A stretch of 64,000 nt of DNA from Bacteroidota bacterium (GTDB taxonomy: Bacteria > Bacteroidota > Bacteroidia > B-17B0 > Aurantibacillaceae), in contig JAUXTT010000017.1 of assembly GCA_030684395.1 (NCBI GenBank), positions 62,001 to 126,000 of the forward strand. Reading direction: 5' to 3'. The notes under the pieces were generated by a model that saw nothing but the letters and a program-made list of their open reading frames with translations, was not told the DNA's origin and searched no databases. Positions 1 to 64,000 of this stretch are shown here, piece after piece (within the stretch, counting starts at the first letter, position 1; each line of letters begins with the position of its first letter). A program made the translations under genes and the position numbers.

Positions 1-197
1 CCATAGGTTATATAAACATTTTCACCCTGTGAATAATATTCGTCTTTTAGAATAGTAAATTCTTTGTTATAGGATTTTATTTTAACCCTTCCTTTTATGG
101 TTGCCCTTCCTCCTTCACCGGGTTCTTTTTTACAGGATGAGTATGTGATACAGATTGCAAGAATACTGATTATTTTAAGTAAGTTTTTAATCTTCAT
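1..197 (-). CDS. Lipoprotein, 3' end beyond window
   Basis: The first 65 codons of a minus-strand gene are visible; the rest lies outside the window. The start MKIKNLLKIISILAICITYS is a signal peptide followed by a lipobox (YSSC) and KKEPGEGG, so an exported lipoprotein is likely. The ATG overlaps the end of the upstream DUF4956 gene by 11 nt, which places it last in the CotH/VTC/DUF4956 gene run and suggests translational coupling. No domain is recognisable in the visible part. Confidence 0.7.
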   Translation of the reverse strand, partial: MKIKNLLKIISILAICITYSSCKKEPGEGGRATIKGRVKIKSYNKEFTILKDEYYSQGENVYITY

Positions 198-834
198 AAT
201 AATATATTTTAATTTGTGCGGTGTCTTTCAGGAAATCAATTTTATTGACAGAAATACGGTGAATATTTAACCCTGTTCTTTGTTTCAGATCTTCTAATAA
301 TTCGTCTTTCTTGTCGTTTTTTATTAATTCAATATTTTCGTAGGTGAGAGACTTTACTACCTCCTTTTTCATTAATATATTGCTCTCGAGAAAGTAGGTT
401 ATGAGTAAAACGGTTCCTGTAATTCCACCCAAAAACATGTATTCATAAATATCATCAGCTGCTTTTATTTTGGTAACTGCTGATACCAATCCGATGGCTA
501 TCACTAAAAAGAGATAGGTCATATCTTTTATAGAGATGTCTTCGGTTCTGTACCTCAGCATGCTGAATACAGCAAACAATCCAAAAGCAGCACCCATTGA
601 TAGTTCTACTTTGTTAAGTAAAAAGGAAATGAGAAAAATAATTATATTGAAAATAAAAAATGTAAAGAAAAGGTCGCGATGTTTATATATAGGATAATAA
701 ATAAAGCGTACTAGTATAAATACGGAAATCAGATCTATTATAAGTCGCGCTGCGATTTTAGAACTTATTTTAGAAAGGGATTCTATTCCGGTTGCTGAAG
801 CAGTATCATTTACGATTTGAAGCAGTGTTGTCAT
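187..834 (-). CDS. DUF4956 domain membrane protein
   Basis: A 215-aa protein with four or so membrane segments between residues about 30 and 150 and a soluble C-terminal tail of about 65 residues. The SMGAAFGLFAVFSMLRYRTE stretch and the membrane layout are typical of DUF4956. Biochemical function is not established for the family. It overlaps the VTC-domain gene upstream by 29 nt and the lipoprotein downstream by 11 nt, so all three are probably cotranscribed. DUF4956 and VTC-domain genes are regularly neighbours in bacteria, often with CotH, which suggests a shared surface or polyphosphate-related role. Confidence 0.85.
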   Translation of the reverse strand: MTTLLQIVNDTASATGIESLSKISSKIAARLIIDLISVFILVRFIYYPIYKHRDLFFTFFIFNIIIFLISFLLNKVELSMGAAFGLFAVFSMLRYRTEDISIKDMTYLFLVIAIGLVSAVTKIKAADDIYEYMFLGGITGTVLLITYFLESNILMKKEVVKSLTYENIELIKNDKKDELLEDLKQRTGLNIHRISVNKIDFLKDTAQIKIYYYED

Positions 835-1576
835 TAGTTAAGAGTGTAATGTGATTTATTTTTTCTTTAAAATTATTCTTTTTAACTGATTCATTGGTAA
901 GTGCTATACCCATGCAGTATTTACTGATAGATCCTTCTCTTATATGGAAGTTTTTCATTGCACTTAGAAAAGGGGATTTTTTTTTGTTTACTTGTTTTAC
1001 TTCCGCAATTACCAGATTGCGAAGTTTTTTAATTTTTTTTCCATTAATAAATTCTAATTGTAAGTCAATAGTAAGCCTCTCCGGATTGATTTTGTTTACC
1101 AGGGTTAAGCGTTCGTACATAACCCAAATTGCAGGCTGTAAATTAACCGGTTTAAAAGGAAGAAGCTTTTCAAGAAACTCCTCAAAATTATTTTCGTGCC
1201 CCAGCATGCCGGAAGAAATTTCGATTCTGTTTTTTATTGTTCTTCCTTTATTGTTTTTAAGTTTAACCTCTAAAAAACCAACCCCTGTTTCAATATAAGT
1301 GCGATGCCTTATTTTGTGCCTGTTTAATTGTCCGTTATGATGTTTGTGATATAAACTCAGGTCTTCGGTGTCGTAATAAAGTGTTTTGTATTTACTGATG
1401 CGTTTACCTTCAATTTCCAAAATCCGATAATCATTGGTGATTGTTTGCAGAATCTCTTCAAATTGATTTATGGAAAACGTAAACTTTGTATCCGTACGAT
1501 TCATCAGTTTTACGCCATCCATTTCTTCCAAAGAAATAGGATCGAATTTGGTTAATATGTTATTTAGAAAAATCAT
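806..1576 (-). CDS. VTC-domain protein (polyphosphate polymerase-like)
   Basis: A 256-aa protein of the VTC domain superfamily. This is the tunnel-fold catalytic domain of the yeast Vtc4 polyphosphate polymerase, and it belongs with the triphosphate-tunnel enzymes. Visible hallmarks are the N-terminal KLMNRTDTKF, the YYDTEDLSLYHKHHNGQLNR segment, basic strands such as KIRHRTYIE, the FLEVKLKNNKGRTIKNRIEI strand, and a late VIAEVKQ strand. Together they supply alternating Lys/Arg/Glu residues that would line a tunnel. No membrane anchor or SPX domain is present. It overlaps the upstream YD-rich gene by 4 nt (ATGA). Catalytic activity is inferred from the family only. Confidence 0.8.
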   Translation of the reverse strand: MIFLNNILTKFDPISLEEMDGVKLMNRTDTKFTFSINQFEEILQTITNDYRILEIEGKRISKYKTLYYDTEDLSLYHKHHNGQLNRHKIRHRTYIETGVGFLEVKLKNNKGRTIKNRIEISSGMLGHENNFEEFLEKLLPFKPVNLQPAIWVMYERLTLVNKINPERLTIDLQLEFINGKKIKKLRNLVIAEVKQVNKKKSPFLSAMKNFHIREGSISKYCMGIALTNESVKKNNFKEKINHITLLTNDNTASNRK

Positions 1577-2061
1577 TTCCCGTAGGTATACATGTATTTA
1601 CGGGTTTCAACTATTTTGCCTGATGAATCAAGTGTTTTGCGTTCGATTTTTAAACCTTTTGCATCGTACGTGTAAACATAAGATTTTTGAAGGACACCGT
1701 TTCCATCATAAAGCTGCTCTTCCGATTTTTCGTTAAACGAATTATACTTGGTAACCTTCTTCTTAACCAGTTTATCGGTCAGGTTATATTCACTATCTTC
1801 TATTTCATCGCCTTCTTTATTGTACTTGTATTTGTGCGTGTTTTTAATGGAACCGTTTTTATCATATTCGGTTTCTTCTGTAATTTCACCGCTTTTGTCA
1901 AATATAATTTTTTTATCAGTTACGGTTTTGCCATTTTCGATGTCCACCATCATACAGGTTTTTATCTTATGTTTCTTCACCTCCTTTTTGCTTTGAGAAA
2001 AGGTAGTAATGGTGAAAGAAAAAAGTAATATTATCAAAAGATACACTGTTTTAGTATGCAT
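1573..2061 (-). CDS. Exported protein with YD/RHS-like strand repeats
   Basis: A 162-aa protein with a cleavable signal peptide (hydrophobic residues 5-20, then TTFSQS). The mature part is a run of short beta-strand repeats of the form YDKNG-x-I-x-x-T-x-x-Y-x-YN. These resemble the YD or toxin-immunity-type repeats seen in many Bacteroidota exported proteins. It lies between CotH and the VTC-domain gene in one minus-strand run and overlaps the latter by 4 nt. No catalytic residues are evident. A structural or surface role is a guess from context. Confidence 0.65.
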   Translation of the reverse strand: MHTKTVYLLIILLFSFTITTFSQSKKEVKKHKIKTCMMVDIENGKTVTDKKIIFDKSGEITEETEYDKNGSIKNTHKYKYNKEGDEIEDSEYNLTDKLVKKKVTKYNSFNEKSEEQLYDGNGVLQKSYVYTYDAKGLKIERKTLDSSGKIVETRKYMYTYGK

Positions 2062-2072
2062 TTAAATTTTGT

Positions 2073-5000
2073 TTATTGTTTTATAAAGGATGTATTTTTT
2101 TTGAACGAAGATCCTTGAATTGTCATAGTATAAAAACCGGTGTTCAATACACTAATGTCGTTTGTAATAATATCCCCGGGTTTGTAATCGAATTGATAAG
2201 AGATTACTTTTCTTCCGAGTAAATCAATATATTCTATTGTAAGAGGTTGTGCATCTACATCCCGGATACTAATAGTAAGGGAGTTAGAAGCAGGAACAGG
2301 GTAAACTGTAAATTCATTTTCGTAACCGTTATCTGTTTTTGAACTGTTAGTAGCTCCGGGAGTTCCATTCGGGAAATAGATCCATGCAGGAGAACCATCT
2401 GTTTTTCTTCCAAATGAAATATCTCCCAATTGGTCTGCAAAACTAACCGAATCAATAAGCGTGTTTCTGTCAGGAGAAAATAACATTACTTCATCTTTTT
2501 CTTTAGACAACTTAAAGTTGAGATGCATAACACCTTGTTTTTCGTCGTCATCGGCCCAAAAAAGTTTGAATCCTTTTGGAGTAATTTTAGTGGAATCATT
2601 ACCATCAGGAATTCTATATGTTTTGTATCCATCGGTAAAAATATACCCGGCTAAATCTATTGTTTCATTTTTGTCATTATAGATCTCTATCCAATCTTCT
2701 TTTTGCCCTTTATTATCGCTGAGGGTTATATTGTTTTCCGCCATTAATTCATTAATATATAATTTACGTTCGGGCACGAAAGAAGGGTCAGTTGCAAAAA
2801 CTGCAGTATAAGTTAAGTCGGATGTTGGTGTTACATGGATTGGGTTGTTCGTATCATTTGTTTCCAGCCATTTTACAAATTTAAACCCTGGAAGCGGATT
2901 GGCTTTTAAAGTGGTAGGTATAGTTTTAAAATAGGTTCCTGTCCATGGATAAGGCATGGTGCTATCAGCAAGCCCTTTGGTATTGTTGGTAATATCTAAA
3001 CTATTTATCGTGATGTATCCCTGAAGCGGATCTGAAACATTTAGTTGATAATGCATTGTATCAATACCATAGCGATTCATTATAAACTGTTTTTGGTAGG
3101 CCGGGCGTTGAATAATGAATGTACTCCCGATTGAAACTGCATAGTCCCAATCAGCAATAGAAAACGGGGTACTCCATCTGCCAATATGCTCATCCATTTC
3201 GGGTGAAAATTTTGCTTTCATTTCATTAAATTGAGCAAGAAGGTAATTGGTTTTAAATGCAGAATTTAACTGATCAGCCATTCTATTTATAAACATGTTT
3301 TTGAAACGTTGATTTAGAATTGCCCGTGAAAAAATATAATCAGGACCAACAAATTCTACAGCCCATTGATGATCATAATTAACATCCATAAATGCGCCAT
3401 CAAAATCGTTTACCATCCAACGCCATTTTCCGTCGCCACCACAAGTATTAACAGTCGTTCCTTTATATTTCCAAAAGGAAACGTTATGATCGAAATTACT
3501 TTTTCCTGTAAAAATAGTTGCTACCCAATGGTCACAGAAACTGTTACTATCAATCTTAGTCAATAGATAATCGTAATTAGCATTAAGCGACATGTCATTA
3601 TTTGTAATATATGAAATAAGATTTTCATAATCTGCCAAATCAGCATCAGTACCCTCAACTAATTGATTTGTTCCTTCAAGATTATGTTCCATTATAACAA
3701 TACTGTCATTCCTCAGTCCGTAATGATTTTCAATACTCCTTGTATCATTATCTTCCATAATATTATGAACGCCCCAATATTCTCCGTTAATAAATAGAAT
3801 TGCAGGTCTGAATCCCTGGGTTTTAATGTTGAGATGAGCAATTGTGTTTTGAGCAAATCCATCCCTGAACATTGGATTAATATTTCCCCAAACGGTTTGG
3901 TTACCCGCATTTCTAAAAATCAATCTTTTGAAACGTTTTAAAGGAATTATAGAGTTTTGACGCTTCATTCCCTGAAAAACGTCATACTCTATATTACTTT
4001 GCTCATCGTACTCACTTCTGGCATATACCTCAAGTGATTTATAACAAGCACTACGTATAAACTCACCTTTTACCCGGTATCCAACATTTAATGAAAAGGC
4101 AGGTTTCCCATCGGGCTCAAACATTTCAATGTGGCCGTTTTTTTCAAAATCCCTGCCACTTCTTTCATAATTACCTGTAAAAGTGGCTCCTTCAAAATCC
4201 ACTCCCGGAATATAAACTCCATCATAGTAGTCAAACAAATTTTCCTTATTGCTGCTTAAGGAAAGAACTGGCATAGTAAAGCGATTATTTATGCTGTTTT
4301 CTACAAAGTAACTTTCAGTTGTAGTTTTGCTCAACCCTTTTCCCGAAACAAAAGCTTTAGCTTTTACTACAGTTGCTTTAAAGAGATCAATTTGTGGCGG
4401 AACCCAATAGCCGGGAACGGGCCCCACTTGCGAGGTAGGTGAAGTGCGAATATAAGAGTAAGGAAATTGAGGCTCTGTAGTAGAAATTATATTTTGTTCA
4501 GGATAGCCTGTATGTATGGTATCAGGTTTTACAAGTATTGGCTGAGTATATACTAATGATTGATCCGTAGGCTCAGATCCATCAAGCGTATAATAAATGA
4601 CAGCACCGGTTTGAGCACTTAAGTTTAAATTAAAACTGTCATTGTAAAACCCTCCTGAATCGCTGAAAATAACATCGGCAACCACATTTAATGAATCAAA
4701 TTTTGGCGTAATAGTAAAGCTGCTATAAGAAGAATCACTTAGTAACGGATCAGTTGTTGAAGTTACTTTTACCAAACATAGCGAAGAGTATATATTTGGC
4801 ACTTGCCACTGAAATTTTTGTTCAGAAGCATTGACAGAATCTTGTAAAAGGTTCCAATTCTGACCATTGTCAGAGGAAAGGTATAGGTTAACCAAACTAA
4901 CAGATGACCCCGTGGTCCATGAGATGGGATGAATAGAGTCGGCCACAAAAGTACTGTTTCTGGACGGAGATCCTAAAGCAAGATAATTAGCGCTTATTGT

Positions 5001-6155
5001 TAGAGAACTACCGTTCGGAAAAATTGCACCCCTGTTATTGGAAACGCTTCCGGAACCTATGGCCGGAGATCCTATAAGCAACAGAAAATCATTGTTGTTT
5101 TCATCTGAAAACAAAGGATTGCTGTTGAGGTTCCCAATTCCCGGATACACATTGGTTGTGTTTAAGATACAATAATCTATTTGTCCCGTTCCTCCGTCTT
5201 CAAGCACAAGCGGTTCCGTACAATTCCAAATAATATTATCGTAGGATGTATAATGTCCGCCTCCCATACCATCACGTTCTTGTCTGGATTCGATCCCCAT
5301 GCGGCAGGAATAAAATGTGTTATTATAAATCTGTGCTATTGAGCTGTCTTTTACAGATACACCTGCATCTGCATTGTATATCAGGGTACCTGTTACTGTA
5401 ACATCTTGGCACTTTTCTCCAATAGAAATTCCTTTATCTGAAATATCATAAATCAAACATCTGTCTACTGTACCATTTGATCCTGCTGCTTCATAATCCC
5501 TTACGCCCCAGTCAATGGCGTCAATATTAAAGCCATTACCGTGTCTTAGTGTAGAAAGTCGTATGGTTGTTCCGGCAGGCGAGTTATCAAAATCAATCCC
5601 GTCTCCAATCATATATTCAAACAGGCAGTTTTCTACAAGTGTGCTGGTAAACACAAAATTAGTTTCGTAATAATTGGATATATGACAACTTGTAACATAA
5701 GCAGTATCTGCCCGATAGGTATAAATAATTGGTCTTGCCCCCTGAATGTAGTCGTGAAGATAGGAATCATATACGTATACCTCGGCCGTATCATAAGCTG
5801 CAACCTGTCCATTTTGAATATCTGCATAATGAATCACTATTTTTGATGCAGAACCCCTGGCTTTAATTGCACCCCAACTGTTTCCCGAAAACTCACTTCT
5901 GAATCGGACTTCATTACCTGAAGTACCATTTACATTTATAGTGGAACCTCTGGAGACCAGAATATTTGCCCCTTTTTTAACCAAAATTACAGTACTCGGG
6001 TCGATTGTAAGAGTTTTTCCGGCACTAATAGTAACATCCGACACCACAGTTACATTTCCTGACCAGGTTGTATCCGAATTAATGGCACCCTGAATGTTGT
6101 TTGCTTGGGAAGTAAGGAAAAAAAGACTAAAAAATAATATAAGTAACAATTTCAT
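2073..6155 (-). CDS. CotH kinase family protein, T9SS-secreted
   Basis: A large secreted protein of 1360 aa from the preferred start at 6155; a start 15 nt upstream would add five residues before the signal peptide MKLLLILFFSLFFLTSQA. Order of domains: right-handed parallel beta-helix (about 60-400), an Ig/FN3-like stretch, a chitobiase-C-terminal-like domain (about 490-620, YYTLDGSEPTD), the CotH kinase-like domain (about 630-1010, with FINGEYWGVHNIMED and the metal-binding-like NDFDGAF), a lamin-tail domain (about 1145-1270, INELMAENN and DWIEIYN), and a C-terminal type IX sorting domain (YPVPASNSLTI to the end). CotH proteins phosphorylate spore coat proteins in Bacillus; the substrate here is unknown. 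It heads the minus-strand surface cluster. Confidence 0.9.
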   Translation of the reverse strand: MKLLLILFFSLFFLTSQANNIQGAINSDTTWSGNVTVVSDVTISAGKTLTIDPSTVILVKKGANILVSRGSTINVNGTSGNEVRFRSEFSGNSWGAIKARGSASKIVIHYADIQNGQVAAYDTAEVYVYDSYLHDYIQGARPIIYTYRADTAYVTSCHISNYYETNFVFTSTLVENCLFEYMIGDGIDFDNSPAGTTIRLSTLRHGNGFNIDAIDWGVRDYEAAGSNGTVDRCLIYDISDKGISIGEKCQDVTVTGTLIYNADAGVSVKDSSIAQIYNNTFYSCRMGIESRQERDGMGGGHYTSYDNIIWNCTEPLVLEDGGTGQIDYCILNTTNVYPGIGNLNSNPLFSDENNNDFLLLIGSPAIGSGSVSNNRGAIFPNGSSLTISANYLALGSPSRNSTFVADSIHPISWTTGSSVSLVNLYLSSDNGQNWNLLQDSVNASEQKFQWQVPNIYSSLCLVKVTSTTDPLLSDSSYSSFTITPKFDSLNVVADVIFSDSGGFYNDSFNLNLSAQTGAVIYYTLDGSEPTDQSLVYTQPILVKPDTIHTGYPEQNIISTTEPQFPYSYIRTSPTSQVGPVPGYWVPPQIDLFKATVVKAKAFVSGKGLSKTTTESYFVENSINNRFTMPVLSLSSNKENLFDYYDGVYIPGVDFEGATFTGNYERSGRDFEKNGHIEMFEPDGKPAFSLNVGYRVKGEFIRSACYKSLEVYARSEYDEQSNIEYDVFQGMKRQNSIIPLKRFKRLIFRNAGNQTVWGNINPMFRDGFAQNTIAHLNIKTQGFRPAILFINGEYWGVHNIMEDNDTRSIENHYGLRNDSIVIMEHNLEGTNQLVEGTDADLADYENLISYITNNDMSLNANYDYLLTKIDSNSFCDHWVATIFTGKSNFDHNVSFWKYKGTTVNTCGGDGKWRWMVNDFDGAFMDVNYDHQWAVEFVGPDYIFSRAILNQRFKNMFINRMADQLNSAFKTNYLLAQFNEMKAKFSPEMDEHIGRWSTPFSIADWDYAVSIGSTFIIQRPAYQKQFIMNRYGIDTMHYQLNVSDPLQGYITINSLDITNNTKGLADSTMPYPWTGTYFKTIPTTLKANPLPGFKFVKWLETNDTNNPIHVTPTSDLTYTAVFATDPSFVPERKLYINELMAENNITLSDNKGQKEDWIEIYNDKNETIDLAGYIFTDGYKTYRIPDGNDSTKITPKGFKLFWADDDEKQGVMHLNFKLSKEKDEVMLFSPDRNTLIDSVSFADQLGDISFGRKTDGSPAWIYFPNGTPGATNSSKTDNGYENEFTVYPVPASNSLTISIRDVDAQPLTIEYIDLLGRKVISYQFDYKPGDIITNDISVLNTGFYTMTIQGSSFKKNTSFIKQ

Positions 6156-6170
6156 GAAATACCCCAACAT

Positions 6171-6444
6171 ATTGATTCTAACTGCGAAGATAAGAAAAAA
6201 AATCTATTTTCGCCGAAGTTTAGTCGCAAAAAGGGAGCTTTAATTAATTGATAAATAGATAATTAAATATACTGGTTGTCAATAAGTAAAATTAAAAGAC
6301 TATTGACTTTAAACCGGCAGTTAGTGCCATAATTGGCTCGAGTAATCATTTTATTATCTGAAACGAATTTGAAATAAGGGGGGCAATACACTTTAACAGT
6401 TAATTCTTTTAATTATAGTTTGCTTGTTGTACCTTTATCGTACG
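6171..6444. other. Intergenic region between divergent genes
   Basis: This AT-rich 274-nt space separates the CotH gene (minus) from an exported barrel-like protein (plus) and must hold both promoters. No ORF, RNA gene or strong hairpin is seen. Confidence 0.5.
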
Positions 6445-7143
6445 ATGGGTTTAAGTAGATTCATAATGGTATTGGTAATCTTATGCTTTATTCAGAATGT
6501 TTCTGCTCAAAGTAAGGCATCGGTTTTAATTAAAAAAAAGGAGCCTGAAAATCGTTTTTCTGTTGCATTAGGGGCCAATCTTTCAAGCATAAATATTCAC
6601 AGAAATTATAAAGAAAATCCATACCGGATTGGTTTTGATGCCCGGGTATATTATACTGTAAATAGCGGCTTAAGGGTGATGACTGAATATTGTTATACAC
6701 CAAAGTTTAACTTAACACCAACCTGGTACGACATCAGGAATCAGATATTTAATGTTTCTATAAATGGTATGGCACATATTAAAGATCAGGAGGTAATAGT
6801 ATATACTATTACAGGGTTATGTTTACAGCGATGGAAAGGATTTTACACTGGTCAACAGGATTATAGTTCCGCAAGATTTATTTATCAACCCGATACCGAA
6901 GTATTAAATAGAAATTTGGGTATGGATTTGGGTTTAGGTTTCGAGCGCCCATTCCCCGGGTTTTATTTGTATGGCGATTTCAGGTACCGCTTTTCCCGAA
7001 TAGATAAAAACTTTGGTATTACTGATGCAGCTTACAATTTAGGCCTTAAATTTCCGATCTTTAAAGAAGATCTTTCTAAAAAAAAGGAAAAAGGCCGTAA
7101 GCGCAAAATATTTAAAGGTTCAGATAAATACCATTGGTTTTAG
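6445..7143 (+). CDS. Exported outer-membrane beta-barrel-like protein
   Basis: A 232-aa protein. The ATG at 6445 is preferred over the TTG 21 nt upstream because it gives a clean signal peptide (MGLSRFIMVLVILCFIQNVSAQ). The mature part alternates amphipathic strands with many Tyr and Gly (RVYYTVNSGLRVMTEYCYTP, GFYLYGDFRYRFSR), as in small outer-membrane beta-barrels of Bacteroidota. The tail is strongly basic (KKKEKGRKRKIFKG), which is unusual for a barrel end. Function is unknown. It is followed by a separately promoted gene 98 nt downstream. Confidence 0.6.
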   Translation: MGLSRFIMVLVILCFIQNVSAQSKASVLIKKKEPENRFSVALGANLSSINIHRNYKENPYRIGFDARVYYTVNSGLRVMTEYCYTPKFNLTPTWYDIRNQIFNVSINGMAHIKDQEVIVYTITGLCLQRWKGFYTGQQDYSSARFIYQPDTEVLNRNLGMDLGLGFERPFPGFYLYGDFRYRFSRIDKNFGITDAAYNLGLKFPIFKEDLSKKKEKGRKRKIFKGSDKYHWF

Positions 7144-7241
7144 ACCTTATTCCCATTTTATTTGTTTTCCACAGTGCTTTATTGAAATCCTTTCCACAGG
7201 AGAGTTTTGCCTACCAAAATTACCTTTACTTTTAGTATCGT

Positions 7242-9899
7242 ATGTTGCGGAGAATATTCTTTATTTTATTTGTTTGTATTGCAGTTGGCGGAACTGTGTT
7301 TGCATATTTTTATCTGCGATCTGCTAAAAAGCCTAAAAGAGATATTACCTCTTTGATTCCAGCAAATTGTTCTTATGTGGTAGAGTGTGATAATTTCATG
7401 AGCTTCAATAAAAAACTAAGGGAAAACAGTTTGATATGGGAAGAACTGATTCAGGATCCCTTCTTTTCTGATCTTAATAGCACCATCACCAACCTTGACT
7501 CATTAATTAAACTTAATGACGCAGCCGTAAAGTTGTTTACGGATAACCGTATTTATTTTTCGGGTTTTGAAACAACGAATGGCATTGAAAACATCATTGC
7601 ATTAAATTTGAATGAACCTGAACAGGAAGAGGGCGTTGTGGATTTCTTAAAAACTCATTGCTTGAATTTTGAAAATATTAAATTGGACAATGGCGAATTT
7701 GTACACAAAGCGAATACAAGAAAAACAAACACTCCTTATTTTTTTTATTGCTCCTCAGGAGTCTTAATTATTAGTAAACAACAATCTCTTATTGAAAAAA
7801 TTCTCAGTCCCGATAATAAACCTTTGAACACCGACAAACACTTTCTGGAGTTGGAAGAAGATGGTGGTAATAATATGGATGCACGTATTTATTTGAGAAA
7901 TTTATTTTACTCAAAATTACTGAATGAAAATAGCATAAAATCATTTGAAATCAGAGCCGGTAACGAATGGACGGCATTGGATTTTAATTCTTCACCTAAT
8001 GAAATTCGCTTGAACGGTTTTATAGATGCAGACAGTTCTCGTTTTTTACAAGCGCTTAAAACACAGGATCCGGTTGAAGTTAAATTCATACATTATACTC
8101 CTTCAAACGCCAGCTCGTTTTCTTTTTTGGGAATCAGTGATTACCAATCATTTTCTTCCGGCATGCTACATAAAAAAAATCCTGAAGTAACAAACTCCAT
8201 AGATTATTTTTCGGGAAGAACAGAAGCAGGTTTGGTTAATGAATGGAGTGTTTTTTTTAATGGGGAGTTTGCAGTTGTAAACACTCAATTGTCGGGAACT
8301 GCCCACACTTTAGGCCTGACTTCAGTAAATGATAATGAATTAGCAGCTAAGTTTTTTAAACAAATTTCAGATACAATAATAAGCCTTCAACTGGGCGTTG
8401 ATTCGGTTTTTTATTGTAAGAACAGTAGTTTGTTCTCTACACTTACCTGTAACCTGTTTTCAGAAAAATTTTCGTTTTATTATGTGAGTAAGGAGTATGT
8501 TTTATTTGCAGAATCGGATTCTATTATTAAAAAATACCTGAATGAACTCAGTAGTTCAGGTAACCTTGCTAAAACAGAAAGATTTGAAACAAGTATGCGC
8601 ACCAATTTAAATGATCATTGTAATTATTATCATTTTCAGGACCTCTCTAAGAGCTACGGGCTTGTTAAATCTTACCTGAGCGAATCTGTTCTAAGTACTT
8701 TTAAATCTTCGGAAGAACGGTTCAAGAAATTTGGTTTTATGGGCGTACAATTGAGTTCGCACAAAGGAAAAATCCTCACGCAAAGCTCGCTTCAATACAA
8801 TCCTGTTACCAAAGATCAAACACTTACCTTGTGGGAAACACAGTTAGATACTGTAAGTAACAATGCACCGCAGGTATTGGTCAATCATAAAACCGGTGGT
8901 AAAGAGTTGTTTGTGGCAGATGAAGCCGGGCATATTTATTTGATCAGTAACACCGGAAAAATTCAATGGAAAAAAAACCTGGGAGAAAAACCAATGAGCC
9001 CTGTTTATCAGGTCGACTTTTTTAAGAATGGTAAACTTCAAATGTTATTCAACTCAGCAAATTACATTCATTTGATCGACAGGAATGGAAATTATGTAAC
9101 AGGCTATCCAATAAAGCTCGAAAGCCAGGCAACAAACCCTTTGGCAGTTTATGATTATGAGAACACGAAGGATTACAGAATATTACTTGCCTGCGAAAAC
9201 AGAAAAATTTACAATTACACTATTAATGGAAAAATCACAGAAGGGTTCAATTTTCCTCAAACAAATGATGTGGTAAATTTGAAAATTGATTTTAGAAGGA
9301 TTAACGCAAAGGATTATTTAATTGCAATCGATAAGTCAGGTAATATATACGGAACAGGAAGAAAAGGCGAGGCAAGGTTAGCGTTTACCAATAAGTTGCC
9401 GGGTGACCTTAAAACTTATTTTTTCGATGAAGGAAAAGATATTTCCCGATCGAAAATTTATTTTACTGACCTCAACGAGCCAGCTTTAAAAACGCTTAGT
9501 TTAAGTGATAAACAGAACAGCATCAGTTTAAACTCTGATATAAAGATTACCGGCGTAAGTTACACTTATGTAAACGAGGATCGTTTGATTGATTGCATCA
9601 TATCTGATGAAAGTGGCTTTGAAGTATTGGATGATGCCGGAAATAAATTGGTGAGTTATTTAAGTAAAACAGATTGTAAGCCAGACATAAAATCGTTGAT
9701 TATAAATGATCAGGTTTATTTTTTGCTGGTTGATAAAATTGGAGAGATGCATTTAATTGATATAAGCGGAAAAAGGGTGGAAACTAAAGGCGTCTATTTT
9801 TCGACCCTTCCGGTGGTAACCGATATCAATACCGATGCAAAATTATACATGATTGGTGTCATGAATGATAAAGTTAATTGTTATCGTTTCAATGAATAG
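7242..9899 (+). CDS. DUF3352-like protein with C-terminal PQQ-type propeller
   Basis: An 885-aa protein anchored by one N-terminal membrane segment (residues 4-26, FFILFVCIAVGGTVFAYFYL). The first 550 residues resemble the DUF3352-type proteins of Bacteroidota (IPANCSYVVECDNFMSFNKKL near residue 40). The C-terminal third is made of beta-propeller blades with PQQ/WD-like words (GHIYLISNTGKIQWKKNLGE, YIHLIDRNGNYVTGYPI, IYNYTINGKI). The bulk should face the periplasm. No catalytic motif is evident and the role is unknown. It is flanked by envelope and signalling genes but is not clearly in an operon. Confidence 0.65.
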   Translation: MLRRIFFILFVCIAVGGTVFAYFYLRSAKKPKRDITSLIPANCSYVVECDNFMSFNKKLRENSLIWEELIQDPFFSDLNSTITNLDSLIKLNDAAVKLFTDNRIYFSGFETTNGIENIIALNLNEPEQEEGVVDFLKTHCLNFENIKLDNGEFVHKANTRKTNTPYFFYCSSGVLIISKQQSLIEKILSPDNKPLNTDKHFLELEEDGGNNMDARIYLRNLFYSKLLNENSIKSFEIRAGNEWTALDFNSSPNEIRLNGFIDADSSRFLQALKTQDPVEVKFIHYTPSNASSFSFLGISDYQSFSSGMLHKKNPEVTNSIDYFSGRTEAGLVNEWSVFFNGEFAVVNTQLSGTAHTLGLTSVNDNELAAKFFKQISDTIISLQLGVDSVFYCKNSSLFSTLTCNLFSEKFSFYYVSKEYVLFAESDSIIKKYLNELSSSGNLAKTERFETSMRTNLNDHCNYYHFQDLSKSYGLVKSYLSESVLSTFKSSEERFKKFGFMGVQLSSHKGKILTQSSLQYNPVTKDQTLTLWETQLDTVSNNAPQVLVNHKTGGKELFVADEAGHIYLISNTGKIQWKKNLGEKPMSPVYQVDFFKNGKLQMLFNSANYIHLIDRNGNYVTGYPIKLESQATNPLAVYDYENTKDYRILLACENRKIYNYTINGKITEGFNFPQTNDVVNLKIDFRRINAKDYLIAIDKSGNIYGTGRKGEARLAFTNKLPGDLKTYFFDEGKDISRSKIYFTDLNEPALKTLSLSDKQNSISLNSDIKITGVSYTYVNEDRLIDCIISDESGFEVLDDAGNKLVSYLSKTDCKPDIKSLIINDQVYFLLVDKIGEMHLIDISGKRVETKGVYFSTLPVVTDINTDAKLYMIGVMNDKVNCYRFNE

Positions 9900-9987
9900 A
9901 CCTGTTTCAGGCTTTTTAAATCAAATAAAAGAATTTTCAAATTGACCTCAATTATTCTAATAATTCCTTACTTTAGTGATGTAATTT

Positions 9988-12900
9988 ATGCGAAGTAAGT
10001 ACCATATCCTATTTGTAGTATGCGCTTTACTGGCAGTGAGTTCTGTAAAATCTCAGGCCGTAAAATTCAGGAGCATTGGAACCGATCAGGGTTTGTCGGT
10101 TGGTTTTGTGCAATGTGTTGTTCAGGATCATAAAGGGTTTATGTGGTTCGGAACGCAGGACGGTCTCAATAAATATGATGGCTACGAAATGGCTATTTTC
10201 CGCAACAACCCTAAAGAAAAAAACTCCATCAGTAATAACGATGTTTTGTGTATTTATGAAGATAGTAAGCTCACACTTTGGATAGGAACCAACGGGGGTG
10301 GGTTAGAAGAATACGACCCGGTGTTAAATAAATTTACTCACCATCAAAATAAAGCAGGCGATAAAAATAGTTTGGGGAACAATACTGTTCGTTGTATTTA
10401 TCAGGATGAACAAGGCATTATTTGGGTTGGTACCGATATAGGATTAAGCAGGTACGAACAAAAGACGGGAAAATTCACCAATTACGAGTATACCGAAAAT
10501 TGCACTAATTGTTTATCAGCTAATATTGTTTATGCTATTACTTCTACTTCAAATGGAATGTTGTGGATAGGAACTCAGGACGGCGGTCTGAATTCCTTTG
10601 ATACAAAAACACAAAAATTTGATGCATACAATATTCCCAATGAATTGATGTATAGTGGGAAACAGGAGTATCTTAATCAATACCGCATGCGAATCATTTC
10701 ACTTTATCCAAAGGGAGATGGTACCATGTTGGTTGGAACTGATGGAGGTGGCTTAGGGCTTTTTGACATAAATGCCCGTGTATTTAAAAATTTCACTACT
10801 TTTTATTCTTCCGGTAATCCCGAAATAGTTGCAGAAAATAACCGGATCTGGTCAATCGCAAAAGACAGTAAAAATGAATTTTGGATCGCCTCCTATGGTG
10901 GCGGATTAATCCAGTACAATTCCAATACAGGAAAATATGTAATGCATCAAAACCGTAAGAATGATCCAACATCTTTGAATAGTAATGACATTCATAATGT
11001 TTTTATTGATAAGCAAGATAACGTGTGGGCCGGAACCCAAAACGGTGGCGTAAACATTTATTTCAGGTACTCGGCAAAATTCAAGCATTATGAAACAAGT
11101 GAAAATTCGGAATTAGTACTTGCAAACAAATTGATTTTTGCTATTATGCAGGATAAAGAAGGAGTTGTTTGGTTGGGTACAGACGGAGGCGGAATTCAAA
11201 CCCTTGATATCAAAAATAAAAAGGTGAGCGATAGAAATGATTTGCTAAAAGATGTTGCGAATAAATCCATATTGTCTTTGATACAGGATAGGGAAGGGGA
11301 TATCTGGATTGGTACCTGGGGCTCCGGATTGTATCATTACATAGCACAAACCGGAAAAGTAGAAGCTATGTTAGATGATGATCCTATTTATGCAACCATT
11401 GTTTCTCTATACCAGGATAGTAATGGGGACGTTTGGATAGGAACTTATAATGGTGGGCTGTTCAGGTATAAAAAACAAACCGGCCTTCTGAAAAGATTCA
11501 CGCACTTTCAAGGTTTATCAAACGATGTGATTTTTGGGATTTTTGAAGATTCAAATAAAAACCTTTGGATAGGAACTGAAGCAGGAGGTGCATGTGTAAA
11601 GAACATTAAAGAGTTTGATAATGCTTCAAAACCATTTACTCTATACTCCAAAAAGGAAACAAAGAATACACTCAGCTCCGATAAGGTATTTTGTTTTTAT
11701 GAAGATCTGGAAAAAAATATCTGGATAGGTACATCCAATGGTTTAAATAAGCTGGAAAAGGCTTCAGGAAATATTTTGTCTTATCACGAATCGGAAGGGT
11801 TGCCCAATGGAAATATTTATGGAATTATCCCTGATAAAAAAGGAAATTTATGGATGACAACCAATAAGGGGCTTTCACGCTTTAATCCTAACATTGAAAA
11901 TAATGAAGGCTCTGCATTCAAAAATTTTGATTTAAAAGACGGATTGCAGGGGATGGAATTTAATCAGGGGGCATATTTTAAGGGGCATGACGGAACTATA
12001 TTTATAGGCGGTGAAAATGGATTAAATGCTTTTGATCCGGATCATATTGTAGATAATCCGCACGTGCCATCTGTTTACATTACTTCTTATAAACGCTTTG
12101 GTAAAGAAGTATTCTTCGATAGTACCATTACAAGCAAACGGTTTATTGAATTAGAATATAAGGACAATTCACTTTCTATTGATTTTGTTGCTTTGGATTA
12201 CCTGATGCCTTCTGAAAATAAATTTCAGTATATGTTGGAAGGTGTTGATGAAAAATGGTCGGCTCCAAGTAATTTTAGACATGCAACTTATACACAATTG
12301 GATGGCGGGGATTATATTTTGAGAATTAAAGCCTCTAACAGCGATGGGGTTTGGAATGAACAACCGCTCGAAATTCATATTCGTGTTAATCCGCCTTGGT
12401 GGAAAACCAAATGGTTTTATACGCTTAGTATTATTTTAGTTACAGGCGGAGTATTCGGATTTGTTAGTTACAGAACAGCAGCCATTAAAAAAGAAAACAG
12501 GATCCTGGAGCAAAAGGTAGAAGAACGTACGCACGAATTGGCCCAGAAGAACAAAGATATTTTGAGTAGTATCGAATATGCAAAACGTATTCAGGAAGCC
12601 ATATTACCTCCGAAAAATGTTATTTTTAATAAACTACCGGAGGCATTTATATTATACAAGCCAAAAGATATAGTGAGTGGAGATTTTTACTGGTTTGGAG
12701 AAAAAAACAACCTTAAGATATTTGCAGTGGTTGATTGTACAGGGCATGGTGTGCCGGGAGCTTTCATGAGTATGATCGGTCATAACTTATTGCATCAGAT
12801 AGTAAATGAAAAAGGTTTCTATGATCCGGGTTCCATTTTAACTCAATTACATCTGGGAGTTCAGGCCGCATTAAAACAAGGTGTGAGTGATGAGGTTAGA

Positions 12901-13317
12901 ACAGCAGACGGTATGGATGTTTCTATTGTAACCATTAATACCGAAACACGTGAAATAAAATATTCAGGCGCTAACAGATCGCTTGTGTTGGTAAACGCAA
13001 GTGGCGATATGGATAGGATAGAAGCGAATAAATTTCCGATTGGCGGTTCTCAACTCGATATGGAACGCGTGTTTACTACACATAGTAGAAAACTAAATAA
13101 ACGCGATACCATCTATATGTTTAGTGATGGTTATGCCGATCAGTTTGGCGGCGAAAAAGGTAAAAAATACATGGTAAAACGATTCCACGAGTTCTTATGT
13201 TCTATTCAGGAATACCCAATGCAAACACAAGCTGAGTTACTAAACGATAACATCGAAAAATGGCGTGGTGAATACGAACAGGTAGATGATATTTTGGTTG
13301 CCGGTATTCGTTTTTAA
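9988..13317 (+). CDS. Two-component-type propeller/Y_Y_Y/SpoIIE phosphatase
   Basis: A 1109-aa sensor-effector hybrid. After a signal peptide (VVCALLAVSSVKSQA) come many Reg_prop propeller repeats (about 30-690) with the recurring word DxxGxxWxGTxxGGL. A Y_Y_Y domain follows (about 715-780), then one membrane segment (about 812-830), a coiled coil (IKKENRILEQKVEERTHELA), and a C-terminal SpoIIE/PP2C-like Ser phosphatase (about 860-1109; SGDFYWFGE, VDCTGHGVPGAFMS, MFSDGYADQFGG). A periplasmic signal would thus control a cytoplasmic phosphatase. Such phosphatases act on anti-sigma-antagonist-type proteins, but no partner is encoded nearby. The architecture is common in Bacteroidota. Confidence 0.9.
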   Translation: MRSKYHILFVVCALLAVSSVKSQAVKFRSIGTDQGLSVGFVQCVVQDHKGFMWFGTQDGLNKYDGYEMAIFRNNPKEKNSISNNDVLCIYEDSKLTLWIGTNGGGLEEYDPVLNKFTHHQNKAGDKNSLGNNTVRCIYQDEQGIIWVGTDIGLSRYEQKTGKFTNYEYTENCTNCLSANIVYAITSTSNGMLWIGTQDGGLNSFDTKTQKFDAYNIPNELMYSGKQEYLNQYRMRIISLYPKGDGTMLVGTDGGGLGLFDINARVFKNFTTFYSSGNPEIVAENNRIWSIAKDSKNEFWIASYGGGLIQYNSNTGKYVMHQNRKNDPTSLNSNDIHNVFIDKQDNVWAGTQNGGVNIYFRYSAKFKHYETSENSELVLANKLIFAIMQDKEGVVWLGTDGGGIQTLDIKNKKVSDRNDLLKDVANKSILSLIQDREGDIWIGTWGSGLYHYIAQTGKVEAMLDDDPIYATIVSLYQDSNGDVWIGTYNGGLFRYKKQTGLLKRFTHFQGLSNDVIFGIFEDSNKNLWIGTEAGGACVKNIKEFDNASKPFTLYSKKETKNTLSSDKVFCFYEDLEKNIWIGTSNGLNKLEKASGNILSYHESEGLPNGNIYGIIPDKKGNLWMTTNKGLSRFNPNIENNEGSAFKNFDLKDGLQGMEFNQGAYFKGHDGTIFIGGENGLNAFDPDHIVDNPHVPSVYITSYKRFGKEVFFDSTITSKRFIELEYKDNSLSIDFVALDYLMPSENKFQYMLEGVDEKWSAPSNFRHATYTQLDGGDYILRIKASNSDGVWNEQPLEIHIRVNPPWWKTKWFYTLSIILVTGGVFGFVSYRTAAIKKENRILEQKVEERTHELAQKNKDILSSIEYAKRIQEAILPPKNVIFNKLPEAFILYKPKDIVSGDFYWFGEKNNLKIFAVVDCTGHGVPGAFMSMIGHNLLHQIVNEKGFYDPGSILTQLHLGVQAALKQGVSDEVRTADGMDVSIVTINTETREIKYSGANRSLVLVNASGDMDRIEANKFPIGGSQLDMERVFTTHSRKLNKRDTIYMFSDGYADQFGGEKGKKYMVKRFHEFLCSIQEYPMQTQAELLNDNIEKWRGEYEQVDDILVAGIRF

Positions 13318-13375
13318 ATTCCCTTTTTTCATTAAGAAACAGCGTTAACTAAAAATATTTTATCACCTGAAATAG

Positions 13376-13397
13376 TATTTAGATATTTGTCTAAATA
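13376..13397. promoter_or_regulatory. Inverted-repeat operator upstream of the ArsR/SdpR-like gene
   Basis: A perfect 8-bp inverted repeat, TATTTAGA-N6-TCTAAATA, ends 12 nt before the GTG start of the ArsR-family gene. Its position fits an autorepressor operator, as known for SdpR. The assignment is an inference from symmetry and location. Confidence 0.55.
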
Positions 13398-13409
13398 TAT
13401 AATTACAAC

Positions 13410-13697
13410 GTGAATTTATTATTCAAAGCACTTAACGACGCAACCCGCAGAGAGATACTGGAGTTACTAAGAGAAGGAGATAAAACCGCCGGAGAGATTG
13501 CGGATAGTTTCAATATTTCTAAACCAAGTATTTCCCATCACCTCGACCTTTTAAAACAGGCGAGTTTGGTTGATTGCACAAAAAACGGACAGTTTATAAC
13601 GTATACCTTAAACATGACCGTTATGGATGATTTAGTAGCATGGTTAGTTCAATTTAAAAAATCCGATAAAAATGGAAACAACATCAAAAAGAAATGA
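13410..13697 (+). CDS. ArsR-family (SdpR-like) autorepressor
   Basis: A 95-aa winged-helix protein starting at GTG. The sequence LFKALNDATRREILELLREG, then TAGEIADSFNISKPSISHHL for the recognition helix, and TYTLNMT for the wing, is typical of the autorepressor subgroup of ArsR proteins (SdpR-like). There are no Cys pairs for metal sensing. It overlaps the following SdpI-like gene by 26 nt, so the two are cotranscribed. In Bacillus the SdpR-SdpI pair couples signal reception at the membrane to derepression; here the partner is truncated (see 13672-14337). Confidence 0.85.
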   Translation: MNLLFKALNDATRREILELLREGDKTAGEIADSFNISKPSISHHLDLLKQASLVDCTKNGQFITYTLNMTVMDDLVAWLVQFKKSDKNGNNIKKK

Positions 13698-14337
13698 GGT
13701 CATTTATGTGGTACTTTTATTTGTACCATTGATTTATTTAGTAAGCATTTGGAAAACATTGCCTGCCCAGGTTCCAATGCACTTTGATATTAATATGAAC
13801 CCCGATCGTTATGGAAGTAAATGGGAATTGGTTTTTCTTTTACCGGGGATACAACTATTGATACACTTGATTTTTTGGATGATGAAAAAAATCGATCCTA
13901 AGGGAAAGATTAAACAGTATCCGAAAATGATGAAGGCAGTACATATGGTGTTGAGTGCCTTTATGTGTATTATGGGCTGTGTGGTTGTTTATATGTGTAC
14001 TAACAAAGAGCAGTTGGCAGGGACTTCAAAATACCTGGTAGCGTTTGTGTGCATCATGTTTACTGTACTCGGAAATTATTTGCCTGTAATAAAACAAAAT
14101 TATTTCCTGGGAATTCGTACACCCTGGACGTTAGAGAGTGAAGCTGTATGGCAAAAAACCCATCAATTGGGTGGTAAACTTTTCTTTTAGGGCGGCATTG
14201 TGTTGGTTCTTCTTGCCTTTATTCTTCCTAATAAGCCGGCGGCCATTAGTTGTGTTTCCGGATTGATAGTGCTTTCAGTTATTCCGGTTGTGTACTCCTT
14301 TGTATTATATAAGAAGGCAAAAAATACAGTTCAATAG
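13672..14337 (+). pseudogene. SdpI-like DUF1648 membrane protein broken by in-frame TAG
   Basis: The reading frame encodes an N-terminal DUF1648 part (VPMHFDINMNPDRYGSKWE) with several membrane helices and the start of the SdpI domain (NYFLGIRTPWTLESEAVWQK, then HQLGGKLFF). A TAG stop at 14188-14190 ends the protein at 172 aa. The same frame stays open beyond it for 48 more sense codons of membrane-helix character (GGIVLVLLAFILPNKPAAI) to a second TAG at 14335-14337. The two parts together give about 221 aa, the usual size of this family, so the gene looks recently interrupted by one nonsense change. A base-call error or readthrough are alternatives. It follows the SdpR-like regulator. Confidence 0.75.
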
Positions 14338-14443
14338 CTGAATTATTTGGCACTGTTCTTTTTTTGAAATCAGGGAATAGTTATCTTAGGTGCATTTAAT
14401 ATTTACTAGCATTGTTAATTGCAATATAGTTAAACGTACCTGC

Positions 14444-14968
14444 ATGGAAGAAAAATTTGCCATTGAAGAAGAAATGACGACAAATGAAAAGTACCGGGTA
14501 ACTCTTATTTTGTTTGGTCGTTCAAAAAAAATAAGACGTATACTTTGGTTTATTCTCACTCCTGTTATTTTACTGGTAGTACTCAATACAGTGTTGATTT
14601 TTATGGATCGGAGTAATGTATATATGGCTTCCAGGCCATCGATGTGGCCAATGTTCATATTTCCGGGAATAGTACTTTTTATGATGTTCGGACTTCCTTA
14701 TATTTTGTTTGTGGCGGGTAGTAAAAATATTCAGCAGAATAAACTCTTTATTAATGATTGGGGCTTCGTGAGAAAAGTAAAGGCTTTCGAATTTAGAAAA
14801 CCATGGAATGGTTTCAGTCATTGGGTAGAAACAAAAGAGTTTATTCTGTTGTACTTTTCAGAAAACGGTTTGGGCGCACATGTTATTCAAAAAAGGAAGC
14901 TGGATTCATATGAGGAGCTTCAGCGTCTTCTCGATTTTTTGGAAAGCAAACTTCCGTGTAAGAAATGA
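14444..14968 (+). CDS. YcxB-like two-helix membrane protein
   Basis: A 174-aa protein. The ATG at 14444 is chosen because the longer ORF from 14390 begins with residues that do not look coding. Two membrane segments (about 38-58 and 70-95) are followed by a cytosolic domain containing NKLFINDWGFVRKVKAFEFRKPWNGFSHW and a strand ending FILLYFSENGLGAHVIQKR. This layout is that of YcxB-like proteins, whose function is unknown. The next small membrane gene overlaps its stop by 4 nt. Confidence 0.6.
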   Translation: MEEKFAIEEEMTTNEKYRVTLILFGRSKKIRRILWFILTPVILLVVLNTVLIFMDRSNVYMASRPSMWPMFIFPGIVLFMMFGLPYILFVAGSKNIQQNKLFINDWGFVRKVKAFEFRKPWNGFSHWVETKEFILLYFSENGLGAHVIQKRKLDSYEELQRLLDFLESKLPCKK

Positions 14969-15192
14969 AAACGGTAAAAATAGTGCTCGAAGTTTTTCTG
15001 ATTGTTTTGGCATTTTTCCTTTCTGTCCCTGCAATGTTTTTAACTATTACTTTATTGGAAACTCTTCTGAAAATAGGAGATGCGTACGGGATTGGCTTTT
15101 TTATTGGTAACGCGCTGGGGTATTTGTTATTATGGGCGATAGTATTTCTCCTTGTTTTCTATGGTGTAAAACTTATTAGCCGCAAGTGCTAA
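14965..15192 (+). CDS. Small two-helix membrane protein
   Basis: A 75-aa protein with two hydrophobic segments (about 5-30 and 42-68) ending in a basic tail (KLISRKC). The start codon overlaps the stop of the YcxB-like gene (ATGA), which supports real translation. No family is recognised; it may be a partner of the preceding membrane protein. Confidence 0.55.
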   Translation: MKTVKIVLEVFLIVLAFFLSVPAMFLTITLLETLLKIGDAYGIGFFIGNALGYLLLWAIVFLLVFYGVKLISRKC

Positions 15193-15645
15193 ACTAATTA
15201 GTTGACCCTCAAAAAGCATCCATATTAAATTATCGATATAAAAGACATATCTTTTCCCGCATAATTGTTTGGCCACTCTGTGGCCAGTATTCATCTATTA
15301 ACATTAAATTACTACTATTTGGCTCCTCTGGAGCCGTGCTTTGTAAGAATTTGCTCCAGAGGAGCAAAACAATAATATTACAAGCAATCAAAGTTTTAAG
15401 GCTACAGAGTAGCCAAATATTTTTGTGTACGGTAAATATCTGCAAGAATTTTAAAGCAGGTCAAAGATTCCTTGCAATACGAAACAATATAATTTTGATT
15501 GAATCTCCTTTATTAATAATGTTTGTGGAGTATTTGAGGGACGTCCAATTAAAACAAAAAAAGCGGATCTATTCGACCCGCATTATTCATTTACCTTAAA
15601 CACTATATGCTCAAAAGCGAATTTTAACCTGCAATAGCGCAATTT
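15193..15645. repeat. Intergenic cluster of four short perfect palindromes
   Basis: This space holds no convincing gene. It carries four hairpins that each have a 3-nt TCT or AGA loop: TGGCCAC/GTGGCCA (15270-15286), GGCTCC/GGAGCC (15321-15335), TTGCTCC/GGAGCAA (15351-15367) and GGCTAC/GTAGCC (15400-15414). The first two have TCT loops and the last two AGA loops, so the block is itself nested and roughly symmetrical. It looks like an interspersed extragenic palindromic element. Confidence 0.6.
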
Positions 15646-15689
15646 TTAATATACTTATGACAAGCCTTAACTTGTCATAAGTATATTAA
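15646..15689 (-). terminator. 19-bp perfect hairpin over the stop codon of the downstream minus gene
   Basis: Arms 15646-15664 and 15671-15689 are perfectly complementary with a 6-nt loop (CCTTAA). The right arm contains the TAA stop of the minus-strand gene ending at 15686. It should end that transcript, although a uridine run is weak. Confidence 0.5.
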
Positions 15690-16165
15690 TCACCCATCTT
15701 GTGTTTCAATTGTTTTAACATTTCCTGTCTAAAACTTTCTTCTGCTCTTCTAAGCTTAGCTACTTTTTTTACCGGCAACACTTTTTTGATCTTTTCATAA
15801 TAGGTCTTTAGTAATTCAGCTTCCTGCATCTTATGTTGGATATCAGCAGTGATGTACTCTTCGGCTTCCTTGTCGGTTGCGAAATTATAATCAGTTTGCT
15901 TATTGTATTTTTGTCTGAATTCTTTTCGTGAATCTTCCTGCTTTTTTTGATATTCATTATACACCGGCCAAAATGTCTGGGCTTCTACTTCAGTAAGATC
16001 AAGTTCTTTAGTAATATAAGCAACTCTTAACGCCTCTATCTTTTCTTTTCTTGCTTCTCTTTTTGGTCCGGGCTTAGGACCAGGTTCCACCTGTCCCGGC
16101 TTTTGAGCCATTAAAGCTGTACTTAAACTAACTACCAAAACAAGTGCTGTAATTATATTCTTCAT
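15686..16165 (-). CDS. Periplasmic Spy/CpxP-like small protein
   Basis: A 159-aa exported protein. The signal peptide (MKNIITALVLVVSLSTALMAQ) is followed by a Pro-rich linker (QVEPGPKPGPK). An all-helical part follows, with the LTXXQ-like words LDLTEVEAQTFWPVYNEYQ and many charged residues, as in periplasmic chaperone-like proteins of the Spy/CpxP/heavy-metal-sensor group. It follows the sigma factor and the putative anti-sigma factor in one minus-strand run, a common order in Bacteroidota, and may take part in envelope-stress sensing. The role is inferred from context. Confidence 0.65.
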   Translation of the reverse strand: MKNIITALVLVVSLSTALMAQKPGQVEPGPKPGPKREARKEKIEALRVAYITKELDLTEVEAQTFWPVYNEYQKKQEDSRKEFRQKYNKQTDYNFATDKEAEEYITADIQHKMQEAELLKTYYEKIKKVLPVKKVAKLRRAEESFRQEMLKQLKHKMGD

Positions 16166-16177
16166 GACATTTTATTT

Positions 16178-16750
16178 TTAAATTCCTAAATCTTCGTCTG
16201 TTATATTTGCTGTTTCCGGGTCTGACAAGATCTCATTCAACAGCTCATTATTTAACTGCGTATTCATTGAGTCCAACATCTCCCCATTGGCAACCGTTTC
16301 CAATTCATCTATACTTATTTGATCAAAGTACTTGCTATTGGTAATATCTTCCTTTGTTAAGCAAGCTATCTCGCTACAATCTACTTTTTCTATTTGCCCT
16401 TTGTTATACATTTTATAGAGCACTGTCGTTCCCATTGTCATTACAAATACAGCTGCAATAGCCAATTTATAACGTTTCACAAAACCTGAGAATTTTACAA
16501 TTACTGCTTCCTTTTTTTTCTCACTCTCTATCGCTGCCTTTACAAAATCTCTGGCTTCAAAATAATTTTCAGGGGCAATGAATGGATTTTTCTTCTCTAT
16601 AGAAGACAATACAGAAAATTCTTTTAATTCCTCTATTAATTCTATTTTAGAGAATAATTTTCTCGGCAAGGATTCAAAATATTCCTTCGGAACTTCGAAT
16701 TCATTTTCCTGCCCTTCTTTCCAATCTTCTATGTTATTATCCTTGTTCAC
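16178..16750 (-). CDS. Putative anti-sigma factor, single-pass membrane protein
   Basis: A 190-aa protein with a hydrophilic N-terminal half, one membrane segment (about 96-113, LAIAAVFVMTMGTTVLY) and an acidic C-terminal half. The words FEVPKEYFESLPRKLFSKI and FIAPENYFEARDF recur in small Bacteroidota proteins located directly after ECF sigma factors. Position (30 nt after the sigma factor) and topology suggest a regulator of that sigma factor. No canonical zinc-binding anti-sigma motif is seen, so this remains an inference. Confidence 0.55.
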   Translation of the reverse strand: MNKDNNIEDWKEGQENEFEVPKEYFESLPRKLFSKIELIEELKEFSVLSSIEKKNPFIAPENYFEARDFVKAAIESEKKKEAVIVKFSGFVKRYKLAIAAVFVMTMGTTVLYKMYNKGQIEKVDCSEIACLTKEDITNSKYFDQISIDELETVANGEMLDSMNTQLNNELLNEILSDPETANITDEDLGI

Positions 16751-16780
16751 GTTTGTTTGATTCTTTAAAAACCCAAAAGT

Positions 16781-17329
16781 TTAATTACTCACTAAATATT
16801 CTTCTACTTTTTTTGCTGCATGGTGATAAGACGCTTTTAGTGCGCCAACAGATGTTTCCAATACTTCCGACATTTTCTCATATGGCATTTCTTCATAGTA
16901 TCTTAAATTAAACACAATTCTTTGTTTTTCGGGTAGTGTTAAAATAGCCTGCTGTAGTTTGAGTTCAATCTGATCGCCTCTGAAATAATTATCACTTTCC
17001 AATGATTTACTTAATTGATATTCTATATCATTTATTGATTGGGTATTCTTTTTATTCTTTTGTTTCAAAAAAGTAAGTGCCTCATTCGTCGCAATTCTAT
17101 ATAACCATGTAAATAATTGCGATTCTTGTTTAAAATTATCCAGCCCTTTCCAGGTTTTTATAAAAGTATTTTGTAATACATCATCGGTATCATCATGATC
17201 GATCACTATTTTTCGAATATGCCAATATAATCTTCTCTGATATTTATTTACCAGGGCAGAAAATGCCTGTTCTCTGGAATTTTCCTTCGAGAATAATTGC
17301 AATATTTCTTCGTCATCCTGCTCTTTCAT
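16781..17329 (-). CDS. ECF-type RNA polymerase sigma-70 factor
   Basis: A 182-aa sigma factor. Region 2 is clear (AFSALVNKYQRRLYWHIRKI, then DDTDDVLQNTFIKTWKGLDNF), and region 4 follows (LPEKQRIVFNLRYYEEMPYE, then MSEVLETSVGALKASYHHAAKKVEEYL). It directs RNA polymerase to a small regulon. It is transcribed first in a run with a putative anti-sigma factor and a periplasmic helical protein, suggesting envelope-derived control. Family assignment is firm; the regulon cannot be deduced here. Confidence 0.93.
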   Translation of the reverse strand: MKEQDDEEILQLFSKENSREQAFSALVNKYQRRLYWHIRKIVIDHDDTDDVLQNTFIKTWKGLDNFKQESQLFTWLYRIATNEALTFLKQKNKKNTQSINDIEYQLSKSLESDNYFRGDQIELKLQQAILTLPEKQRIVFNLRYYEEMPYEKMSEVLETSVGALKASYHHAAKKVEEYLVSN

Positions 17330-17443
17330 ATTGATTAATCGGTACTAAGATGTAAAAAAAAGCCCAAGGTTTAACCTTACTTATTTTTATTTTGTATTTA
17401 TCTAAGTATGAGTATATTTGCAAGTCTTAAAACGATTCGAAAC

Positions 17444-18304
17444 ATGAAAAATACTTTTCTTAAAATTGCCCTTACAGCTTCTTTACCCGTGGTAATGATC
17501 TCTTGCGGAGGGGAAAAACCAAATGAAGATCAAATACTTAGCGATAGCACGATAGCTATGGTTGACACTACTCCGATTACCGTAAGCGACGATATTAAAT
17601 TTAAATTTGATTTTGCGGTTGCAAACATACCTTCCCCGGTTCAGGTGATCAATGACTTTTCTTCCTATGGCCTGTCATACAACAATACTATTATGCATGA
17701 TGTGGCAAAAGTAAAGACTTATTCAAGTGATTTTAGTAAATCTATCAATTTAGGGATTTACAACTTAGACATGGCTTATGCAATTGCAAATAATCAGGGT
17801 GCTGATGTAATGAAATACCTGAAAACTTCAATGTCGGAGGCAGATCAGTTAGGATTAAAAGCAGCTTTTGATCAGATGGTTGGAAAACGTGCAGAAGATA
17901 ATGTAAGTAATAAAGATTCATTATTGACTTTGATTGATCAGATATATGTAAAAGGTGATACTTATTTAAGAACAAACGATCGTGTTCAAACGGCAACTCA
18001 CATTTTTGTTGGGAGCTGGATAGAGGCATTGCATATTATTTGTGCTATTGACAAAGATGAAAAAGATGCAGCTCAAAAAACAAAAATACACACACATCTT
18101 TGGGACCAACGTTTTTACCTTAAAAACATTATTGACCTTTTAGGTTCTTTCAAAGACAAAAAAGAAGATCAAATGTTGATTGCCGAATTAACCAAAATTC
18201 AGACGGAGATTGACCTAATCAAAGATCCTAAAGATTTGGACGAAACTAAATTTAAATCAATCAGCGATAAAATTGTTGCTTTGCGTAGCAGCGTTACCAA
18301 ATAA
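17444..18304 (+). CDS. Lipoprotein, helical, unknown function
   Basis: A 286-aa lipoprotein. The ATG at 17444 is preferred over one 36 nt upstream because it gives a standard signal (MKNTFLKIALTASLPVVMIS) with the lipobox Cys before GGEK. The mature protein is mostly helical, with conserved-looking words (SYGLSYNNTIMHDVAK, IFVGSWIEALHIICAI). It resembles uncharacterised Bacteroidota lipoproteins; no domain with known function is recognised. A strong terminator follows and then a separate outer-membrane protein gene. Confidence 0.6.
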   Translation: MKNTFLKIALTASLPVVMISCGGEKPNEDQILSDSTIAMVDTTPITVSDDIKFKFDFAVANIPSPVQVINDFSSYGLSYNNTIMHDVAKVKTYSSDFSKSINLGIYNLDMAYAIANNQGADVMKYLKTSMSEADQLGLKAAFDQMVGKRAEDNVSNKDSLLTLIDQIYVKGDTYLRTNDRVQTATHIFVGSWIEALHIICAIDKDEKDAAQKTKIHTHLWDQRFYLKNIIDLLGSFKDKKEDQMLIAELTKIQTEIDLIKDPKDLDETKFKSISDKIVALRSSVTK

Positions 18305-18327
18305 TAATATTCATTTAAACTAATAGG

Positions 18328-18355
18328 AAGGCAGCATTATGGCTGCCTTTTTTGT
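18328..18355 (+). terminator. Rho-independent terminator
   Basis: AAGGCAGC/GCTGCCTT stem with a 6-nt loop and a T-run, 24 nt after the lipoprotein stop. Confidence 0.8.
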
Positions 18356-18396
18356 TTTAAGGAATTTTAATATATTTACGTTTGCAAACTATTCTT

Positions 18397-19887
18397 ATGA
18401 AGAAAATTATCCTTTCCGTTTTTTCGTTTTTGGCATTAGGCAATGCTTCTTTTGCTCAATTCGAATCAAGTTCATTTTGTAATACCGGACATGGCGGGGC
18501 AACCACATTTGCAACCGATTATCAGGCTACAGGTATTAACCCGGCTAATTTGGGCTGGGATTGGAAATTCGCTAAGAAAAAGTTCGCTATGGGTTACATG
18601 GAGGTTACTTCATCCATATACTCTGATGCGCTTAGCAAAAGTGAATTGAGAGGGGCAGCGGCTGATTTTATGGGTAGTGGAAGTCAGTTTACACAACAAC
18701 AGAAAAAAGATGCCGCACGTAATTTTGCCGAATCCGGGTTTACTTTTAATGCCAATGTAGGTTCATTTGGAGCGGCTTTAACAACTAAAGCTGCAGGTGG
18801 TTTTGCATTCAGGATCAATGATAATTTTCAAGCATATTGCAAAATGGGTACTACAACAGCTGACCTGTTATTCTTAGGAAGAACGTCTTCTGTTTTTGAT
18901 TCATTAGTGATTTATAATTCAGTTACAGGCGATACTTCACAAATTAAGAATTATGAGAACATGAGTCCTGATAGTATTAAAATGGTCCTTTCAGGATACA
19001 CAAATGCCCCAAAATTACTTTCCAAATTATTGAACGGTACTGAGATGACCTTTACCTGGACCCGTGAATACAATTTTTCTTACGGAAGAAAAATATTTGG
19101 CGACAGTACCTTTGCTATGTTCGGTGGAATCGGTTTAAAATATGTACAAGGTTTGGCATTAGTAAATGTGAAATCGGAAAACGAACAATTAAGCGGATAC
19201 AGTTCAATAACACCTGCTTTTGACATTGATTACGGAACGGCTGCAGCACAAGCTAATGAAGTACGCCAGTCAGGTGTTATTCCTAAACCCGTTGGAAAAG
19301 GTTATGGACTTGATTTTGGTTTGAATGTAATTATTGCGAATAAACTAAAGATAGGCGCTGCCCTGATTAATGCCGGTTCAATTAAATGGGACGGAAACGT
19401 GTATACGGTAAAAGATACTTTTATGTATAGCACAACCAACGCAGGTCTGCAGAATTATAACATCTTTGGGCAAATGAAAGATATTTTAGGGAAGAATGGT
19501 TTATTAAAAGTAGAGGGTCAACAAACAATTACAACTAAACTTCCGGGAGTATTTAGAACCGGAGCAAGTATTGAATTGGGTAAATATGCCGAATTGGGTG
19601 TTGATTGTATTTTCCCGCTTGATGGTGACAATCCTGACGTGGTAGGGCAAATTAAAAAACCACTTATTGGTTTTGGTGGCGACTTAAAGCCGGTAAAATG
19701 GTTAAAACTACAAGCAGGTTTCATAACAGGTGGAAACTACAAATACTCTGTGCCAATAGGAATTATTATTGTAGCCAAAGACGGAACTTACGAATGTGGT
19801 GTTGCCTCCCGGGATGCTATCACCTTCTTCACTCAAAACGGACCAACACTTTCTTTGAGTACCGGGTTTTTGAGGTTTAGGTTTTAA
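18397..19887 (+). CDS. DUF5723 family outer-membrane protein
   Basis: A 496-aa protein from the ATG at 18397 (a TTG 15 nt upstream is less likely). After the signal peptide (FLALGNASFAQ) come the early GGATTFATDYQATGINPANLGW motif and a long series of membrane beta-strands ending in FRF, a typical outer-membrane terminus. DUF5723 proteins are barrel-like and found in Bacteroidota; their cargo is unknown. It is monocistronic, flanked by terminators on both sides. Confidence 0.8.
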   Translation: MKKIILSVFSFLALGNASFAQFESSSFCNTGHGGATTFATDYQATGINPANLGWDWKFAKKKFAMGYMEVTSSIYSDALSKSELRGAAADFMGSGSQFTQQQKKDAARNFAESGFTFNANVGSFGAALTTKAAGGFAFRINDNFQAYCKMGTTTADLLFLGRTSSVFDSLVIYNSVTGDTSQIKNYENMSPDSIKMVLSGYTNAPKLLSKLLNGTEMTFTWTREYNFSYGRKIFGDSTFAMFGGIGLKYVQGLALVNVKSENEQLSGYSSITPAFDIDYGTAAAQANEVRQSGVIPKPVGKGYGLDFGLNVIIANKLKIGAALINAGSIKWDGNVYTVKDTFMYSTTNAGLQNYNIFGQMKDILGKNGLLKVEGQQTITTKLPGVFRTGASIELGKYAELGVDCIFPLDGDNPDVVGQIKKPLIGFGGDLKPVKWLKLQAGFITGGNYKYSVPIGIIIVAKDGTYECGVASRDAITFFTQNGPTLSLSTGFLRFRF

Positions 19888-20060
19888 AGGTTCAACACAG
19901 AGGGCGCAGAGATTTAGGAGTTACGCAGAGAGGTATAATTAAATCAATAAATTGATTAGAAAACAAAAAACACATGGCTCATACCATGTGTTTTTTGTTT
20001 ATGCATTCTTAAAACTCTGTGAAACTCTATTCGCTTTGTGTGCTCTGTGTTGAAAGTACT
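19888..20060. repeat. CACAGAG-type interspersed repeat around a terminator
   Basis: The space between convergent genes carries TTCAACACAGAG (19891-19902) and its exact inverse CTCTGTGTTGAA (20043-20054), with CGCAGAG-type words beside them. The same CACAGAG/CTCTGTGTTGAA vocabulary recurs at 28561-28655, so this is an interspersed repeat and not a unique regulatory site. Confidence 0.65.
19961..20000. terminator. Bidirectional terminator between convergent genes
   Basis: A 17-bp perfect stem (19961-19977 with 19984-20000), having an A-rich left end and T-rich right end around CACATGG/CCATGTG. It can terminate the DUF5723 gene and the opposing M1 peptidase gene. Confidence 0.8.
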
Positions 20061-20066
20061 CCTCCC

Positions 20067-22427
20067 TTATTTCTTCCCCGCTGCCTTCTGCATTGGATTA
20101 CCACCTGTACTTTGTCCACGGCCTACAGTCTTTGTTTTGAATACATCAAATTTGGAAGGCGCTTCTTTCATATTCCAGGTATTATTTTTCTCATCAATAT
20201 CGCAAGTTTCTTTATATGGATCTAATAGAATAGATACTACTTCTTTATTCTTTGCAAAGGTCTTCACCACATTCTTTTCATTCTTACGCCATACATAAGC
20301 ATTTATACGATCTATTTCTGTGCTTCCGTCTTTGTAGTTCCATTGAATGATGATTGGCATTACCAATCCACCTTTGTTAGTGAAATTTAATTCGTAAATG
20401 TATTTACTTCCTAATGCATCTTTTGTGTATGCCGAGTCACTAAGAGGTTCCAGGTTTTTGTAACGCTCGTTCCCGATTTTTGTTTTTGTATCCACTGCTT
20501 CAGGCGTGTAGTAGAAATAAAAATCACGCAAACTTGTATCCGCATCCACTAAAAACTTCATTCCTCCTTCTTTGTTACGCACACGTGAAATATGCTCGTA
20601 GTCTTTTACACTTGGTTTAGGATAAGTACTATCGATCTTTACCGGAACTTGTTTATTGTTCACTAGTGTAAATGCTTTAACCGAATCTAAAGAAATATCA
20701 ACCGGTTCAATATCGTAGAACCAACCTCTCCAGAACCAGTCAAGGTCAATACCCGACGCATCTTCCATAGTTCTGAAAAAATCGGAAGGAGTAGGATGTT
20801 TGAATGCCCAACGTTTTGCGTATTCTTTAAATGAATAATCAAACAGTTCTCTTCCCATTACAGTTTCTCGTAAAATATTTAAAGCTGTTGCAGGTTTACC
20901 ATAAGCATTAGGGCCAAACAAAGCGATGTTCTCACTATTTGTCATAATTGGCTCTAACATGTCTTTTGGTAGTTTCATGTAATCAGCCATTTTATTTGCA
21001 GGCCCTCGTTGTGAAGGATAGTTGTTATCAAATTCCTGTTCAGTTAAAAATTGAGTGAAAGTATTTAAACCTTCATCCATCCAACTCCATTGACGCTCAT
21101 CACTGTTAACGATCATCGGGAAAAAGTTGTGACCTACTTCGTGAATGATCACTCCCAGCATTCCATATTTAGTCGCTTCGGTGTAAGTTCCATCTTTTTC
21201 TGTTCTTCCGAAATTAAAACAGATCATTGGATACTCCATACCATTTGCCGCTTCCACACTTTGTGCAACAGGGTACGGATAAGGTATAGTATATTTCGAA
21301 TAGGTTTTAATTGTATGCGCTACTGTTTTAGTAGAATACTTTCTATAAAGAGCATAAGCTTCTTTTGGATAAAAACTCATACACATGATCTTTTTCCCTT
21401 CTACAACTTGTGGCATTGCATCCCAAACAAACTTACGTGAACTTCCCCAGGCAAAATCGCGAACACTGTCGGCTTTAAAAATCCATGTTTTGGTTGTAGT
21501 TACTTTGTTTTTTTCAGCTTTAGTAGCTTCGTCTAATGTTACAACTTCTACCGGTTCTTTTGCTGTTTGCGCTTTTGTCCAGCGTGCTAATTGAGCCGGA
21601 GATAATGTTTGTGCATAATTCATTCCTGTTCCTGTTGCACATACCACGTGATCAGACGGAACGGTAACCTTTACTTTAAAATTTCCGAAAGCCAGTGCAA
21701 ACTCTCCACGGCCTGTAAATTGTTTATTTTGCCATCCCTGATAATCGGAATACACGCACATACGTGGGTACCATTGCGCCATCGTGAATAAGTAGTTTCC
21801 GTCTTCTTCAAAAAATTCATAACCACCACGTCCGCCAGTTTCCAAACGGTTCGATAATTTGTATTTCCATTTTACTTTGAATTTAACCTTAGCTCCAGCT
21901 AATAATGGTTTTGCGAGGTCAACACGCATCATTGTTTGGTTAACCGTATATTTTAATGGTTGTCCTAATTCATCACTAACACTCAGAATCTTTTCTCCAA
22001 GATCTTTTAGTTTTTCTTTCATCATTAAGCCATTCACATCATCAGAAGTAATTGGATCTGCTATTTTATTATTATCAAAATAATTATTGTCCCCATTTGG
22101 GTCGTGCTGATTCTCATCTAACTGCAACCATAAATAAGTTAATTTATCCGGAGAGTTATTATGATAGGTAATGAACTCTGATCCGTTAAGAGTCAATGTT
22201 TTTTCATCCAGTGTTGCTTCAATATCATAATCTGCTTTTTGCTGCCAGTATTTATGCCCCGGCGCACCGGATGCAGCACGATACACATTGGCATCAGGAA
22301 GTATAGTTCCTAATTGTTCAAATTTATTTCCATGATTGGAAGTTGGATTATTTTTAATGTTCTGCGCATTAGTTATAACAACCGATACAACCAGTACAAA
22401 TAAAATTATATGTTTCATCTTCTTCAT
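20067..22427 (-). CDS. M1-family zinc metallopeptidase
   Basis: A 786-aa aminopeptidase-like enzyme with a signal peptide (IILFVLVVSVVITNAQ). The N-terminal beta-rich part precedes a gluzincin domain with the zinc motif HEVGH at 429-433 and the third ligand Glu452 in WMDEGLN, exactly HExxH-x18-E. The exopeptidase GxMEN-type motif is replaced here by NGMEYPMICF. It should act in the periplasm on peptides. HupE ends 3 nt upstream in the same direction, and a DUF6702 gene is divergent; this trio recurs in Bacteroidota. A Met three codons later is an alternative start. Confidence 0.92.
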   Translation of the reverse strand: MKKMKHIILFVLVVSVVITNAQNIKNNPTSNHGNKFEQLGTILPDANVYRAASGAPGHKYWQQKADYDIEATLDEKTLTLNGSEFITYHNNSPDKLTYLWLQLDENQHDPNGDNNYFDNNKIADPITSDDVNGLMMKEKLKDLGEKILSVSDELGQPLKYTVNQTMMRVDLAKPLLAGAKVKFKVKWKYKLSNRLETGGRGGYEFFEEDGNYLFTMAQWYPRMCVYSDYQGWQNKQFTGRGEFALAFGNFKVKVTVPSDHVVCATGTGMNYAQTLSPAQLARWTKAQTAKEPVEVVTLDEATKAEKNKVTTTKTWIFKADSVRDFAWGSSRKFVWDAMPQVVEGKKIMCMSFYPKEAYALYRKYSTKTVAHTIKTYSKYTIPYPYPVAQSVEAANGMEYPMICFNFGRTEKDGTYTEATKYGMLGVIIHEVGHNFFPMIVNSDERQWSWMDEGLNTFTQFLTEQEFDNNYPSQRGPANKMADYMKLPKDMLEPIMTNSENIALFGPNAYGKPATALNILRETVMGRELFDYSFKEYAKRWAFKHPTPSDFFRTMEDASGIDLDWFWRGWFYDIEPVDISLDSVKAFTLVNNKQVPVKIDSTYPKPSVKDYEHISRVRNKEGGMKFLVDADTSLRDFYFYYTPEAVDTKTKIGNERYKNLEPLSDSAYTKDALGSKYIYELNFTNKGGLVMPIIIQWNYKDGSTEIDRINAYVWRKNEKNVVKTFAKNKEVVSILLDPYKETCDIDEKNNTWNMKEAPSKFDVFKTKTVGRGQSTGGNPMQKAAGKK

Positions 22428-22430
22428 TTT

Positions 22431-23003
22431 TTAAATTCGTTCTAAAAACATCACACTTGCAATTCCAAATACAGCTGAGGACACAAAGAAAACAAAGTTC
22501 TTTTTTTCCACTCTGCAAAAACGTTCCAAAAATACTGAAATTAACAGCACGACAGCCACAATTATCAATTGTCCCACTTCTAAGCCCAGATTAAAAGAAA
22601 ACAAGGGACTAACAATACTTTCTTCTCTACCAAGCATGGATTTCAACAGATAAGAGAAACCCATTCCGTGTATCAATCCAAAAAAAAGTGCCAAAATATA
22701 ATTGAAGGAGATGGCTTTAAGTGATTTATTCCGCTTACTGAGATTAAAAACACACGTCAATAATATAGTTAGTGGAATCATCCATTCAATTGTCTTTTGC
22801 GGAATCCTGATAATATTTAAGGTGCTCAAAGCAAGAATTAATGAATGTCCGATGGTAAATGCAGTTATTAATACCAGTAGTTTTCTCCATTCCGACAAGG
22901 GAAATAAAACACTCAACACAATAACATAACAAATATGGTCATAACCCTGCAAATCGAGGATGTGTTCAAAGCCGGTAGAAAACCATAACGTAAAGTCGTT
23001 CAT
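22431..23003 (-). CDS. HupE/UreJ-like membrane protein
   Basis: A 190-aa protein with six or so membrane segments. The N-terminal FEHILDLQGYDHICYVIVL and the FTIGHSLILAL motif, each with His residues, are the mark of HupE/UreJ-2-type proteins, linked in other bacteria to nickel or cobalt supply. Together with the M1 peptidase gene (3-nt gap) it forms an operon. The metal is not deducible from the sequence. Only 40 nt separate its start from the divergent DUF6702 gene, so the promoters are back to back. Confidence 0.8.
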   Translation of the reverse strand: MNDFTLWFSTGFEHILDLQGYDHICYVIVLSVLFPLSEWRKLLVLITAFTIGHSLILALSTLNIIRIPQKTIEWMIPLTILLTCVFNLSKRNKSLKAISFNYILALFFGLIHGMGFSYLLKSMLGREESIVSPLFSFNLGLEVGQLIIVAVVLLISVFLERFCRVEKKNFVFFVSSAVFGIASVMFLERI

Positions 23004-23043
23004 TAATTTTTTTATCTTTGGTATTGCAATTTACCAAATATCT

Positions 23044-23565
23044 ATGGGCAGGAACGGAAATTTTATACGTACGGCAAAAATGTGGTTTGTATGCGCAATA
23101 GGCTTGTTGCTTTGTTCTTTTATGCACCCATATTTTGTAAGTACAACTGAAATCAACTTTAATTCTGCCGGAAAAACAATTGAAATTACCTGTAGAATGT
23201 TTACTGATAATATAGAAGATGCACTCGAGAAAAAATATAAAAAGGGAATAGATATTCTACATCCCAAAGACAAAAAAGAAGTAGAAAAGCTATTACATGA
23301 ATACATCAACGATCATTTAAAAATTAAAATAAATGGTCAGGTTTATGCCATGGAGATCATCGGCTTCGAAAAGGAAGAAGATGCGATCTGGACCTATCTT
23401 GAAATAAAAAAAGATCTTCTTCCCAAAAAGGTAAGCATTGAAAACACATTATTATATGAACATTTACCTAAACAAGTGAACATGGTTCATGTAACCGTAA
23501 ATGGGGCAAACAGGCAAAGTTCAAAAGTCACTAATCCAGATGAAGAAATTAATTTCAACTTCTAA
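23044..23565 (+). CDS. DUF6702 family protein
   Basis: A 173-aa protein; the ATG at 23044 (MGRNGNFIRTAKMWF) is chosen over an upstream start lying within the divergent promoter region. A hydrophobic segment (about 12-25) ends in FMHPYFVSTTEINFNSAGKT, the conserved opening of DUF6702. A compact alpha/beta exported domain follows with ALEKKYKKGIDILHPKDKKE. Function is unknown, but it is a steady neighbour of M1 peptidase and HupE genes in Bacteroidota. Confidence 0.75.
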   Translation: MGRNGNFIRTAKMWFVCAIGLLLCSFMHPYFVSTTEINFNSAGKTIEITCRMFTDNIEDALEKKYKKGIDILHPKDKKEVEKLLHEYINDHLKIKINGQVYAMEIIGFEKEEDAIWTYLEIKKDLLPKKVSIENTLLYEHLPKQVNMVHVTVNGANRQSSKVTNPDEEINFNF

Positions 23566-23578
23566 AATATAGAATAGC

Positions 23579-24550
23579 ATGAAAAAACAATTGTTTATTG
23601 CACTTATTACGTTGGTTCCTTTCGGAAAGAATATACATGCGCAGTGGGCACCCATAAAAGGGACAAATAAAAGTAGTGTGCTTTGTATGGCCTCAACCGG
23701 TTCGGAACTTTTTGCAGGCACTATGGATAAAGGTATACTCTCATCAATAGATAATGGCATAACCTGGAAACTAAGCAACAAAGGTTTGCAAAAAGGGAAA
23801 TGCAATAATATTGAAGCAATCGTTGCAAAAAAAGAAGGGGTATTTTCAGTAGGTTGTTCAGGCATATTTTCTTCAACAGATAATGGTGCTACCTGGAAAG
23901 AAGGCAATATAAATTACACCACACTTCTTATACAATCAATCGCTTCCAAAGGTTCAATGATGATTGTAGGTGGATACGGTGATGGAATTTTTATTTCAAA
24001 GGACAATGGAAAAACATGGAAAAAATCCAATAATGGTCTTACCGATAAATTTGTAACATCTGTTGCATTTGGTGAAAACGCGATTTTCGCAGGAACAAAC
24101 AAAGGAGGTTTTTTCATTTCCACAGATAACGGGGAATCCTGGGTCACTTCAAATACCGGATTGCCAGTAGCAAAGTCTGTTAAGTCTCTGTATGTTGTTG
24201 GAAACACCATTTACGCAGGAACAGATGGTGGTGGTGTAAATATTTTCTCAACCGCTCCTGAAGGAGACGGTGTTTATGTTTCAACCGACAACGGCGCAAC
24301 TTGGGCTGCGGCAAATAAAGGAATTGAAAAAAAAACTGTTCAGTTTATTTCCGGCAGTGGTGATCATGTTTTTGCTGTATTAAAAAGCGGAAAATTATTT
24401 TATTATAATAGTAAAGCACAGGCTTGGACTGAAGTGATCAATGACTTTCCAAAAGAAACATATGTAAATACTGTTTTTATGAAGGGAACTAATGTTTATG
24501 TTGGAACTAACAATGGTATTTTTTTAAATAACACTTTAATAATTAAATAA
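23579..24550 (+). CDS. Exported BNR/Ycf48-like propeller protein
   Basis: A 323-aa protein with a signal peptide (IALITLVPFGKNIHAQ) and at least five beta-propeller blades marked by the Asp-box words SSIDNGITWK, SSTDNGATWKEG, SKDNGKTWKKS, STDNGESWVTS and STDNGATWAAA. Asp-box propellers occur in sialidases and in the Ycf48-type assembly factors, but no sialidase catalytic residues are visible, so an exported binding or scaffold role is more likely. It starts 13 nt after the DUF6702 stop and may be cotranscribed with it. Confidence 0.7.
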   Translation: MKKQLFIALITLVPFGKNIHAQWAPIKGTNKSSVLCMASTGSELFAGTMDKGILSSIDNGITWKLSNKGLQKGKCNNIEAIVAKKEGVFSVGCSGIFSSTDNGATWKEGNINYTTLLIQSIASKGSMMIVGGYGDGIFISKDNGKTWKKSNNGLTDKFVTSVAFGENAIFAGTNKGGFFISTDNGESWVTSNTGLPVAKSVKSLYVVGNTIYAGTDGGGVNIFSTAPEGDGVYVSTDNGATWAAANKGIEKKTVQFISGSGDHVFAVLKSGKLFYYNSKAQAWTEVINDFPKETYVNTVFMKGTNVYVGTNNGIFLNNTLIIK

Positions 24551-24561
24551 GAACCAGTATT

Positions 24562-25269
24562 ATGTCAACACAAGAATCAAAAACAGACAAAATATTATTT
24601 GTAGATATTGAAACAGCCCCACTCATTTATCATTACAAGGACCTTGATGGACAAGGAAAAAAACTATGGGACAAAAAATGGCAATACTCTCCGGAGATCA
24701 GTCCTGAAGAACGATATAACAAAGCAGGGATCTTTGCAGAATTTGCAAAAGTAGTTTGTATCTCTTTTGGGAATTTCCATGGAGGTAAATTTTATGCAAA
24801 GTCAATTTATGGTCACGATGAGAAACAATTACTGACATCTTTTGCTGAGTATCTGACTAAATTCTACAATACTGATCTGCATAATTTATGTGCACACAAC
24901 GGCAAAGAATTTGATTTCCCTTTTTTGTGCAGAAGAATGTTAATCAATGGAGTTCAGATCCCGAAGATCCTCTCCATTTCAGGAAAAAAACCATGGGATG
25001 TAAAACTACTCGACACATTAGAAATGTGGAAGTTCGGTGATTATAAGAATTTCACTTCATTGGATCTCCTGGCACACGTGTTTGGTTTACCATCTCCAAA
25101 AGGTGAAATAGATGGAAGCGATGTAGCAAGAACTTATTGGGAAGAAAAAGATCTGGAGAAAATAAAAGACTATTGTTTACGTGATGTGGTTACATTAGCA
25201 AGTGTTTATTGTATTATGAATAATGTTGCCCCTGTTTCGGATGAACAGCTTATATTTGCGACTGTATAG
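24562..25269 (+). CDS. Predicted 3'-5' exonuclease, PolB-like DEDD family
   Basis: A 235-aa RNase H-fold protein. Motif I is LFVDIETAP (near residue 14), motif II AHNGKEFDFPFL (near 113), and motif III YCLRDVVTLASVY near the C-terminus, giving the Y-x3-D form of the DEDD catalytic set. This matches the stand-alone predicted PolB-like exonucleases. It would degrade single-stranded or mismatched 3' ends. It follows the propeller gene by 11 nt and is followed by a strong GC-rich hairpin. Confidence 0.85.
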   Translation: MSTQESKTDKILFVDIETAPLIYHYKDLDGQGKKLWDKKWQYSPEISPEERYNKAGIFAEFAKVVCISFGNFHGGKFYAKSIYGHDEKQLLTSFAEYLTKFYNTDLHNLCAHNGKEFDFPFLCRRMLINGVQIPKILSISGKKPWDVKLLDTLEMWKFGDYKNFTSLDLLAHVFGLPSPKGEIDGSDVARTYWEEKDLEKIKDYCLRDVVTLASVYCIMNNVAPVSDEQLIFATV

Positions 25270-25278
25270 TTTCCCGCA

Positions 25279-25307
25279 CCCGCCCGAACTGCGTTCAGTC
25301 GGGCGGG
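25279..25307. terminator. GC-rich hairpin
   Basis: CCCGCCCG...CGGGCGGG with an inner ACTG/CAGT stem (CGTT loop, one bulged A). It stands out in AT-rich surroundings. It lies 10 nt after the exonuclease stop and probably terminates that transcript. Confidence 0.6.
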
Positions 25308-25336
25308 GATTTCACAGATGTCCGCTGAACTAAGAA

Positions 25337-25504
25337 ATGGTTAAAATGAAAATTGAGAGAATAAATGACAAATTTGTAATTAGCATCTCTAAGGTTCGTT
25401 TTCCAAGCTCAGCAATTAATAGTCTAATAAAGTATGTCAAAGAAATTGAGGAGGCTGACAACAAAAAGCGTTTAAAAAAGGAACAACGGAAGAAGAGTTT
25501 ATGA
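25337..25504 (+). CDS. Small basic protein coupled to gpsA
   Basis: A 55-aa ORF beginning MVKMKIERINDKFVISISK and ending KKRLKKEQRKKSL, so the tail is strongly basic and helical. Its TGA overlaps the gpsA start as ATGA, the signature of translational coupling. No family is recognised. The N-terminal half looks like a short beta-alpha unit of a small regulator or antitoxin-like protein, but that is only a resemblance. Confidence 0.5.
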   Translation: MVKMKIERINDKFVISISKVRFPSSAINSLIKYVKEIEEADNKKRLKKEQRKKSL

Positions 25505-26499
25505 GCGATCAAAAGAAAATATCAGTAATAGGAAGTGGAAGCTGGGCAACTGCATTAACAAAGATCTTGTTAAACAATGCTCCGGAGCTTTGTTGGTACA
25601 ACAGAAAAGAAGAGGATATTGATTATATTAAAAAATACAAACACAATCCGCGCTATTTATCGTCAGTTGAGTTTGATGTAAGTAAATTAAAACTCACTTC
25701 AAGTGTAGAAGAAGCTGTTAAGTACGCTGATATTGTTATTTTGGCTGTACCTTCCGCGTTTTGTAACGAAACATTAAAAAGCCTTCCTGCTGATGCTTTG
25801 CGAAACAAATTGGTTTTCTCTGCTATTAAAGGAATTATTCCTGAACATAATTTAATTGTGGGTGAATACCTTAATACGCTGTGGAGTGTTCCCTTAAGTA
25901 ATATTGGTGTTATCACCGGTCCATGCCATGCAGAGGAAGTTGCCATGGAAAAACTTTCGTACTTAACCATTGCTTGTAACGAAACTTCCAATGCAGATAT
26001 ATTAGCAGGGATGATGCGTTGCCGTTATATTAAAGTTACTTCCAGCGATGATATTTATGGAACAGAATATTCGGCTGTACTTAAAAATGTTGTAGCAGTA
26101 GCGGGTGGAATATGTCACGGCTTGGGATATGGAGATAATTTTTTGAGTGTACTCGTATCTAATGCAATTCAGGAAATAGAACGATTTGTGAAAGTGGTTC
26201 ATCCGATCGACAGAGATATAAAAGCTTCGGCTTATTTGGGAGATCTTTTGGTAACCGCCTACTCTCAATTTAGTCGTAACCGTATGTTCGGTACCATGCT
26301 TGGAAAAGGTTATTCCGTTAAAATGGCTCAACTGGAAATGAACATGATCGCTGAAGGTTATTATGCTGTAAAGTGTGTTCACGAAATCAACCAGAAATAC
26401 AAAGTAGATATGCCGATCGTAGACGCTGTATATAATATAGTGTATGAAAAGATCGCTCCGGCTATTGAGATCAGATTGCTGACGGAGAAATTGAGTTAA
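25501..26499 (+). CDS. gpsA: Glycerol-3-phosphate dehydrogenase [NAD(P)+]
   Basis: A 332-aa cytosolic enzyme that reduces dihydroxyacetone phosphate to sn-glycerol 3-phosphate for phospholipid synthesis. The Rossmann motif GSGSWATALTKIL is near the N-terminus. ITGPCHAEEVA contains the substrate-binding segment, and the catalytic Lys lies in YSAVLKNVVAVAGGICHGLG. The C-terminal helical domain is complete (GKGYSVKMAQLEMNMIAEGYY). Length matches the family. It overlaps the 55-aa ORF by 4 nt. Confidence 0.95.
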   Translation: MSDQKKISVIGSGSWATALTKILLNNAPELCWYNRKEEDIDYIKKYKHNPRYLSSVEFDVSKLKLTSSVEEAVKYADIVILAVPSAFCNETLKSLPADALRNKLVFSAIKGIIPEHNLIVGEYLNTLWSVPLSNIGVITGPCHAEEVAMEKLSYLTIACNETSNADILAGMMRCRYIKVTSSDDIYGTEYSAVLKNVVAVAGGICHGLGYGDNFLSVLVSNAIQEIERFVKVVHPIDRDIKASAYLGDLLVTAYSQFSRNRMFGTMLGKGYSVKMAQLEMNMIAEGYYAVKCVHEINQKYKVDMPIVDAVYNIVYEKIAPAIEIRLLTEKLS

Positions 26500-26762
26500 A
26501 ATCGTTCTAATTTTCAATCAGTTACGATTTGAAAAATTATTCCCTATTCATTTCCAGTCAGTTAATAAATCCTCACAAATTCAATTTTTTAACCCTATAA
26601 TTTCCAGTAAATTAGCTTCTTGTGGCCGATTGTACTATCAGTAAACCTGAGGAATTTAGTACATTCGTTACCCCGTTTTGAGTTCTTGAATTCAAACCTT
26701 GACAAAGCTTGCTTTCGTCGATACGGAGTAAAAATACTGCTACGCATTATTTTTTGGTTGAA
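26500..26762 (+). other. Intergenic region upstream of the HU/SPOR gene
   Basis: No gene, RNA or strong hairpin is seen in this 263-nt space. An open frame from 26709 runs into the next gene but its first 18 codons do not resemble the conserved start of that protein. Confidence 0.4.
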
Positions 26763-27821
26763 ATGGAAAAAGAATTAGGCATATATATAAGTGAGCTTCT
26801 GTATAAGAACGAATGTGTGATCATTCCACGCTTTGGTGGATTTGTTGCCCGTCACGTTCCTGCAAAGATCAACGAAGATGGTTCGCTTGTTTCTCCTCCA
26901 TCCAAATCGGTACTGTTCAACCGTAATTTACAAAACAACGATGGCCTGCTTGTAAACTTCATAATGGAGCAACGTTCCATTTCTTATGATGAAGCAAGTA
27001 GTATGTGTAATTCTTTTTCAGAAGCATGTGAACAAACTTTATTCTCTGCTCAACGATTAGAATTGAACGAGGTTGGTGTGTTTTATCTGGATAACGAAAA
27101 AAATATTCAATTCGAACCACAGAACAACATCAATTATCTAATTGAGGCTTTTGGATTGTTCCCTCTTTCAGCTACTCCATTGATAGGAGAGCAAACGGCT
27201 CAGATCATTGAGTTGAAAGACAGAACGATTGTTACTACAGAAAAAACTACCCGTCAAAAATATTTGCGTATCGCGGCTGTAGCTATTACAGTTCCAATAT
27301 TGGCGATTGGTATTTTGGTTTCTTTAAATAACGACAGACTTAGAAATACAGTAACAGCCACATTCGGCTTTGGCAAGGATAAAACATACTCGGCTGTTGA
27401 TTATAAAAAACAAGTTTACAATTTTGAACGTCCTGCTTTATCAGATGTTGCAACCGATGCAAATGGATATGCCGGAATAAAACTTACACCTGAATCTAAC
27501 AGTTATGTATTTGTTAATGTAAGCGATACCATTACTGCTGATAAAACTGCAGTGAAAAAGGTATTACACGCTTATTCAAAAAGCAATTCAGTTTCAGGAG
27601 GCAAATATAAGATCGTTGTTGGTTGTTTTTCTGTTGAAGAAAACGCTCAACGTTTGGTAAACACACTCCACGACCGAAAGCTGAATGCCTCCATTGCAGG
27701 CTTAAACAAAAACGGGTTACATATTGTAAGTGCAGGCTCTTCCAATAATATGGATGAAGCGCGCCAGTTATTGCAACAAGTCCGCCAAAGCTATCCTAGT
27801 GCATGGCTAATGGGGGAGTAA
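26763..27821 (+). CDS. HU-like/SPOR-domain membrane protein
   Basis: A 352-aa protein; ATG at 26763 opens the conserved MEKELGIYISELLYKNECVI. Residues 1-75 resemble the HU-like domain (CCDC81-type) of Bacteroidota (IPRFGGFVARHVPA, VLFNRNLQNNDGLL). One membrane segment lies at about 174-193, then a linker and a C-terminal SPOR domain (YKIVVGCFSVEENAQRLVNTL, ending near YPSAWLMGE). SPOR domains bind denuded peptidoglycan at the septum; the cytosolic HU part may bind DNA or protein. Role in division is likely but inferred. Confidence 0.85.
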   Translation: MEKELGIYISELLYKNECVIIPRFGGFVARHVPAKINEDGSLVSPPSKSVLFNRNLQNNDGLLVNFIMEQRSISYDEASSMCNSFSEACEQTLFSAQRLELNEVGVFYLDNEKNIQFEPQNNINYLIEAFGLFPLSATPLIGEQTAQIIELKDRTIVTTEKTTRQKYLRIAAVAITVPILAIGILVSLNNDRLRNTVTATFGFGKDKTYSAVDYKKQVYNFERPALSDVATDANGYAGIKLTPESNSYVFVNVSDTITADKTAVKKVLHAYSKSNSVSGGKYKIVVGCFSVEENAQRLVNTLHDRKLNASIAGLNKNGLHIVSAGSSNNMDEARQLLQQVRQSYPSAWLMGE

Positions 27822-27837
27822 GGAATTTCTGATTTTA

Positions 27838-27902
27838 GATGTTTGATTTCTGATTTTTTTCCTATTACTTTACCCTAAATCTGAAATCATAAATCAAACA
27901 TC
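27838..27902. repeat. Inverted repeat between two plus-strand genes
   Basis: GATGTTTGATTT (27838-27849) and its exact inverse AAATCAAACATC (27891-27902) with further TGATTT/AAATC words inside. It could fold as a long AT-rich hairpin and may act as a terminator after the SPOR gene. Confidence 0.5.
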
Positions 27903-27913
27903 ATAATTTAGGC

Positions 27914-28555
27914 ATGGAATTTATTGACGAAAAGCTAAACGATTATTGTTTGCTTCATACTGAAGAGGAAGACGAGGTATTAAAAGAACTTCAACGCGAA
28001 ACACATTTGAAGGTAATGTCGCCGCGAATGTTGAGTGGGCATTTACAGGGTTCGTGGCTTAGTTTTCTTTCTAAAGTTGCAAACCCTGATTTGATTTTAG
28101 AAATTGGAACCTATACCGGCTATTCTGCCATTTGTTTAGCGAAAGGCTTAAACGAAAAAGGAAAATTGATCACTATTGATGTGAACGAAGAAACAGAATC
28201 GATCGCAAAGAAATATTTCCAAAAAAGCGGCTTCGAAAATAAAATAGAATTTGTTTTAGGAGATGCCAAACAAGTAATCCCTACTATAAAAGGACAAATA
28301 GATATTGTATTCATCGATGCGGATAAAAGAAATTACTCTCTTTATTATGATCTGGTAATTGACAAAGTAAGATCAGGAGGTTTGATTATAGCTGATAACG
28401 TGTTATGGAGTGGAAAAATTCTGGATCTTAATAAGAATAAGGATGCCGATACTATAGCAATACATCAGTTCAATGAAAAAGTGAAGAATGACAATCGGAT
28501 AGAGAAAATATTGCTTCCATTGAGAGACGGTTTGTTTGTGATGCGCAAAAAGTAA
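27914..28555 (+). CDS. Class I SAM-dependent O-methyltransferase
   Basis: A 213-aa member of the caffeoyl-CoA/catechol O-methyltransferase-like family. SAM-binding motif I is LILEIGTYTGYSAICLAKGL, followed by GKLITIDVNEE. The metal- and catechol-binding segment is DIVFIDADKRNYSLYYD, then GLIIADNVLWSGKI. The natural substrate in Bacteroidota is unknown. The gene appears to be on its own, between two repeat-containing spaces. Confidence 0.88.
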   Translation: MEFIDEKLNDYCLLHTEEEDEVLKELQRETHLKVMSPRMLSGHLQGSWLSFLSKVANPDLILEIGTYTGYSAICLAKGLNEKGKLITIDVNEETESIAKKYFQKSGFENKIEFVLGDAKQVIPTIKGQIDIVFIDADKRNYSLYYDLVIDKVRSGGLIIADNVLWSGKILDLNKNKDADTIAIHQFNEKVKNDNRIEKILLPLRDGLFVMRKK

Positions 28556-28560
28556 ATTTT

Positions 28561-28655
28561 AAGCACAGAGTCCCCCGAGTTTTTGTGAGTTTCACAGAGA
28601 ATTATTTAAAAATACCTCCGTGTAACTCTGTCCCCTCAGCGAACTCTGTGTTGAA
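28561..28655. repeat. Second CACAGAG-type interspersed repeat
   Basis: The words AGCACAGAGT, TTTCACAGAGA, GTAACTCTGT and GAACTCTGTGTTGAA fill the gap between the methyltransferase and comF. They match the repeat at 19891-20054, sharing the 12-mer CTCTGTGTTGAA. Confidence 0.65.
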
Positions 28656-28668
28656 TCATTGAAAAATA

Positions 28669-29349
28669 ATGATCAAGGACCTTATATCACTTTTTTATCC
28701 GGAGGTATGCGCCGCATGCGGGAATTCTCTTTTTAAGCACGAAGAAGTAATCTGTACCCAATGTTATGTTCATCTTCCTAAAAGTAATTATCACAAAGAC
28801 CCTAATAATCCATTACATAAAGTTTTAGTAGGCCGATTCCCATTTCAAGGAGCAACTTCCTTTTATCTATTCAATAAAAAGAGCAGGGTGCAAAAATTGC
28901 TTCATGAACTAAAGTATAAGAACAATCCGGAAGTGGGTGTACTAACCGGAAAATGGTTTGGTGAAGAATTAAAAGACACTGCATTTTCAAAAGCAGATGT
29001 TTTATTACCGGTTCCATTGCACCCAAGTAAACAACAACAAAGAGGTTATAACCAAAGTGGGAAGATTGCTGAGGGGATGAGTTCGAGCCTTGGCATTCAA
29101 TTGGAAGAAAATTTGTTATACAGAAGAACTGCCACCAAAACCCAGACTAAAAAGGATAAGGGTGATCGTTGGCAAAACGTGGAAGATATATTTGATATTC
29201 ATGACCAAAAGAAGTATGAAGGCAAAAGGGTTATTTTGATAGATGATGTGATTACAACAGGTGCCACTATAGAAGCCTGTGCCAATGCCTTGTTAAAAAT
29301 CAATAATGTAGAATTGTATATAGCCTCATTGGCATTTGCAGACCAGTAA
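28669..29349 (+). CDS. comF: ComF family phosphoribosyltransferase-like protein
   Basis: A 226-aa protein. The N-terminal zinc-ribbon CxxC pairs (CAACGNSL and ICTQCY) and the C-terminal PRPP-binding motif VILIDDVITTGATIEACA define ComF. The middle VLLPVPLHPSKQQQRGYNQS segment is the family hallmark. In naturally competent bacteria ComF helps take up single-stranded DNA; in others it is of unclear role. The next gene starts 21 nt later. Confidence 0.93.
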   Translation: MIKDLISLFYPEVCAACGNSLFKHEEVICTQCYVHLPKSNYHKDPNNPLHKVLVGRFPFQGATSFYLFNKKSRVQKLLHELKYKNNPEVGVLTGKWFGEELKDTAFSKADVLLPVPLHPSKQQQRGYNQSGKIAEGMSSSLGIQLEENLLYRRTATKTQTKKDKGDRWQNVEDIFDIHDQKKYEGKRVILIDDVITTGATIEACANALLKINNVELYIASLAFADQ

Positions 29350-29370
29350 AAATACCGTACTTTTGTTTTT

Positions 29371-29853
29371 ATGTCAGAATCAATTGCCATTACAGGAGAA
29401 ACAAAGGAAGAAAAATATCTATCATTGCTTCCACAAATAAAAGCGCTATTGGAAGGAGAGCAGGATTTAATCGCTAATCTCGCTAATCTAACCTCAGCCA
29501 TTAAGTATGGAATGGACTTTTTTTGGGTTGGTTTTTACTTTGTAAAGAATGGCGAATTGGTTCTTGGTCCTTTTCAGGGGACAATAGCCTGCACCCGTAT
29601 TAAAAATGGAAGAGGTGTTTGCGGAAGTTGCATGCAAAAGCAGGAAACTATAATTGTGGAGGATGTGGATGCTTTTCCCGGGCATATAGCTTGCAGTTCA
29701 TTATCCAAATCGGAAATAGTGCTCCCTGTTTTTAATTCTAAAAACGAGCTGGTGGCGGTTTTGGATGTGGATGATGATAAATACGCAACATTTGATACAA
29801 TTGATAAACAGCATTTAGAAGCACTTTGTAAAATTGCGGGTGCTTTATTTTAG
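29371..29853 (+). CDS. Free methionine-(R)-sulfoxide reductase (GAF)
   Basis: A 160-aa GAF-fold enzyme that reduces free Met-R-sulfoxide with thioredoxin. The three functional cysteines are present at 74 (IACTRI), 84 (GVCG) and 108 (HIACSS), with the same spacing of 10 and 24 residues as the E. coli fRMsr. It lies between comF and a lipoprotein gene and ends 1 nt before the latter starts, so they are probably cotranscribed. Confidence 0.92.
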   Translation: MSESIAITGETKEEKYLSLLPQIKALLEGEQDLIANLANLTSAIKYGMDFFWVGFYFVKNGELVLGPFQGTIACTRIKNGRGVCGSCMQKQETIIVEDVDAFPGHIACSSLSKSEIVLPVFNSKNELVAVLDVDDDKYATFDTIDKQHLEALCKIAGALF

Positions 29854-29854
29854 T

Positions 29855-31507
29855 ATGAGAACATTAATCTCCGCGATACTCCTTTTGCTTTTAGCTTCCT
29901 GTGCGCAGGTTGTTCCGCTAACCGGTGGAAATGAAGACGAGAAAGCCCCCCAGCCAACCGAATTAATCCCTGCTGATAAAACCCTAAACTTTAACTCAGA
30001 GAGAATTACGATCACCTTTGATGAATACATTCAGCTAAAAGACATCTTTAATCAATTAATCATTACCCCTCAATTAAAAGAACAACCTGAAATCAATGCT
30101 AATGGAAAAACACTAACCATTAAGTTCAATGAAACGTTAAGGGAGAATACTACCTATAAATTAATGTTCGGAAATGCCATTTGTGATATAACGGAAGGAA
30201 ACATATTAGCAGATTATGAATATTCATTTAGTACCGGTAGTTTTATAGATACACTTCAACTAAAAGGAGTGATAAGAGATGCTTATTCGGGAAAACCGGT
30301 TAAAGATAGCTGGGTAATGATGTATTTTGAAAACAACGACAGTGTAGTTTATAAATCAAAACCCGATTACCTTACCAAAACAAATGCAAACGGAATATAT
30401 ACATTAAAGGGATTAAAGCCGGGTTCTTATAAGATCGTTACTCTTATAGATAACAATAAAAACTACTTATACGATAATGGCGAGCTATTCGGGTTCAGAG
30501 AAGCGCCTGTTTCTGTTCCACAGGATAGCGTGGTTGAGATGAAGATGTTTAAGGAAAATCCGCCGAAGGTTTATATAAGTAAAACAGAGCATCTTTTACC
30601 TGAGAAGGTTAATGTTGTGTTTAATACAGGTATAGAAAAACTAAGCAGTGTATCCGTTACCAATACTAATGGGGTTCAAGTGACTGATTGTTCTTACAAA
30701 ATGAACCGTACTAAAGATACTTTACGTTTTTATTTTAATACCATGATAAACGACAGTGTTTATATAAAAGTAGGCTTTAATGACAACAAAGTTGATTCTT
30801 CCCTGGTTACTTTTTTAAGCGCCGATCAATTGCAGGTACAATTTTCCAAAAAGCGATTACCCTTCGAAATAAATTCGGTTCATAGAAGCGAATCAACCCT
30901 TCCCTATAATTTAATGGAGTATAAACTATATAGCACCTTTCTTATTTCGGGTACCGATAAAAATAAATTGGTGCTTAAAGAAAATGGCACAGTACTGGCA
31001 CCCGAAGCCTTATCTATTACACGGAGCAATGGCGATAGTGTAAGTATTCAACACAAATGGAAAAGTAATGCTGAATATGAGATCAGTTTGATGAAAAATT
31101 TCGCTAAAGATAATTTTGAAAGAGGGAGCGACTCGCTTGTGTTTAAATTTAAAACAAATGAAAAAAGTGATTATGGATCTCTGAAACTTCTGCTTTCTGA
31201 TCTTGAAAGCAATAATTATGTCGTTCAAATGATCAATTCACTAAATAAAGTGGTTTATGAAAAGTATATTGATGTTTCATTATTAAAAAGTGGTTCGGGT
31301 GGTAAAAACAGCTTCGAATTACAATTTAAAGATATTATACCGGAAACTTATACTTTGCGTTTAATCTCAGACATCAATAATGACAAGGCTTTTAGCCCTG
31401 GTGTATATCTCAAAAAAGTTCAAGCAGAAAAAACTTATACTTATCCTCAGGCAATAAAAATTATAAGTGATTGGGATGTTGAACAAATTTGGAACATTGG
31501 CCAATAA
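29855..31507 (+). CDS. Ig-like domain lipoprotein
   Basis: A 550-aa lipoprotein. ATG at 29855, right after the fRMsr stop, gives a clean signal and lipobox (LLLLLASCAQ). It opens with the Bacteroidota Big_5/SbsA-type Ig domain (VPLTGGNEDEKAPQPTELIP, then ITITFDEYIQLKDIFNQLII and TLRENTTYKLMFGNAICD). A carboxypeptidase-regulatory-like unit follows (NANGIYTLKGLKPGSYKIVT), then more beta domains. It should sit at the outer membrane; function is unknown. It is a frequent downstream neighbour of comF in Bacteroidota. Confidence 0.8.
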   Translation: MRTLISAILLLLLASCAQVVPLTGGNEDEKAPQPTELIPADKTLNFNSERITITFDEYIQLKDIFNQLIITPQLKEQPEINANGKTLTIKFNETLRENTTYKLMFGNAICDITEGNILADYEYSFSTGSFIDTLQLKGVIRDAYSGKPVKDSWVMMYFENNDSVVYKSKPDYLTKTNANGIYTLKGLKPGSYKIVTLIDNNKNYLYDNGELFGFREAPVSVPQDSVVEMKMFKENPPKVYISKTEHLLPEKVNVVFNTGIEKLSSVSVTNTNGVQVTDCSYKMNRTKDTLRFYFNTMINDSVYIKVGFNDNKVDSSLVTFLSADQLQVQFSKKRLPFEINSVHRSESTLPYNLMEYKLYSTFLISGTDKNKLVLKENGTVLAPEALSITRSNGDSVSIQHKWKSNAEYEISLMKNFAKDNFERGSDSLVFKFKTNEKSDYGSLKLLLSDLESNNYVVQMINSLNKVVYEKYIDVSLLKSGSGGKNSFELQFKDIIPETYTLRLISDINNDKAFSPGVYLKKVQAEKTYTYPQAIKIISDWDVEQIWNIGQ

Positions 31508-31789
31508 TTTTTTTTCATTCTCTTAAGGGGAATTTTAAATGTCAATCGGATACTGTTTTTATATCATCGTTCTTTAATAAAAACACTATGATGTCATGAA
31601 TGCCTTTATTCATAGTTGTTTCGAAGTGTTTGATTTTATAACAAATGGAAATGTGTTTTATAAATGCGATTTCGTTTTATAGTTATCTACATTCTTAACA
31701 AAAACATGTTAATAAAATAATTCACATTTTATTTATGAACATCAAATAATTTTTGTTACTTCGTATTAACAATTCAAAAAACAAAAACC
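31508..31789 (+). promoter_or_regulatory. AT-rich leader region of the histone H1-like gene
   Basis: A 282-nt, very AT-rich gap with no ORF or hairpin. It ends in a long A-rich leader before the ATG at 31790 and should hold the promoter of the small basic protein. Confidence 0.4.
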
Positions 31790-31936
31790 ATGGCAAAGAA
31801 AGCAGTAAAAAAAGCAGCTCCAAAAAAAGCAGCTAAAAAAGCAACAAAAAAAGCAGCTCCTAAAAAAGCAGCAAAAAAAGCTACAAAAAAAGCAGCTCCT
31901 AAAAAAGCAGCTAAGAAAGCAGCTAAGAAAAAGTAA
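31790..31936 (+). CDS. Histone H1-like Lys/Ala/Pro-rich protein
   Basis: A 48-aa protein made only of Met, Ala, Lys, Val, Thr and Pro, built from repeats of KKAAPKKAAKKATKKAAP. This is the composition of bacterial histone H1-like (Hc1/AlgP tail-type) DNA-binding proteins. It has its own terminator 6 nt after the stop and a long AT-rich leader, so it is a separate, likely well-expressed, transcript. Repeat number can vary by slippage. Confidence 0.8.
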   Translation: MAKKAVKKAAPKKAAKKATKKAAPKKAAKKATKKAAPKKAAKKAAKKK

Positions 31937-31942
31937 TAAAAG

Positions 31943-31968
31943 GTCCCGCTCAGCGGGACTTTTTTATT
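31943..31968 (+). terminator. Rho-independent terminator
   Basis: GTCCCGC/GCGGGAC with a 3-nt loop and six T residues, directly after the H1-like gene. Confidence 0.9.
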
Positions 31969-32127
31969 TTATACCTTTTCATTCTTTTCCGTAAGTTATT
32001 CAACTTAACAAGTAAGCCTCAAATAAATCCTTATAGCTTACATAAATCACAAACCTTTTATATATTTGCTCCCGGATTTATTGATTACAATAAATAAAGA
32101 GATATACCATAACTAAAAAAACAAAAC

Positions 32128-32646
32128 ATGAAGTATTTATTTGCAGTATCAATTGTTTGTATGTCATTACTATTCACGTCTTGCGGCGGAACCAAAGAGC
32201 AGGAACCTTTAGTTGCTCCTGCAGGAATGCGCTATTTAGATATTAGTAAAACAGGAATGAATTTAAACGTATTAACTCCTGATTCTACAAAAGGAACGCT
32301 TGATACTGTTTTACAATCCTGGGGGGCATACGAAATAAAAGCAGGCCCGAATTTTCAGATTTCCATTTTAGAAGACGGCGGAACAACTGAAACTAAAAAA
32401 TCGGATAATGGCAATGATGATGTAAATAAAGTAAAACAATATGTGATCGATGAGCCTAATACATTACTTTGGGAGTCAGGTATAGGTGATCTATCAGAAT
32501 TTCACTTCTTCCATTCAGCCAAAATTGGTGAGCGTACTTATGTATTTGAAGACATTAAAGGCGATCCGTTCACAAAAGAAGCAATTCAACAAATGTTAGA
32601 TGCTTGTAAACAAGCAAAAGAGATCATTAAAGAGAAAAAAGATTAA
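32128..32646 (+). CDS. Small lipoprotein, unknown function
   Basis: A 172-aa lipoprotein with a lipobox (LLFTSCGG). The mature part begins with an acidic linker, then a compact domain with GMRYLDISKTGMNLNVLTPD and ESGIGDLSEFHFFHSAKIG. It ends in a charged helix (KQAKEIIKEKKD). It looks like uncharacterised Bacteroidota lipoproteins. It is monocistronic, between two terminators. Confidence 0.6.
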   Translation: MKYLFAVSIVCMSLLFTSCGGTKEQEPLVAPAGMRYLDISKTGMNLNVLTPDSTKGTLDTVLQSWGAYEIKAGPNFQISILEDGGTTETKKSDNGNDDVNKVKQYVIDEPNTLLWESGIGDLSEFHFFHSAKIGERTYVFEDIKGDPFTKEAIQQMLDACKQAKEIIKEKKD

Positions 32647-32664
32647 GGTAGAATATTTTAAATT

Positions 32665-32709
32665 AAGTCCCATCATCCTGAGCTAGCCGAAGGAGATGGG
32701 ACTTTTTAT
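32665..32709. terminator. Bidirectional terminator between convergent genes
   Basis: AAGTCCCATC/GATGGGACTT stem with an inner TCCT/AGGA helix and T-run; it lies between the lipoprotein and ribE stops and serves both. Confidence 0.85.
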
Positions 32710-33290
32710 TTTTTGAGCATTTTTGCAATGTACTTCCCTACAATATCAAACTCGAGGTTTACTTCATCACCTACTTTTAGATATTTGAACACAGTGTTTT
32801 CGTATGTATAAGGAATAATACAAACAGAAAAGCTATTGTCACCGGAATCAACAACTGTAAGACTCGTTCCGTTTACACAAATACTTCCTTTCTCAACTGT
32901 TACGTTATTATTAACCGGTAAATGAGTAAAGGTATATTTCCAGCTTCCGTTTTGATCTTCAATTTTAGTACATATTCCTGTTTGATCTACATGCCCCTGA
33001 ACTATGTGTCCATCAAATCTTCCGTTTGCCGGCATACATCTTTCAATGTTAACATATGAACCTTCTTTCCAATTCTTGAGATTGGTTCTGTCCAGCGTTT
33101 CCTGAATGGCAGTTACTTTATACCCACCATCTTTAATATCCACTACAGTAAGGCAGATCCCGTTATGAGAAACACTTTGGTCTATTTTTAATTCAGCCAC
33201 AAATAGGCACGACAACCAAATATGTATATTGCTTTGTTCCCGTTCTATCTTTTCAATTTTAGCTACTGCTTCAACTATTCCTGTAAACAT
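32706..33290 (-). CDS. ribE: Riboflavin synthase, alpha subunit
   Basis: A 194-aa enzyme that dismutates 6,7-dimethyl-8-ribityllumazine to riboflavin. It has the two lumazine-binding beta-barrel repeats of the family, the first opening MFTGIVEAVAKI with SHNGICLTVVDI, the second at FDGHIVQGHVDQTG with GSICVNGTSLTVVD. Length is normal for the family. The upstream glycosyltransferase ends 18 nt before it in the same direction, so it may be cotranscribed with that gene and the GWxTD gene. Confidence 0.95.
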   Translation of the reverse strand: MFTGIVEAVAKIEKIEREQSNIHIWLSCLFVAELKIDQSVSHNGICLTVVDIKDGGYKVTAIQETLDRTNLKNWKEGSYVNIERCMPANGRFDGHIVQGHVDQTGICTKIEDQNGSWKYTFTHLPVNNNVTVEKGSICVNGTSLTVVDSGDNSFSVCIIPYTYENTVFKYLKVGDEVNLEFDIVGKYIAKMLKK

Positions 33291-33308
33291 CTTTTTTGTT
33301 TTAAAAGC

Positions 33309-34343
33309 TTATTCTATTAAATGCTCTATTTCCGAAAACCTTTTCTTCTTGCCAAGAAAATACAATGCAACAATATTACCTTTTAAGATTCCGGCTGATG
33401 AAACTTTAAAATCAGCTACTCTTTTTAAAGCCTTTCTTTTCCTCAATGTTGTTCCTAAGCTACCATAATATGCAAAATGTGCCTTTATTACTGCCCAACA
33501 ATGCTTGCCATCTCCGCTCAACAAAAACTTAGCTCCTGCTATGCCATCAAGTACTATACGATAGAGTACTTTCATAAACAGAAAGGGACCCGAATAATTT
33601 TTGGTATAAGTAATCAGATTGTTTCTAAAATTAAGATACGTTTTCCTTGGGCTTACTTTATTTAAGGTGCCACCACCAACATGAAATACTGTTGAGGAAG
33701 GAACTACATAGATCCTGTACCCTGTATTTTTCATTCTCCAGCACAGATCAATTTCTTCCATGTGCGCGAAATAATCTTCATCAAATCCATTTAATCCCTG
33801 ATACACGTTTGCTCTTACAAACATACAAGCACCTGTTGCCCAAAAAATTTCGCGGGTAGTATTATACTGGCCTTTATCCATTTCCACCACATCAAATATT
33901 CTTCCACGGCAAAATGGATATCCGTATTTATCTATAAATCCTCCTGAAGCTCCTGCATATTCAAATTGTTGTTTATTATGAAAAGCAAGTATTTTAGGCT
34001 GACAAGCAGCAATGGTTTTGTCTCCATCCATTAACTCAATAACCGGATCGATCCAACCCTGTGTAACTTCTACATCCGAATTAAGAAGAATATAATACTC
34101 GGCATCTATGTGTTGAAGCCCATCGTTATAACCTTTTGCAAAGCCCCCGTTATCTTTATTGATTACAATACTTACTTCAGGAAACTGATTTTTAAGAAAT
34201 TCAATAGAATCGTCGGAAGAATTATTGTCTACAACAAAAATAGATCCCGTAGGAGAATTTGAGATTACAGCCGGAAGAAATTTTTCGAGATAATGCTTAC
34301 CATTCCAGTTTAATATAACTACAGCAACTTTTATGGCCTGCAT
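33309..34343 (-). CDS. Family 2 glycosyltransferase
   Basis: A 344-aa GT2 enzyme, which transfers a sugar from a nucleotide donor. The N-terminal VAVVILNWNGKHYLEKFLP, the DNNSSDDS segment, NSDVEVT (the metal-binding DxD position here is SDVE) and FDEDYFAHMEEIDLCWRMKNTG follow the rhamnosyltransferase-like subgroup. The C-terminal part (about 240-300) has a hydrophobic helix that may anchor it. Its start lies 3 nt after the GWxTD gene, suggesting one operon with it. Confidence 0.88.
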   Translation of the reverse strand: MQAIKVAVVILNWNGKHYLEKFLPAVISNSPTGSIFVVDNNSSDDSIEFLKNQFPEVSIVINKDNGGFAKGYNDGLQHIDAEYYILLNSDVEVTQGWIDPVIELMDGDKTIAACQPKILAFHNKQQFEYAGASGGFIDKYGYPFCRGRIFDVVEMDKGQYNTTREIFWATGACMFVRANVYQGLNGFDEDYFAHMEEIDLCWRMKNTGYRIYVVPSSTVFHVGGGTLNKVSPRKTYLNFRNNLITYTKNYSGPFLFMKVLYRIVLDGIAGAKFLLSGDGKHCWAVIKAHFAYYGSLGTTLRKRKALKRVADFKVSSAGILKGNIVALYFLGKKKRFSEIEHLIE

Positions 34344-34346
34344 AAA

Positions 34347-35834
34347 TTATCTAGGGTTTGTAAAAAGGTCGTCAACACCTGAACCATAAGTGTTTTGACC
34401 CGGGGTTTCTACATCCAGATTTGGATTGGTTTGCGTACGTTGTTTCAATTTAAGTTGCCATCTGGTTTCTTTCACCTCACCTCTTGCGTCACTATGCAAG
34501 AGTTTAAAACAAGTTCCATCCAAATCTCTATTCCAGTAAATAAATTTTCTATTGGTTTGAAACTGTCCGGTTGCCGGATCTTTTAACCTATAATACTGCC
34601 ATATATCATAAGGGTATGAATCGGATTCGTTTGTAACCATTTGTTGCGAATCAGGCGGACCATATTGCAGGTAAACCCTGCCTCTATCGGTAAAGTACCC
34701 GGGCATTTTTCCACAAGAGAACACCTTGTTCACATATAATACCTGTTTGTAGTATTTAATCCACTCTTCTTCAGGGCTTTTATCGTTTCGGTTTTTCCAA
34801 AATGCGTATATGTATTGCTGCATCAATTTTGCATCGGCATTTTTAATTTGCGTTTCCTGCCAGTCGCGTTCAATAGACGTTGATATTGGCCATAAACACT
34901 CTATAAAAGACTTCAGTGTATCATTGTTGGTGTACTGGCTACTAAAAATTTGATTTGCATCAATAGCGGCTAAATTATCCAGATCAATTTTAGCCGAAGA
35001 GTTCCTTCGCTGAAAGAATAGTTTCTTTTGGCCTAAAACCAATCCCTTTTCATCTCTCACTTCGGTAACCAAATTATAATTTCCGGTAATTAAATCTTTT
35101 ATATCTATTTGCGAAAACAACATGTTCACCTTTTGCGATTTCTGTTTCGAAACAGAGAAGAACCCGTCAATTTTTTCAAGTGTTTCAGAAGATTCTAAAT
35201 AATACACCATTGCAACTCTTTTATCTGGACCCAAAACAGTGTCGGTTCCGTATGCTTCATTATAAAATATAAGTTTTGTAATATCTTCCGGATAATAATT
35301 AATAGAATAAGGAATCAAATCGTACCCGCTTTTACTCAGGATATTTGGCTTCACGGTTTTTTCAAAGGACTCTACTAATTCGATATCCGACATATTCACT
35401 TCTTTCTGAATATACTTAATTTCAATTTCCTCGGTAAAATTATATTTTTCAGGGATGCCGGAATTTTTATCCATTAAAGTGATTTCCATGGTGTACTTAC
35501 CCGGCTTTAAAAAAAAGCGTTGTACATCCACCAGGCTTGGGCGTTTTGCTGTATCATGCACTGTGGGCGTAATCAAATTATAATTATTACCTGCTTCAAC
35601 CTTTTTATTGGCATCCGAAAAAGTAATAAATACATTCACAGAAGCGGAAACTTTTTTAGCCGTGCCCTTAAATATCATTGAACTGCCAGCAACAGTAAGA
35701 TTTGTCTCTAAATAAGGTCCTTTTTCAGGGCTATAAAACACAGAATAGGATAAATATGATTTTAGTCCGCCGGCAGAAAAAGCGGGAAATAAGTGAGTTA
35801 GGAAAACCAAACTTATTAGAAGTACCTTTTTCAT
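34347..35834 (-). CDS. GWxTD domain-containing exported protein
   Basis: A 495-aa protein with a signal peptide (LISLVFLTHLFPAFSAG). The C-terminal GWxTD domain is recognisable by FSCGKMPGYFTDRGRVYLQYGPPDS followed by YPYDIWQYYRL, with the RGRVYLQYGPP box being diagnostic. The N-terminal half is beta-rich. Function is unknown; the domain is restricted largely to Bacteroidota and related phyla. The gene leads a run with the glycosyltransferase and ribE, and its start is 97 nt from the tRNA-Ser gene on the other strand. Confidence 0.85.
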   Translation of the reverse strand: MKKVLLISLVFLTHLFPAFSAGGLKSYLSYSVFYSPEKGPYLETNLTVAGSSMIFKGTAKKVSASVNVFITFSDANKKVEAGNNYNLITPTVHDTAKRPSLVDVQRFFLKPGKYTMEITLMDKNSGIPEKYNFTEEIEIKYIQKEVNMSDIELVESFEKTVKPNILSKSGYDLIPYSINYYPEDITKLIFYNEAYGTDTVLGPDKRVAMVYYLESSETLEKIDGFFSVSKQKSQKVNMLFSQIDIKDLITGNYNLVTEVRDEKGLVLGQKKLFFQRRNSSAKIDLDNLAAIDANQIFSSQYTNNDTLKSFIECLWPISTSIERDWQETQIKNADAKLMQQYIYAFWKNRNDKSPEEEWIKYYKQVLYVNKVFSCGKMPGYFTDRGRVYLQYGPPDSQQMVTNESDSYPYDIWQYYRLKDPATGQFQTNRKFIYWNRDLDGTCFKLLHSDARGEVKETRWQLKLKQRTQTNPNLDVETPGQNTYGSGVDDLFTNPR

Positions 35835-35918
35835 TGTAATGTTGGGATTTAAAAACAGGCGGGGACACTACAAATTTACGATTTTTTTACTAAAAAATTT
35901 GCAAATGGAAATAAAATA

Positions 35919-37595
35919 CTACTTTTGCAGCGGAGAAATGGCAGAGCGGTCGAATGCGGCAGTCTTGAAAACTGTTGAAGGTAACACTTCCGGGGGTTCG
36001 AATCCCTCTTTCTCCGCACAAAGGGACTGACGCCCATAAAAAAAGCTCAGTCCCTTTTTTATTATAGCAAAATCGCCCGTGTGTCGGGCGATTTCAGCAA
36101 TAATGTAATTCAAATCCGGGGTTCGAAATGCCCCCTTTTCCTTGTCATATACCAGACCGTTAGGGAAGATCAGGTTTTGCAGTTTTTCCTTGAGACCAAT
36201 ACTGCCGTCTTCCCACAGTTTACGCAGGTTTCGGCACAATATCGAGGCTTCATTTAGCATCTCTTTTAGGTTCGAAATGTAAATGTTGCAACCGTTCATT
36301 TCCTTCTGCAAATTTGCATAATCCGCCATATATTTTGCCAAGAAACGATCATAGGTTTCCTTCGGCATTTCTTCTTTTATGAAATGCTTCTCCTCAAGCT
36401 TCTCGATATTCCTTTTAAGCTCCGCCATTCGGTTTTTAAGCTCTTTTTCCTTCTCAACGTTACCTTTGTTCAACTCGTAATAGGTGCTTTCTAATTCAAT
36501 TAAAATGGCTTCTTTTAAATCCTCCTTTATTTGGTAGCCCTCCAAGTCAGTGGCGAATAATTCGTGCATTGACTTTGCGCTTTTGTTGCACTTACATCCG
36601 TTTGTTCGGCACTTATAATAATAAAGATTCTTCTTTTTTACAATATAGCCCGTATAAGGTTGGTCGCAATCTGAACATTTTACAAAAACCTTTAAGGGTA
36701 GATTGATATTTTCTAATTTATGTGGTACTCCATATTTAGTTGACGAAGAAACAATATCATTCACTTTCATAAACTCCTCCTTAGAGATCATTTTTTCATG
36801 AACGCCTTCCACTATTTTGCCATTTAGCATTCCGTGAGAAATTAAACCGCAGTAAAAAGGGTTAATGAAAATTTTATGTAATTGTTGCTTGTACATTTTT
36901 ACACCCAATGCTTGAAGTTTCAAAATAATTTCTTCATTCTTCAAGCCTTGTATTTTCCATTCCCAAGCTTTTTTTATTTTCTTGCCATCAGCGTTCACAA
37001 TTATTTTGCGTTCACCGTTCGACCGCACAATATCATAACCCTGCGGTGGTTTCACTACCCAAATACCTTTTTCAAACTTGGCTTTCATTCCTGCCATAGC
37101 AACTTGTTTGCGTTGATCGTTATCCCAACGTCCAAATAGTAATTGCATATCGTGAAATAAAACTCCGCTTGCATTAGAAGTATCTATCGGTTCAGTTACT
37201 GCTTTAATATGTACGCCATGTTTCTCTCTTAATTCATCGGCAATAGAAATCGCTTTCCCTCCAGTTCTACTGAAGCGAGTCATTTTATAAACTAAGATGG
37301 TTCCTATTTTACCTTTGCTTTGCCGAATAAAACTGAGCATACTCTGAAACTCTTTTCTCGCATCGGTTTTGGCACTTTCATAAGTGTCGCCAAAACGAGA
37401 TACAATAATTAAATTGTTTCGTGCCGCATATTCCTCAATGGCTTTTCGTTGGGTTTCCAAGGAATCGTTCTTGTCGAATTGCCCCTTGCCGGAAACCCTT
37501 GTGTACATTACAACTAAATTGCCTTCAACCTTTTTGACTTTAGTTGTGCTGAACCTTCCAAACTTTGATTCAATTAGTTTTTCATCTGTAGTCAT
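35919..37595 (-). CDS. Large serine recombinase of the integrated element
   Basis: A 558-aa site-specific recombinase. The resolvase domain has the catalytic Ser35 (VMYTRVSGKGQF) and the Arg-rich TRFSRTGGKA helix. A recombinase domain follows (about 180-290, PPQGYDIV, HKIFINPFYCGLISHG), then a zinc ribbon (CSDCDQPYTG...CRTNGCKC) and a coiled coil with the FPNGLVYD tail of Bacteroidota integrases. The last 35 or so residues (from AEKEGFEPPEV on) are the antisense of tRNA-Ser, so the true attP-borne end probably differs. It would catalyse integration and excision of the 22-kb island. Confidence 0.92.
   Translation of the reverse strand: MTTDEKLIESKFGRFSTTKVKKVEGNLVVMYTRVSGKGQFDKNDSLETQRKAIEEYAARNNLIIVSRFGDTYESAKTDARKEFQSMLSFIRQSKGKIGTILVYKMTRFSRTGGKAISIADELREKHGVHIKAVTEPIDTSNASGVLFHDMQLLFGRWDNDQRKQVAMAGMKAKFEKGIWVVKPPQGYDIVRSNGERKIIVNADGKKIKKAWEWKIQGLKNEEIILKLQALGVKMYKQQLHKIFINPFYCGLISHGMLNGKIVEGVHEKMISKEEFMKVNDIVSSSTKYGVPHKLENINLPLKVFVKCSDCDQPYTGYIVKKKNLYYYKCRTNGCKCNKSAKSMHELFATDLEGYQIKEDLKEAILIELESTYYELNKGNVEKEKELKNRMAELKRNIEKLEEKHFIKEEMPKETYDRFLAKYMADYANLQKEMNGCNIYISNLKEMLNEASILCRNLRKLWEDGSIGLKEKLQNLIFPNGLVYDKEKGAFRTPDLNYIIAEIARHTGDFAIIKKGLSFFYGRQSLCAEKEGFEPPEVLPSTVFKTAAFDRSAISPLQK
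35932..36016 (+). tRNA. tRNA-Ser(TGA)
   Basis: An 85-nt tRNA with a 7-bp acceptor stem (GGAGAAA/TTTCTCC), a long variable arm, anticodon loop CTTGAAA giving anticodon TGA, and a T-arm GGGGGTTCGAATCCCTC. The discriminator is G, as expected for serine. CCA is not encoded. The antisense strand is read by the recombinase ORF. Confidence 0.95.
36020..36060 (+). terminator. Terminator after tRNA-Ser
   Basis: AAGGGACTGA (36021-36030) pairs with TCAGTCCCTT (36047-36056), then a T-run. It lies 4 nt after the tRNA, inside the annotated recombinase ORF on the other strand. Confidence 0.8.
36070..36094. terminator. Hairpin in the recombinase 3' region
   Basis: AAATCGCCCG/CGGGCGATTT with a 5-nt loop. 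It is placed where a terminator for the minus-strand recombinase would be expected, yet the ORF continues through it. Confidence 0.5.
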
Positions 37596-37605
37596 TTTCC
37601 ATTTG

Positions 37606-37929
37606 TTATGCTGCTTGATTATACTCTTCTTCTTTTTTCTTTCGATTTAAATGCTCGTAAAAAATAACAGCTAAGTTTTTTACAGCAAATAATATTTCTT
37701 GAGCCTGTTCATCAGAAACATTTTCATAATTTTTCATTCTTTTAATTTGAGTAACACTCAACCCTTCGTGCTTCTTGCTTTCAACAATTTCCATTTCTTC
37801 CCTCTCATTTTCACAATTCTTACCCTTTATCTTTCTCGCTTTATTTGAAGTACGGCACACTATTCCAAACGTGGTAGCAAATTCTGCTATAGTTTTAATG
37901 GCAATAACTTCCGCCATAAAAACTTGCAC
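37606..37929 (-). CDS. Small basic helical protein of the element
   Basis: A 107-aa protein ending 10 nt before the recombinase start, so likely cotranscribed with it. It is helical and charged, with EGLSVTQIKRMKNYENVSDEQAQEILFAVKNLAVIFYEHL near the C-terminus. An internal Met at codon 5 is an alternative start. Genes in this position often encode excision or regulatory factors, but no such motif is proven here. Confidence 0.6.
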   Translation of the reverse strand: MQVFMAEVIAIKTIAEFATTFGIVCRTSNKARKIKGKNCENEREEMEIVESKKHEGLSVTQIKRMKNYENVSDEQAQEILFAVKNLAVIFYEHLNRKKKEEEYNQAA

Positions 37930-37959
37930 GTTTGAAATAAAGATGCCATACTCTTATTC

Positions 37960-38181
37960 CTAATTATCTTCTTCCGATTCTTCCTCGTTTTCGTAGTAAT
38001 CATCGAGTAGTTCACTTAACGTAAAAACGTTTGCGCGATCCTGTTTTTCGTAGCTTACTTCAATTAGGATATCTCCTTCTTCGTTAACTCCGTTTATTTC
38101 GTTATTTAATTCATGCTCGGCTAATGCTTCAGCAAATTCAGTTATAAAGTCACTCGGCACTTCAAATTCTTTCGTTCTCAT
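37960..38181 (-). CDS. Small acidic protein of the element
   Basis: A 73-aa, strongly acidic protein (VFTLSELLDDYYENEEESEEDN at its end). It lies upstream of the 107-aa gene, 30 nt apart, in the recombinase transcript. No family is recognised. Confidence 0.5.
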   Translation of the reverse strand: MRTKEFEVPSDFITEFAEALAEHELNNEINGVNEEGDILIEVSYEKQDRANVFTLSELLDDYYENEEESEEDN

Positions 38182-38654
38182 GTTTTGTCTTTTTATTAGT
38201 TATTTTTTGTTTTTGTTTTCCATTGATCTGCTTGGCAGATTTGTTGGCGATCTGTTTCTTACTTTCCTGTTCATCTTCTTTCTTGTTTTTACAGGACAAA
38301 GTAAAGTCAGGCCATTTTGGTGCTTTACCGGTTTGGGAAGATTTTTCCTTATTCTTTCAGTTTTTTTCGTGTATAGCAGTTAACGGCACCTATGGGCAGG
38401 TAAATTTTGAACCGGAAAATACTCCGGGATTATCGGGGGATTATCCGGGGGGAATCGGGGGCGATTGCGGGATGATTGCGGAAATGCCGAATTTTATCGG
38501 GGATTACCGGAAAATACTCCGGGGGGATTCGGGGGGAATTGGAATTTTGCTATCCAATCTCGTTTGCTTCTTAATTAGGCGAGTATTTATCACAATAATA
38601 AAGGGGGAAAACTTACTTTTGTTATATGAAAAGTATAGCAACCCTAATGCTTAA
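38182..38654. repeat. G-rich repeat segment upstream of the CHAT gene
   Basis: This 473-nt space has a G-rich block at 38412-38540. The word CCGGAAAATACTCCGGG occurs at 38412-38428 and again from 38507, separated by GGGG(G)ATT-type words. Four G-runs (38435-38439, 38447-38452, 38457-38461, 38469-38471) with loops of 7, 4 and 7 nt form a canonical G-quadruplex pattern on the plus strand. A plus-strand ORF across this block looks spurious. On the minus strand 38162-38360 is open without an ATG (ends KHENERI) and could be a gene remnant. Confidence 0.6.
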
Positions 38655-40526
38655 ATGATTCCCAACCTCAATAATCGGTTCGTATGTATCGTAGGTCGTA
38701 AAAAACCTATTTTAGCAGGGGTAGTTTTATCTTATATACAGATAAAAGGACAATACACTCCTTTATTTGTTTTTCCTGAAGTCGAAGTTAAAAGATATGC
38801 CGTGGATGAATCTGACGAAAACTACGTCATGGTGACCCGTGCTTACGAAATGGGTGTTAGAATTCGCAATGCCATAAGTGCTTTAAGAGGATGTGATTAT
38901 TTGATTCTGGTCGGAGTAGATGAGAATCAAAAAAGTTATCTCGGTGATCTTGGAAAATATAACATCATTGAAATCCAAAATATTGGTGATGTCGATTTGA
39001 ATCTTGTTGGACTCAACGATAAAACAGAGTATTTTTCATGCAAAGAAGATGATTTTTATAAAGGCTTATTTATAGCTTGTGAAAAGAAATGTTTTCTGAA
39101 AATTGATAATGATGCTCCTGATTTAAATGCGGAAATACCTGCGAAAGAATGCCTTGTTGTTATTGAAAACCATAAAAATTCATCCGTTATTGTTGCTATC
39201 AATTATGCGCTTTCCATTGATGCAGATATAGCAATTATTGATCCACCGGAGATTAGCCATAGAGAAATTACTAATAGTATAGAAAATTGGAAAAGCACTG
39301 GAGAGAACACGTTTCTTAATGATTTAGGAGCAAAAATATATCCTAAAGTGGAAGTAATAGATTTCACACAATATGAATTTGCTACTTTTTTTACGTTTGG
39401 AGTTCCATATTCGTTAATTCTGAAAAACATAATTCCATTTACCAATGTACATATTGATCTGAATCCAGATTTTTTTATTTTCAATAACTTATATTTTGAG
39501 GAATCGAACTCGCTTTTTTCTTCGATTGTATTTTCACCTCTCGAATTTGGAACTGATGAAGAAACCAATTTTCTAATTGGAAAATTAAAGGGTAAAAATT
39601 ACTACGTTAAAGAATTGGTCGGCAACGAAGCTAGTAGCTTCAATATCGACCGACATGTATCAGAATTTCCCTATAATATTCTTCACATTTGTAGTCATGG
39701 TGGCGAAGTAGATGGATTTCCTGTGGTATTAGACTTTAAAGATCGAGATGGAAATGCTCATACAATTGAATTTGATGAAATCGTAAGTTTTGCCCCTGAA
39801 CCTGGTAATCCAATGATTCAGGTAACCTCGAAATGGATATTTAGAAAGTTTGACGGATTTTACTGGAGAAGTAAGGAATTGAAAGCGAAAAGAATTCCTC
39901 ATTACGTTTTTTCTGACATGCAAAGTGCGATTAGCAATAGTAAATTAAAAAGAACAGAAAGAAAACTATCTATTCCTGATTCATGCGCTATTAAGTGTCA
40001 TGACTTTAATTATCAAGCTATGTTTAACACAATTGCTGGTTGGCACTCAAGTCCATTTATTTTTAATAATACATGTTGGTCATGTTCTCAGATTTCTTAT
40101 TCGTTTTTAGCTGTTGGTTCAAGGGGTTATATTGGAACCCTTTGGAGTGTTGATAATGATGTTGCAAAGAATGTTGCTGAGTCTTTTTATGAAAACGTAT
40201 TTGGATTAACGATTTTAGACGCCTTGAAAATATCGCTAGTGCATACTAAAGATAAACCTGATGAGAACATTTATGTTTTTTGGGGACTGCATTTTGCAAC
40301 TATCAAAGCAGGTGTTTCCGAAGAGGAAAGTCGTATGAAAGTTGCGAGTAAGTTGTTATCCGCCTTTTATAGATGGCGAGATCATATCAAAGGGGTTAAT
40401 AACGAAAAGACAAAGGAAAACATTAATAGATTAATTGACTGGAATTGCAATCAATTGAAAAAATACTTTCGATGGAAAACGTTAAAGCTTCTAATGCGAA
40501 GTAGGGCAAAACGTTTTGAAAGCTGA
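38655..40526 (+). CDS. CHAT-domain (caspase-like) protease
   Basis: A 623-aa protein with a C-terminal CHAT cysteine protease domain. The catalytic dyad is visible as His348 (HICSHGGEVDG) and Cys474 (FNNTCWSC), followed by the typical SRGYIGTLWSVDNDVAKN substrate-pocket segment. The N-terminal 300 residues are an unassigned alpha/beta domain (VIIENHKNSSVIVAINYAL) that could sense the trigger. CHAT proteases act in type III-E CRISPR (Craspase) and other suicide defences. No Cas gene, TPR partner or gasdermin lies beside it, so the target is unknown. It faces the Wadjet operon tail to tail. Confidence 0.85.
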   Translation: MIPNLNNRFVCIVGRKKPILAGVVLSYIQIKGQYTPLFVFPEVEVKRYAVDESDENYVMVTRAYEMGVRIRNAISALRGCDYLILVGVDENQKSYLGDLGKYNIIEIQNIGDVDLNLVGLNDKTEYFSCKEDDFYKGLFIACEKKCFLKIDNDAPDLNAEIPAKECLVVIENHKNSSVIVAINYALSIDADIAIIDPPEISHREITNSIENWKSTGENTFLNDLGAKIYPKVEVIDFTQYEFATFFTFGVPYSLILKNIIPFTNVHIDLNPDFFIFNNLYFEESNSLFSSIVFSPLEFGTDEETNFLIGKLKGKNYYVKELVGNEASSFNIDRHVSEFPYNILHICSHGGEVDGFPVVLDFKDRDGNAHTIEFDEIVSFAPEPGNPMIQVTSKWIFRKFDGFYWRSKELKAKRIPHYVFSDMQSAISNSKLKRTERKLSIPDSCAIKCHDFNYQAMFNTIAGWHSSPFIFNNTCWSCSQISYSFLAVGSRGYIGTLWSVDNDVAKNVAESFYENVFGLTILDALKISLVHTKDKPDENIYVFWGLHFATIKAGVSEEESRMKVASKLLSAFYRWRDHIKGVNNEKTKENINRLIDWNCNQLKKYFRWKTLKLLMRSRAKRFES

Positions 40527-40563
40527 ATATAGAAAAGTGAGCCAAAATTTGTATGAGGCCTGT

Positions 40564-41724
40564 TTAAAGTCCCTTCATAATATCATTAATCTCTTTTTGA
40601 GGTATTTTTTCTTGCTCTAGCCTTAAATTTCCTTGCTTGAGATAATGGAAAAATTCCAATTCTTTTTCATTCAAACCCTTCAAATTATTTGCAGGTATTT
40701 TTTTATCACTTTTCCCGTCCTGATAATATTTATCAAAGGTAATTTTATCCATTAACAAACTAATTGAATTTTGATAATACAATCTTAGTTGTGATAGAAT
40801 TGCTAATCCGGCAGCATCAATATCACCCCAATAATATATTTGTTTTTGCTTCATCCAGCCAACATCTGACAAATAAGATATTTGAAATCCACCACCACTC
40901 CATATAGCTATTGCGTTTTTCTTTAAAGGTAGAGTAAGGAAATTCATTTCATTTTCGGTAATAAAAATTGCATCTGAAAGTATTTCCTTTTTTATAAAGT
41001 CAGAAAGAGGAATTGAGAAATCGATATACGGGTATTTAGACATCAGTTCTGGACAAAGAAGTCTTACTCGGATAAGTTTCTCTTTGTTTTTTAAATAATA
41101 TCTTGAATGAAAATCTTTTTCCGTAGAATTAATTTTATCCGGAATTAGAGCATTTAGCAAACTACTTATTATGGTTTTGTTCTGCTCGATGAATTTGGTG
41201 TGAACATTTACTGGTAGTTCACGAATAAAATATTTATTATTAATATGATCGTTTTTAAAATAACTCAGAACTTTGATGAGCTCCTCCCATTTATTGGCAT
41301 TCTCAATTATTAATAAAGGATTCTGTAGCATCCAATCTTTTAGTTCAGGAAATTCTCCCAAAATGAAGTTAACATTTTCTTTAAAGACTGTGTATTCCTT
41401 TTCTTTGTGAATTATTTTTAAAAAATCCTCTTCGGTATCAACGGTTATTCTTTTGATGAATTTATTCGAACCAATAATTTTGTAATTCTTTTCTTGCCAT
41501 TCAATGGAAAATCCATATCCTTTAACTTCCTTCGAGTTTTTCACTAACTCATCTTGTGATTTAAAAACACTATCAATATTCTTGTGGATATTTTTAATAT
41601 CATCTAACCCAATTTTTGGCACATCTCGTTTGAAATATGGCGCACCAATTAGAGAAGCCCGCAAAAACGATCCATCATCCCACCACTTTCTGATTTTCGA
41701 CTTTATTTCAATATAACTTAGCAT
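40564..41724 (-). CDS. jetD: Wadjet JetD, TOPRIM nuclease subunit
   Basis: A 386-aa protein with the DUF3322 N-terminal part and a DUF2220-type C-terminal TOPRIM fold. Glu257 in ITENEMNFL and the acidic pair Asp301/Asp303 in YYWGDIDAAGL supply the metal site. In characterised Wadjet systems JetD cleaves circular plasmid DNA once JetABC has extruded it. It shares one base with the end of jetC, and is the last gene of jetABCD. Confidence 0.92.
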   Translation of the reverse strand: MLSYIEIKSKIRKWWDDGSFLRASLIGAPYFKRDVPKIGLDDIKNIHKNIDSVFKSQDELVKNSKEVKGYGFSIEWQEKNYKIIGSNKFIKRITVDTEEDFLKIIHKEKEYTVFKENVNFILGEFPELKDWMLQNPLLIIENANKWEELIKVLSYFKNDHINNKYFIRELPVNVHTKFIEQNKTIISSLLNALIPDKINSTEKDFHSRYYLKNKEKLIRVRLLCPELMSKYPYIDFSIPLSDFIKKEILSDAIFITENEMNFLTLPLKKNAIAIWSGGGFQISYLSDVGWMKQKQIYYWGDIDAAGLAILSQLRLYYQNSISLLMDKITFDKYYQDGKSDKKIPANNLKGLNEKELEFFHYLKQGNLRLEQEKIPQKEINDIMKGL

Positions 41725-44700
41725 TAATTCAAATTTTTCAAATAATTATTCTTTTCCATTTCGTATTCTATCTTCGTAAGGTTCCTTACCAAACTTTTAC
41801 TCCCTGCTGGGTTTGATACAAAGTGAACTGTATTAATATAATCCTCAATAATATTAATCTTTTGTAATGGAGTAACAATCAAAAGTTGCAAATTAAGTTC
41901 TTCGAACAACCTCAACCCATAACGTGTACTTTCATCTGATCCCTTTCCAAAAGCCTCATCAATTACAACAAACCTAAAGGAACGAGTCCGTTCCTCGTTT
42001 CTAGAGAGTCCGAATTGATATGTAATTGCCGATGCCAAAATGGTATAGGCCAATTTCTCCTTTTGTCCTCCAGATTTGCCGGATGAATCGCTAAAATATT
42101 CTTTCTCGGTATTGTCCTCTCTATATCTTTCGCTAGCACCAAAAGTATACCACTGAGTTACATCCGTAACCCTGTTTGTCCAATTTTTATCTATATCGGC
42201 AATACTTTTAAATCTATCTAGCAATTTTTTTACTTCAATAAATTTATCCTCTGAAAAAACATTCGCATCGCCGAAAACGCCTTGTGTAGCACTTTTTAAG
42301 TCGTTTCTGAAATCAGATAATTCCTTAGTGACAATTTTATTTTCTATTATTTTTATGTATGTTCCGGTATTATAATCAATAGTTTCAAGATGTTTATTTA
42401 TTTCCAGTATTTTCTTTTCAATTTCTTTTTCGTCGCGAGAAAGCTTACTACTGAAAATCAATAAGTCTTTAATTGTTCCTTCTCTCAGTCTCTTCCTAAA
42501 GGTTTCTTCATGCTCCGGCAAAGCATCGTTAACAATTTTCTGATGCAATGATCTGACATCCTTTTTAAAACTTATGTTTGCATCAATATCCACAGATTCC
42601 GATTGAAATTCATTTTTAAATTTTTGTATCCCTAGGTTAATAGCATTTTCTCTTGTGTAATTTTTCTTCTCATTGACACCAATTTCAGCGTTCAATTTTT
42701 TCTCATTGAATCTAAATTTCTCGTCTATTTCCTCAAGTATCAATGTTTGCGTACTTACAATTTCATCGATTAACTTTAAATTCTCTTCGCTAATGTTAAT
42801 ATTTTCAATCTTGTATCCACACCAAATATCAATGTGCGAACCGAGATCTTTAAAAATATCTGCATCCGATTTAAAATCGAATAATGCATCCATCTCCGTT
42901 TTATCGATGTTGGGTAGAGTACAGAATGCTTTATGTAAACCAATAGAATTTTTTGTGACTTTATCTTCAAGTACCCCAATGGCTTTCACCCATTTTTTCT
43001 CGGTCGCCACATTCTCATCCAATTCCAGTTTTCGTTCATCCTTTAAGGCCTTAAGTTTATTATATTGGGTGGCTTTTTCACTTGTTTTTAATTCTTTTAG
43101 AGTAGTTTCAGTTGCTGTTTTTGTTATTACAGATTTTTTATAATCAATTTCCCCGAAATCTTTATACTTTTCAAAATCCCGTAGTAAAAGGGTTTTTTCA
43201 GATACAGCCTCTTGTTTTATTTTAATTTTTCTCAATTCTTCGTCAATTTCTGCTACTCTGATGCCCTTTAAGCTAATTTGTTTTTGCAGAGCCTTAATTT
43301 TCTCAACATTTGACCATCCTAAAATATATTTACTCTTGTCATCAATTCGTTGCCTATCATCCTTCTCATATCTTGTTCGACCTGACCGAATTTGCCCTTT
43401 TTTAGTAATTGCATATTCTTCGCGATTAAATTCATCCATAGTTTCGCAACAAACTAAATTGTGCCTTAATTGAAGTTCCGTTTCCAGCCATTCGTAAAAG
43501 TGCGAATCTATATCATCTTTAATTTCAATCTTGTTAATTAACGAGTTCTCTTTTATTTCGTACTTATTTGTCTGCTTGTGCTTTAAGGTTCTTAGATAAA
43601 CAATTTTATTTTTTAAATCAGTATCATTAACATAATCTCTAATTCGAGTAAAATCCTCTTCCTTAACTAAAATGCTAAGACCAAAGTCATGTAGCCTTCT
43701 CTCTATTGCGCCTTGCCATTCCGATTCCTCGGCAGTAACTTGAATTAATTCTCCTACAAATGGAATATCTGAGGGCTCTAACTCCAAATCCTCCGCTATT
43801 TGATTTCTCATTCTTACGAACCTAATATCAATTTGCGAATTTCTGTTTTTAGAGAACTCCAGATCGTCTTCCAATTCTTTCTTTACGTTTAAATTTGTTC
43901 TCTCCTCATATTTAAGCTTATCCCTCTCCGTTATTAATAAATCTCCCTCAATCTTATTTTTTTGCTCAACTTCTTCAATTAGTTTTCTATTGGATAAAAA
44001 TGAATTTTCATCAACATCATTAGTCAATTTAAGTTGATTAGCTAATGAAGAATACTTCCGGTATGCTTCGCTTTGCTTATCTATTAATTGGTCGAGTTCT
44101 GAAATTTGATTCCCTAAACTTTCCAGCTGTTTCCCAATATCAGAACTTAAGATGTCCCTATCAATATCGTGGATTATAGATTCTAACTTATCAATCTCAT
44201 TCCTTAATTGCTCGATTTTATTTAATTGATTTGCGTGATCTTCTTTCGATTCTAATAAGGAGTTTTTTAATAATTCGATTTTCTTATAGCTAAACCAATT
44301 TTGTAAATCATTAAGTATAGTCTTTTGTTGAATTATTTTTTCAGTTAATATTTCATAATCGTCAATTTCTTTGACTACAGGCTCAAGCAACTCAATTTGC
44401 CTTTTAGCTTTTAATACAGAATTATAACTATCGGTAAGATCATCAAATGATTTTATTACGTCAACAATAGACTCTTTAACATCAGTTTTACCTAGCATTT
44501 GTTTTCTTACAAATTCCGTAAGATTTCCTACAGACTTCATAGAAACAGTTTGATTAAATAGGTCAAGAGCCTCATCCCGTTGGTTAATACCAAAGTGCTG
44601 GCAAAATCTCACGGAATATTCTTTGAACGTATCAAAGATTTCAATCCCCGGAATAAGTTTAAGTTTTTTTCTTAATTTCTGTATGTCTTCAAAATTTGAC

Positions 44701-45173
44701 AGATGTTCTACTATGCTTAATTTAGTAGTGGAAACAATATATACTTTTTCAACTTTGCTGTTTTTTATATAAAATACTTGCGCCAAAGTTATTTCTTGGT
44801 TATACCCAGCATTGAAAAAATTTGCCAATAAAATAGAATACCTTTCATCGCTTCTTAAATATTCCGGCTTCGATGAGCCACCATCATCTTTTGTATTTTT
44901 ATGTTCTCCACGAACATATGAATACAAATTTCTTTCTTTACTTTCAGCACCGGCAGCTTTATTATATACGATCTTATGATTAGGAACAATTAAGGTGCTA
45001 ATAGCATCAACTAACGTTGATTTACCGGAACCTATATCCCCAGTTAATAATGAGTTTCGACCGTTGGGGTTAATCGTATAGATTTTACCATCAAAAGTTC
45101 CCCAATTAAGTACTTCCAAACTGTAAAATCGAAAGCCATTCATTAATATATTATCTGCGACCTTATTTTTCAT
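41724..45173 (-). CDS. jetC: Wadjet JetC, SMC-like ATPase
   Basis: A 1149-aa MukB/SbcC-like motor. Walker A is GDIGSGKST at 45-53, the ABC signature SGGQKEK starts at 1034, and Walker B is FVVIDEAF ending in Glu1073. Between lie two long coiled-coil arms (about 270-420 and 640-980) with a hinge around 450-600. It folds back into an SMC dimer that extrudes DNA loops with JetA and JetB. It starts inside the end of jetB (11-nt overlap). Confidence 0.94.
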   Translation of the reverse strand: MKNKVADNILMNGFRFYSLEVLNWGTFDGKIYTINPNGRNSLLTGDIGSGKSTLVDAISTLIVPNHKIVYNKAAGAESKERNLYSYVRGEHKNTKDDGGSSKPEYLRSDERYSILLANFFNAGYNQEITLAQVFYIKNSKVEKVYIVSTTKLSIVEHLSNFEDIQKLRKKLKLIPGIEIFDTFKEYSVRFCQHFGINQRDEALDLFNQTVSMKSVGNLTEFVRKQMLGKTDVKESIVDVIKSFDDLTDSYNSVLKAKRQIELLEPVVKEIDDYEILTEKIIQQKTILNDLQNWFSYKKIELLKNSLLESKEDHANQLNKIEQLRNEIDKLESIIHDIDRDILSSDIGKQLESLGNQISELDQLIDKQSEAYRKYSSLANQLKLTNDVDENSFLSNRKLIEEVEQKNKIEGDLLITERDKLKYEERTNLNVKKELEDDLEFSKNRNSQIDIRFVRMRNQIAEDLELEPSDIPFVGELIQVTAEESEWQGAIERRLHDFGLSILVKEEDFTRIRDYVNDTDLKNKIVYLRTLKHKQTNKYEIKENSLINKIEIKDDIDSHFYEWLETELQLRHNLVCCETMDEFNREEYAITKKGQIRSGRTRYEKDDRQRIDDKSKYILGWSNVEKIKALQKQISLKGIRVAEIDEELRKIKIKQEAVSEKTLLLRDFEKYKDFGEIDYKKSVITKTATETTLKELKTSEKATQYNKLKALKDERKLELDENVATEKKWVKAIGVLEDKVTKNSIGLHKAFCTLPNIDKTEMDALFDFKSDADIFKDLGSHIDIWCGYKIENINISEENLKLIDEIVSTQTLILEEIDEKFRFNEKKLNAEIGVNEKKNYTRENAINLGIQKFKNEFQSESVDIDANISFKKDVRSLHQKIVNDALPEHEETFRKRLREGTIKDLLIFSSKLSRDEKEIEKKILEINKHLETIDYNTGTYIKIIENKIVTKELSDFRNDLKSATQGVFGDANVFSEDKFIEVKKLLDRFKSIADIDKNWTNRVTDVTQWYTFGASERYREDNTEKEYFSDSSGKSGGQKEKLAYTILASAITYQFGLSRNEERTRSFRFVVIDEAFGKGSDESTRYGLRLFEELNLQLLIVTPLQKINIIEDYINTVHFVSNPAGSKSLVRNLTKIEYEMEKNNYLKNLN

Positions 45174-45750
45174 CTGTATTTATGTTTTTCTTGTATTCGT
45201 TTAATTTATCTAATGTGAGTTGTAGTTGTTCTACAGGTAAATACGCGATCAATATCCTGCTAACTTCATAATAGTTTTCCTCATTTTTAAGCTCTCTTAA
45301 AAAACTTAATTCAACCAAGCGGGATATATATATGTCCACTTTATCAAAAATTTTCTTCTCATTGGAAGTATTATTTGGTAAAAATGAAACAAGAAGTTCA
45401 ATGATCTCCGCTTTCCCCATGACAAGCCTTGAGTCATCCCCTTTATTGTCAAACTCAAGCAATTTTCTGCGCAATAATATTGCAAGAATTGAAACCGGGA
45501 AGGAAAGTTGTCGTTTCTCAACCAACTTAGGAAAATAGCCTGCTGTTTCTTCTGTAAAAACCTTTTGCTTAAGAAAAGCGAATCCTTCTGCTTCATTAAT
45601 AATGAGCTCCAAGCCCACTACCGCAAAATAACTGCGAATATTATTTTCGTATTGCAACAACTGCTTCCAGACATTTTCATTATGGTTATATAATACTCCT
45701 TTAAATAAATGTATTATAGGAGTTGAATGTTTTTCTAATTGTTCTGTCAT
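45163..45750 (-). CDS. jetB: Wadjet JetB, DUF4194 subunit
   Basis: A 195-aa DUF4194 protein, the MukE-like accessory subunit of the Wadjet SMC complex. The sequence (LEFDNKGDDSRLVMGKAEIIELLVSFLP followed by a winged-helix-like C-terminus with RELKNEENYYEVSRILIAYLP) fits the family in length and motif. It starts 2 nt after jetA and overlaps jetC, as usual in this operon. Confidence 0.9.
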   Translation of the reverse strand: MTEQLEKHSTPIIHLFKGVLYNHNENVWKQLLQYENNIRSYFAVVGLELIINEAEGFAFLKQKVFTEETAGYFPKLVEKRQLSFPVSILAILLRRKLLEFDNKGDDSRLVMGKAEIIELLVSFLPNNTSNEKKIFDKVDIYISRLVELSFLRELKNEENYYEVSRILIAYLPVEQLQLTLDKLNEYKKNINTDEK

Positions 45751-45752
45751 AA

Positions 45753-47207
45753 TTACTTTATAAAAATGGTTTGTGGTATTTCTATTTCGAATCTCTTGTT
45801 ATTTATTAAATATGGAATAATGTCCTTGGCCTCCTCGTTTATTACGGCCTTCAGGTTTTTTTCCCTAGTTGAAGCCAATGAGAAGTAAGCAATTATCTCA
45901 GCTAGTCCTTTTTCGATTGGAATTTCATCAACGATTTCTTTTAACGTTATTTGTTTTTTGTTTTTCAATAACAGCTCAATTCTCTCTTTCAGTATTTCCG
46001 GATCAACATATTGCTGCATAAAAAGAGCATTAACTTCAAATGTTTCATTAGCAACTTCAACATTACCGTCATTGAACTTAATTTTGCGATCTTCTGAAAA
46101 CAATTCAAACTCCATTGGAAAAGCCAATTTGGGCTTGTCATCAATTAATAGAAAATCCTTTTCCTGGGGTGGAGTATTTTTAATTGATAAGGAAACAACC
46201 TCTATCTCATTTATGATTTCTAATACCCGGCGGCTTTCTTGGAATGATGTTGTATCCAAAAATTTCCTCAATTGCTCGCTTAGAGCCCTTGTTGTTTTAT
46301 TAACCTTATCACCGGAATCAACTAAATTTTCTTTGAGCATTTCAATTTGGTTATTGTTTTTTAGGTGTTTCAATTCCTCTAAAGAAAGTATTTTATCGAT
46401 TAGTGAGTCAAGCTCCTCTTGTTTTCCGGGATTCATCAAAAACTCATAGAATGCTTCAAAACTAATTCCTTGAGGTGTGTTCATGATTAAATCCTGATCC
46501 ATAAAGAGGGCTTTTAGAAATTTTCCCTTCGTCAAATTCTTTTTAATTTGATCCTCTCTTGCCTTGGTATTTAAGCCTCTAAAATTCTCTTCAATTTGCC
46601 TAAAATCTGATAACAATTTTCCCACGGACTCTTCAAGAAGAGTGAATTTTTCTTTGATTATGCGTTCATCATATTTTTCAAACTCACCATTATCAATTCT
46701 CTTTAGTTCCAATTCAATCTTGTCTTTCTCTTTAACCAAAGCTTCTTTGCGTAATTCGATATCATCTGAACTTTTTATAGATAACTCCTTAAGTAGATTG
46801 AATATCTGAAGTAACCTTGATTCTGCACCAACATGCTCCTGTTTATTTAGTTCTCCCAGCCAATTCAAAGCTTTTTCTGTTGCAGGAGTTAATTCAAAAA
46901 CAGCATCTTCTTTAATATAACTTTGTCTTAAAAAGCCTTCCTTTGCCCAATTTTCTAAGTAAACCTTGGCCTCCATCGGGAAACGATCTTTGGTGACCCC
47001 TTCATTTTCGTTATTAATTTTAAATAAATAATCAGATAAATTTGAAATCAAATCATTGCTTAAGTAACTACTTTTGTTTTTCACCTTGAAAGACTGATAT
47101 AAGAAAGTAATGATTAAAGAAGCATTATCTTTCTTAAATAATGAAACGGTCTTGTTATTCTCAAGAATCCAATCAACCTCTGTTATATTTGCAAAATTTA
47201 TCGCCAC
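45753..47207 (-). CDS. jetA: Wadjet JetA, DUF3375 subunit
   Basis: A 484-aa DUF3375 protein, the kleisin-like (MukF-type) subunit. Features are the N-terminal winged helices (VDWILENNKTVSLFKKDNASLII), a long helical middle (about 135-330), the FMNPGKQEELDSLIDKIL motif and a C-terminal winged helix (ITLKEIVDEIPIEKGLAEIIAYF). It is the first gene of jetABCD (order A-B-C-D on the minus strand), 52 nt downstream of a degenerate island operator. The set JetA-DUF3375, JetB-DUF4194, JetC, JetD marks a complete type I Wadjet system. Confidence 0.93.
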   Translation of the reverse strand: MAINFANITEVDWILENNKTVSLFKKDNASLIITFLYQSFKVKNKSSYLSNDLISNLSDYLFKINNENEGVTKDRFPMEAKVYLENWAKEGFLRQSYIKEDAVFELTPATEKALNWLGELNKQEHVGAESRLLQIFNLLKELSIKSSDDIELRKEALVKEKDKIELELKRIDNGEFEKYDERIIKEKFTLLEESVGKLLSDFRQIEENFRGLNTKAREDQIKKNLTKGKFLKALFMDQDLIMNTPQGISFEAFYEFLMNPGKQEELDSLIDKILSLEELKHLKNNNQIEMLKENLVDSGDKVNKTTRALSEQLRKFLDTTSFQESRRVLEIINEIEVVSLSIKNTPPQEKDFLLIDDKPKLAFPMEFELFSEDRKIKFNDGNVEVANETFEVNALFMQQYVDPEILKERIELLLKNKKQITLKEIVDEIPIEKGLAEIIAYFSLASTREKNLKAVINEEAKDIIPYLINNKRFEIEIPQTIFIK

Positions 47208-47241
47208 GCTGTTTTTTTATTTAGTCTCCTTTTATATGATT

Positions 47242-47276
47242 CAAAGATGAATCACATGTGCGCACTCTATCTGCAC
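47242..47276 (-). promoter_or_regulatory. Island operator (degenerate) and -7 box of jetABCD
   Basis: The site GCGCACTCTATCTGCAC (47260-47276) has one perfect CTGCAC arm, the same TCTAT spacer as the site at 49681, and a two-base-changed second arm. On the minus strand it is followed after 10 nt by CATCTTTG (47249-47242), a one-mismatch -7 box. The geometry equals that of the perfect sites. Confidence 0.65.
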
Positions 47277-47297
47277 ACTTTGAGATAATTATTAAAA

Positions 47298-47507
47298 TTA
47301 TTTTTTCTTTTTTACAGAAGGCTTTTTGTCAAGCAATGCAGATTTTACTTCGTCGTCAATTGTCCTCAATTTTGCTTCGCAAAAATCTATTAAGACTTTT
47401 GCTTGCTTCACTTTTTCCGCAAGTGTATCCAATTGAATTGCGTCATCTTCAATTAGGTCAACAAGCTTAGAAAGCTTTTCGTGTGCTTTGTTATAAGTTA
47501 ATTCCAT
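47298..47507 (-). CDS. xseB: Exodeoxyribonuclease VII small subunit
   Basis: A 69-aa helical protein with the family pattern ELTYNKAHEKLSKLVDLIEDDAIQLDTLAEKVKQAKVLIDFCEAKLRTIDDEV. It starts inside the xseA gene (17-nt overlap), so it needs the same transcript. Exo VII degrades single-stranded DNA from both ends. Its location in the island, not next to housekeeping genes, marks it as accessory. Confidence 0.92.
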   Translation of the reverse strand: MELTYNKAHEKLSKLVDLIEDDAIQLDTLAEKVKQAKVLIDFCEAKLRTIDDEVKSALLDKKPSVKKKK

Positions 47508-48645
47508 TTTTTGTTTTTTTAGTTACTGTACTGTGAATTAATTCGTTTTTTAGTATGGTTTTAATTTCTGTATTTGGTTTTATGTCTTTGGGATTAATAA
47601 TGATTCGATCATTACTAGTAATAATAGCATATCCCTTATTCAAGATTGTGGCAGGGCTGTATGCCTTTACCGTTCGTTTAAATTGAAGTAAACTTTCTTT
47701 AGCATCGTCAATCATGCTTTCAGCTGCGTCAAAAAATCTCTCTTTAAAATCGATAATATCACTTTCAAAATTAAAATTGTGATCAACAATACTGGTTGCA
47801 ACCTTAGTTGGTGTTTTGTGTTGCCGAGCCATTAAATCAACTATACTAGTGTTTCTGTCGTGACCTATTCCTGTAAAAACCGGAATAGGAAAAGCTGCCA
47901 CATATTTTGATAGTTCGTAATCATCGAATGGCTGTAAATCCGATTGTGAACCACCTCCACGAGCAATTACTACAATATCATAAGACTCTTTATCTTCCTC
48001 AATTAATTTTAATTTTTGGACAATTAATTTGCTGGAAGAATCGCCTTGGATTTGTGTTAAGAATTCAGAAACATTGAAAATATATTTATGCTTATTTCCT
48101 TTTAACTCCTGATTGAAATCTCTTTGTCCATCGGAGTTTGGCGCAGTTATTAATGCAATACGCTGAATTACGATTGGTAATTCAAGAGTCTTATTAAATG
48201 TAATAAACTGCTCATCAACTCTTCTTATTGTTTTAGGGTTTTCTTTAAGGAGTTTTTCAATCGTTTGTTGGCGTTCAATTTCTACCTGACCTAAAGCATA
48301 AGTGCAATCGATTTCAATTATTTCTAATTTTAGCCCATAGCGATTATTGAAGGAAACAACAACCTTGCAAGTAAGCTCAAGGCCGTTTCTTAGTGTTGTC
48401 TTGGTAGTTTTTTCGAATTTCTCAATTTGATTTAGCGACTTTGCCCAGAAAACAGCATCAATGGATGCAAGAGTAGTTGTCCCTGATTTTTCAATAAACT
48501 TAATAAATCTGTAATTCCTTGAGGGGTCTTGTGGCTTTACATCAGTAATTTCAGCGGTGATCCAAAATGTTTCACCAGCAAATCTATTCTGAATTGTTTC
48601 GTCAATCTCGCTAACGAGTTCTGATAATCTGTATTTCTTCGCCAT
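47491..48645 (-). CDS. xseA: Exodeoxyribonuclease VII large subunit
   Basis: A 384-aa protein: an N-terminal OB fold (about 20-115, FWITAEITDVKPQ and RFIKFIEKSG), then the catalytic domain with RGGGSQSDLQPF at 229-240 and GIGHDRNTSIVDLMA at 259-273, and a C-terminal helical part. The C-terminal coiled coil is shorter than in the E. coli enzyme (384 against about 456 aa), as in many Bacteroidota. It overlaps the upstream nuclease gene by one base. Operon order is DEDD nuclease, xseA, xseB. Confidence 0.93.
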   Translation of the reverse strand: MAKKYRLSELVSEIDETIQNRFAGETFWITAEITDVKPQDPSRNYRFIKFIEKSGTTTLASIDAVFWAKSLNQIEKFEKTTKTTLRNGLELTCKVVVSFNNRYGLKLEIIEIDCTYALGQVEIERQQTIEKLLKENPKTIRRVDEQFITFNKTLELPIVIQRIALITAPNSDGQRDFNQELKGNKHKYIFNVSEFLTQIQGDSSSKLIVQKLKLIEEDKESYDIVVIARGGGSQSDLQPFDDYELSKYVAAFPIPVFTGIGHDRNTSIVDLMARQHKTPTKVATSIVDHNFNFESDIIDFKERFFDAAESMIDDAKESLLQFKRTVKAYSPATILNKGYAIITSNDRIIINPKDIKPNTEIKTILKNELIHSTVTKKTKNGINL

Positions 48646-49625
48646 TAGTTTAAATATATCTGTTTAACAATTGAGGCCATCGATTTCACATCGTCTTCGT
48701 TATAGTCGCAAAGTTTTTGGTAGCCATTGAACTTCTTCAAATTGCTCGCATATTGAGAATATAAAATTGCAACTTGCTGCCCATCCATATTTGGATGTTT
48801 AAAATTATACCCGTAAAATTCCCCCAAGTCACCAAGGGTGTAAGCTTTTATTGGAAAAGCTAAGGAGGCTTTTATGTCAAGTAAAATATCGTCAAAAACT
48901 AAATGACTGTGATTTAATCTTTCCTCATCAAATCTTTTTCTCAAAACTCTTTCGTCAAATCTTGAACCCGAATATGAAATGATTGGCTCATTACAATGAG
49001 CTGATAAAATTTCTAAACATTGCTTGATTATTTTTGGTTCATCATTTGGTTTGTTTGCAACTAATTGAATAAATTCATTGGTTTTAGAAATATAAATGCC
49101 AATCATCCAAACTGTTCGTTGAAACAAATCAGTTTCTATATCCAAATAAATTGGATTGGAAGAAATCCTTTTTAGCTCTTTAATTTTTATTATTCTATTA
49201 TGGTAGACAGCTAATCCTCTTAAATAAAATGGTAGCCCTCCTTTTTCTGTCCAACCTAAAGTTTTTGAAACTCCAGTAACACCTGCATTAACAAAGTCCT
49301 CAACGGTTTTTATTCCGGCTGTATTAAATTTTGAAAAGGTGCTTCCGCCAATTCCGTTAATTTCAGAAACACTTAGTTTGCTAGTTTTAATTTTTGCCGG
49401 GTGATCGTTTGGTGCAGTAAAAGGATGTGAGATTAAGTTTACCTTATCAAAAGTTTTCTTAATAATTGTTGGTGTCTCAACAGGTACAGTTTTTTTGACT
49501 TTAAGCTGTACTTTTTTTGCTCCTTTTTTTATTTCAGTCTTCGACTTGGACTTTTTAACTTCCTTTTTTAAGGCTGTTTTAGACTTTGATTTTTTAACTG
49601 CTGATTGCTTTAGTTTTGATTTCAT
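48645..49625 (-). CDS. Predicted DEDD nuclease with Lys-rich tail and HhH motif
   Basis: A 326-aa protein. The first 55 residues are a histone-H1-like run of Lys, Ser and Val (KKSKSKTALKKEVKKSKSK). A helix-hairpin-helix-like unit follows (about 84-120, VSEINGIGGSTFSKFNTAG). The catalytic domain is of the RNase H_2/YprB type: DIETD (Asp162, Glu164), SGSRFDERVL (Asp224) and YNEDDV (Tyr308, Asp312), forming a DEDDy-like site. It leads an operon with xseA and xseB, so it may cooperate with Exo VII to degrade DNA. It follows a perfect island operator. Confidence 0.75.
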   Translation of the reverse strand: MKSKLKQSAVKKSKSKTALKKEVKKSKSKTEIKKGAKKVQLKVKKTVPVETPTIIKKTFDKVNLISHPFTAPNDHPAKIKTSKLSVSEINGIGGSTFSKFNTAGIKTVEDFVNAGVTGVSKTLGWTEKGGLPFYLRGLAVYHNRIIKIKELKRISSNPIYLDIETDLFQRTVWMIGIYISKTNEFIQLVANKPNDEPKIIKQCLEILSAHCNEPIISYSGSRFDERVLRKRFDEERLNHSHLVFDDILLDIKASLAFPIKAYTLGDLGEFYGYNFKHPNMDGQQVAILYSQYASNLKKFNGYQKLCDYNEDDVKSMASIVKQIYLN

Positions 49626-49662
49626 GATTTTTGTTTTAATAGGTTAATTAATTTTATTAAAA

Positions 49663-49697
49663 CAAAAGTGTAGGTAATATGTGCAGTCTATCTGCAC
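49663..49697 (-). promoter_or_regulatory. Island operator and -7 box of the nuclease/xse operon
   Basis: GTGCAGTCTATCTGCAC (49681-49697) is a perfect inverted repeat with a 5-nt spacer. On the minus strand it is followed after exactly 10 nt by CACTTTTG (49670-49663), one mismatch from TAnnTTTG. It lies 55 nt before the nuclease start. Confidence 0.8.
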
Positions 49698-49757
49698 TCA
49701 TGTTCAAACTATCACATCTATTTGATTAACAATATATTAAATATACCACTCAATTAC

Positions 49758-50906
49758 TTAATAAGGTTTTTCTTTGGTGTATTTTTCTTTCGTTTTTTTA
49801 ACTTGTTTTATACACGTTATTTTATTTTCGGTATTAATCCCAAATTCTAACTGAACTTTACTGTTTTGAAATTTTTTAAGCTTAGGCCTATAACAAGTAT
49901 ACTCTGTCCAAAATCTCCAACGGGTTATACTATCAGCCTTTGAACTTGGGTAGAGGCTTTCTTTATCTATTGAGTTTTTATTATCAATATACTCGGTATT
50001 TTGTTGTCTTATGATATCAATTTCCGTTGGGTTAACGTTGTATCTAAAATAAAATGTATCTACGTTGCTGGCGAAATATTCGTGTGCATCACTATTAAGA
50101 TCGTTGCTGCTATTAAAATAGCGAATTAAAAAGTCATAAACCTGATCTTTATTCATATGAGTTTTCGCGGCAACTGTATGTTTTGCTTTCTTATTAGAAT
50201 TTTCAAAATAAAAATGATAAACCAAATAAGCTAGGCCTGTGCCTATTAATAATAATAAGAAACTAGCCCTTTGCTTTTTGCGTCTAATCGCATTCTTATA
50301 CTGTTTTGATTGTTTTAAAATGCTAAGGTCTGGGATATTAAAAGGATTTTTCTCGAAGTTCTTTTTTATTTCATCCAATTCTTCCTTAGATGGTTCCTTT
50401 ATTTTTTCTTGACTGGCATAAATGTTCTTTGAGAAATCTGCATAATCTCCCTTTAAATAAATTTCAAAGAACCAGGATATTACATCTTTAAAGGAATCGT
50501 AAACACTTTCAATTGTAGAATCCCTTATTAAATTAACCTGCGCATTATTATCACTCTCCTGATGATGTGAATTCTTATTTCTCCAGTTCTTAATGTTATA
50601 GAAGTCATCTGAAATTACTTGAGTAATTATTTTATTCTTTTTTAAATGAAAAATGCAATCATCTAAAGTGGGCTGATTATCCGGATTAATCTTTCCATTT
50701 TGGGGTCGGCATGTGACAATAATTTTCTCCTTTCGAACAATATAATTTACCAACGCTTCTAAATTCTTACCTGCTCTTAATAAATATAATTCCTTTAAAT
50801 CCTCCTTTTCATTTTTATCAATAGCCTTCTTTAGTTTATTATATGTTCCAACTAATTCAAACAGTTTGACGTTAAGAAGTTCTATGTTTTTATTTACATT
50901 TTCCAT
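49758..50906 (-). CDS. HEPN-like/DUF4145-type protein with membrane anchor
   Basis: A 382-aa protein in the WYL transcript (37 nt after it). The N-terminal 150 residues are helical, with the word NWRNKNSHHQ giving Arg109-x4-His114, the HEPN RNase signature, preceded by the GKNLEALVNYI segment of DUF4145-like proteins. A membrane helix lies at about 214-234. The last 145 residues are a soluble domain (YRFWTEYTCYRPKLKKF-type strands; AHEYFASNVDTFYFRYNVNP). A membrane-tethered HEPN effector beside a repressor suggests a toxin or abortive-infection role. This is inferred, not proven. Confidence 0.6.
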   Translation of the reverse strand: MENVNKNIELLNVKLFELVGTYNKLKKAIDKNEKEDLKELYLLRAGKNLEALVNYIVRKEKIIVTCRPQNGKINPDNQPTLDDCIFHLKKNKIITQVISDDFYNIKNWRNKNSHHQESDNNAQVNLIRDSTIESVYDSFKDVISWFFEIYLKGDYADFSKNIYASQEKIKEPSKEELDEIKKNFEKNPFNIPDLSILKQSKQYKNAIRRKKQRASFLLLLIGTGLAYLVYHFYFENSNKKAKHTVAAKTHMNKDQVYDFLIRYFNSSNDLNSDAHEYFASNVDTFYFRYNVNPTEIDIIRQQNTEYIDNKNSIDKESLYPSSKADSITRWRFWTEYTCYRPKLKKFQNSKVQLEFGINTENKITCIKQVKKTKEKYTKEKPY

Positions 50907-50942
50907 TTCAATGGCTTTTATTAAAAGTAATTTCTTTACTAA

Positions 50943-51941
50943 TTACTTAATATTCTTAACTCTTTCTAAAATTTTATTTTTAAAATGATCGGGCGATAAA
51001 ATTTCAACCTTGTCACCATGTGATAATAATAGTGATTCTAACTCGTAATTCGGCCTCACTTCAATTGATATAATTACAAATCCATTTTCTTCACTTTTCT
51101 TTTTTTGCGAACCATGTAAGGGTTTTGATTCAATATATGGCCAGTGTTCTTTACTAATTCTTAATAAAATTTTTTCAATACTAACTTCTTCCTTAACCGT
51201 TACACCAACTATATCTTCAAAATATTCGTCAAAATTAATAGCTTTATTTTTCAGAAATTTAAGCTTGATTTCTTTTATTTTCTGTATCCTGTCAAGCGCT
51301 AAATTTCTAATTTTTCCAATTTCATTATCGTAACCAAAACAGAACCACCGATTATTATACTGCTTTAGATAATACGGATGTATGACTACATCGTACTCGT
51401 TTAATGACTTAAAATCCTTGTAGGTAACCTGAATAACTCTTTCGTTTAATATTGCATTGAACAAAGTTGAAATATACTTAACAGCAGTATAATCCTTGTT
51501 TTCATCAAATCCAATAATTTTTTCAGCCCCTTTTTTCAAACCAAAACTAGATTCAAATTTAGCAACAACTTCATCAACCCATTCAAATTGTGGCATTCCT
51601 TGAAAGCGTGATAGTATCATTAAAGCCTCTTTCATTTGTGCAGCTTCAGAATCATTTAGTCCTTTATCTCTTATAGAAAATTTGGTGTCAATATAGCGGT
51701 AGTATACTTCCTTTCCATCCTTCTTTTTATCCAATTCAATTTTATATCCGGAATCACTCTCCATGAACTTAATATCCTCATAAAGCTGCCTTCTTTTAAT
51801 TCCATCTGACTCAGGATCGATATATTGAATAGCTTCATTACATGCCTTTAATAGATCATTTATATAAAAATTTTTTCCCGGGTTGCGAAAGCATTTATCA
51901 AGTGCCAGATATCTAATTGTCGCGTGTTTATTTGTTGCCAT
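50943..51941 (-). CDS. WYL-domain transcriptional regulator of the island
   Basis: A 332-aa regulator. The N-terminal winged helix (about 1-85; ATIRYLALDKCFRNPGKNFY, then RRQLYEDIKFMESDSGY) is followed by the WYL domain (about 150-250, HPYYLKQYNNRWFCFGYD, so the WYL triad reads Trp199-Phe200-Cys201) and the usual WCX-like C-terminus (EVRPNYELESLLLSHGDKVEIL). WYL regulators sense a ligand, often a nucleic-acid-derived one, and repress defence operons in BREX and CBASS. Two palindromes lie upstream of its own start, one only 9 nt before the ATG, which points to autoregulation. Confidence 0.9.
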   Translation of the reverse strand: MATNKHATIRYLALDKCFRNPGKNFYINDLLKACNEAIQYIDPESDGIKRRQLYEDIKFMESDSGYKIELDKKKDGKEVYYRYIDTKFSIRDKGLNDSEAAQMKEALMILSRFQGMPQFEWVDEVVAKFESSFGLKKGAEKIIGFDENKDYTAVKYISTLFNAILNERVIQVTYKDFKSLNEYDVVIHPYYLKQYNNRWFCFGYDNEIGKIRNLALDRIQKIKEIKLKFLKNKAINFDEYFEDIVGVTVKEEVSIEKILLRISKEHWPYIESKPLHGSQKKKSEENGFVIISIEVRPNYELESLLLSHGDKVEILSPDHFKNKILERVKNIK

Positions 51942-51950
51942 AATTAATGT

Positions 51951-51967
51951 GTGCAGATACTCTGCAC
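51951..51967. promoter_or_regulatory. Island operator in the WYL 5' region
   Basis: GTGCAGATACTCTGCAC, a perfect inverted repeat with a 5-nt spacer, 9 nt upstream of the WYL start codon. It would block transcription or ribosome access. Confidence 0.75.
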
Positions 51968-52018
51968 TAATGTAGTTAATATTTATAATCTATTTAATAA
52001 AAAAGATAAAAAATGACG

Positions 52019-52067
52019 CAAAGCTACCATATGTGCAGAACTACTGCACACATCTACTTTTCCTTTG
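52019..52067. promoter_or_regulatory. Divergent promoter with shared island operator
   Basis: GTGCAGAACTACTGCAC (52033-52049) is a perfect inverted repeat. On the plus strand TTCCTTTG (52060-52067) follows after 10 nt and serves the 65-aa/radical SAM genes. On the minus strand a perfect TAGCTTTG (52026-52019) follows after 6 nt and serves the WYL gene. One bound dimer could shut both directions. Confidence 0.7.
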
Positions 52068-52085
52068 TAATGTAAAACAGGAACG

Positions 52086-52283
52086 ATGAAGACCAATAGT
52101 TTGTTGAATATAACCCTTGAATATGCGCTTTCTCAATTTGAAGAAGAGATAATCGATTCCATAATAGATGAAGAATTAACGCTTGAAGAAAAAATTGACA
52201 TCATCATGAACTTGGACGAAAAAAGTAAAAGGGCTATTCTAATAAAAATGGGAGTTAAGAAAGAATTTTTAAAAACGATATAA
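52086..52283 (+). CDS. 65-aa acidic helical protein before a radical SAM enzyme
   Basis: A short, mostly helical protein (MKTNSLLNITLEYALSQFEE, then IDSIIDEELTLEEKIDIIMNL, ending KMGVKKEFLKTI). It starts 36 nt after the island operator and stops 6 nt before the radical SAM gene, so it is the first gene of a two-gene transcript. No family is recognised. It could be a peptide substrate, a partner or an immunity-type regulator for the enzyme; the sequence has no Cys or Trp and no clear leader/core split, which weakens the precursor idea. Confidence 0.65.
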   Translation: MKTNSLLNITLEYALSQFEEEIIDSIIDEELTLEEKIDIIMNLDEKSKRAILIKMGVKKEFLKTI

Positions 52284-52289
52284 AATACA

Positions 52290-53534
52290 ATGAAAAAAGC
52301 TTTAGTAGTTTCATACAATATTGTCAGGGATGGCGAAGAGGCAATACCATTATCCATAGCTTCAATAATGGCCTATGTAAAAAGTGATCCTGAATACGGA
52401 TTCAAGTTTGAAGTGGATCACTTGCCTTTTAATCTTCTTGTAGAAAAAGAAAATTTAAGTGAGTTTGGAAATTGTTTTAAAAATATATCCCTTAATGACT
52501 ATCAATTTATTGCAATTTCCTGTTTTGTGTGGAATGAGTATTTAATAAATCCTTTGATGAAGTATTTGCGCTACGCAGGGTACAAGAATAAAATCATATT
52601 AGGTGGAAGCCAAATCACTTATGCAAATAAGGAACAACTTCGAACAGAATATCCGGATTGCGATATTTTTATATCAAGTTATGCTGAAAAAAGTTTTCTA
52701 GAGGTTTTAAAAAATGAAGATGAGAAAAAGTTCTATTACAATTCTGCTTTGGATTTTACTTGTGTTCCTTCGCCTTACTTAACCGGAACATTGCCTATGG
52801 AACAGGGTCATAAAATGATAAGATGGGAGACCAAAAGAGGTTGTCCTTTTAAATGTTCATTCTGCGCACATCGTAATTTGGAAAATGGACGAGTTCATTA
52901 TATGCAGTTAGAAAAAGCATTTAGTGAATTAGCATTATTTAAACAAAAGGAAATAAAGCGAATTAATGTATTAGACCCAATCTTTAATATGGGCAATCAT
53001 TATCTAGAAATTATGAAGGAGATAGATCGGTTAAAATTTACAAACACAAATTTCACATATCAATCTAAGATAGAGCTGTTGACTAAGAGGGACGGTTCGG
53101 AATTTTTAAATTTGATAGAAAAAACCAACGCCCATCTGGAATTAGGATTGCAAACCATCATACCGGAAGAATATGAAGTCATTGAAAGAAAAAATAATAC
53201 AAAAACAATTGAGGAACAATTAGAAGTGCTCAACAAAAGAAATATTTCTTTTGAAGTGAGCCTTATTTATGGTTTACCGAATCAAACGCTTGATAGTTTT
53301 AAAAGAAGCATTGAGTTTGTTCAGAATAAAGGCTGCAAAAAAATTACAGCTTGGCCGTTAATGTTATTGAAAGGGACGCCTTTGTTTTTTGAAAGAGATA
53401 AATGGAATTTGAAAGAAGAAGTGATTGGGGATTTTGACATTCCTGTAGTTACGTCAAGCGCTACTTTCAACAAAGATGAGTGGTTTGAGATGGAAGAGGT
53501 AGCAAAGGGTTTAGTAAATAACATGAGACTCTAA
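52290..53534 (+). CDS. B12-binding-type radical SAM enzyme
   Basis: A 414-aa enzyme. The N-terminal 160 residues form a B12-binding-like Rossmann domain (PLSIASIMAYVKSDPEYGF, KIILGGSQITY), without the usual DxHxxG cobalamin His. The radical SAM core has the cluster motif Cys185-x3-Cys189-x2-Cys192 (RGCPFKCSFCAH) and later LELGLQTIIPEEYEVIERKNN and VSLIYGLPNQTLDSF, as in MiaB/HemN-like oxidoreductases. The substrate is unknown. It is not viperin-like. It is under the divergent island operator with the 65-aa gene, so it appears to be part of the defence regulon. Confidence 0.88.
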   Translation: MKKALVVSYNIVRDGEEAIPLSIASIMAYVKSDPEYGFKFEVDHLPFNLLVEKENLSEFGNCFKNISLNDYQFIAISCFVWNEYLINPLMKYLRYAGYKNKIILGGSQITYANKEQLRTEYPDCDIFISSYAEKSFLEVLKNEDEKKFYYNSALDFTCVPSPYLTGTLPMEQGHKMIRWETKRGCPFKCSFCAHRNLENGRVHYMQLEKAFSELALFKQKEIKRINVLDPIFNMGNHYLEIMKEIDRLKFTNTNFTYQSKIELLTKRDGSEFLNLIEKTNAHLELGLQTIIPEEYEVIERKNNTKTIEEQLEVLNKRNISFEVSLIYGLPNQTLDSFKRSIEFVQNKGCKKITAWPLMLLKGTPLFFERDKWNLKEEVIGDFDIPVVTSSATFNKDEWFEMEEVAKGLVNNMRL

Positions 53535-53661
53535 AAAGACGCACAAAATCCTTAGATTTGTTATACAATGCTTCGTTAAAAAAAACTGTAGATGGATTTA
53601 TTATGAAAATAAAGCAACGTAGTATACGGATAAATCAAAATCACTCACAAATAAATTACAA

Positions 53662-55746
53662 ATGACAACACAGCTTTCAGTTCTTAACTCCAACCAGATA
53701 AATAAGTACGGTATGGTTTTTCCAGTTGCAACTTTAGAAAGTGCAATGTGGCAAAGAGCGGTCGAAGGCATGCCAATGCACTTAAGCCACGATATGCATC
53801 GTTTGGTTGGCTGGATGGTTCCTTACGGCTTATACTTTCAACCCAAACTGGTTCGATCACTTGGAGCGGCACTAATTCCGGAAACTGATGAGGAAAATGA
53901 AAGGGTTTCCACAGCTAAGAGAAATTATATTTCAGAAATAACACATGAAGATGCTGAGAAACACTTCTCTTCATTGGAGCCACATATTAAAGAGTTCATT
54001 TCTGGCCAACCAAAGCTATTTAGGGCGGCGGCTTTTTCAATATTCAATGAGGGTATTATTGAAAGAATGTTTCCGCAGCTGAAAACACTATCGCTTAAGG
54101 ACAAAAATGGTCTAATTTTAGTTTCAGAACTATTAGAGGAGTTTACATATAAAGGCCAAGGTGTTTTTTCTCACAAAAAATTGCCCGTTTGTATTTACGC
54201 TAATCCTTACTTCAGAAAATCGCTTTCTCGATTCAACAATTTTCATTACATTTTTTTGGATGAGTTAGTATCACACGTTACAAACCCAGATGTTAAAGTT
54301 AAAATCTCTATAGATTGGGATTTAGTTGGCTACTCTCCTTCTTATGCTACTTCAATAGAATTGGAATTTTGGTTTGGTCCAAAGTACAACGATGATATTT
54401 CTTCAATTACGCCTGGGCTTGCTCTTCACAAAAGTGAAGAGTTCGAAAGATTGTATTATGGTATTTCAGGAACGGAATTCTATTGGAAAATTAATGATGA
54501 TTCGCATGAATTTGAATTAGAAGAATTAAAAGAGGAATCAATTCCAACTAAAGCGGATACCTATGGTTGTAGATACATACATTCAATATACGACGATAAG
54601 AATAAATTTTTTGAACACTTTGACGGAGCCATACGATCTTACGATTCCGAACTTTATATGGAACGCATTGGAATGAAAATGACAGAATTCGGTCGAAGAA
54701 GTCAATATGAAAAACTCTTCAGGATTGACGGAAAATTAGATTTAAAGAGTTGGAAGAGTCTCTCAACAAACTATATGCAGGGAAACCCATTAATATATGA
54801 ATATTTTGGTATAGAAAAGCCCAAAGAAAAATATATAGTGGATAAAACTCCGGCTAACATTATAGAAGAACTTGTTCCTCATAAAACTGATGCGGGTGAT
54901 GGTATACGGATATTAATTTCATATCATAAAAAAAATGAAACTCATAATGCTAGCCATACGGTTTCAATTTGCGATATTTTGGAAATCGGTGAAGTGCGTA
55001 ATCAATTTTTAGAATACGATGTTATCGAATTAAAGAAAGCACTGGATAGATTAGGGAAAACCTTAATTCTGCCGGATGAAGCTTTACTCGGATACGCAGA
55101 AGATTTGTATTGGAACATACCTTGCGTGTTTCACGGATCTGCAATTCCACAGGAAGATTTGAACGCAACTGTACAAGCTTTAAAAAATCTAATCAATGGT
55201 CTTCAAAAAAAGAATAAGAACAAAGTAATTTCTTTCACCGTTTCCTGGAATATGGAAGAAAAAGAGGTTCGCATAAGTGTTATCGGACATGTAACTGATT
55301 TAGCGAATTGGCTTTCTACTTTTTCAACAATTCCCACTGAAAGAGAAAAACTAATTAAATGGATGGAAAAACAAACAGAATATCTAAATAAATTAACCGT
55401 GCCAAATCCTAACAGACCTTCTCTCGAATGTCTTTCACAGTTTGATGGAGTTCTTTTCATTAAGAGGAAAACAATTGGTCCAGAATACAATTTTTCGTTT
55501 GAGAAAATCGTGGGAGGACTTGGTTACACAATGGAAGTTCCCGAAAACAAAATTGAAGTTAAAGAGGCGATAGAGTCAAAACAGCTTTTTCCGGTTATGT
55601 CGTGTATAGTTAAAGCAATGGAGTGCGGTAAATCGGGAAGTGATTACTTGACTAGCCCGCATTCAAAAATACTTGATGCCGGAGTTTATACAATTGTAAG
55701 GGAAATAGACTCAATGGGTGCCTATTGGACAGACAAACCAGCCTAA
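53662..55746 (+). CDS. 694-aa island protein, no family recognised
   Basis: I do not recognise this protein. It has no signal peptide or membrane segment. Notable stretches are VEGMPMHLSHDMHRLVGWMV near residue 35, which recalls the His/Ser-bearing opening of prohead-protease-like folds, and DAGDGIRILISYHKKNETHN, PVMSCIVKAMECGKSGSDYL and the YTIVREIDSMGAYWTD end. The length and mixed alpha/beta content suggest several domains. It precedes the PLD-family gene by 119 nt and the protease by more, in one direction. No island operator is visible before it, so it may have its own promoter. Confidence 0.6.
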   Translation: MTTQLSVLNSNQINKYGMVFPVATLESAMWQRAVEGMPMHLSHDMHRLVGWMVPYGLYFQPKLVRSLGAALIPETDEENERVSTAKRNYISEITHEDAEKHFSSLEPHIKEFISGQPKLFRAAAFSIFNEGIIERMFPQLKTLSLKDKNGLILVSELLEEFTYKGQGVFSHKKLPVCIYANPYFRKSLSRFNNFHYIFLDELVSHVTNPDVKVKISIDWDLVGYSPSYATSIELEFWFGPKYNDDISSITPGLALHKSEEFERLYYGISGTEFYWKINDDSHEFELEELKEESIPTKADTYGCRYIHSIYDDKNKFFEHFDGAIRSYDSELYMERIGMKMTEFGRRSQYEKLFRIDGKLDLKSWKSLSTNYMQGNPLIYEYFGIEKPKEKYIVDKTPANIIEELVPHKTDAGDGIRILISYHKKNETHNASHTVSICDILEIGEVRNQFLEYDVIELKKALDRLGKTLILPDEALLGYAEDLYWNIPCVFHGSAIPQEDLNATVQALKNLINGLQKKNKNKVISFTVSWNMEEKEVRISVIGHVTDLANWLSTFSTIPTEREKLIKWMEKQTEYLNKLTVPNPNRPSLECLSQFDGVLFIKRKTIGPEYNFSFEKIVGGLGYTMEVPENKIEVKEAIESKQLFPVMSCIVKAMECGKSGSDYLTSPHSKILDAGVYTIVREIDSMGAYWTDKPA

Positions 55747-55865
55747 TTGGGAACGCCAAAACTCTCGAATTGGAGGAAGACATGGTGCTTTAGATAAATA
55801 TAAAATCAATTCTGATCTATTCATGGAAAACAAAGCGGTACATTAATGAATAATAGTAATAAAAT

Positions 55866-57056
55866 ATGAAATTAATAATAAACTCAGCCGAATTAGAGAA
55901 AGAGTTTCTTCGACTTGCGAAACAATACAAAAAATATTATTGGGCTACAGCCTGGGCTGGTATTTCATCAAAGGTTTTTTCCGATTTGACAACAAAGTCA
56001 GAAAAAATTGAAAAGATGATCGTAGGTATTCATTTTTATCAAACGCATCCGGATTTCATAGAAAAATTTCTTGAAACAAGTACAGTTCGGTTCATAATGC
56101 AACCAACTGGTACGTTTCATCCTAAGTTATATTTGTTCTATAACAATAGTAATGATTGGGAATTACTTGTTGGTAGCGCGAACTTCACTAATGCCGCTTT
56201 TTCTCTAAATACCGAGGCAACAATATTGGTAAATAATAAGAGTGATAATTCCGAGGATGTTTTAAAATCGGCTTTTAAACTGATCGAAGAAAGTTGGGCT
56301 AAAGCAAAAAGAGTGTCAAAAACCGAACTTGAACATTACCGGATTGCATGGAAAAACCACAAACCCAAAGTAGATAGTTTATCGGGGAAATATGGTGGTG
56401 CAAAAAAAGCAAGGAAACCCCTTCATCAAGTACCTATGGCGATTATGACATGGAAGGACTTTATTCATAAAGTTAATAACGAACCGCATCATGGTCCAGA
56501 AAGTCGCTTAGCAGTTATTGCAAAATGCAAGGAATTATTTGAAGGCGTTGATCATTTCAGTCAACTTAAAGAAGAGGAAAGAAAATTCATAGCGGGTATT
56601 CCAAACAAAATGAAAGGAGCTGAAAGTGTAGATTGGGGTTTATTCGGAAGCATGAAGGGCGCAGGAGTATTTAAAAATAAGATAATCACGAACGACATCA
56701 ATATTTCAAATGCCTTAGACCAAATTCCTTTGCAGGGACAGATCACAAAAACCCATTATGACAATTTTATCAAGCATTTTACAAAGGCATTTTCCGGTGT
56801 TGGGACGGCATCAAGACTTTTAGCAATGAAAAGACCAGATACTTTCATTTGTTTTGTAAGCAAAAACAAATCGCTTCTTTGCAAAGACTTTGGAATTCAG
56901 CAAGCCGATATGGATTACGAAAGATATTGGACGGATGTGATAGTTAGTATATTTGACTCGGAGTGGTGGCTACATCCTTCCCCAAAGAATAATCAAGAAG
57001 AAAAAATCAGTGAGGCAAGGGCAGCCTTTTTAGACGCTTTATATTACGAAGGATAG
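55866..57056 (+). CDS. PLD-family (HKD) nuclease-like protein
   Basis: A 396-aa protein with one phospholipase-D-type active site: FHPKLYLFYNNSNDWELLVGSANFTNAAF, in which His85, Lys87 and the GSANFT at 103-108 form the HKD motif. A single HKD copy is typical of BfiI-like endonucleases that dimerise to make one active site. The remaining 200 residues (KELFEGVDHFSQLKEEERKFI, then FTKAFSGVGTASRLLAMKRPDTFICF) look like a distinct helical DNA- or protein-binding domain. The protease gene starts 12 nt later. A nuclease role in defence is inferred from the motif and context. Confidence 0.8.
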   Translation: MKLIINSAELEKEFLRLAKQYKKYYWATAWAGISSKVFSDLTTKSEKIEKMIVGIHFYQTHPDFIEKFLETSTVRFIMQPTGTFHPKLYLFYNNSNDWELLVGSANFTNAAFSLNTEATILVNNKSDNSEDVLKSAFKLIEESWAKAKRVSKTELEHYRIAWKNHKPKVDSLSGKYGGAKKARKPLHQVPMAIMTWKDFIHKVNNEPHHGPESRLAVIAKCKELFEGVDHFSQLKEEERKFIAGIPNKMKGAESVDWGLFGSMKGAGVFKNKIITNDINISNALDQIPLQGQITKTHYDNFIKHFTKAFSGVGTASRLLAMKRPDTFICFVSKNKSLLCKDFGIQQADMDYERYWTDVIVSIFDSEWWLHPSPKNNQEEKISEARAAFLDALYYEG

Positions 57057-57068
57057 AAGATTGTAAGC

Positions 57069-57830
57069 ATGGTAGAGGAATTTCCTGTTCTAAAATATAC
57101 AGTACAACTTTATTATTCTCCTGAAAGTAAAGAAACAGAAGACGACTGCGAGCGTGATCCACCAATACAAATTGCTTCAGGTGTACTAATTAAGAATACC
57201 TCAAAGTTTTTTCTACTAACATGTAAGCACGTTTTTGATAATATTAAGGTAGAAGACGTTGTGATTTTGACAAGTTGGGGATTTGCAGTAAGATTGCCCA
57301 ATGAAGTGCAGTTTATTAATAACGGGAATGACAGTATTGATTTAACCTTAATTCAATTAAAGGCAGAAAGAGTTGATCACCTTAAGGCTCATTATTCCTT
57401 TTTACCGAAAAAAAAACTTGGGTTCAAGCATATATTTGATGAAGACCTGTGGTATATGATGTTCGGATTCATTAATAAAAGGACAACCCTGAAAAGTCCT
57501 GAATTCTATGTTGAGTCTTTTGGGTTCTTGACTTTCATCAGACGGTATAAGAAAATAGAAAAAATTGGTTTCAATTATGAGAATAATATCACTTTGGAGT
57601 ACAACCGTCGGAAGCAAGGTAATTTCAATGATGATCTCTCAAGTTTCGGATACAAAGATTTAAAAGGACTAAGCGGTGGTGGAATTTGGCTATCCGAAGA
57701 AGGGAAAACCCCCGGAACCTTTAATTATATTTTAGTTGGCATCATGATCGAAGAGAGAATTGATAGAGGCTTTGTAATAGGGACTCAAATTCACCTAATT
57801 GAAAAATCTCTTACCCAGTACCCCCAATAA
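57069..57830 (+). CDS. Trypsin-like serine protease domain protein
   Basis: A 253-aa chymotrypsin-fold protein without signal peptide. The triad can be assigned: His54 (FFLLTCKHVFDN), Asp91 (NDSIDLTLIQL) and Ser202 (LKGLSGGGIWL). It is therefore likely active in the cytosol. It is transcribed 12 nt after the PLD-family gene. Trypsin-like proteases with nucleases occur in anti-phage modules, where the protease activates or cleaves a partner; here the partner is unproven. It is the last gene of the island before the right edge. Confidence 0.8.
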   Translation: MVEEFPVLKYTVQLYYSPESKETEDDCERDPPIQIASGVLIKNTSKFFLLTCKHVFDNIKVEDVVILTSWGFAVRLPNEVQFINNGNDSIDLTLIQLKAERVDHLKAHYSFLPKKKLGFKHIFDEDLWYMMFGFINKRTTLKSPEFYVESFGFLTFIRRYKKIEKIGFNYENNITLEYNRRKQGNFNDDLSSFGYKDLKGLSGGGIWLSEEGKTPGTFNYILVGIMIEERIDRGFVIGTQIHLIEKSLTQYPQ

Positions 57831-57851
57831 GATCCCCCAAAACGGCCAAAA

Positions 57852-57865
57852 AGTGCCTTTGTGCG
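57852..57865. other. 14-nt inverse match to the left element edge
   Basis: The sequence AGTGCCTTTGTGCG is, inverted, a 13/14 match to CGCACAAAGGGACT at 36015-36028 (the tRNA 3' edge). Chance is possible. Confidence 0.3.
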
Positions 57866-57880
57866 CATTGTTATACTCTA

Positions 57881-58063
57881 TCACGGCTCAACACGCTGCT
57901 TCCCAATGATTCCCGTTATTTCCGCCTTAAATAAGCGGCAGAATTCATAGATTTTTATCAAGTCCTCGGTAAATCGTATTGCGTTTTTGTCTTCCTTTGC
58001 AGAAGGCTGATTAGAAGCGTTTTTACCGTTTTTCGGGTTTGAACCTTGTAAAAGGGAGCCCGC
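57881..58063 (-). pseudogene. Coding remnant near the right edge of the island
   Basis: The minus strand is open for 61 codons without a start codon, ending at TGA (57881-57883), and reads in part NQPSAKEDKNAIRFTEDLIK then AEITGIIGKQRVEP. It looks coding but truncated. It lies near the probable right edge of the island, so it may be a gene tail cut by integration. Confidence 0.4.
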
Positions 58064-58078
58064 TTAATAAATCAACCG

Positions 58079-58104
58079 AAGCCCGCCTACAAGCGGGTTT
58101 TTTG
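58079..58104 (+). terminator. GC-rich terminator at the right island edge
   Basis: AGCCCGC/GCGGGTT stem with a 6-nt loop and a T-run; it separates the island from the host genes downstream. Confidence 0.7.
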
Positions 58105-58257
58105 ATTTTTAACCGAAGATGGAAGTACCGCTTTCAGGGATCTTATAAAATTTGAAAAACAGTGGGGAGCTTTGGTTGACCTTGAATTACGAAGATGATA
58201 TGATCTTGAAATACTGCCACTTTATATATAAAACAAATACATTTAAATTAATTATAA
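58105..58257 (+). other. Spacer before the 144-aa membrane protein
   Basis: No gene or RNA seen. The space probably holds the promoter of the next gene. Confidence 0.35.
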
Positions 58258-58692
58258 ATGAGCCTTAATAAGATATTTTCCCTTGGCATTCGAGACACTG
58301 TTTTTAAAAAGCGGGAAAAAACCATAGCAGCATTACTTTTAGGATTTACATTTTTACTTGTTTTACTTTTGAAAGAATTAGTTCGCCCTCACTTTCAGGG
58401 TAGCGGGCTTTTTCCATTTTTTCTCGGCGTTTCTCCTAATCTATTACCAGCCATTGCAGCTCCTTTTGTTTTTATACTATTTAACAAGGAATCATCCTGG
58501 CCTATTAAGCGGGATGGTTTTTTAAGCAATTGTATTGTGGTTTTTATTTCATTAATATTTCATGAATTTATCCGAAGTCGAAAAGGAATATTGTTTGATT
58601 GGAATGATATTTTTGCTTCACTAATTGGCTGTGCAATTTCGTATTTTATTTATACAAAACTCTGGAAAGTATACTTCCAAAAGATATCCTGA
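58258..58692 (+). CDS. Four-helix membrane protein, unknown function
   Basis: A 144-aa protein with about four membrane segments (residues about 22-42, 50-75, 88-104 and 115-135). Words such as FFLGVSPNLLPAIAAPFVFIL and DWNDIFASLIGCAISYFIYTKLW recall small VanZ-like or DUF-type membrane proteins. No catalytic motif. It stands alone between the island edge and the sulfur module. Confidence 0.55.
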   Translation: MSLNKIFSLGIRDTVFKKREKTIAALLLGFTFLLVLLLKELVRPHFQGSGLFPFFLGVSPNLLPAIAAPFVFILFNKESSWPIKRDGFLSNCIVVFISLIFHEFIRSRKGILFDWNDIFASLIGCAISYFIYTKLWKVYFQKIS

Positions 58693-58987
58693 TTTTATAA
58701 AGCTTCTTAACGAAGATAATCTCAGTTCCAATAAACATCCACTGTAATGGTATCCTTCTACCGGCGACAACTATTTATGCTACATTAATATGTGGTATTT
58801 CGAGATCATATACCTTCCTTTCCGATATCCAAATATGTGGAAAATATTATTTAATCGTCCCTCAAAGCATAACAACAACAATTAATTCACCAGCCATTTC
58901 ATCCAAAACCAAATTCCTTATTGTAACAAATGTAACCGTCGGATAATTTTAATGATGTCACCTTTGTATTCACAAAATTGAAATACA
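58693..58987 (+). promoter_or_regulatory. Intergenic region with the first sulfur-module operator
   Basis: No ORF is convincing. At 58922-58940 the sequence TGTAACAAATGTAACCGTC matches sites at 59826 and 61773 and lies 48 nt before the TauE start. Confidence 0.6.
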
Positions 58988-59782
58988 ATGGAAATAATTG
59001 GTTACTTAACTTCCGTTTTAATCGGAGTTTCGCTTGGATTAATTGGTAGCGGCGGAAGTATCTTAACGGTACCTGTGCTCGTTTATTTGTTTTCTGTAGA
59101 TCCTGTAGCTGCTACAGCTTATTCACTGTTTGTTGTTGGTCTTACTGCAGCAATTGGGTCAGTAGGTTATTTCAGAAAAGGACTGGTTAATATAAAAACA
59201 GCAATCGTCTTCGGTATACCTTCTATAATAGCCGTTTTCTTAACCAGGGCTTTTATTGTTCCTGCTATCCCTAAAGAAATCTTCTCAATAGGTACATTTA
59301 TGATAACAAAAAGTGTTCTGATGATGGTTCTTTTTGCAATACTCATGGTGGCGGCATCCTATAGTATGATCAGGAAAGAAAAAAAGAAAAAGGAAAGCAC
59401 CGGCGAGTCTCAGAAATTTAACTATCCCTTAATCCTGATTGAAGGTAGTGTTGTTGGATTAATAACAGGCCTGGTTGGTGCAGGTGGTGGTTTCTTAATT
59501 ATTCCTGCATTGGTATTACTATCGAAACTCCCGATGAAGGAAGCAGTTGGAACTTCGCTTGTGATTATAGCTGCAAAATCACTCATAGGTTTTTTCGGAG
59601 AAAGCGGGGAAACAATTATCAATTGGAGCTTGTTAGCAGCTGTTACTGCTTTTGCAACCTTGGGAATCTTTGTTGGAATATACTTGTCTAAAAAAATTGA
59701 TGGTTCTAAACTTAAACCGGCTTTTGGTTGGTTCGTTCTCCTAATGGGAATTTATATTATTATAAAAGAAACGATACTCTGA
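58988..59782 (+). CDS. TauE/SafE-family sulfite/organosulfonate exporter
   Basis: A 264-aa membrane protein with about eight helices in two halves. Each half opens with a Gly-rich membrane word: GVSLGLIGSGGSILTVPVLV and GLITGLVGAGGGFLIIPALV, the family hallmark. TauE/SafE proteins carry sulfite, sulfoacetate or related anions out of the cell. As the first gene of the sulfur module it would remove sulfite produced by the persulfide dioxygenase that follows. Confidence 0.92.
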   Translation: MEIIGYLTSVLIGVSLGLIGSGGSILTVPVLVYLFSVDPVAATAYSLFVVGLTAAIGSVGYFRKGLVNIKTAIVFGIPSIIAVFLTRAFIVPAIPKEIFSIGTFMITKSVLMMVLFAILMVAASYSMIRKEKKKKESTGESQKFNYPLILIEGSVVGLITGLVGAGGGFLIIPALVLLSKLPMKEAVGTSLVIIAAKSLIGFFGESGETIINWSLLAAVTAFATLGIFVGIYLSKKIDGSKLKPAFGWFVLLMGIYIIIKETIL

Positions 59783-59787
59783 TAAAT

Positions 59788-59843
59788 ATGTAACAAGAGT
59801 TACATTCTAAAATTGAATTCTCAAAGTGTAATGAATGTTACCG
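59788..59843. promoter_or_regulatory. Two TGTAAC-type operators upstream of the dioxygenase/rhodanese gene
   Basis: ATGTAACAAGAGTTACAT (59788-59805) is a perfect 7-bp inverted repeat with a 4-nt spacer. GTGTAATGAATGTTACCG (59826-59843) is a second copy with one altered arm. The second lies 59 nt before the ATG. Confidence 0.7.
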
Positions 59844-59902
59844 TTAAAAAAATTAAACCACAGTAATTTTACAGTAAATAAACTAAACACAAAACAATAA
59901 TC

Positions 59903-61318
59903 ATGAAAATAGAACAAATTTATACCGGATGTCTTGCTCAAGGAGCTTATTACATCACATCAAACGGCGAAGCTGCAATTATTGATCCTTTAAGAGAAGT
60001 TCAGCCATATATAGACAGAGCCACTAAGGACGGAGTAAAAATAAAATATGTTTTTGAAACACATTTCCACGCGGATTTTGTTTCGGGGCATTTAGATCTG
60101 AGCAAAAAAACAGGAGCTCCTATTGTTTATGGTCCAAGCGCAGTTCCTGAATTTGATGCAATAATAGCAAAAGACAACGAGGAATTCAAATTAGGCAATG
60201 TAACCATAAAGGTTTTGCACACACCCGGACATACAATGGAAAGCACCAGCTATTTATTGAAAGACGAAAACGGGAAAGACTATGCCTTATTTAGCGGAGA
60301 CACACTTTTTCTGGGAGACGTAGGGCGCCCGGACCTGGCTCAAAAAGCAGCTTCCATGACACAGGAAGAACTTGCCGGTTTACTATATGATTCTTTAAAT
60401 AAAAAAATAATGGTACTGGCGGATGATGTTATTGTTTATCCTGCTCATGGTGCCGGAAGTGCTTGTGGGAAAAATATGATGAAAGAAACGGTTGACACGT
60501 TGGGTAATCAAAAGAAAATGAATTACGCACTTAATCAACCTAACAAAGAGGCTTTTGTAAAAGCTGTAACTGACGGACTACTTCCTCCTCCCGGCTATTT
60601 CGGAATGAATGTGGCAATGAATAAAAAAGGCTACGATAGTTTTGAAAACGTGTTGCACAAAAGTTTAAAAGCATTAAGTCCAAAAGAACTTGAGACTGCT
60701 GTTGAATTAACCGATGCAATTGTACTTGATGTTAGAGAAGCAAGTGAGTTTTATAAGGGTTTTGTTCCACGCTCAATTAATATAGGCTTAAAAGGAGATT
60801 TTGCTCCATGGGTGGGCGCCTTAATTGTAGATGTAAAACAACCGATACTATTGGTTACCACTTTGGGTGAAGAAGAAGAGGCGGTTACAAGATTAGCGAG
60901 AGTTGGCTTTGACAACGTTATTGGTTATTTAAGTGGTGGTTTTGAATCATGGAAAAATTCAGGGAAAGAAATCGATACCATTAACCGAATAACGGCAGCT
61001 CAATTTAAATCAGAATTGAACATTGGAACAAGTAAAGTAATTGATGTAAGAAAAGACTCAGAATACGCGGCCGAGCATGTAGAAGAATCTTATAGTCGCC
61101 CACTTGCAACCATTAATTCATGGTTCGCCGACATTAATAAAAACGAACCGTTCTATCTTCATTGTGCAGGCGGGTACAGAAGTATGATTGCCGCCAGCAT
61201 TCTTAAATCCCGTGGCATACATAATTTCAAAGAAATTGAAGGTGGGTTTAAAAGTATTGCTGAAGCCGGAGTTGCAAAAACAAATTATGTATGCCAAAGT
61301 AAATTAGTGCAAGCTTAA
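59903..61318 (+). CDS. Persulfide dioxygenase-like MBL/double-rhodanese fusion
   Basis: A 471-aa protein. The N-terminal metallo-beta-lactamase domain has THFHADFVSGH (His54, His56, Asp58), HTPGHTMES and the FSGDTLFLGDVGRPDL segment, as in ETHE1-type persulfide dioxygenases that oxidise glutathione persulfide to sulfite. Two rhodanese domains follow: the first (about 262-355) lacks a catalytic Cys (its loop reads VTTLGEE), the second (about 370-465) has LHCAGGYRS with Cys at the active site. This fusion is common in Bacteroidota. Substrate and exact donor are inferred. Confidence 0.92.
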   Translation: MKIEQIYTGCLAQGAYYITSNGEAAIIDPLREVQPYIDRATKDGVKIKYVFETHFHADFVSGHLDLSKKTGAPIVYGPSAVPEFDAIIAKDNEEFKLGNVTIKVLHTPGHTMESTSYLLKDENGKDYALFSGDTLFLGDVGRPDLAQKAASMTQEELAGLLYDSLNKKIMVLADDVIVYPAHGAGSACGKNMMKETVDTLGNQKKMNYALNQPNKEAFVKAVTDGLLPPPGYFGMNVAMNKKGYDSFENVLHKSLKALSPKELETAVELTDAIVLDVREASEFYKGFVPRSINIGLKGDFAPWVGALIVDVKQPILLVTTLGEEEEAVTRLARVGFDNVIGYLSGGFESWKNSGKEIDTINRITAAQFKSELNIGTSKVIDVRKDSEYAAEHVEESYSRPLATINSWFADINKNEPFYLHCAGGYRSMIAASILKSRGIHNFKEIEGGFKSIAEAGVAKTNYVCQSKLVQA

Positions 61319-61354
61319 TTAACGACACACAAACTCATTAATATAAAGATCATC

Positions 61355-61720
61355 ATGAAGATAAAATCAACATTACTCTCTTTGGTTCTGATAATGGGAG
61401 TAACGCAATGTCAATCGCAAACAAATAAACACAATAACATGAAAACAAATAATGAAACAAACAGCTCTACTAAAGAAATTATAGTGGATGTTAGGACTCC
61501 GGAAGAGTGGGATGAGGACGGACATATAGATTGCTCAGTAAATTATCCTTTAGACCAATTCGAAAATAAAATAGAAGAACTGAAAACTTACACTAAAATA
61601 ACGCTTGTATGCAGAAGTGGTGGCAGGGCGGGAATTGCCAAAGCAAAACTCATAAAAGCCGGGTATAAAAACCAAGTGGAAAATGCAGGAGCGTGGCAAA
61701 ACGTAAGCTGCAAAAACTAA
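61355..61720 (+). CDS. Rhodanese-domain exported lipoprotein-like protein
   Basis: A 121-aa protein with a signal peptide whose end (LIMGVTQCQSQ) resembles a lipobox. The rhodanese domain has IIVDVRTPEEWDEDGHI and the active-site loop VCRSGGRAG with the sulfur-carrying Cys. It would transfer sulfane sulfur in the periplasm. It starts 36 nt after the MBL/rhodanese stop, likely the same operon, and is followed by a terminator. Confidence 0.88.
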   Translation: MKIKSTLLSLVLIMGVTQCQSQTNKHNNMKTNNETNSSTKEIIVDVRTPEEWDEDGHIDCSVNYPLDQFENKIEELKTYTKITLVCRSGGRAGIAKAKLIKAGYKNQVENAGAWQNVSCKN

Positions 61721-61740
61721 ACAGAATGAGTTTGGTTTGT

Positions 61741-61767
61741 ATAAAAGGCGGCGTGACCGCCTTTTAT
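61741..61767 (+). terminator. Rho-independent terminator
   Basis: ATAAAAGGCGG/CCGCCTTTTAT, an 11-bp stem with a 5-nt loop, between the rhodanese gene and the YeeE promoter. Confidence 0.85.
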
Positions 61768-61772
61768 TATTA

Positions 61773-61791
61773 TGTAACATTTGTAACCGTT
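61773..61791 (+). promoter_or_regulatory. TGTAAC-type operator upstream of the YeeE genes
   Basis: TGTAACATTTGTAACCGTT, the same word order as the site at 58922-58940, 42 nt before the YeeE start. Confidence 0.65.
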
Positions 61792-61833
61792 AAAACATGA
61801 TATTGATCATAATTTTGTAAAAAAACAACGAAT

Positions 61834-62394
61834 ATGAATTGGATAAATCAACCATGGCCTTGGTATATAGCGGGCCCGATCATTGGATTAATAGTCCCCA
61901 CACTTTTGCTTATAGGAAATAAAACATTTGGCATTAGTTCATCATTAAGGCATACATGTGCAGCTTGCTTTCCTTCGAACATAAAATTTTTTAAATACGA
62001 GTGGAAAAAAGAAGTATGGAATTTGTTTTTCGTTGGAGGAATTGCATTAGGAGGACTTTTAACGATGTTGCTCATTCCAAATACCGGCAACATTGAAGTA
62101 CATCCTGATTTGGCAAATGATCTTACCAAATATGGAATAACCGATTACTCGGGACTTGTACCTTCTCAATTATTCAACTGGGAAAGCCTTTTTAGTTTAA
62201 GAGGAATAATTCTGATAGTTGCGGGCGGGTTTCTTGTGGGCTTCGGATCAAGGTATGCGGGTGGATGTACCTCCGGTCATGCTATTTCGGGAATTGCCAA
62301 CTTACAATGGCCTTCATTAGTTGCAACTTGTTGTTTTATGGTTGGCGGTATAGTTATGTCCAATTTTATCCTCCCTGTGTTATTAAACCTTTAA
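61834..62394 (+). CDS. YeeE/YedE-family transporter, first half
   Basis: A 186-aa membrane protein with the conserved RYAGGCTSGHAISGI motif carrying the sulfur-relaying Cys. YeeE/TsuA proteins import thiosulfate. The usual single protein is split here into two genes (with 62405-62914), a known Bacteroidota arrangement. The second half follows 10 nt later, so they should act together. Confidence 0.9.
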   Translation: MNWINQPWPWYIAGPIIGLIVPTLLLIGNKTFGISSSLRHTCAACFPSNIKFFKYEWKKEVWNLFFVGGIALGGLLTMLLIPNTGNIEVHPDLANDLTKYGITDYSGLVPSQLFNWESLFSLRGIILIVAGGFLVGFGSRYAGGCTSGHAISGIANLQWPSLVATCCFMVGGIVMSNFILPVLLNL

Positions 62395-62404
62395 AAAACG
62401 AGTT

Positions 62405-62914
62405 ATGTCAATTATAAAAAATGTTAGTGAAGAACCGATAGAATATCAGGAAAGAGCATTAGACGCGGTGTGTATAAATGAGTCGCATCTGTCGCATCCA
62501 TGGTGGTACAATTTTAAATATGTGCTTGTTGGTGTTTTGTTCGGGCTTGTGTTTGTGAAAGCTGAAATAATTTCCTGGTTCCGGATTCAGGAGATGTTCC
62601 GTTTCCAATCTTTTCATATGTATGGCGTAATCGGGTCTGCAATTATAATTGCGGCCGTCAGCATCATGCTCATTAAAAAGTTCAATGTAAAAACAATTCA
62701 TGGCGAAGAAGTTGAGTTTCATCCCAAAACATTTAATAAAGGCCAGATAATTGGCGGTTTACTTTTTGGTTTAGGCTGGGCAATGACAGGAGCCTGTCCG
62801 GGACCATTATTTGCACAGATAGGAACGGGTGCAACAGTAATTGCAATCAGCTTATTGAGTGCCATAGCAGGAACATGGGTTTACGGTTACTTCAGAGAAA
62901 AATTACCTCATTAA
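62405..62914 (+). CDS. YeeE/YedE-family transporter, second half (DUF6691)
   Basis: A 169-aa membrane protein with the second hallmark motif GLGWAMTGACPGPLFAQIGTG, its Cys matching the other relay Cys of YeeE. An N-terminal cytosolic stretch precedes about four membrane helices. It pairs with the preceding gene to form a complete thiosulfate-type channel. The TsdA-like gene starts 15 nt later. Confidence 0.9.
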   Translation: MSIIKNVSEEPIEYQERALDAVCINESHLSHPWWYNFKYVLVGVLFGLVFVKAEIISWFRIQEMFRFQSFHMYGVIGSAIIIAAVSIMLIKKFNVKTIHGEEVEFHPKTFNKGQIIGGLLFGLGWAMTGACPGPLFAQIGTGATVIAISLLSAIAGTWVYGYFREKLPH

Positions 62915-62929
62915 TCAAAAAATTAATTC

Positions 62930-64000
62930 ATGAATGAGCATTATCAAAAAGACCAGGGGCTTGTAAAAGTAATAAACCAGCTTTTAACTTTAGTTGTTGC
63001 ACTGGTTATGCTTGTTATTGGTTTAATCGCACTAGTAATGTACTACATGCCTGAGCCTTTGCCCGAAAAAAAAATTGCAACTATTGAGCCTGATGCTTTC
63101 GGAAATTTTACCGATGCCGGCAAGCAACTTGCACTTGAAAAATCTGCAGACACTATTGACTATTGGATTGCGCCAAATGAAAATTTATTAACAGGCGAAG
63201 TCAACAAAGATGTTATTCTGTATGGTAAAGACCTGATTATTCACACCTCCGATTATTTCGGGCCTGGAGGGAAAATCTTTAAATCGTATACTAATGGAAT
63301 GAATTGTCAGAATTGCCATTTAGATGGTGGAACAAAAATATATGGAAACAATTATGGAGCAGTTGCATCAACATACCCAAAGTACAGAGCAAGATCCGGG
63401 GCGATGGAAAACATTTACAAACGTGTTAATGATTGTTTCGAAAGAAGTTTAAATGGGAAAACTCTTGACACAAATTCAAAAGAAATGCAATCTATTGTAG
63501 CGTATATTAACTGGTTAGGCAAAGATGTGCAAAAGGGCAAAAAACCCGAAGGTTCAGGCTTCAAAGAAATCACCTATCTCGATAGGGCAGCAAATCCGGA
63601 TAACGGTAAACTAATCTACATTCAGAAATGTCAAAGCTGCCATCAAGCAAATGGTGAAGGAATTATGAATACTGATAAAACAGCATACAGTTATCCTCCG
63701 CTTTGGGGCAATCAAAGTTATAATAACGGAGCCGGACTTTATCGTATTTCCAATTTTGCAAAATTTGTAAAAAGTAATATGCCTTTGGGTGCTACCCATA
63801 CTAACACACAGTTAACTGATGAAGAAGCATGGGATGTTGCAGCGTTTGTAAATTCTCAACCCAGGCCCAAAAAAGATCTTAAAAATGATTGGCCAAGGAT
63901 TGAAGAGAAACCATTTGACCACCCTTTTGGACCATATGCAGATGGTTTTGATGAGAAGCAACATAAGTATGGTCCCTTCAAGCCAATACTGGAAAAAGCA
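62930..64000 (+). CDS. TsdA-like dihaem c-type cytochrome, 3' end beyond window
   Basis: The first 357 codons of a protein that continues beyond the window. A single membrane anchor (about 18-40) is followed by two c-type haem motifs: CQNCH at 126-130 and CQSCH at 234-238. The first haem domain also has YPKYRARSGAMENIYKRVNDCFERSLNG, whose Cys169 is at the position of the axial Cys ligand known from thiosulfate dehydrogenase TsdA. It would oxidise thiosulfate to tetrathionate, or the reverse, in the periplasm. Its place after the YeeE pair supports a thiosulfate role. Confidence 0.85.
   Translation, partial: MNEHYQKDQGLVKVINQLLTLVVALVMLVIGLIALVMYYMPEPLPEKKIATIEPDAFGNFTDAGKQLALEKSADTIDYWIAPNENLLTGEVNKDVILYGKDLIIHTSDYFGPGGKIFKSYTNGMNCQNCHLDGGTKIYGNNYGAVASTYPKYRARSGAMENIYKRVNDCFERSLNGKTLDTNSKEMQSIVAYINWLGKDVQKGKKPEGSGFKEITYLDRAANPDNGKLIYIQKCQSCHQANGEGIMNTDKTAYSYPPLWGNQSYNNGAGLYRISNFAKFVKSNMPLGATHTNTQLTDEEAWDVAAFVNSQPRPKKDLKNDWPRIEEKPFDHPFGPYADGFDEKQHKYGPFKPILEKA

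What the first reader, a model, noticed from the sequence alone, without database searches (positions are those of the whole stretch)
47298..49625. Accessory Exo VII operon led by a DEDD nuclease with a histone-like tail
Seen: a nuclease with a Lys-rich H1-like start, an HhH-like unit and a DEDDy-type catalytic set overlaps xseA by one base, and xseA overlaps xseB by 17. Known: Exo VII is a chromosomal repair enzyme usually encoded far from defence genes. Inference: here it is a mobile defence cargo, perhaps degrading single-stranded DNA after JetD cleavage or a phage genome opened by the DEDD enzyme. I know of no described system with this triple.
Basis: partly seen in the sequence, partly recalled or inferred. 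Interest (0 to 1): 0.78.

Follow-up and report, generated by a model that had tools for sequence, protein, structure and literature searches.

The report
Plasmid-cutting system with exonuclease cleanup module
A bacterial gene island carries a known plasmid-cutting machine (Wadjet) beside a DEDD exonuclease and both parts of Exonuclease VII, with a matching DNA control site before each set, which suggests that the two sets work together to cut and then digest invading DNA.

Summary
In detail: a Lys-rich DEDD (RNase_H_2) nuclease overlaps xseA by 1 base, and xseA overlaps xseB by 17. The triple lies in a serine-recombinase island at tRNA-Ser, directly upstream of a complete type I Wadjet (jetABCD). 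New here: (i) a 17-bp palindrome, GTGCA-N7-TGCAC, stands before the triple, before jetA (one mismatch, same spacing) and twice before a WYL regulator gene, so the three units look like one regulon; (ii) in relative L056 the WYL/triple module and its last operator are followed by the regulator of an Mks-type system instead of jetABCD; (iii) in two other relatives a different DEDD-XseA-XseB triple is joined to an MksFEBG run, and the XseA tree gives these triples separate origins. Best reading: an optional, co-regulated exonuclease module for SMC-type plasmid cutters; the DEDD enzyme opens cut ends and ExoVII removes the ssDNA. Shared operator and recurrence are shown; the biochemistry is inferred. 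Four literature searches found no description.

The parts
48645..49625 (-). DEDD exonuclease (PF13482 RNase_H_2) with Lys-rich N-terminal tail and HhH-like unit
47491..48645 (-). xseA, Exonuclease VII large subunit, short form (384 aa; PF02601 positions 178-240 not matched, read as a shortened coiled coil)
47298..47507 (-). xseB, Exonuclease VII small subunit
49681..49697 (.). putative operator GTGCA-N7-TGCAC, exact, 56 bp upstream of the DEDD start
47260..47276 (.). putative operator, one mismatch, 53 bp upstream of the jetA start
51951..51967 (.). putative operator, exact, 10 bp upstream of the WYL start
52033..52049 (.). putative operator, exact, 92 bp upstream of the WYL start, just before a TAGCTTTG box
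50943..51941 (-). WYL/WCX transcriptional regulator, putative controller of the whole set
49758..50906 (-). unknown protein downstream of WYL, one probable membrane segment (by eye); 72% identical copy in L056
45753..47207 (-). jetA (DUF3375), Wadjet type I
45163..45750 (-). jetB (DUF4194)
41724..45173 (-). jetC (SMC-like ATPase)
40564..41724 (-). jetD (DUF3322/JetD_C nuclease)
35919..37595 (-). serine recombinase overlapping the tRNA-Ser gene: left end of the island
35932..36017 (+). tRNA-Ser(TGA), insertion site; L033 has a recombinase with 80% identity at its tRNA-Ser(TGA)

Best explanation
An optional exonuclease module for SMC-type anti-plasmid systems, here joined to Wadjet I in one WYL-controlled regulon. 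Proposed mechanism: the WYL protein represses its own gene, the DEDD-xseAB operon and jetABCD through GTGCA-N7-TGCAC operators until a signal of invading DNA lifts repression. JetABC recognises a small circle and JetD cuts it (established for other Wadjet systems). The DEDD enzyme, held on DNA by its Lys-rich tail and HhH unit, chews 3' strands back from the new ends, and ExoVII turns the exposed ssDNA into oligonucleotides, so that the cut circle cannot be re-joined, repaired or copied. Shown here: gene order, overlaps, domains, the shared sequence motif, exchange of the SMC slot behind xseB, recurrence with an Mks-type system. Inferred: that this WYL protein binds the motif and represses, the substrates, the polarity and the order of action.
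For: Four motif copies at exactly the three promoters; the pattern was taken from two sites and found the two at the WYL gene independently, against 0.02 expected. In L056 the motif recurs before WYL (two), before DEDD, and before the gene that replaces jetA; DNA homology to the window runs through that last site and stops 10 bp before jetA. It is absent from L057 and L058, the triples without Wadjet, and from the jetA promoters of 14 other Wadjet loci (two stray 1-mismatch hits far from jetA). L033 and L133: WYL-MksF-MksE-MksB-MksG-like-DEDD-XseA-XseB on one strand, 3 bases between mksG and DEDD. XseA tree: separate origins for the window-type and Mks-type triples. The two DEDD proteins are 25% identical and not linked by phmmer at 1e-2; L034 shows a third pairing, with a DnaQ-like exonuclease. 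XseA is rare in the family (8 of 49 strong), yet the triples found in it (window, G009, G479) adjoin an SMC system, and L056's adjoins the regulator of one. In E. coli, ExoVII acts on ends of dsDNA cassettes and may need a helicase or another nuclease to expose ssDNA (PMC3434165, passages).
Against: 0 of 14 other JetA loci show XseA or DEDD in the DNA fetched (three hold under 0.5 kb upstream of jetA and one 2.3 kb), and one of three Mks loci of the L033 type (L134) lacks the module, so neither system needs it. MksG of Corynebacterium degrades plasmid DNA by itself on long incubation and its authors propose processive degradation (PMC10123090, abstract and passage), so a separate clean-up step may be unnecessary. 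The closest triples, L057 and L058, stand without Wadjet in the 13.8-15.9 kb held. The Mks link is one event: L033 and L133 are 94-100% identical. A shared motif argues for co-regulation, not joint action. E. coli XseA D241 is N265 here, so activity should be checked; but N is found in 28 of 29 readable relatives. The host has AddB/RecB-type nuclease domains, so it is not obviously short of end-degrading enzymes. DEDD polarity and substrate (DNA or RNA) are unknown.
Confidence: 0.47

Rival explanations
1. Independent second line: DEDD-ExoVII attacks ssDNA of incoming elements (the transferred strand in conjugation, rolling-circle plasmids, ssDNA of phage replication), while Wadjet attacks the finished circle. 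The two share only a regulator and an island.
For: ExoVII is an ssDNA exonuclease (PMC3434165 passages); the triple has its own promoter region and motif; other xseA genes are carried on plasmids (144 records), two of the six looked at beside unrelated defence genes; the triple also exists without Wadjet nearby (L057, L058).
Against: In L033 and L133 the triple is the tail of the Mks run itself, 3 bases after mksG, and the pairing with SMC systems arose more than once.
Confidence: 0.25
2. Self-protection or repair: the exonucleases process breaks that the SMC nuclease makes in the host's own DNA, or trim DNA trapped in the complex, so the set is induced with Wadjet to limit self-damage.
Against: 0 of 14 other Wadjet I loci show such a partner in the DNA fetched, so self-damage does not generally call for a linked one; five of those 14 genomes do have an xseA elsewhere (G049, G242, G423, G611, G695).
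Confidence: 0.13
3. Plain horizontal transfer: a chromosomal DEDD-xseAB repair operon (L057/L058 type) was picked up by the island and serves ordinary DNA repair in a lineage without its own ExoVII.
For: Only xseAB found in the genome; the XseA tree nests the island copies among chromosomal ones; triples in chromosomal settings exist.
Against: The motif shared with jetA and WYL, its absence from L057 and L058, the longer branch of the island copies (0.33 against 0.024) and the separate Mks-linked triple are not expected of a housekeeping gene.
Confidence: 0.13

Closest known systems
Wadjet type I (JetABCD)
   Same: All four proteins match PADLOC type I models; order jetA-B-C-D; BrxR-family WYL regulators are reported co-localised with Wadjet (PMC9122601, passage).
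   Different: Adds a DEDD-XseA-XseB operon under the same putative operator, plus one unknown gene; 0 of 14 other JetA loci show it in the DNA fetched.
MksBEFG (condensin-like anti-plasmid system with MksG nuclease; PMC10123090, abstract and passages)
   Same: L033 and L133 carry MksE (PF21980 4e-36), MksB (DUF3584) and a JetD/MksG-like protein (DUF7281) (families scanned on L033; L133 by tblastn). The name MksF for the first gene rests on its place; it had no family hit.
   Different: The run continues into DEDD, xseA, xseB; the related L134 system lacks them.
Exonuclease VII (XseA-XseB; E. coli structure 8txr)
   Same: OB domain, nuclease domain and small subunit; D176, R229 and H262 align with E. 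coli positions 155, 205 and 238.
   Different: Short coiled coil, N265 for D241, operonic DEDD partner, island location, putative WYL control. The short form and the N are common among chromosomal relatives, so they are subfamily traits.
BrxR-family WYL regulators
   Same: WYL-domain protein near defence genes, inverted-repeat sites at its own and a further promoter (PMC9122601, abstract and passages).
   Different: Published sites are 10-11-bp repeats with 5-bp spacers; here 5-bp arms with a 7-bp spacer at three units. No direct sequence comparison with BrxR was made; binding not tested.

Membership tests
Wadjet type I | JetA, JetB, JetC and JetD of type I adjacent and intact | tested here: met
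   PADLOC JetA1 2.1e-134, JetB1 3.2e-61, JetC1 0, JetD1 4.2e-121; open frames in order
Wadjet type I | cleaves small circular DNA | not testable with these tools
   needs plasmid transformation or in vitro cutting
Exonuclease VII | XseA with OB and Exonuc_VII_L domains plus adjacent XseB | tested here: met
   (XseB over the Pfam cut-off, just under the TIGR01280 one)
Exonuclease VII | active-site residues D155, R205, H238, D241 of E. coli XseA (residue list recalled) | tested here: inconclusive
   first three kept (the 8txr chain itself has Ala at 238); D241 is N265 here, N in 4 of 5 aligned and 28 of 29 readable relatives
DEDD exonuclease, PF13482 RNase_H_2 | profile over cut-off and four acids of the DEDD set | tested here: met
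   83.1 > 22 bits; D162, E164, D224, D312 invariant in 5 of 5
TM0106-type RecB-like nuclease (TIGR03491) | score over curated cut-off | tested here: not met
   82.1 < 97.45 bits
BrxR-family regulator | WYL and WCX domains with palindromic sites upstream of its own gene | tested here: met
BrxR-family regulator | N-terminal winged HTH, relatedness to BrxR and DNA binding | tested here: inconclusive
   no HTH model hit for the window protein in Pfam; BrxR itself was not compared; binding not testable here

The most novel reading that the evidence does not exclude
SMC-type plasmid cutters have recruited, at least twice independently, a two-enzyme DNA end-digestion module (DEDD 3'-5' exonuclease plus Exonuclease VII) as a dedicated downstream step under a common operator, which turns a single cut into complete destruction of the invading DNA without the host's own RecBCD/AddAB.
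Probability: 0.38. Interest if true: 0.78.

Novelty: new variant of a known kind. Interest (0 to 1): 0.62.

Why it matters
Wadjet is described as a cutter of circles that spares linear DNA; the passages that I saw of two reviews describe the cut and name no dedicated clean-up enzyme, although MksG is reported to degrade plasmid further by itself. A co-regulated exonuclease pair would make the fate of the cut plasmid a testable question, would give ExoVII, known as a repair enzyme, a defence job, and shows an operator-marked slot in which SMC systems are exchanged behind a constant WYL/exonuclease module.

Tried and rejected
Second xseA or xseB in the genome: none found. The OB-domain search (PF13742) found 0 of 1 even though the gene's protein has the domain, so that empty answer was not used.

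A phage or plasmid origin of the DEDD proteins: no match in phages or viral contigs; on plasmids 38 records with distant matches to the window protein, those listed being haloarchaea (20 of 38 rows seen), and one Geobacillus hit for the Mks-type protein. No xseA is listed beside the three haloarchaeal genes looked at (PLSDB gene tables are incomplete).

att repeat of the island: no convincing copy of the tRNA end found, so the right boundary is undefined; serine recombinases may use very short cores (recalled).

Structure predictions of the DEDD protein (mean pLDDT 42.6) and of the unknown protein (40.1) were too poor to use; no fold search was run. The DEDD sequence has no match among solved structures up to E 1.

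'Histone-like' as homology: not claimed; the tail is Lys-rich, and I claim only a likely DNA-binding role.

The broad XseA pattern scan of viral contigs (A1) gave nothing; the genome-contig scan used two peptide patterns only, so its 30 loci are not exhaustive. The phylum search with the Mks-type DEDD protein gave 0 of 395; since G009 and G479 would have matched, the sample does not hold them and the empty answer says little.

The tree is the quick one (SH-aLRT only, careful search unfinished), 77 rows; rows under 330 aa and identical rows were dropped. Three changes may be one gain and two losses; starred branches force at least three changes, not three gains.

Full report
OBSERVATION. The minus strand holds, in order of transcription: a WYL regulator (50943-51941), an unknown protein (49758-50906), DEDD nuclease (48645-49625), xseA (47491-48645), xseB (47298-47507), then jetA, jetB, jetC, jetD (47207 down to 40564). 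Overlaps are 1 and 17 bases as reported. Domain calls are clear: RNase_H_2, Exonuc_VII_L with OB domain, Exonuc_VII_S; a complete type I Wadjet. The Lys-rich start has 20 Lys in 55 residues; the next highest of the other 46 ORFs has 10. The left end of the island is a serine recombinase overlapping tRNA-Ser. A family member, G009 (L033), has a recombinase with 80% identity at its tRNA-Ser(TGA). The right end was not found.

IS IT THE ONLY ExoVII? As far as the 98.9%-complete draft shows, yes. PF02601 and PF02609 each find just this copy. Among 80 relatives 24 have any PF02601 match; within the family (49 genomes, own included) 8 have strong matches and 2 weak ones. So most of the family shows no ExoVII, and here it comes on an island. 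With the Mks-type XseA as query, 144 of 395 class genomes match at 1e-20, so patchiness is wider than the family.

THE REGULON. A repeat search showed two similar 21-mers (86% identical), one before jetA and one before the DEDD gene. The derived pattern found two further sites, both at the WYL promoter (4 matches with up to 3 mismatches, 0.02 expected in shuffles). The core is GTGCA-N7-TGCAC: exact at 49681, 51951 and 52033, one mismatch at 47260; the only other hit with one mismatch is inside the recombinase gene. The sites before jetA and DEDD lie 53 and 56 bp from the start codons. The distal WYL site closely precedes TAGCTTTG, which fits the Bacteroidota -7 consensus TAnnTTTG (consensus recalled). 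BrxR-family WYL regulators bind inverted repeats at their own and a second promoter and occur near many defence systems, Wadjet included (PMC9122601, abstract and passages).

RELATIVES. A scan of the collection of one genome for each of 84,980 species, with two peptide patterns from three XseA sequences, gave 30 loci, all with Bacteroidota or 'uncultured bacterium' titles. The DEDD protein precedes xseA in 3 of 30 (phmmer check; L085 is cut by its contig end). L056 (titled Sphingobacteriaceae; DEDD 91% identical over the alignment, XseA 95%) repeats RadSAM, WYL, unknown, DEDD, xseA, xseB, but behind xseB comes WYL2, 94% identical to the regulator of the L033 system; the contig ends there. All sites recur, including one (1 mismatch) before WYL2, and homology with the window ends 10 bp before jetA. 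So the SMC slot was exchanged while module and site stayed; that an Mks operon follows WYL2 in L056 is inference. L057 and L058 carry the triple (DEDD 76 and 78% identical) among ordinary genes such as a homogentisate dioxygenase-like protein and a sensor kinase (my reading, not profile-tested), with no WYL, Jet or site in the 15.9 and 13.8 kb held. For the other 27 loci no DEDD relative was found. Nine genomes checked, including those of L056, L057, L058, G009 and G060, each have one PF02601 gene, matched in two pieces.

A SEPARATE, SIMILAR TRIPLE. In L033 and L133 (G009, G479; 94-100% identical), WYL2-MksF-MksE-MksB-MksG-like-DEDD-XseA-XseB form one strand-wise run; MksB is split in L033 and whole (1227 aa) in L133. 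This run has its own 17-bp motif, TTGACGGAAATTGACAA, before WYL2 and again before mksF, an imperfect palindrome with the same 5-7-5 layout. Its DEDD protein is 25% identical to the window's, not linked by phmmer, yet also Lys-rich (15-16 Lys in 55). A third case, L034, has a DnaQ-like exonuclease ending 2 bases before xseA near a contig end. The XseA tree (quick method, 77 rows) needs three changes of the 'DEDD upstream' label, and starred branches force three. The island pair window+L056 sits on a branch of 0.33, against 0.024 for chromosomal L057+L058.

LIMITS OF THE ASSOCIATION. Of 295 class genomes 15 have JetA; in the 14 others no XseA or DEDD was seen in the DNA fetched; ten of these hold about 7-8 kb upstream of jetA, L119 2.3 kb, and L122, L129, L130 under 0.5 kb. 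Five of the 14 genomes have an xseA elsewhere. Of three Mks loci of the L033 type in 87 order genomes (all of the same family), two, nearly identical, have the triple and one (L134) does not. The window-type DEDD protein is rare: 1 of 395 phylum genomes (the own one), 2 of 100 relatives (own plus a weak hit). It is therefore an add-on.

MECHANISM. Wadjet cuts circular but not linear DNA (PMC10586767, passages), so a cut plasmid is left as linear DNA. ExoVII is an ssDNA exonuclease; in E. coli it acts on ends of dsDNA cassettes and the authors suggest that a helicase or other nuclease may first have to expose ssDNA (PMC3434165, passages). A DEDD exonuclease with DNA-binding parts could do that. 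This is inference; polarity and substrate are unmeasured. Against the need for it, MksG of Corynebacterium degrades plasmid by itself on long incubation (PMC10123090, abstract and passages). XseA keeps three of four catalytic residues recalled for E. coli; the fourth, D241, is N265, as in 28 of 29 readable relatives. The host has AddB/RecB-like nuclease domains (2 places), so the module would add to, not replace, host functions.

NOVELTY. Literature searches in the held open library for Wadjet with exonuclease VII (1 paper, on Thermococcus restriction-modification, seen in the listing only), exodeoxyribonuclease VII with defense system and DEDD (0), xseA with defense island (0) and exodeoxyribonuclease VII with anti-plasmid (0) found no description; subscription papers and preprints are not held. 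PADLOC models give no hit to XseA or XseB, and only a weak one to the DEDD protein (CRISPR-associated DEDDh, 0.0075). I file it as a new variant of a known kind: an SMC-type anti-plasmid system with a co-regulated exonuclease module.

Noticed in passing
49758-50906: Unknown 382-aa protein between WYL and DEDD: N-terminal part with an RNKNSHH stretch (HEPN-like RxxxxH by eye; the L056 copy reads GNRNA-H there), a probable membrane helix near 215-235, and a C-terminal part that is nearly identical in L056. No family hit over cut-off; model unusable.
   Followed up: partly
52290-53534: Radical SAM / B12-binding-like protein divergent from WYL; kept beside the module in L056 at 86% identity.
   Followed up: no
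38655-40526: CHAT-domain protein on the + strand between the recombinase and jetD.
   Followed up: no
55866-57056: PLD-type protein like the NgoFVII restriction endonuclease N-terminal domain; L133 also carries a PLD protein behind its triple.
   Followed up: no
53662-55746: 694-aa protein without a Pfam match up to E 0.1, in the island.
   Followed up: no
L033:13299-16981: MksB is split into two open frames (551 and 594 aa) in G009 but whole in the near-identical L133, so the G009 Mks system may be inactive.
   Followed up: partly
L056:744-3215: nSTAND1 NTPase with HNH domain and HEAT repeats (Avs-like design, recalled) near the L056 module.
   Followed up: no
L121:11198-13985: Another WYL regulator (37% to the L033 one) stands before a jetA in G423, so WYL control of Wadjet may be wider; no GTGCA-N7-TGCAC site there.
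   Followed up: no
L135:2695-6612: Chryseobacterium plasmid with xseA-xseB shortly after Pycsar effector and cyclase genes; another plasmid (L136) has them after a HsdR gene.
   Followed up: no
L034:13526-15273: DnaQ-like DEDDh exonuclease directly upstream of xseA: a third type of DEDD-ExoVII pairing.
   Followed up: partly
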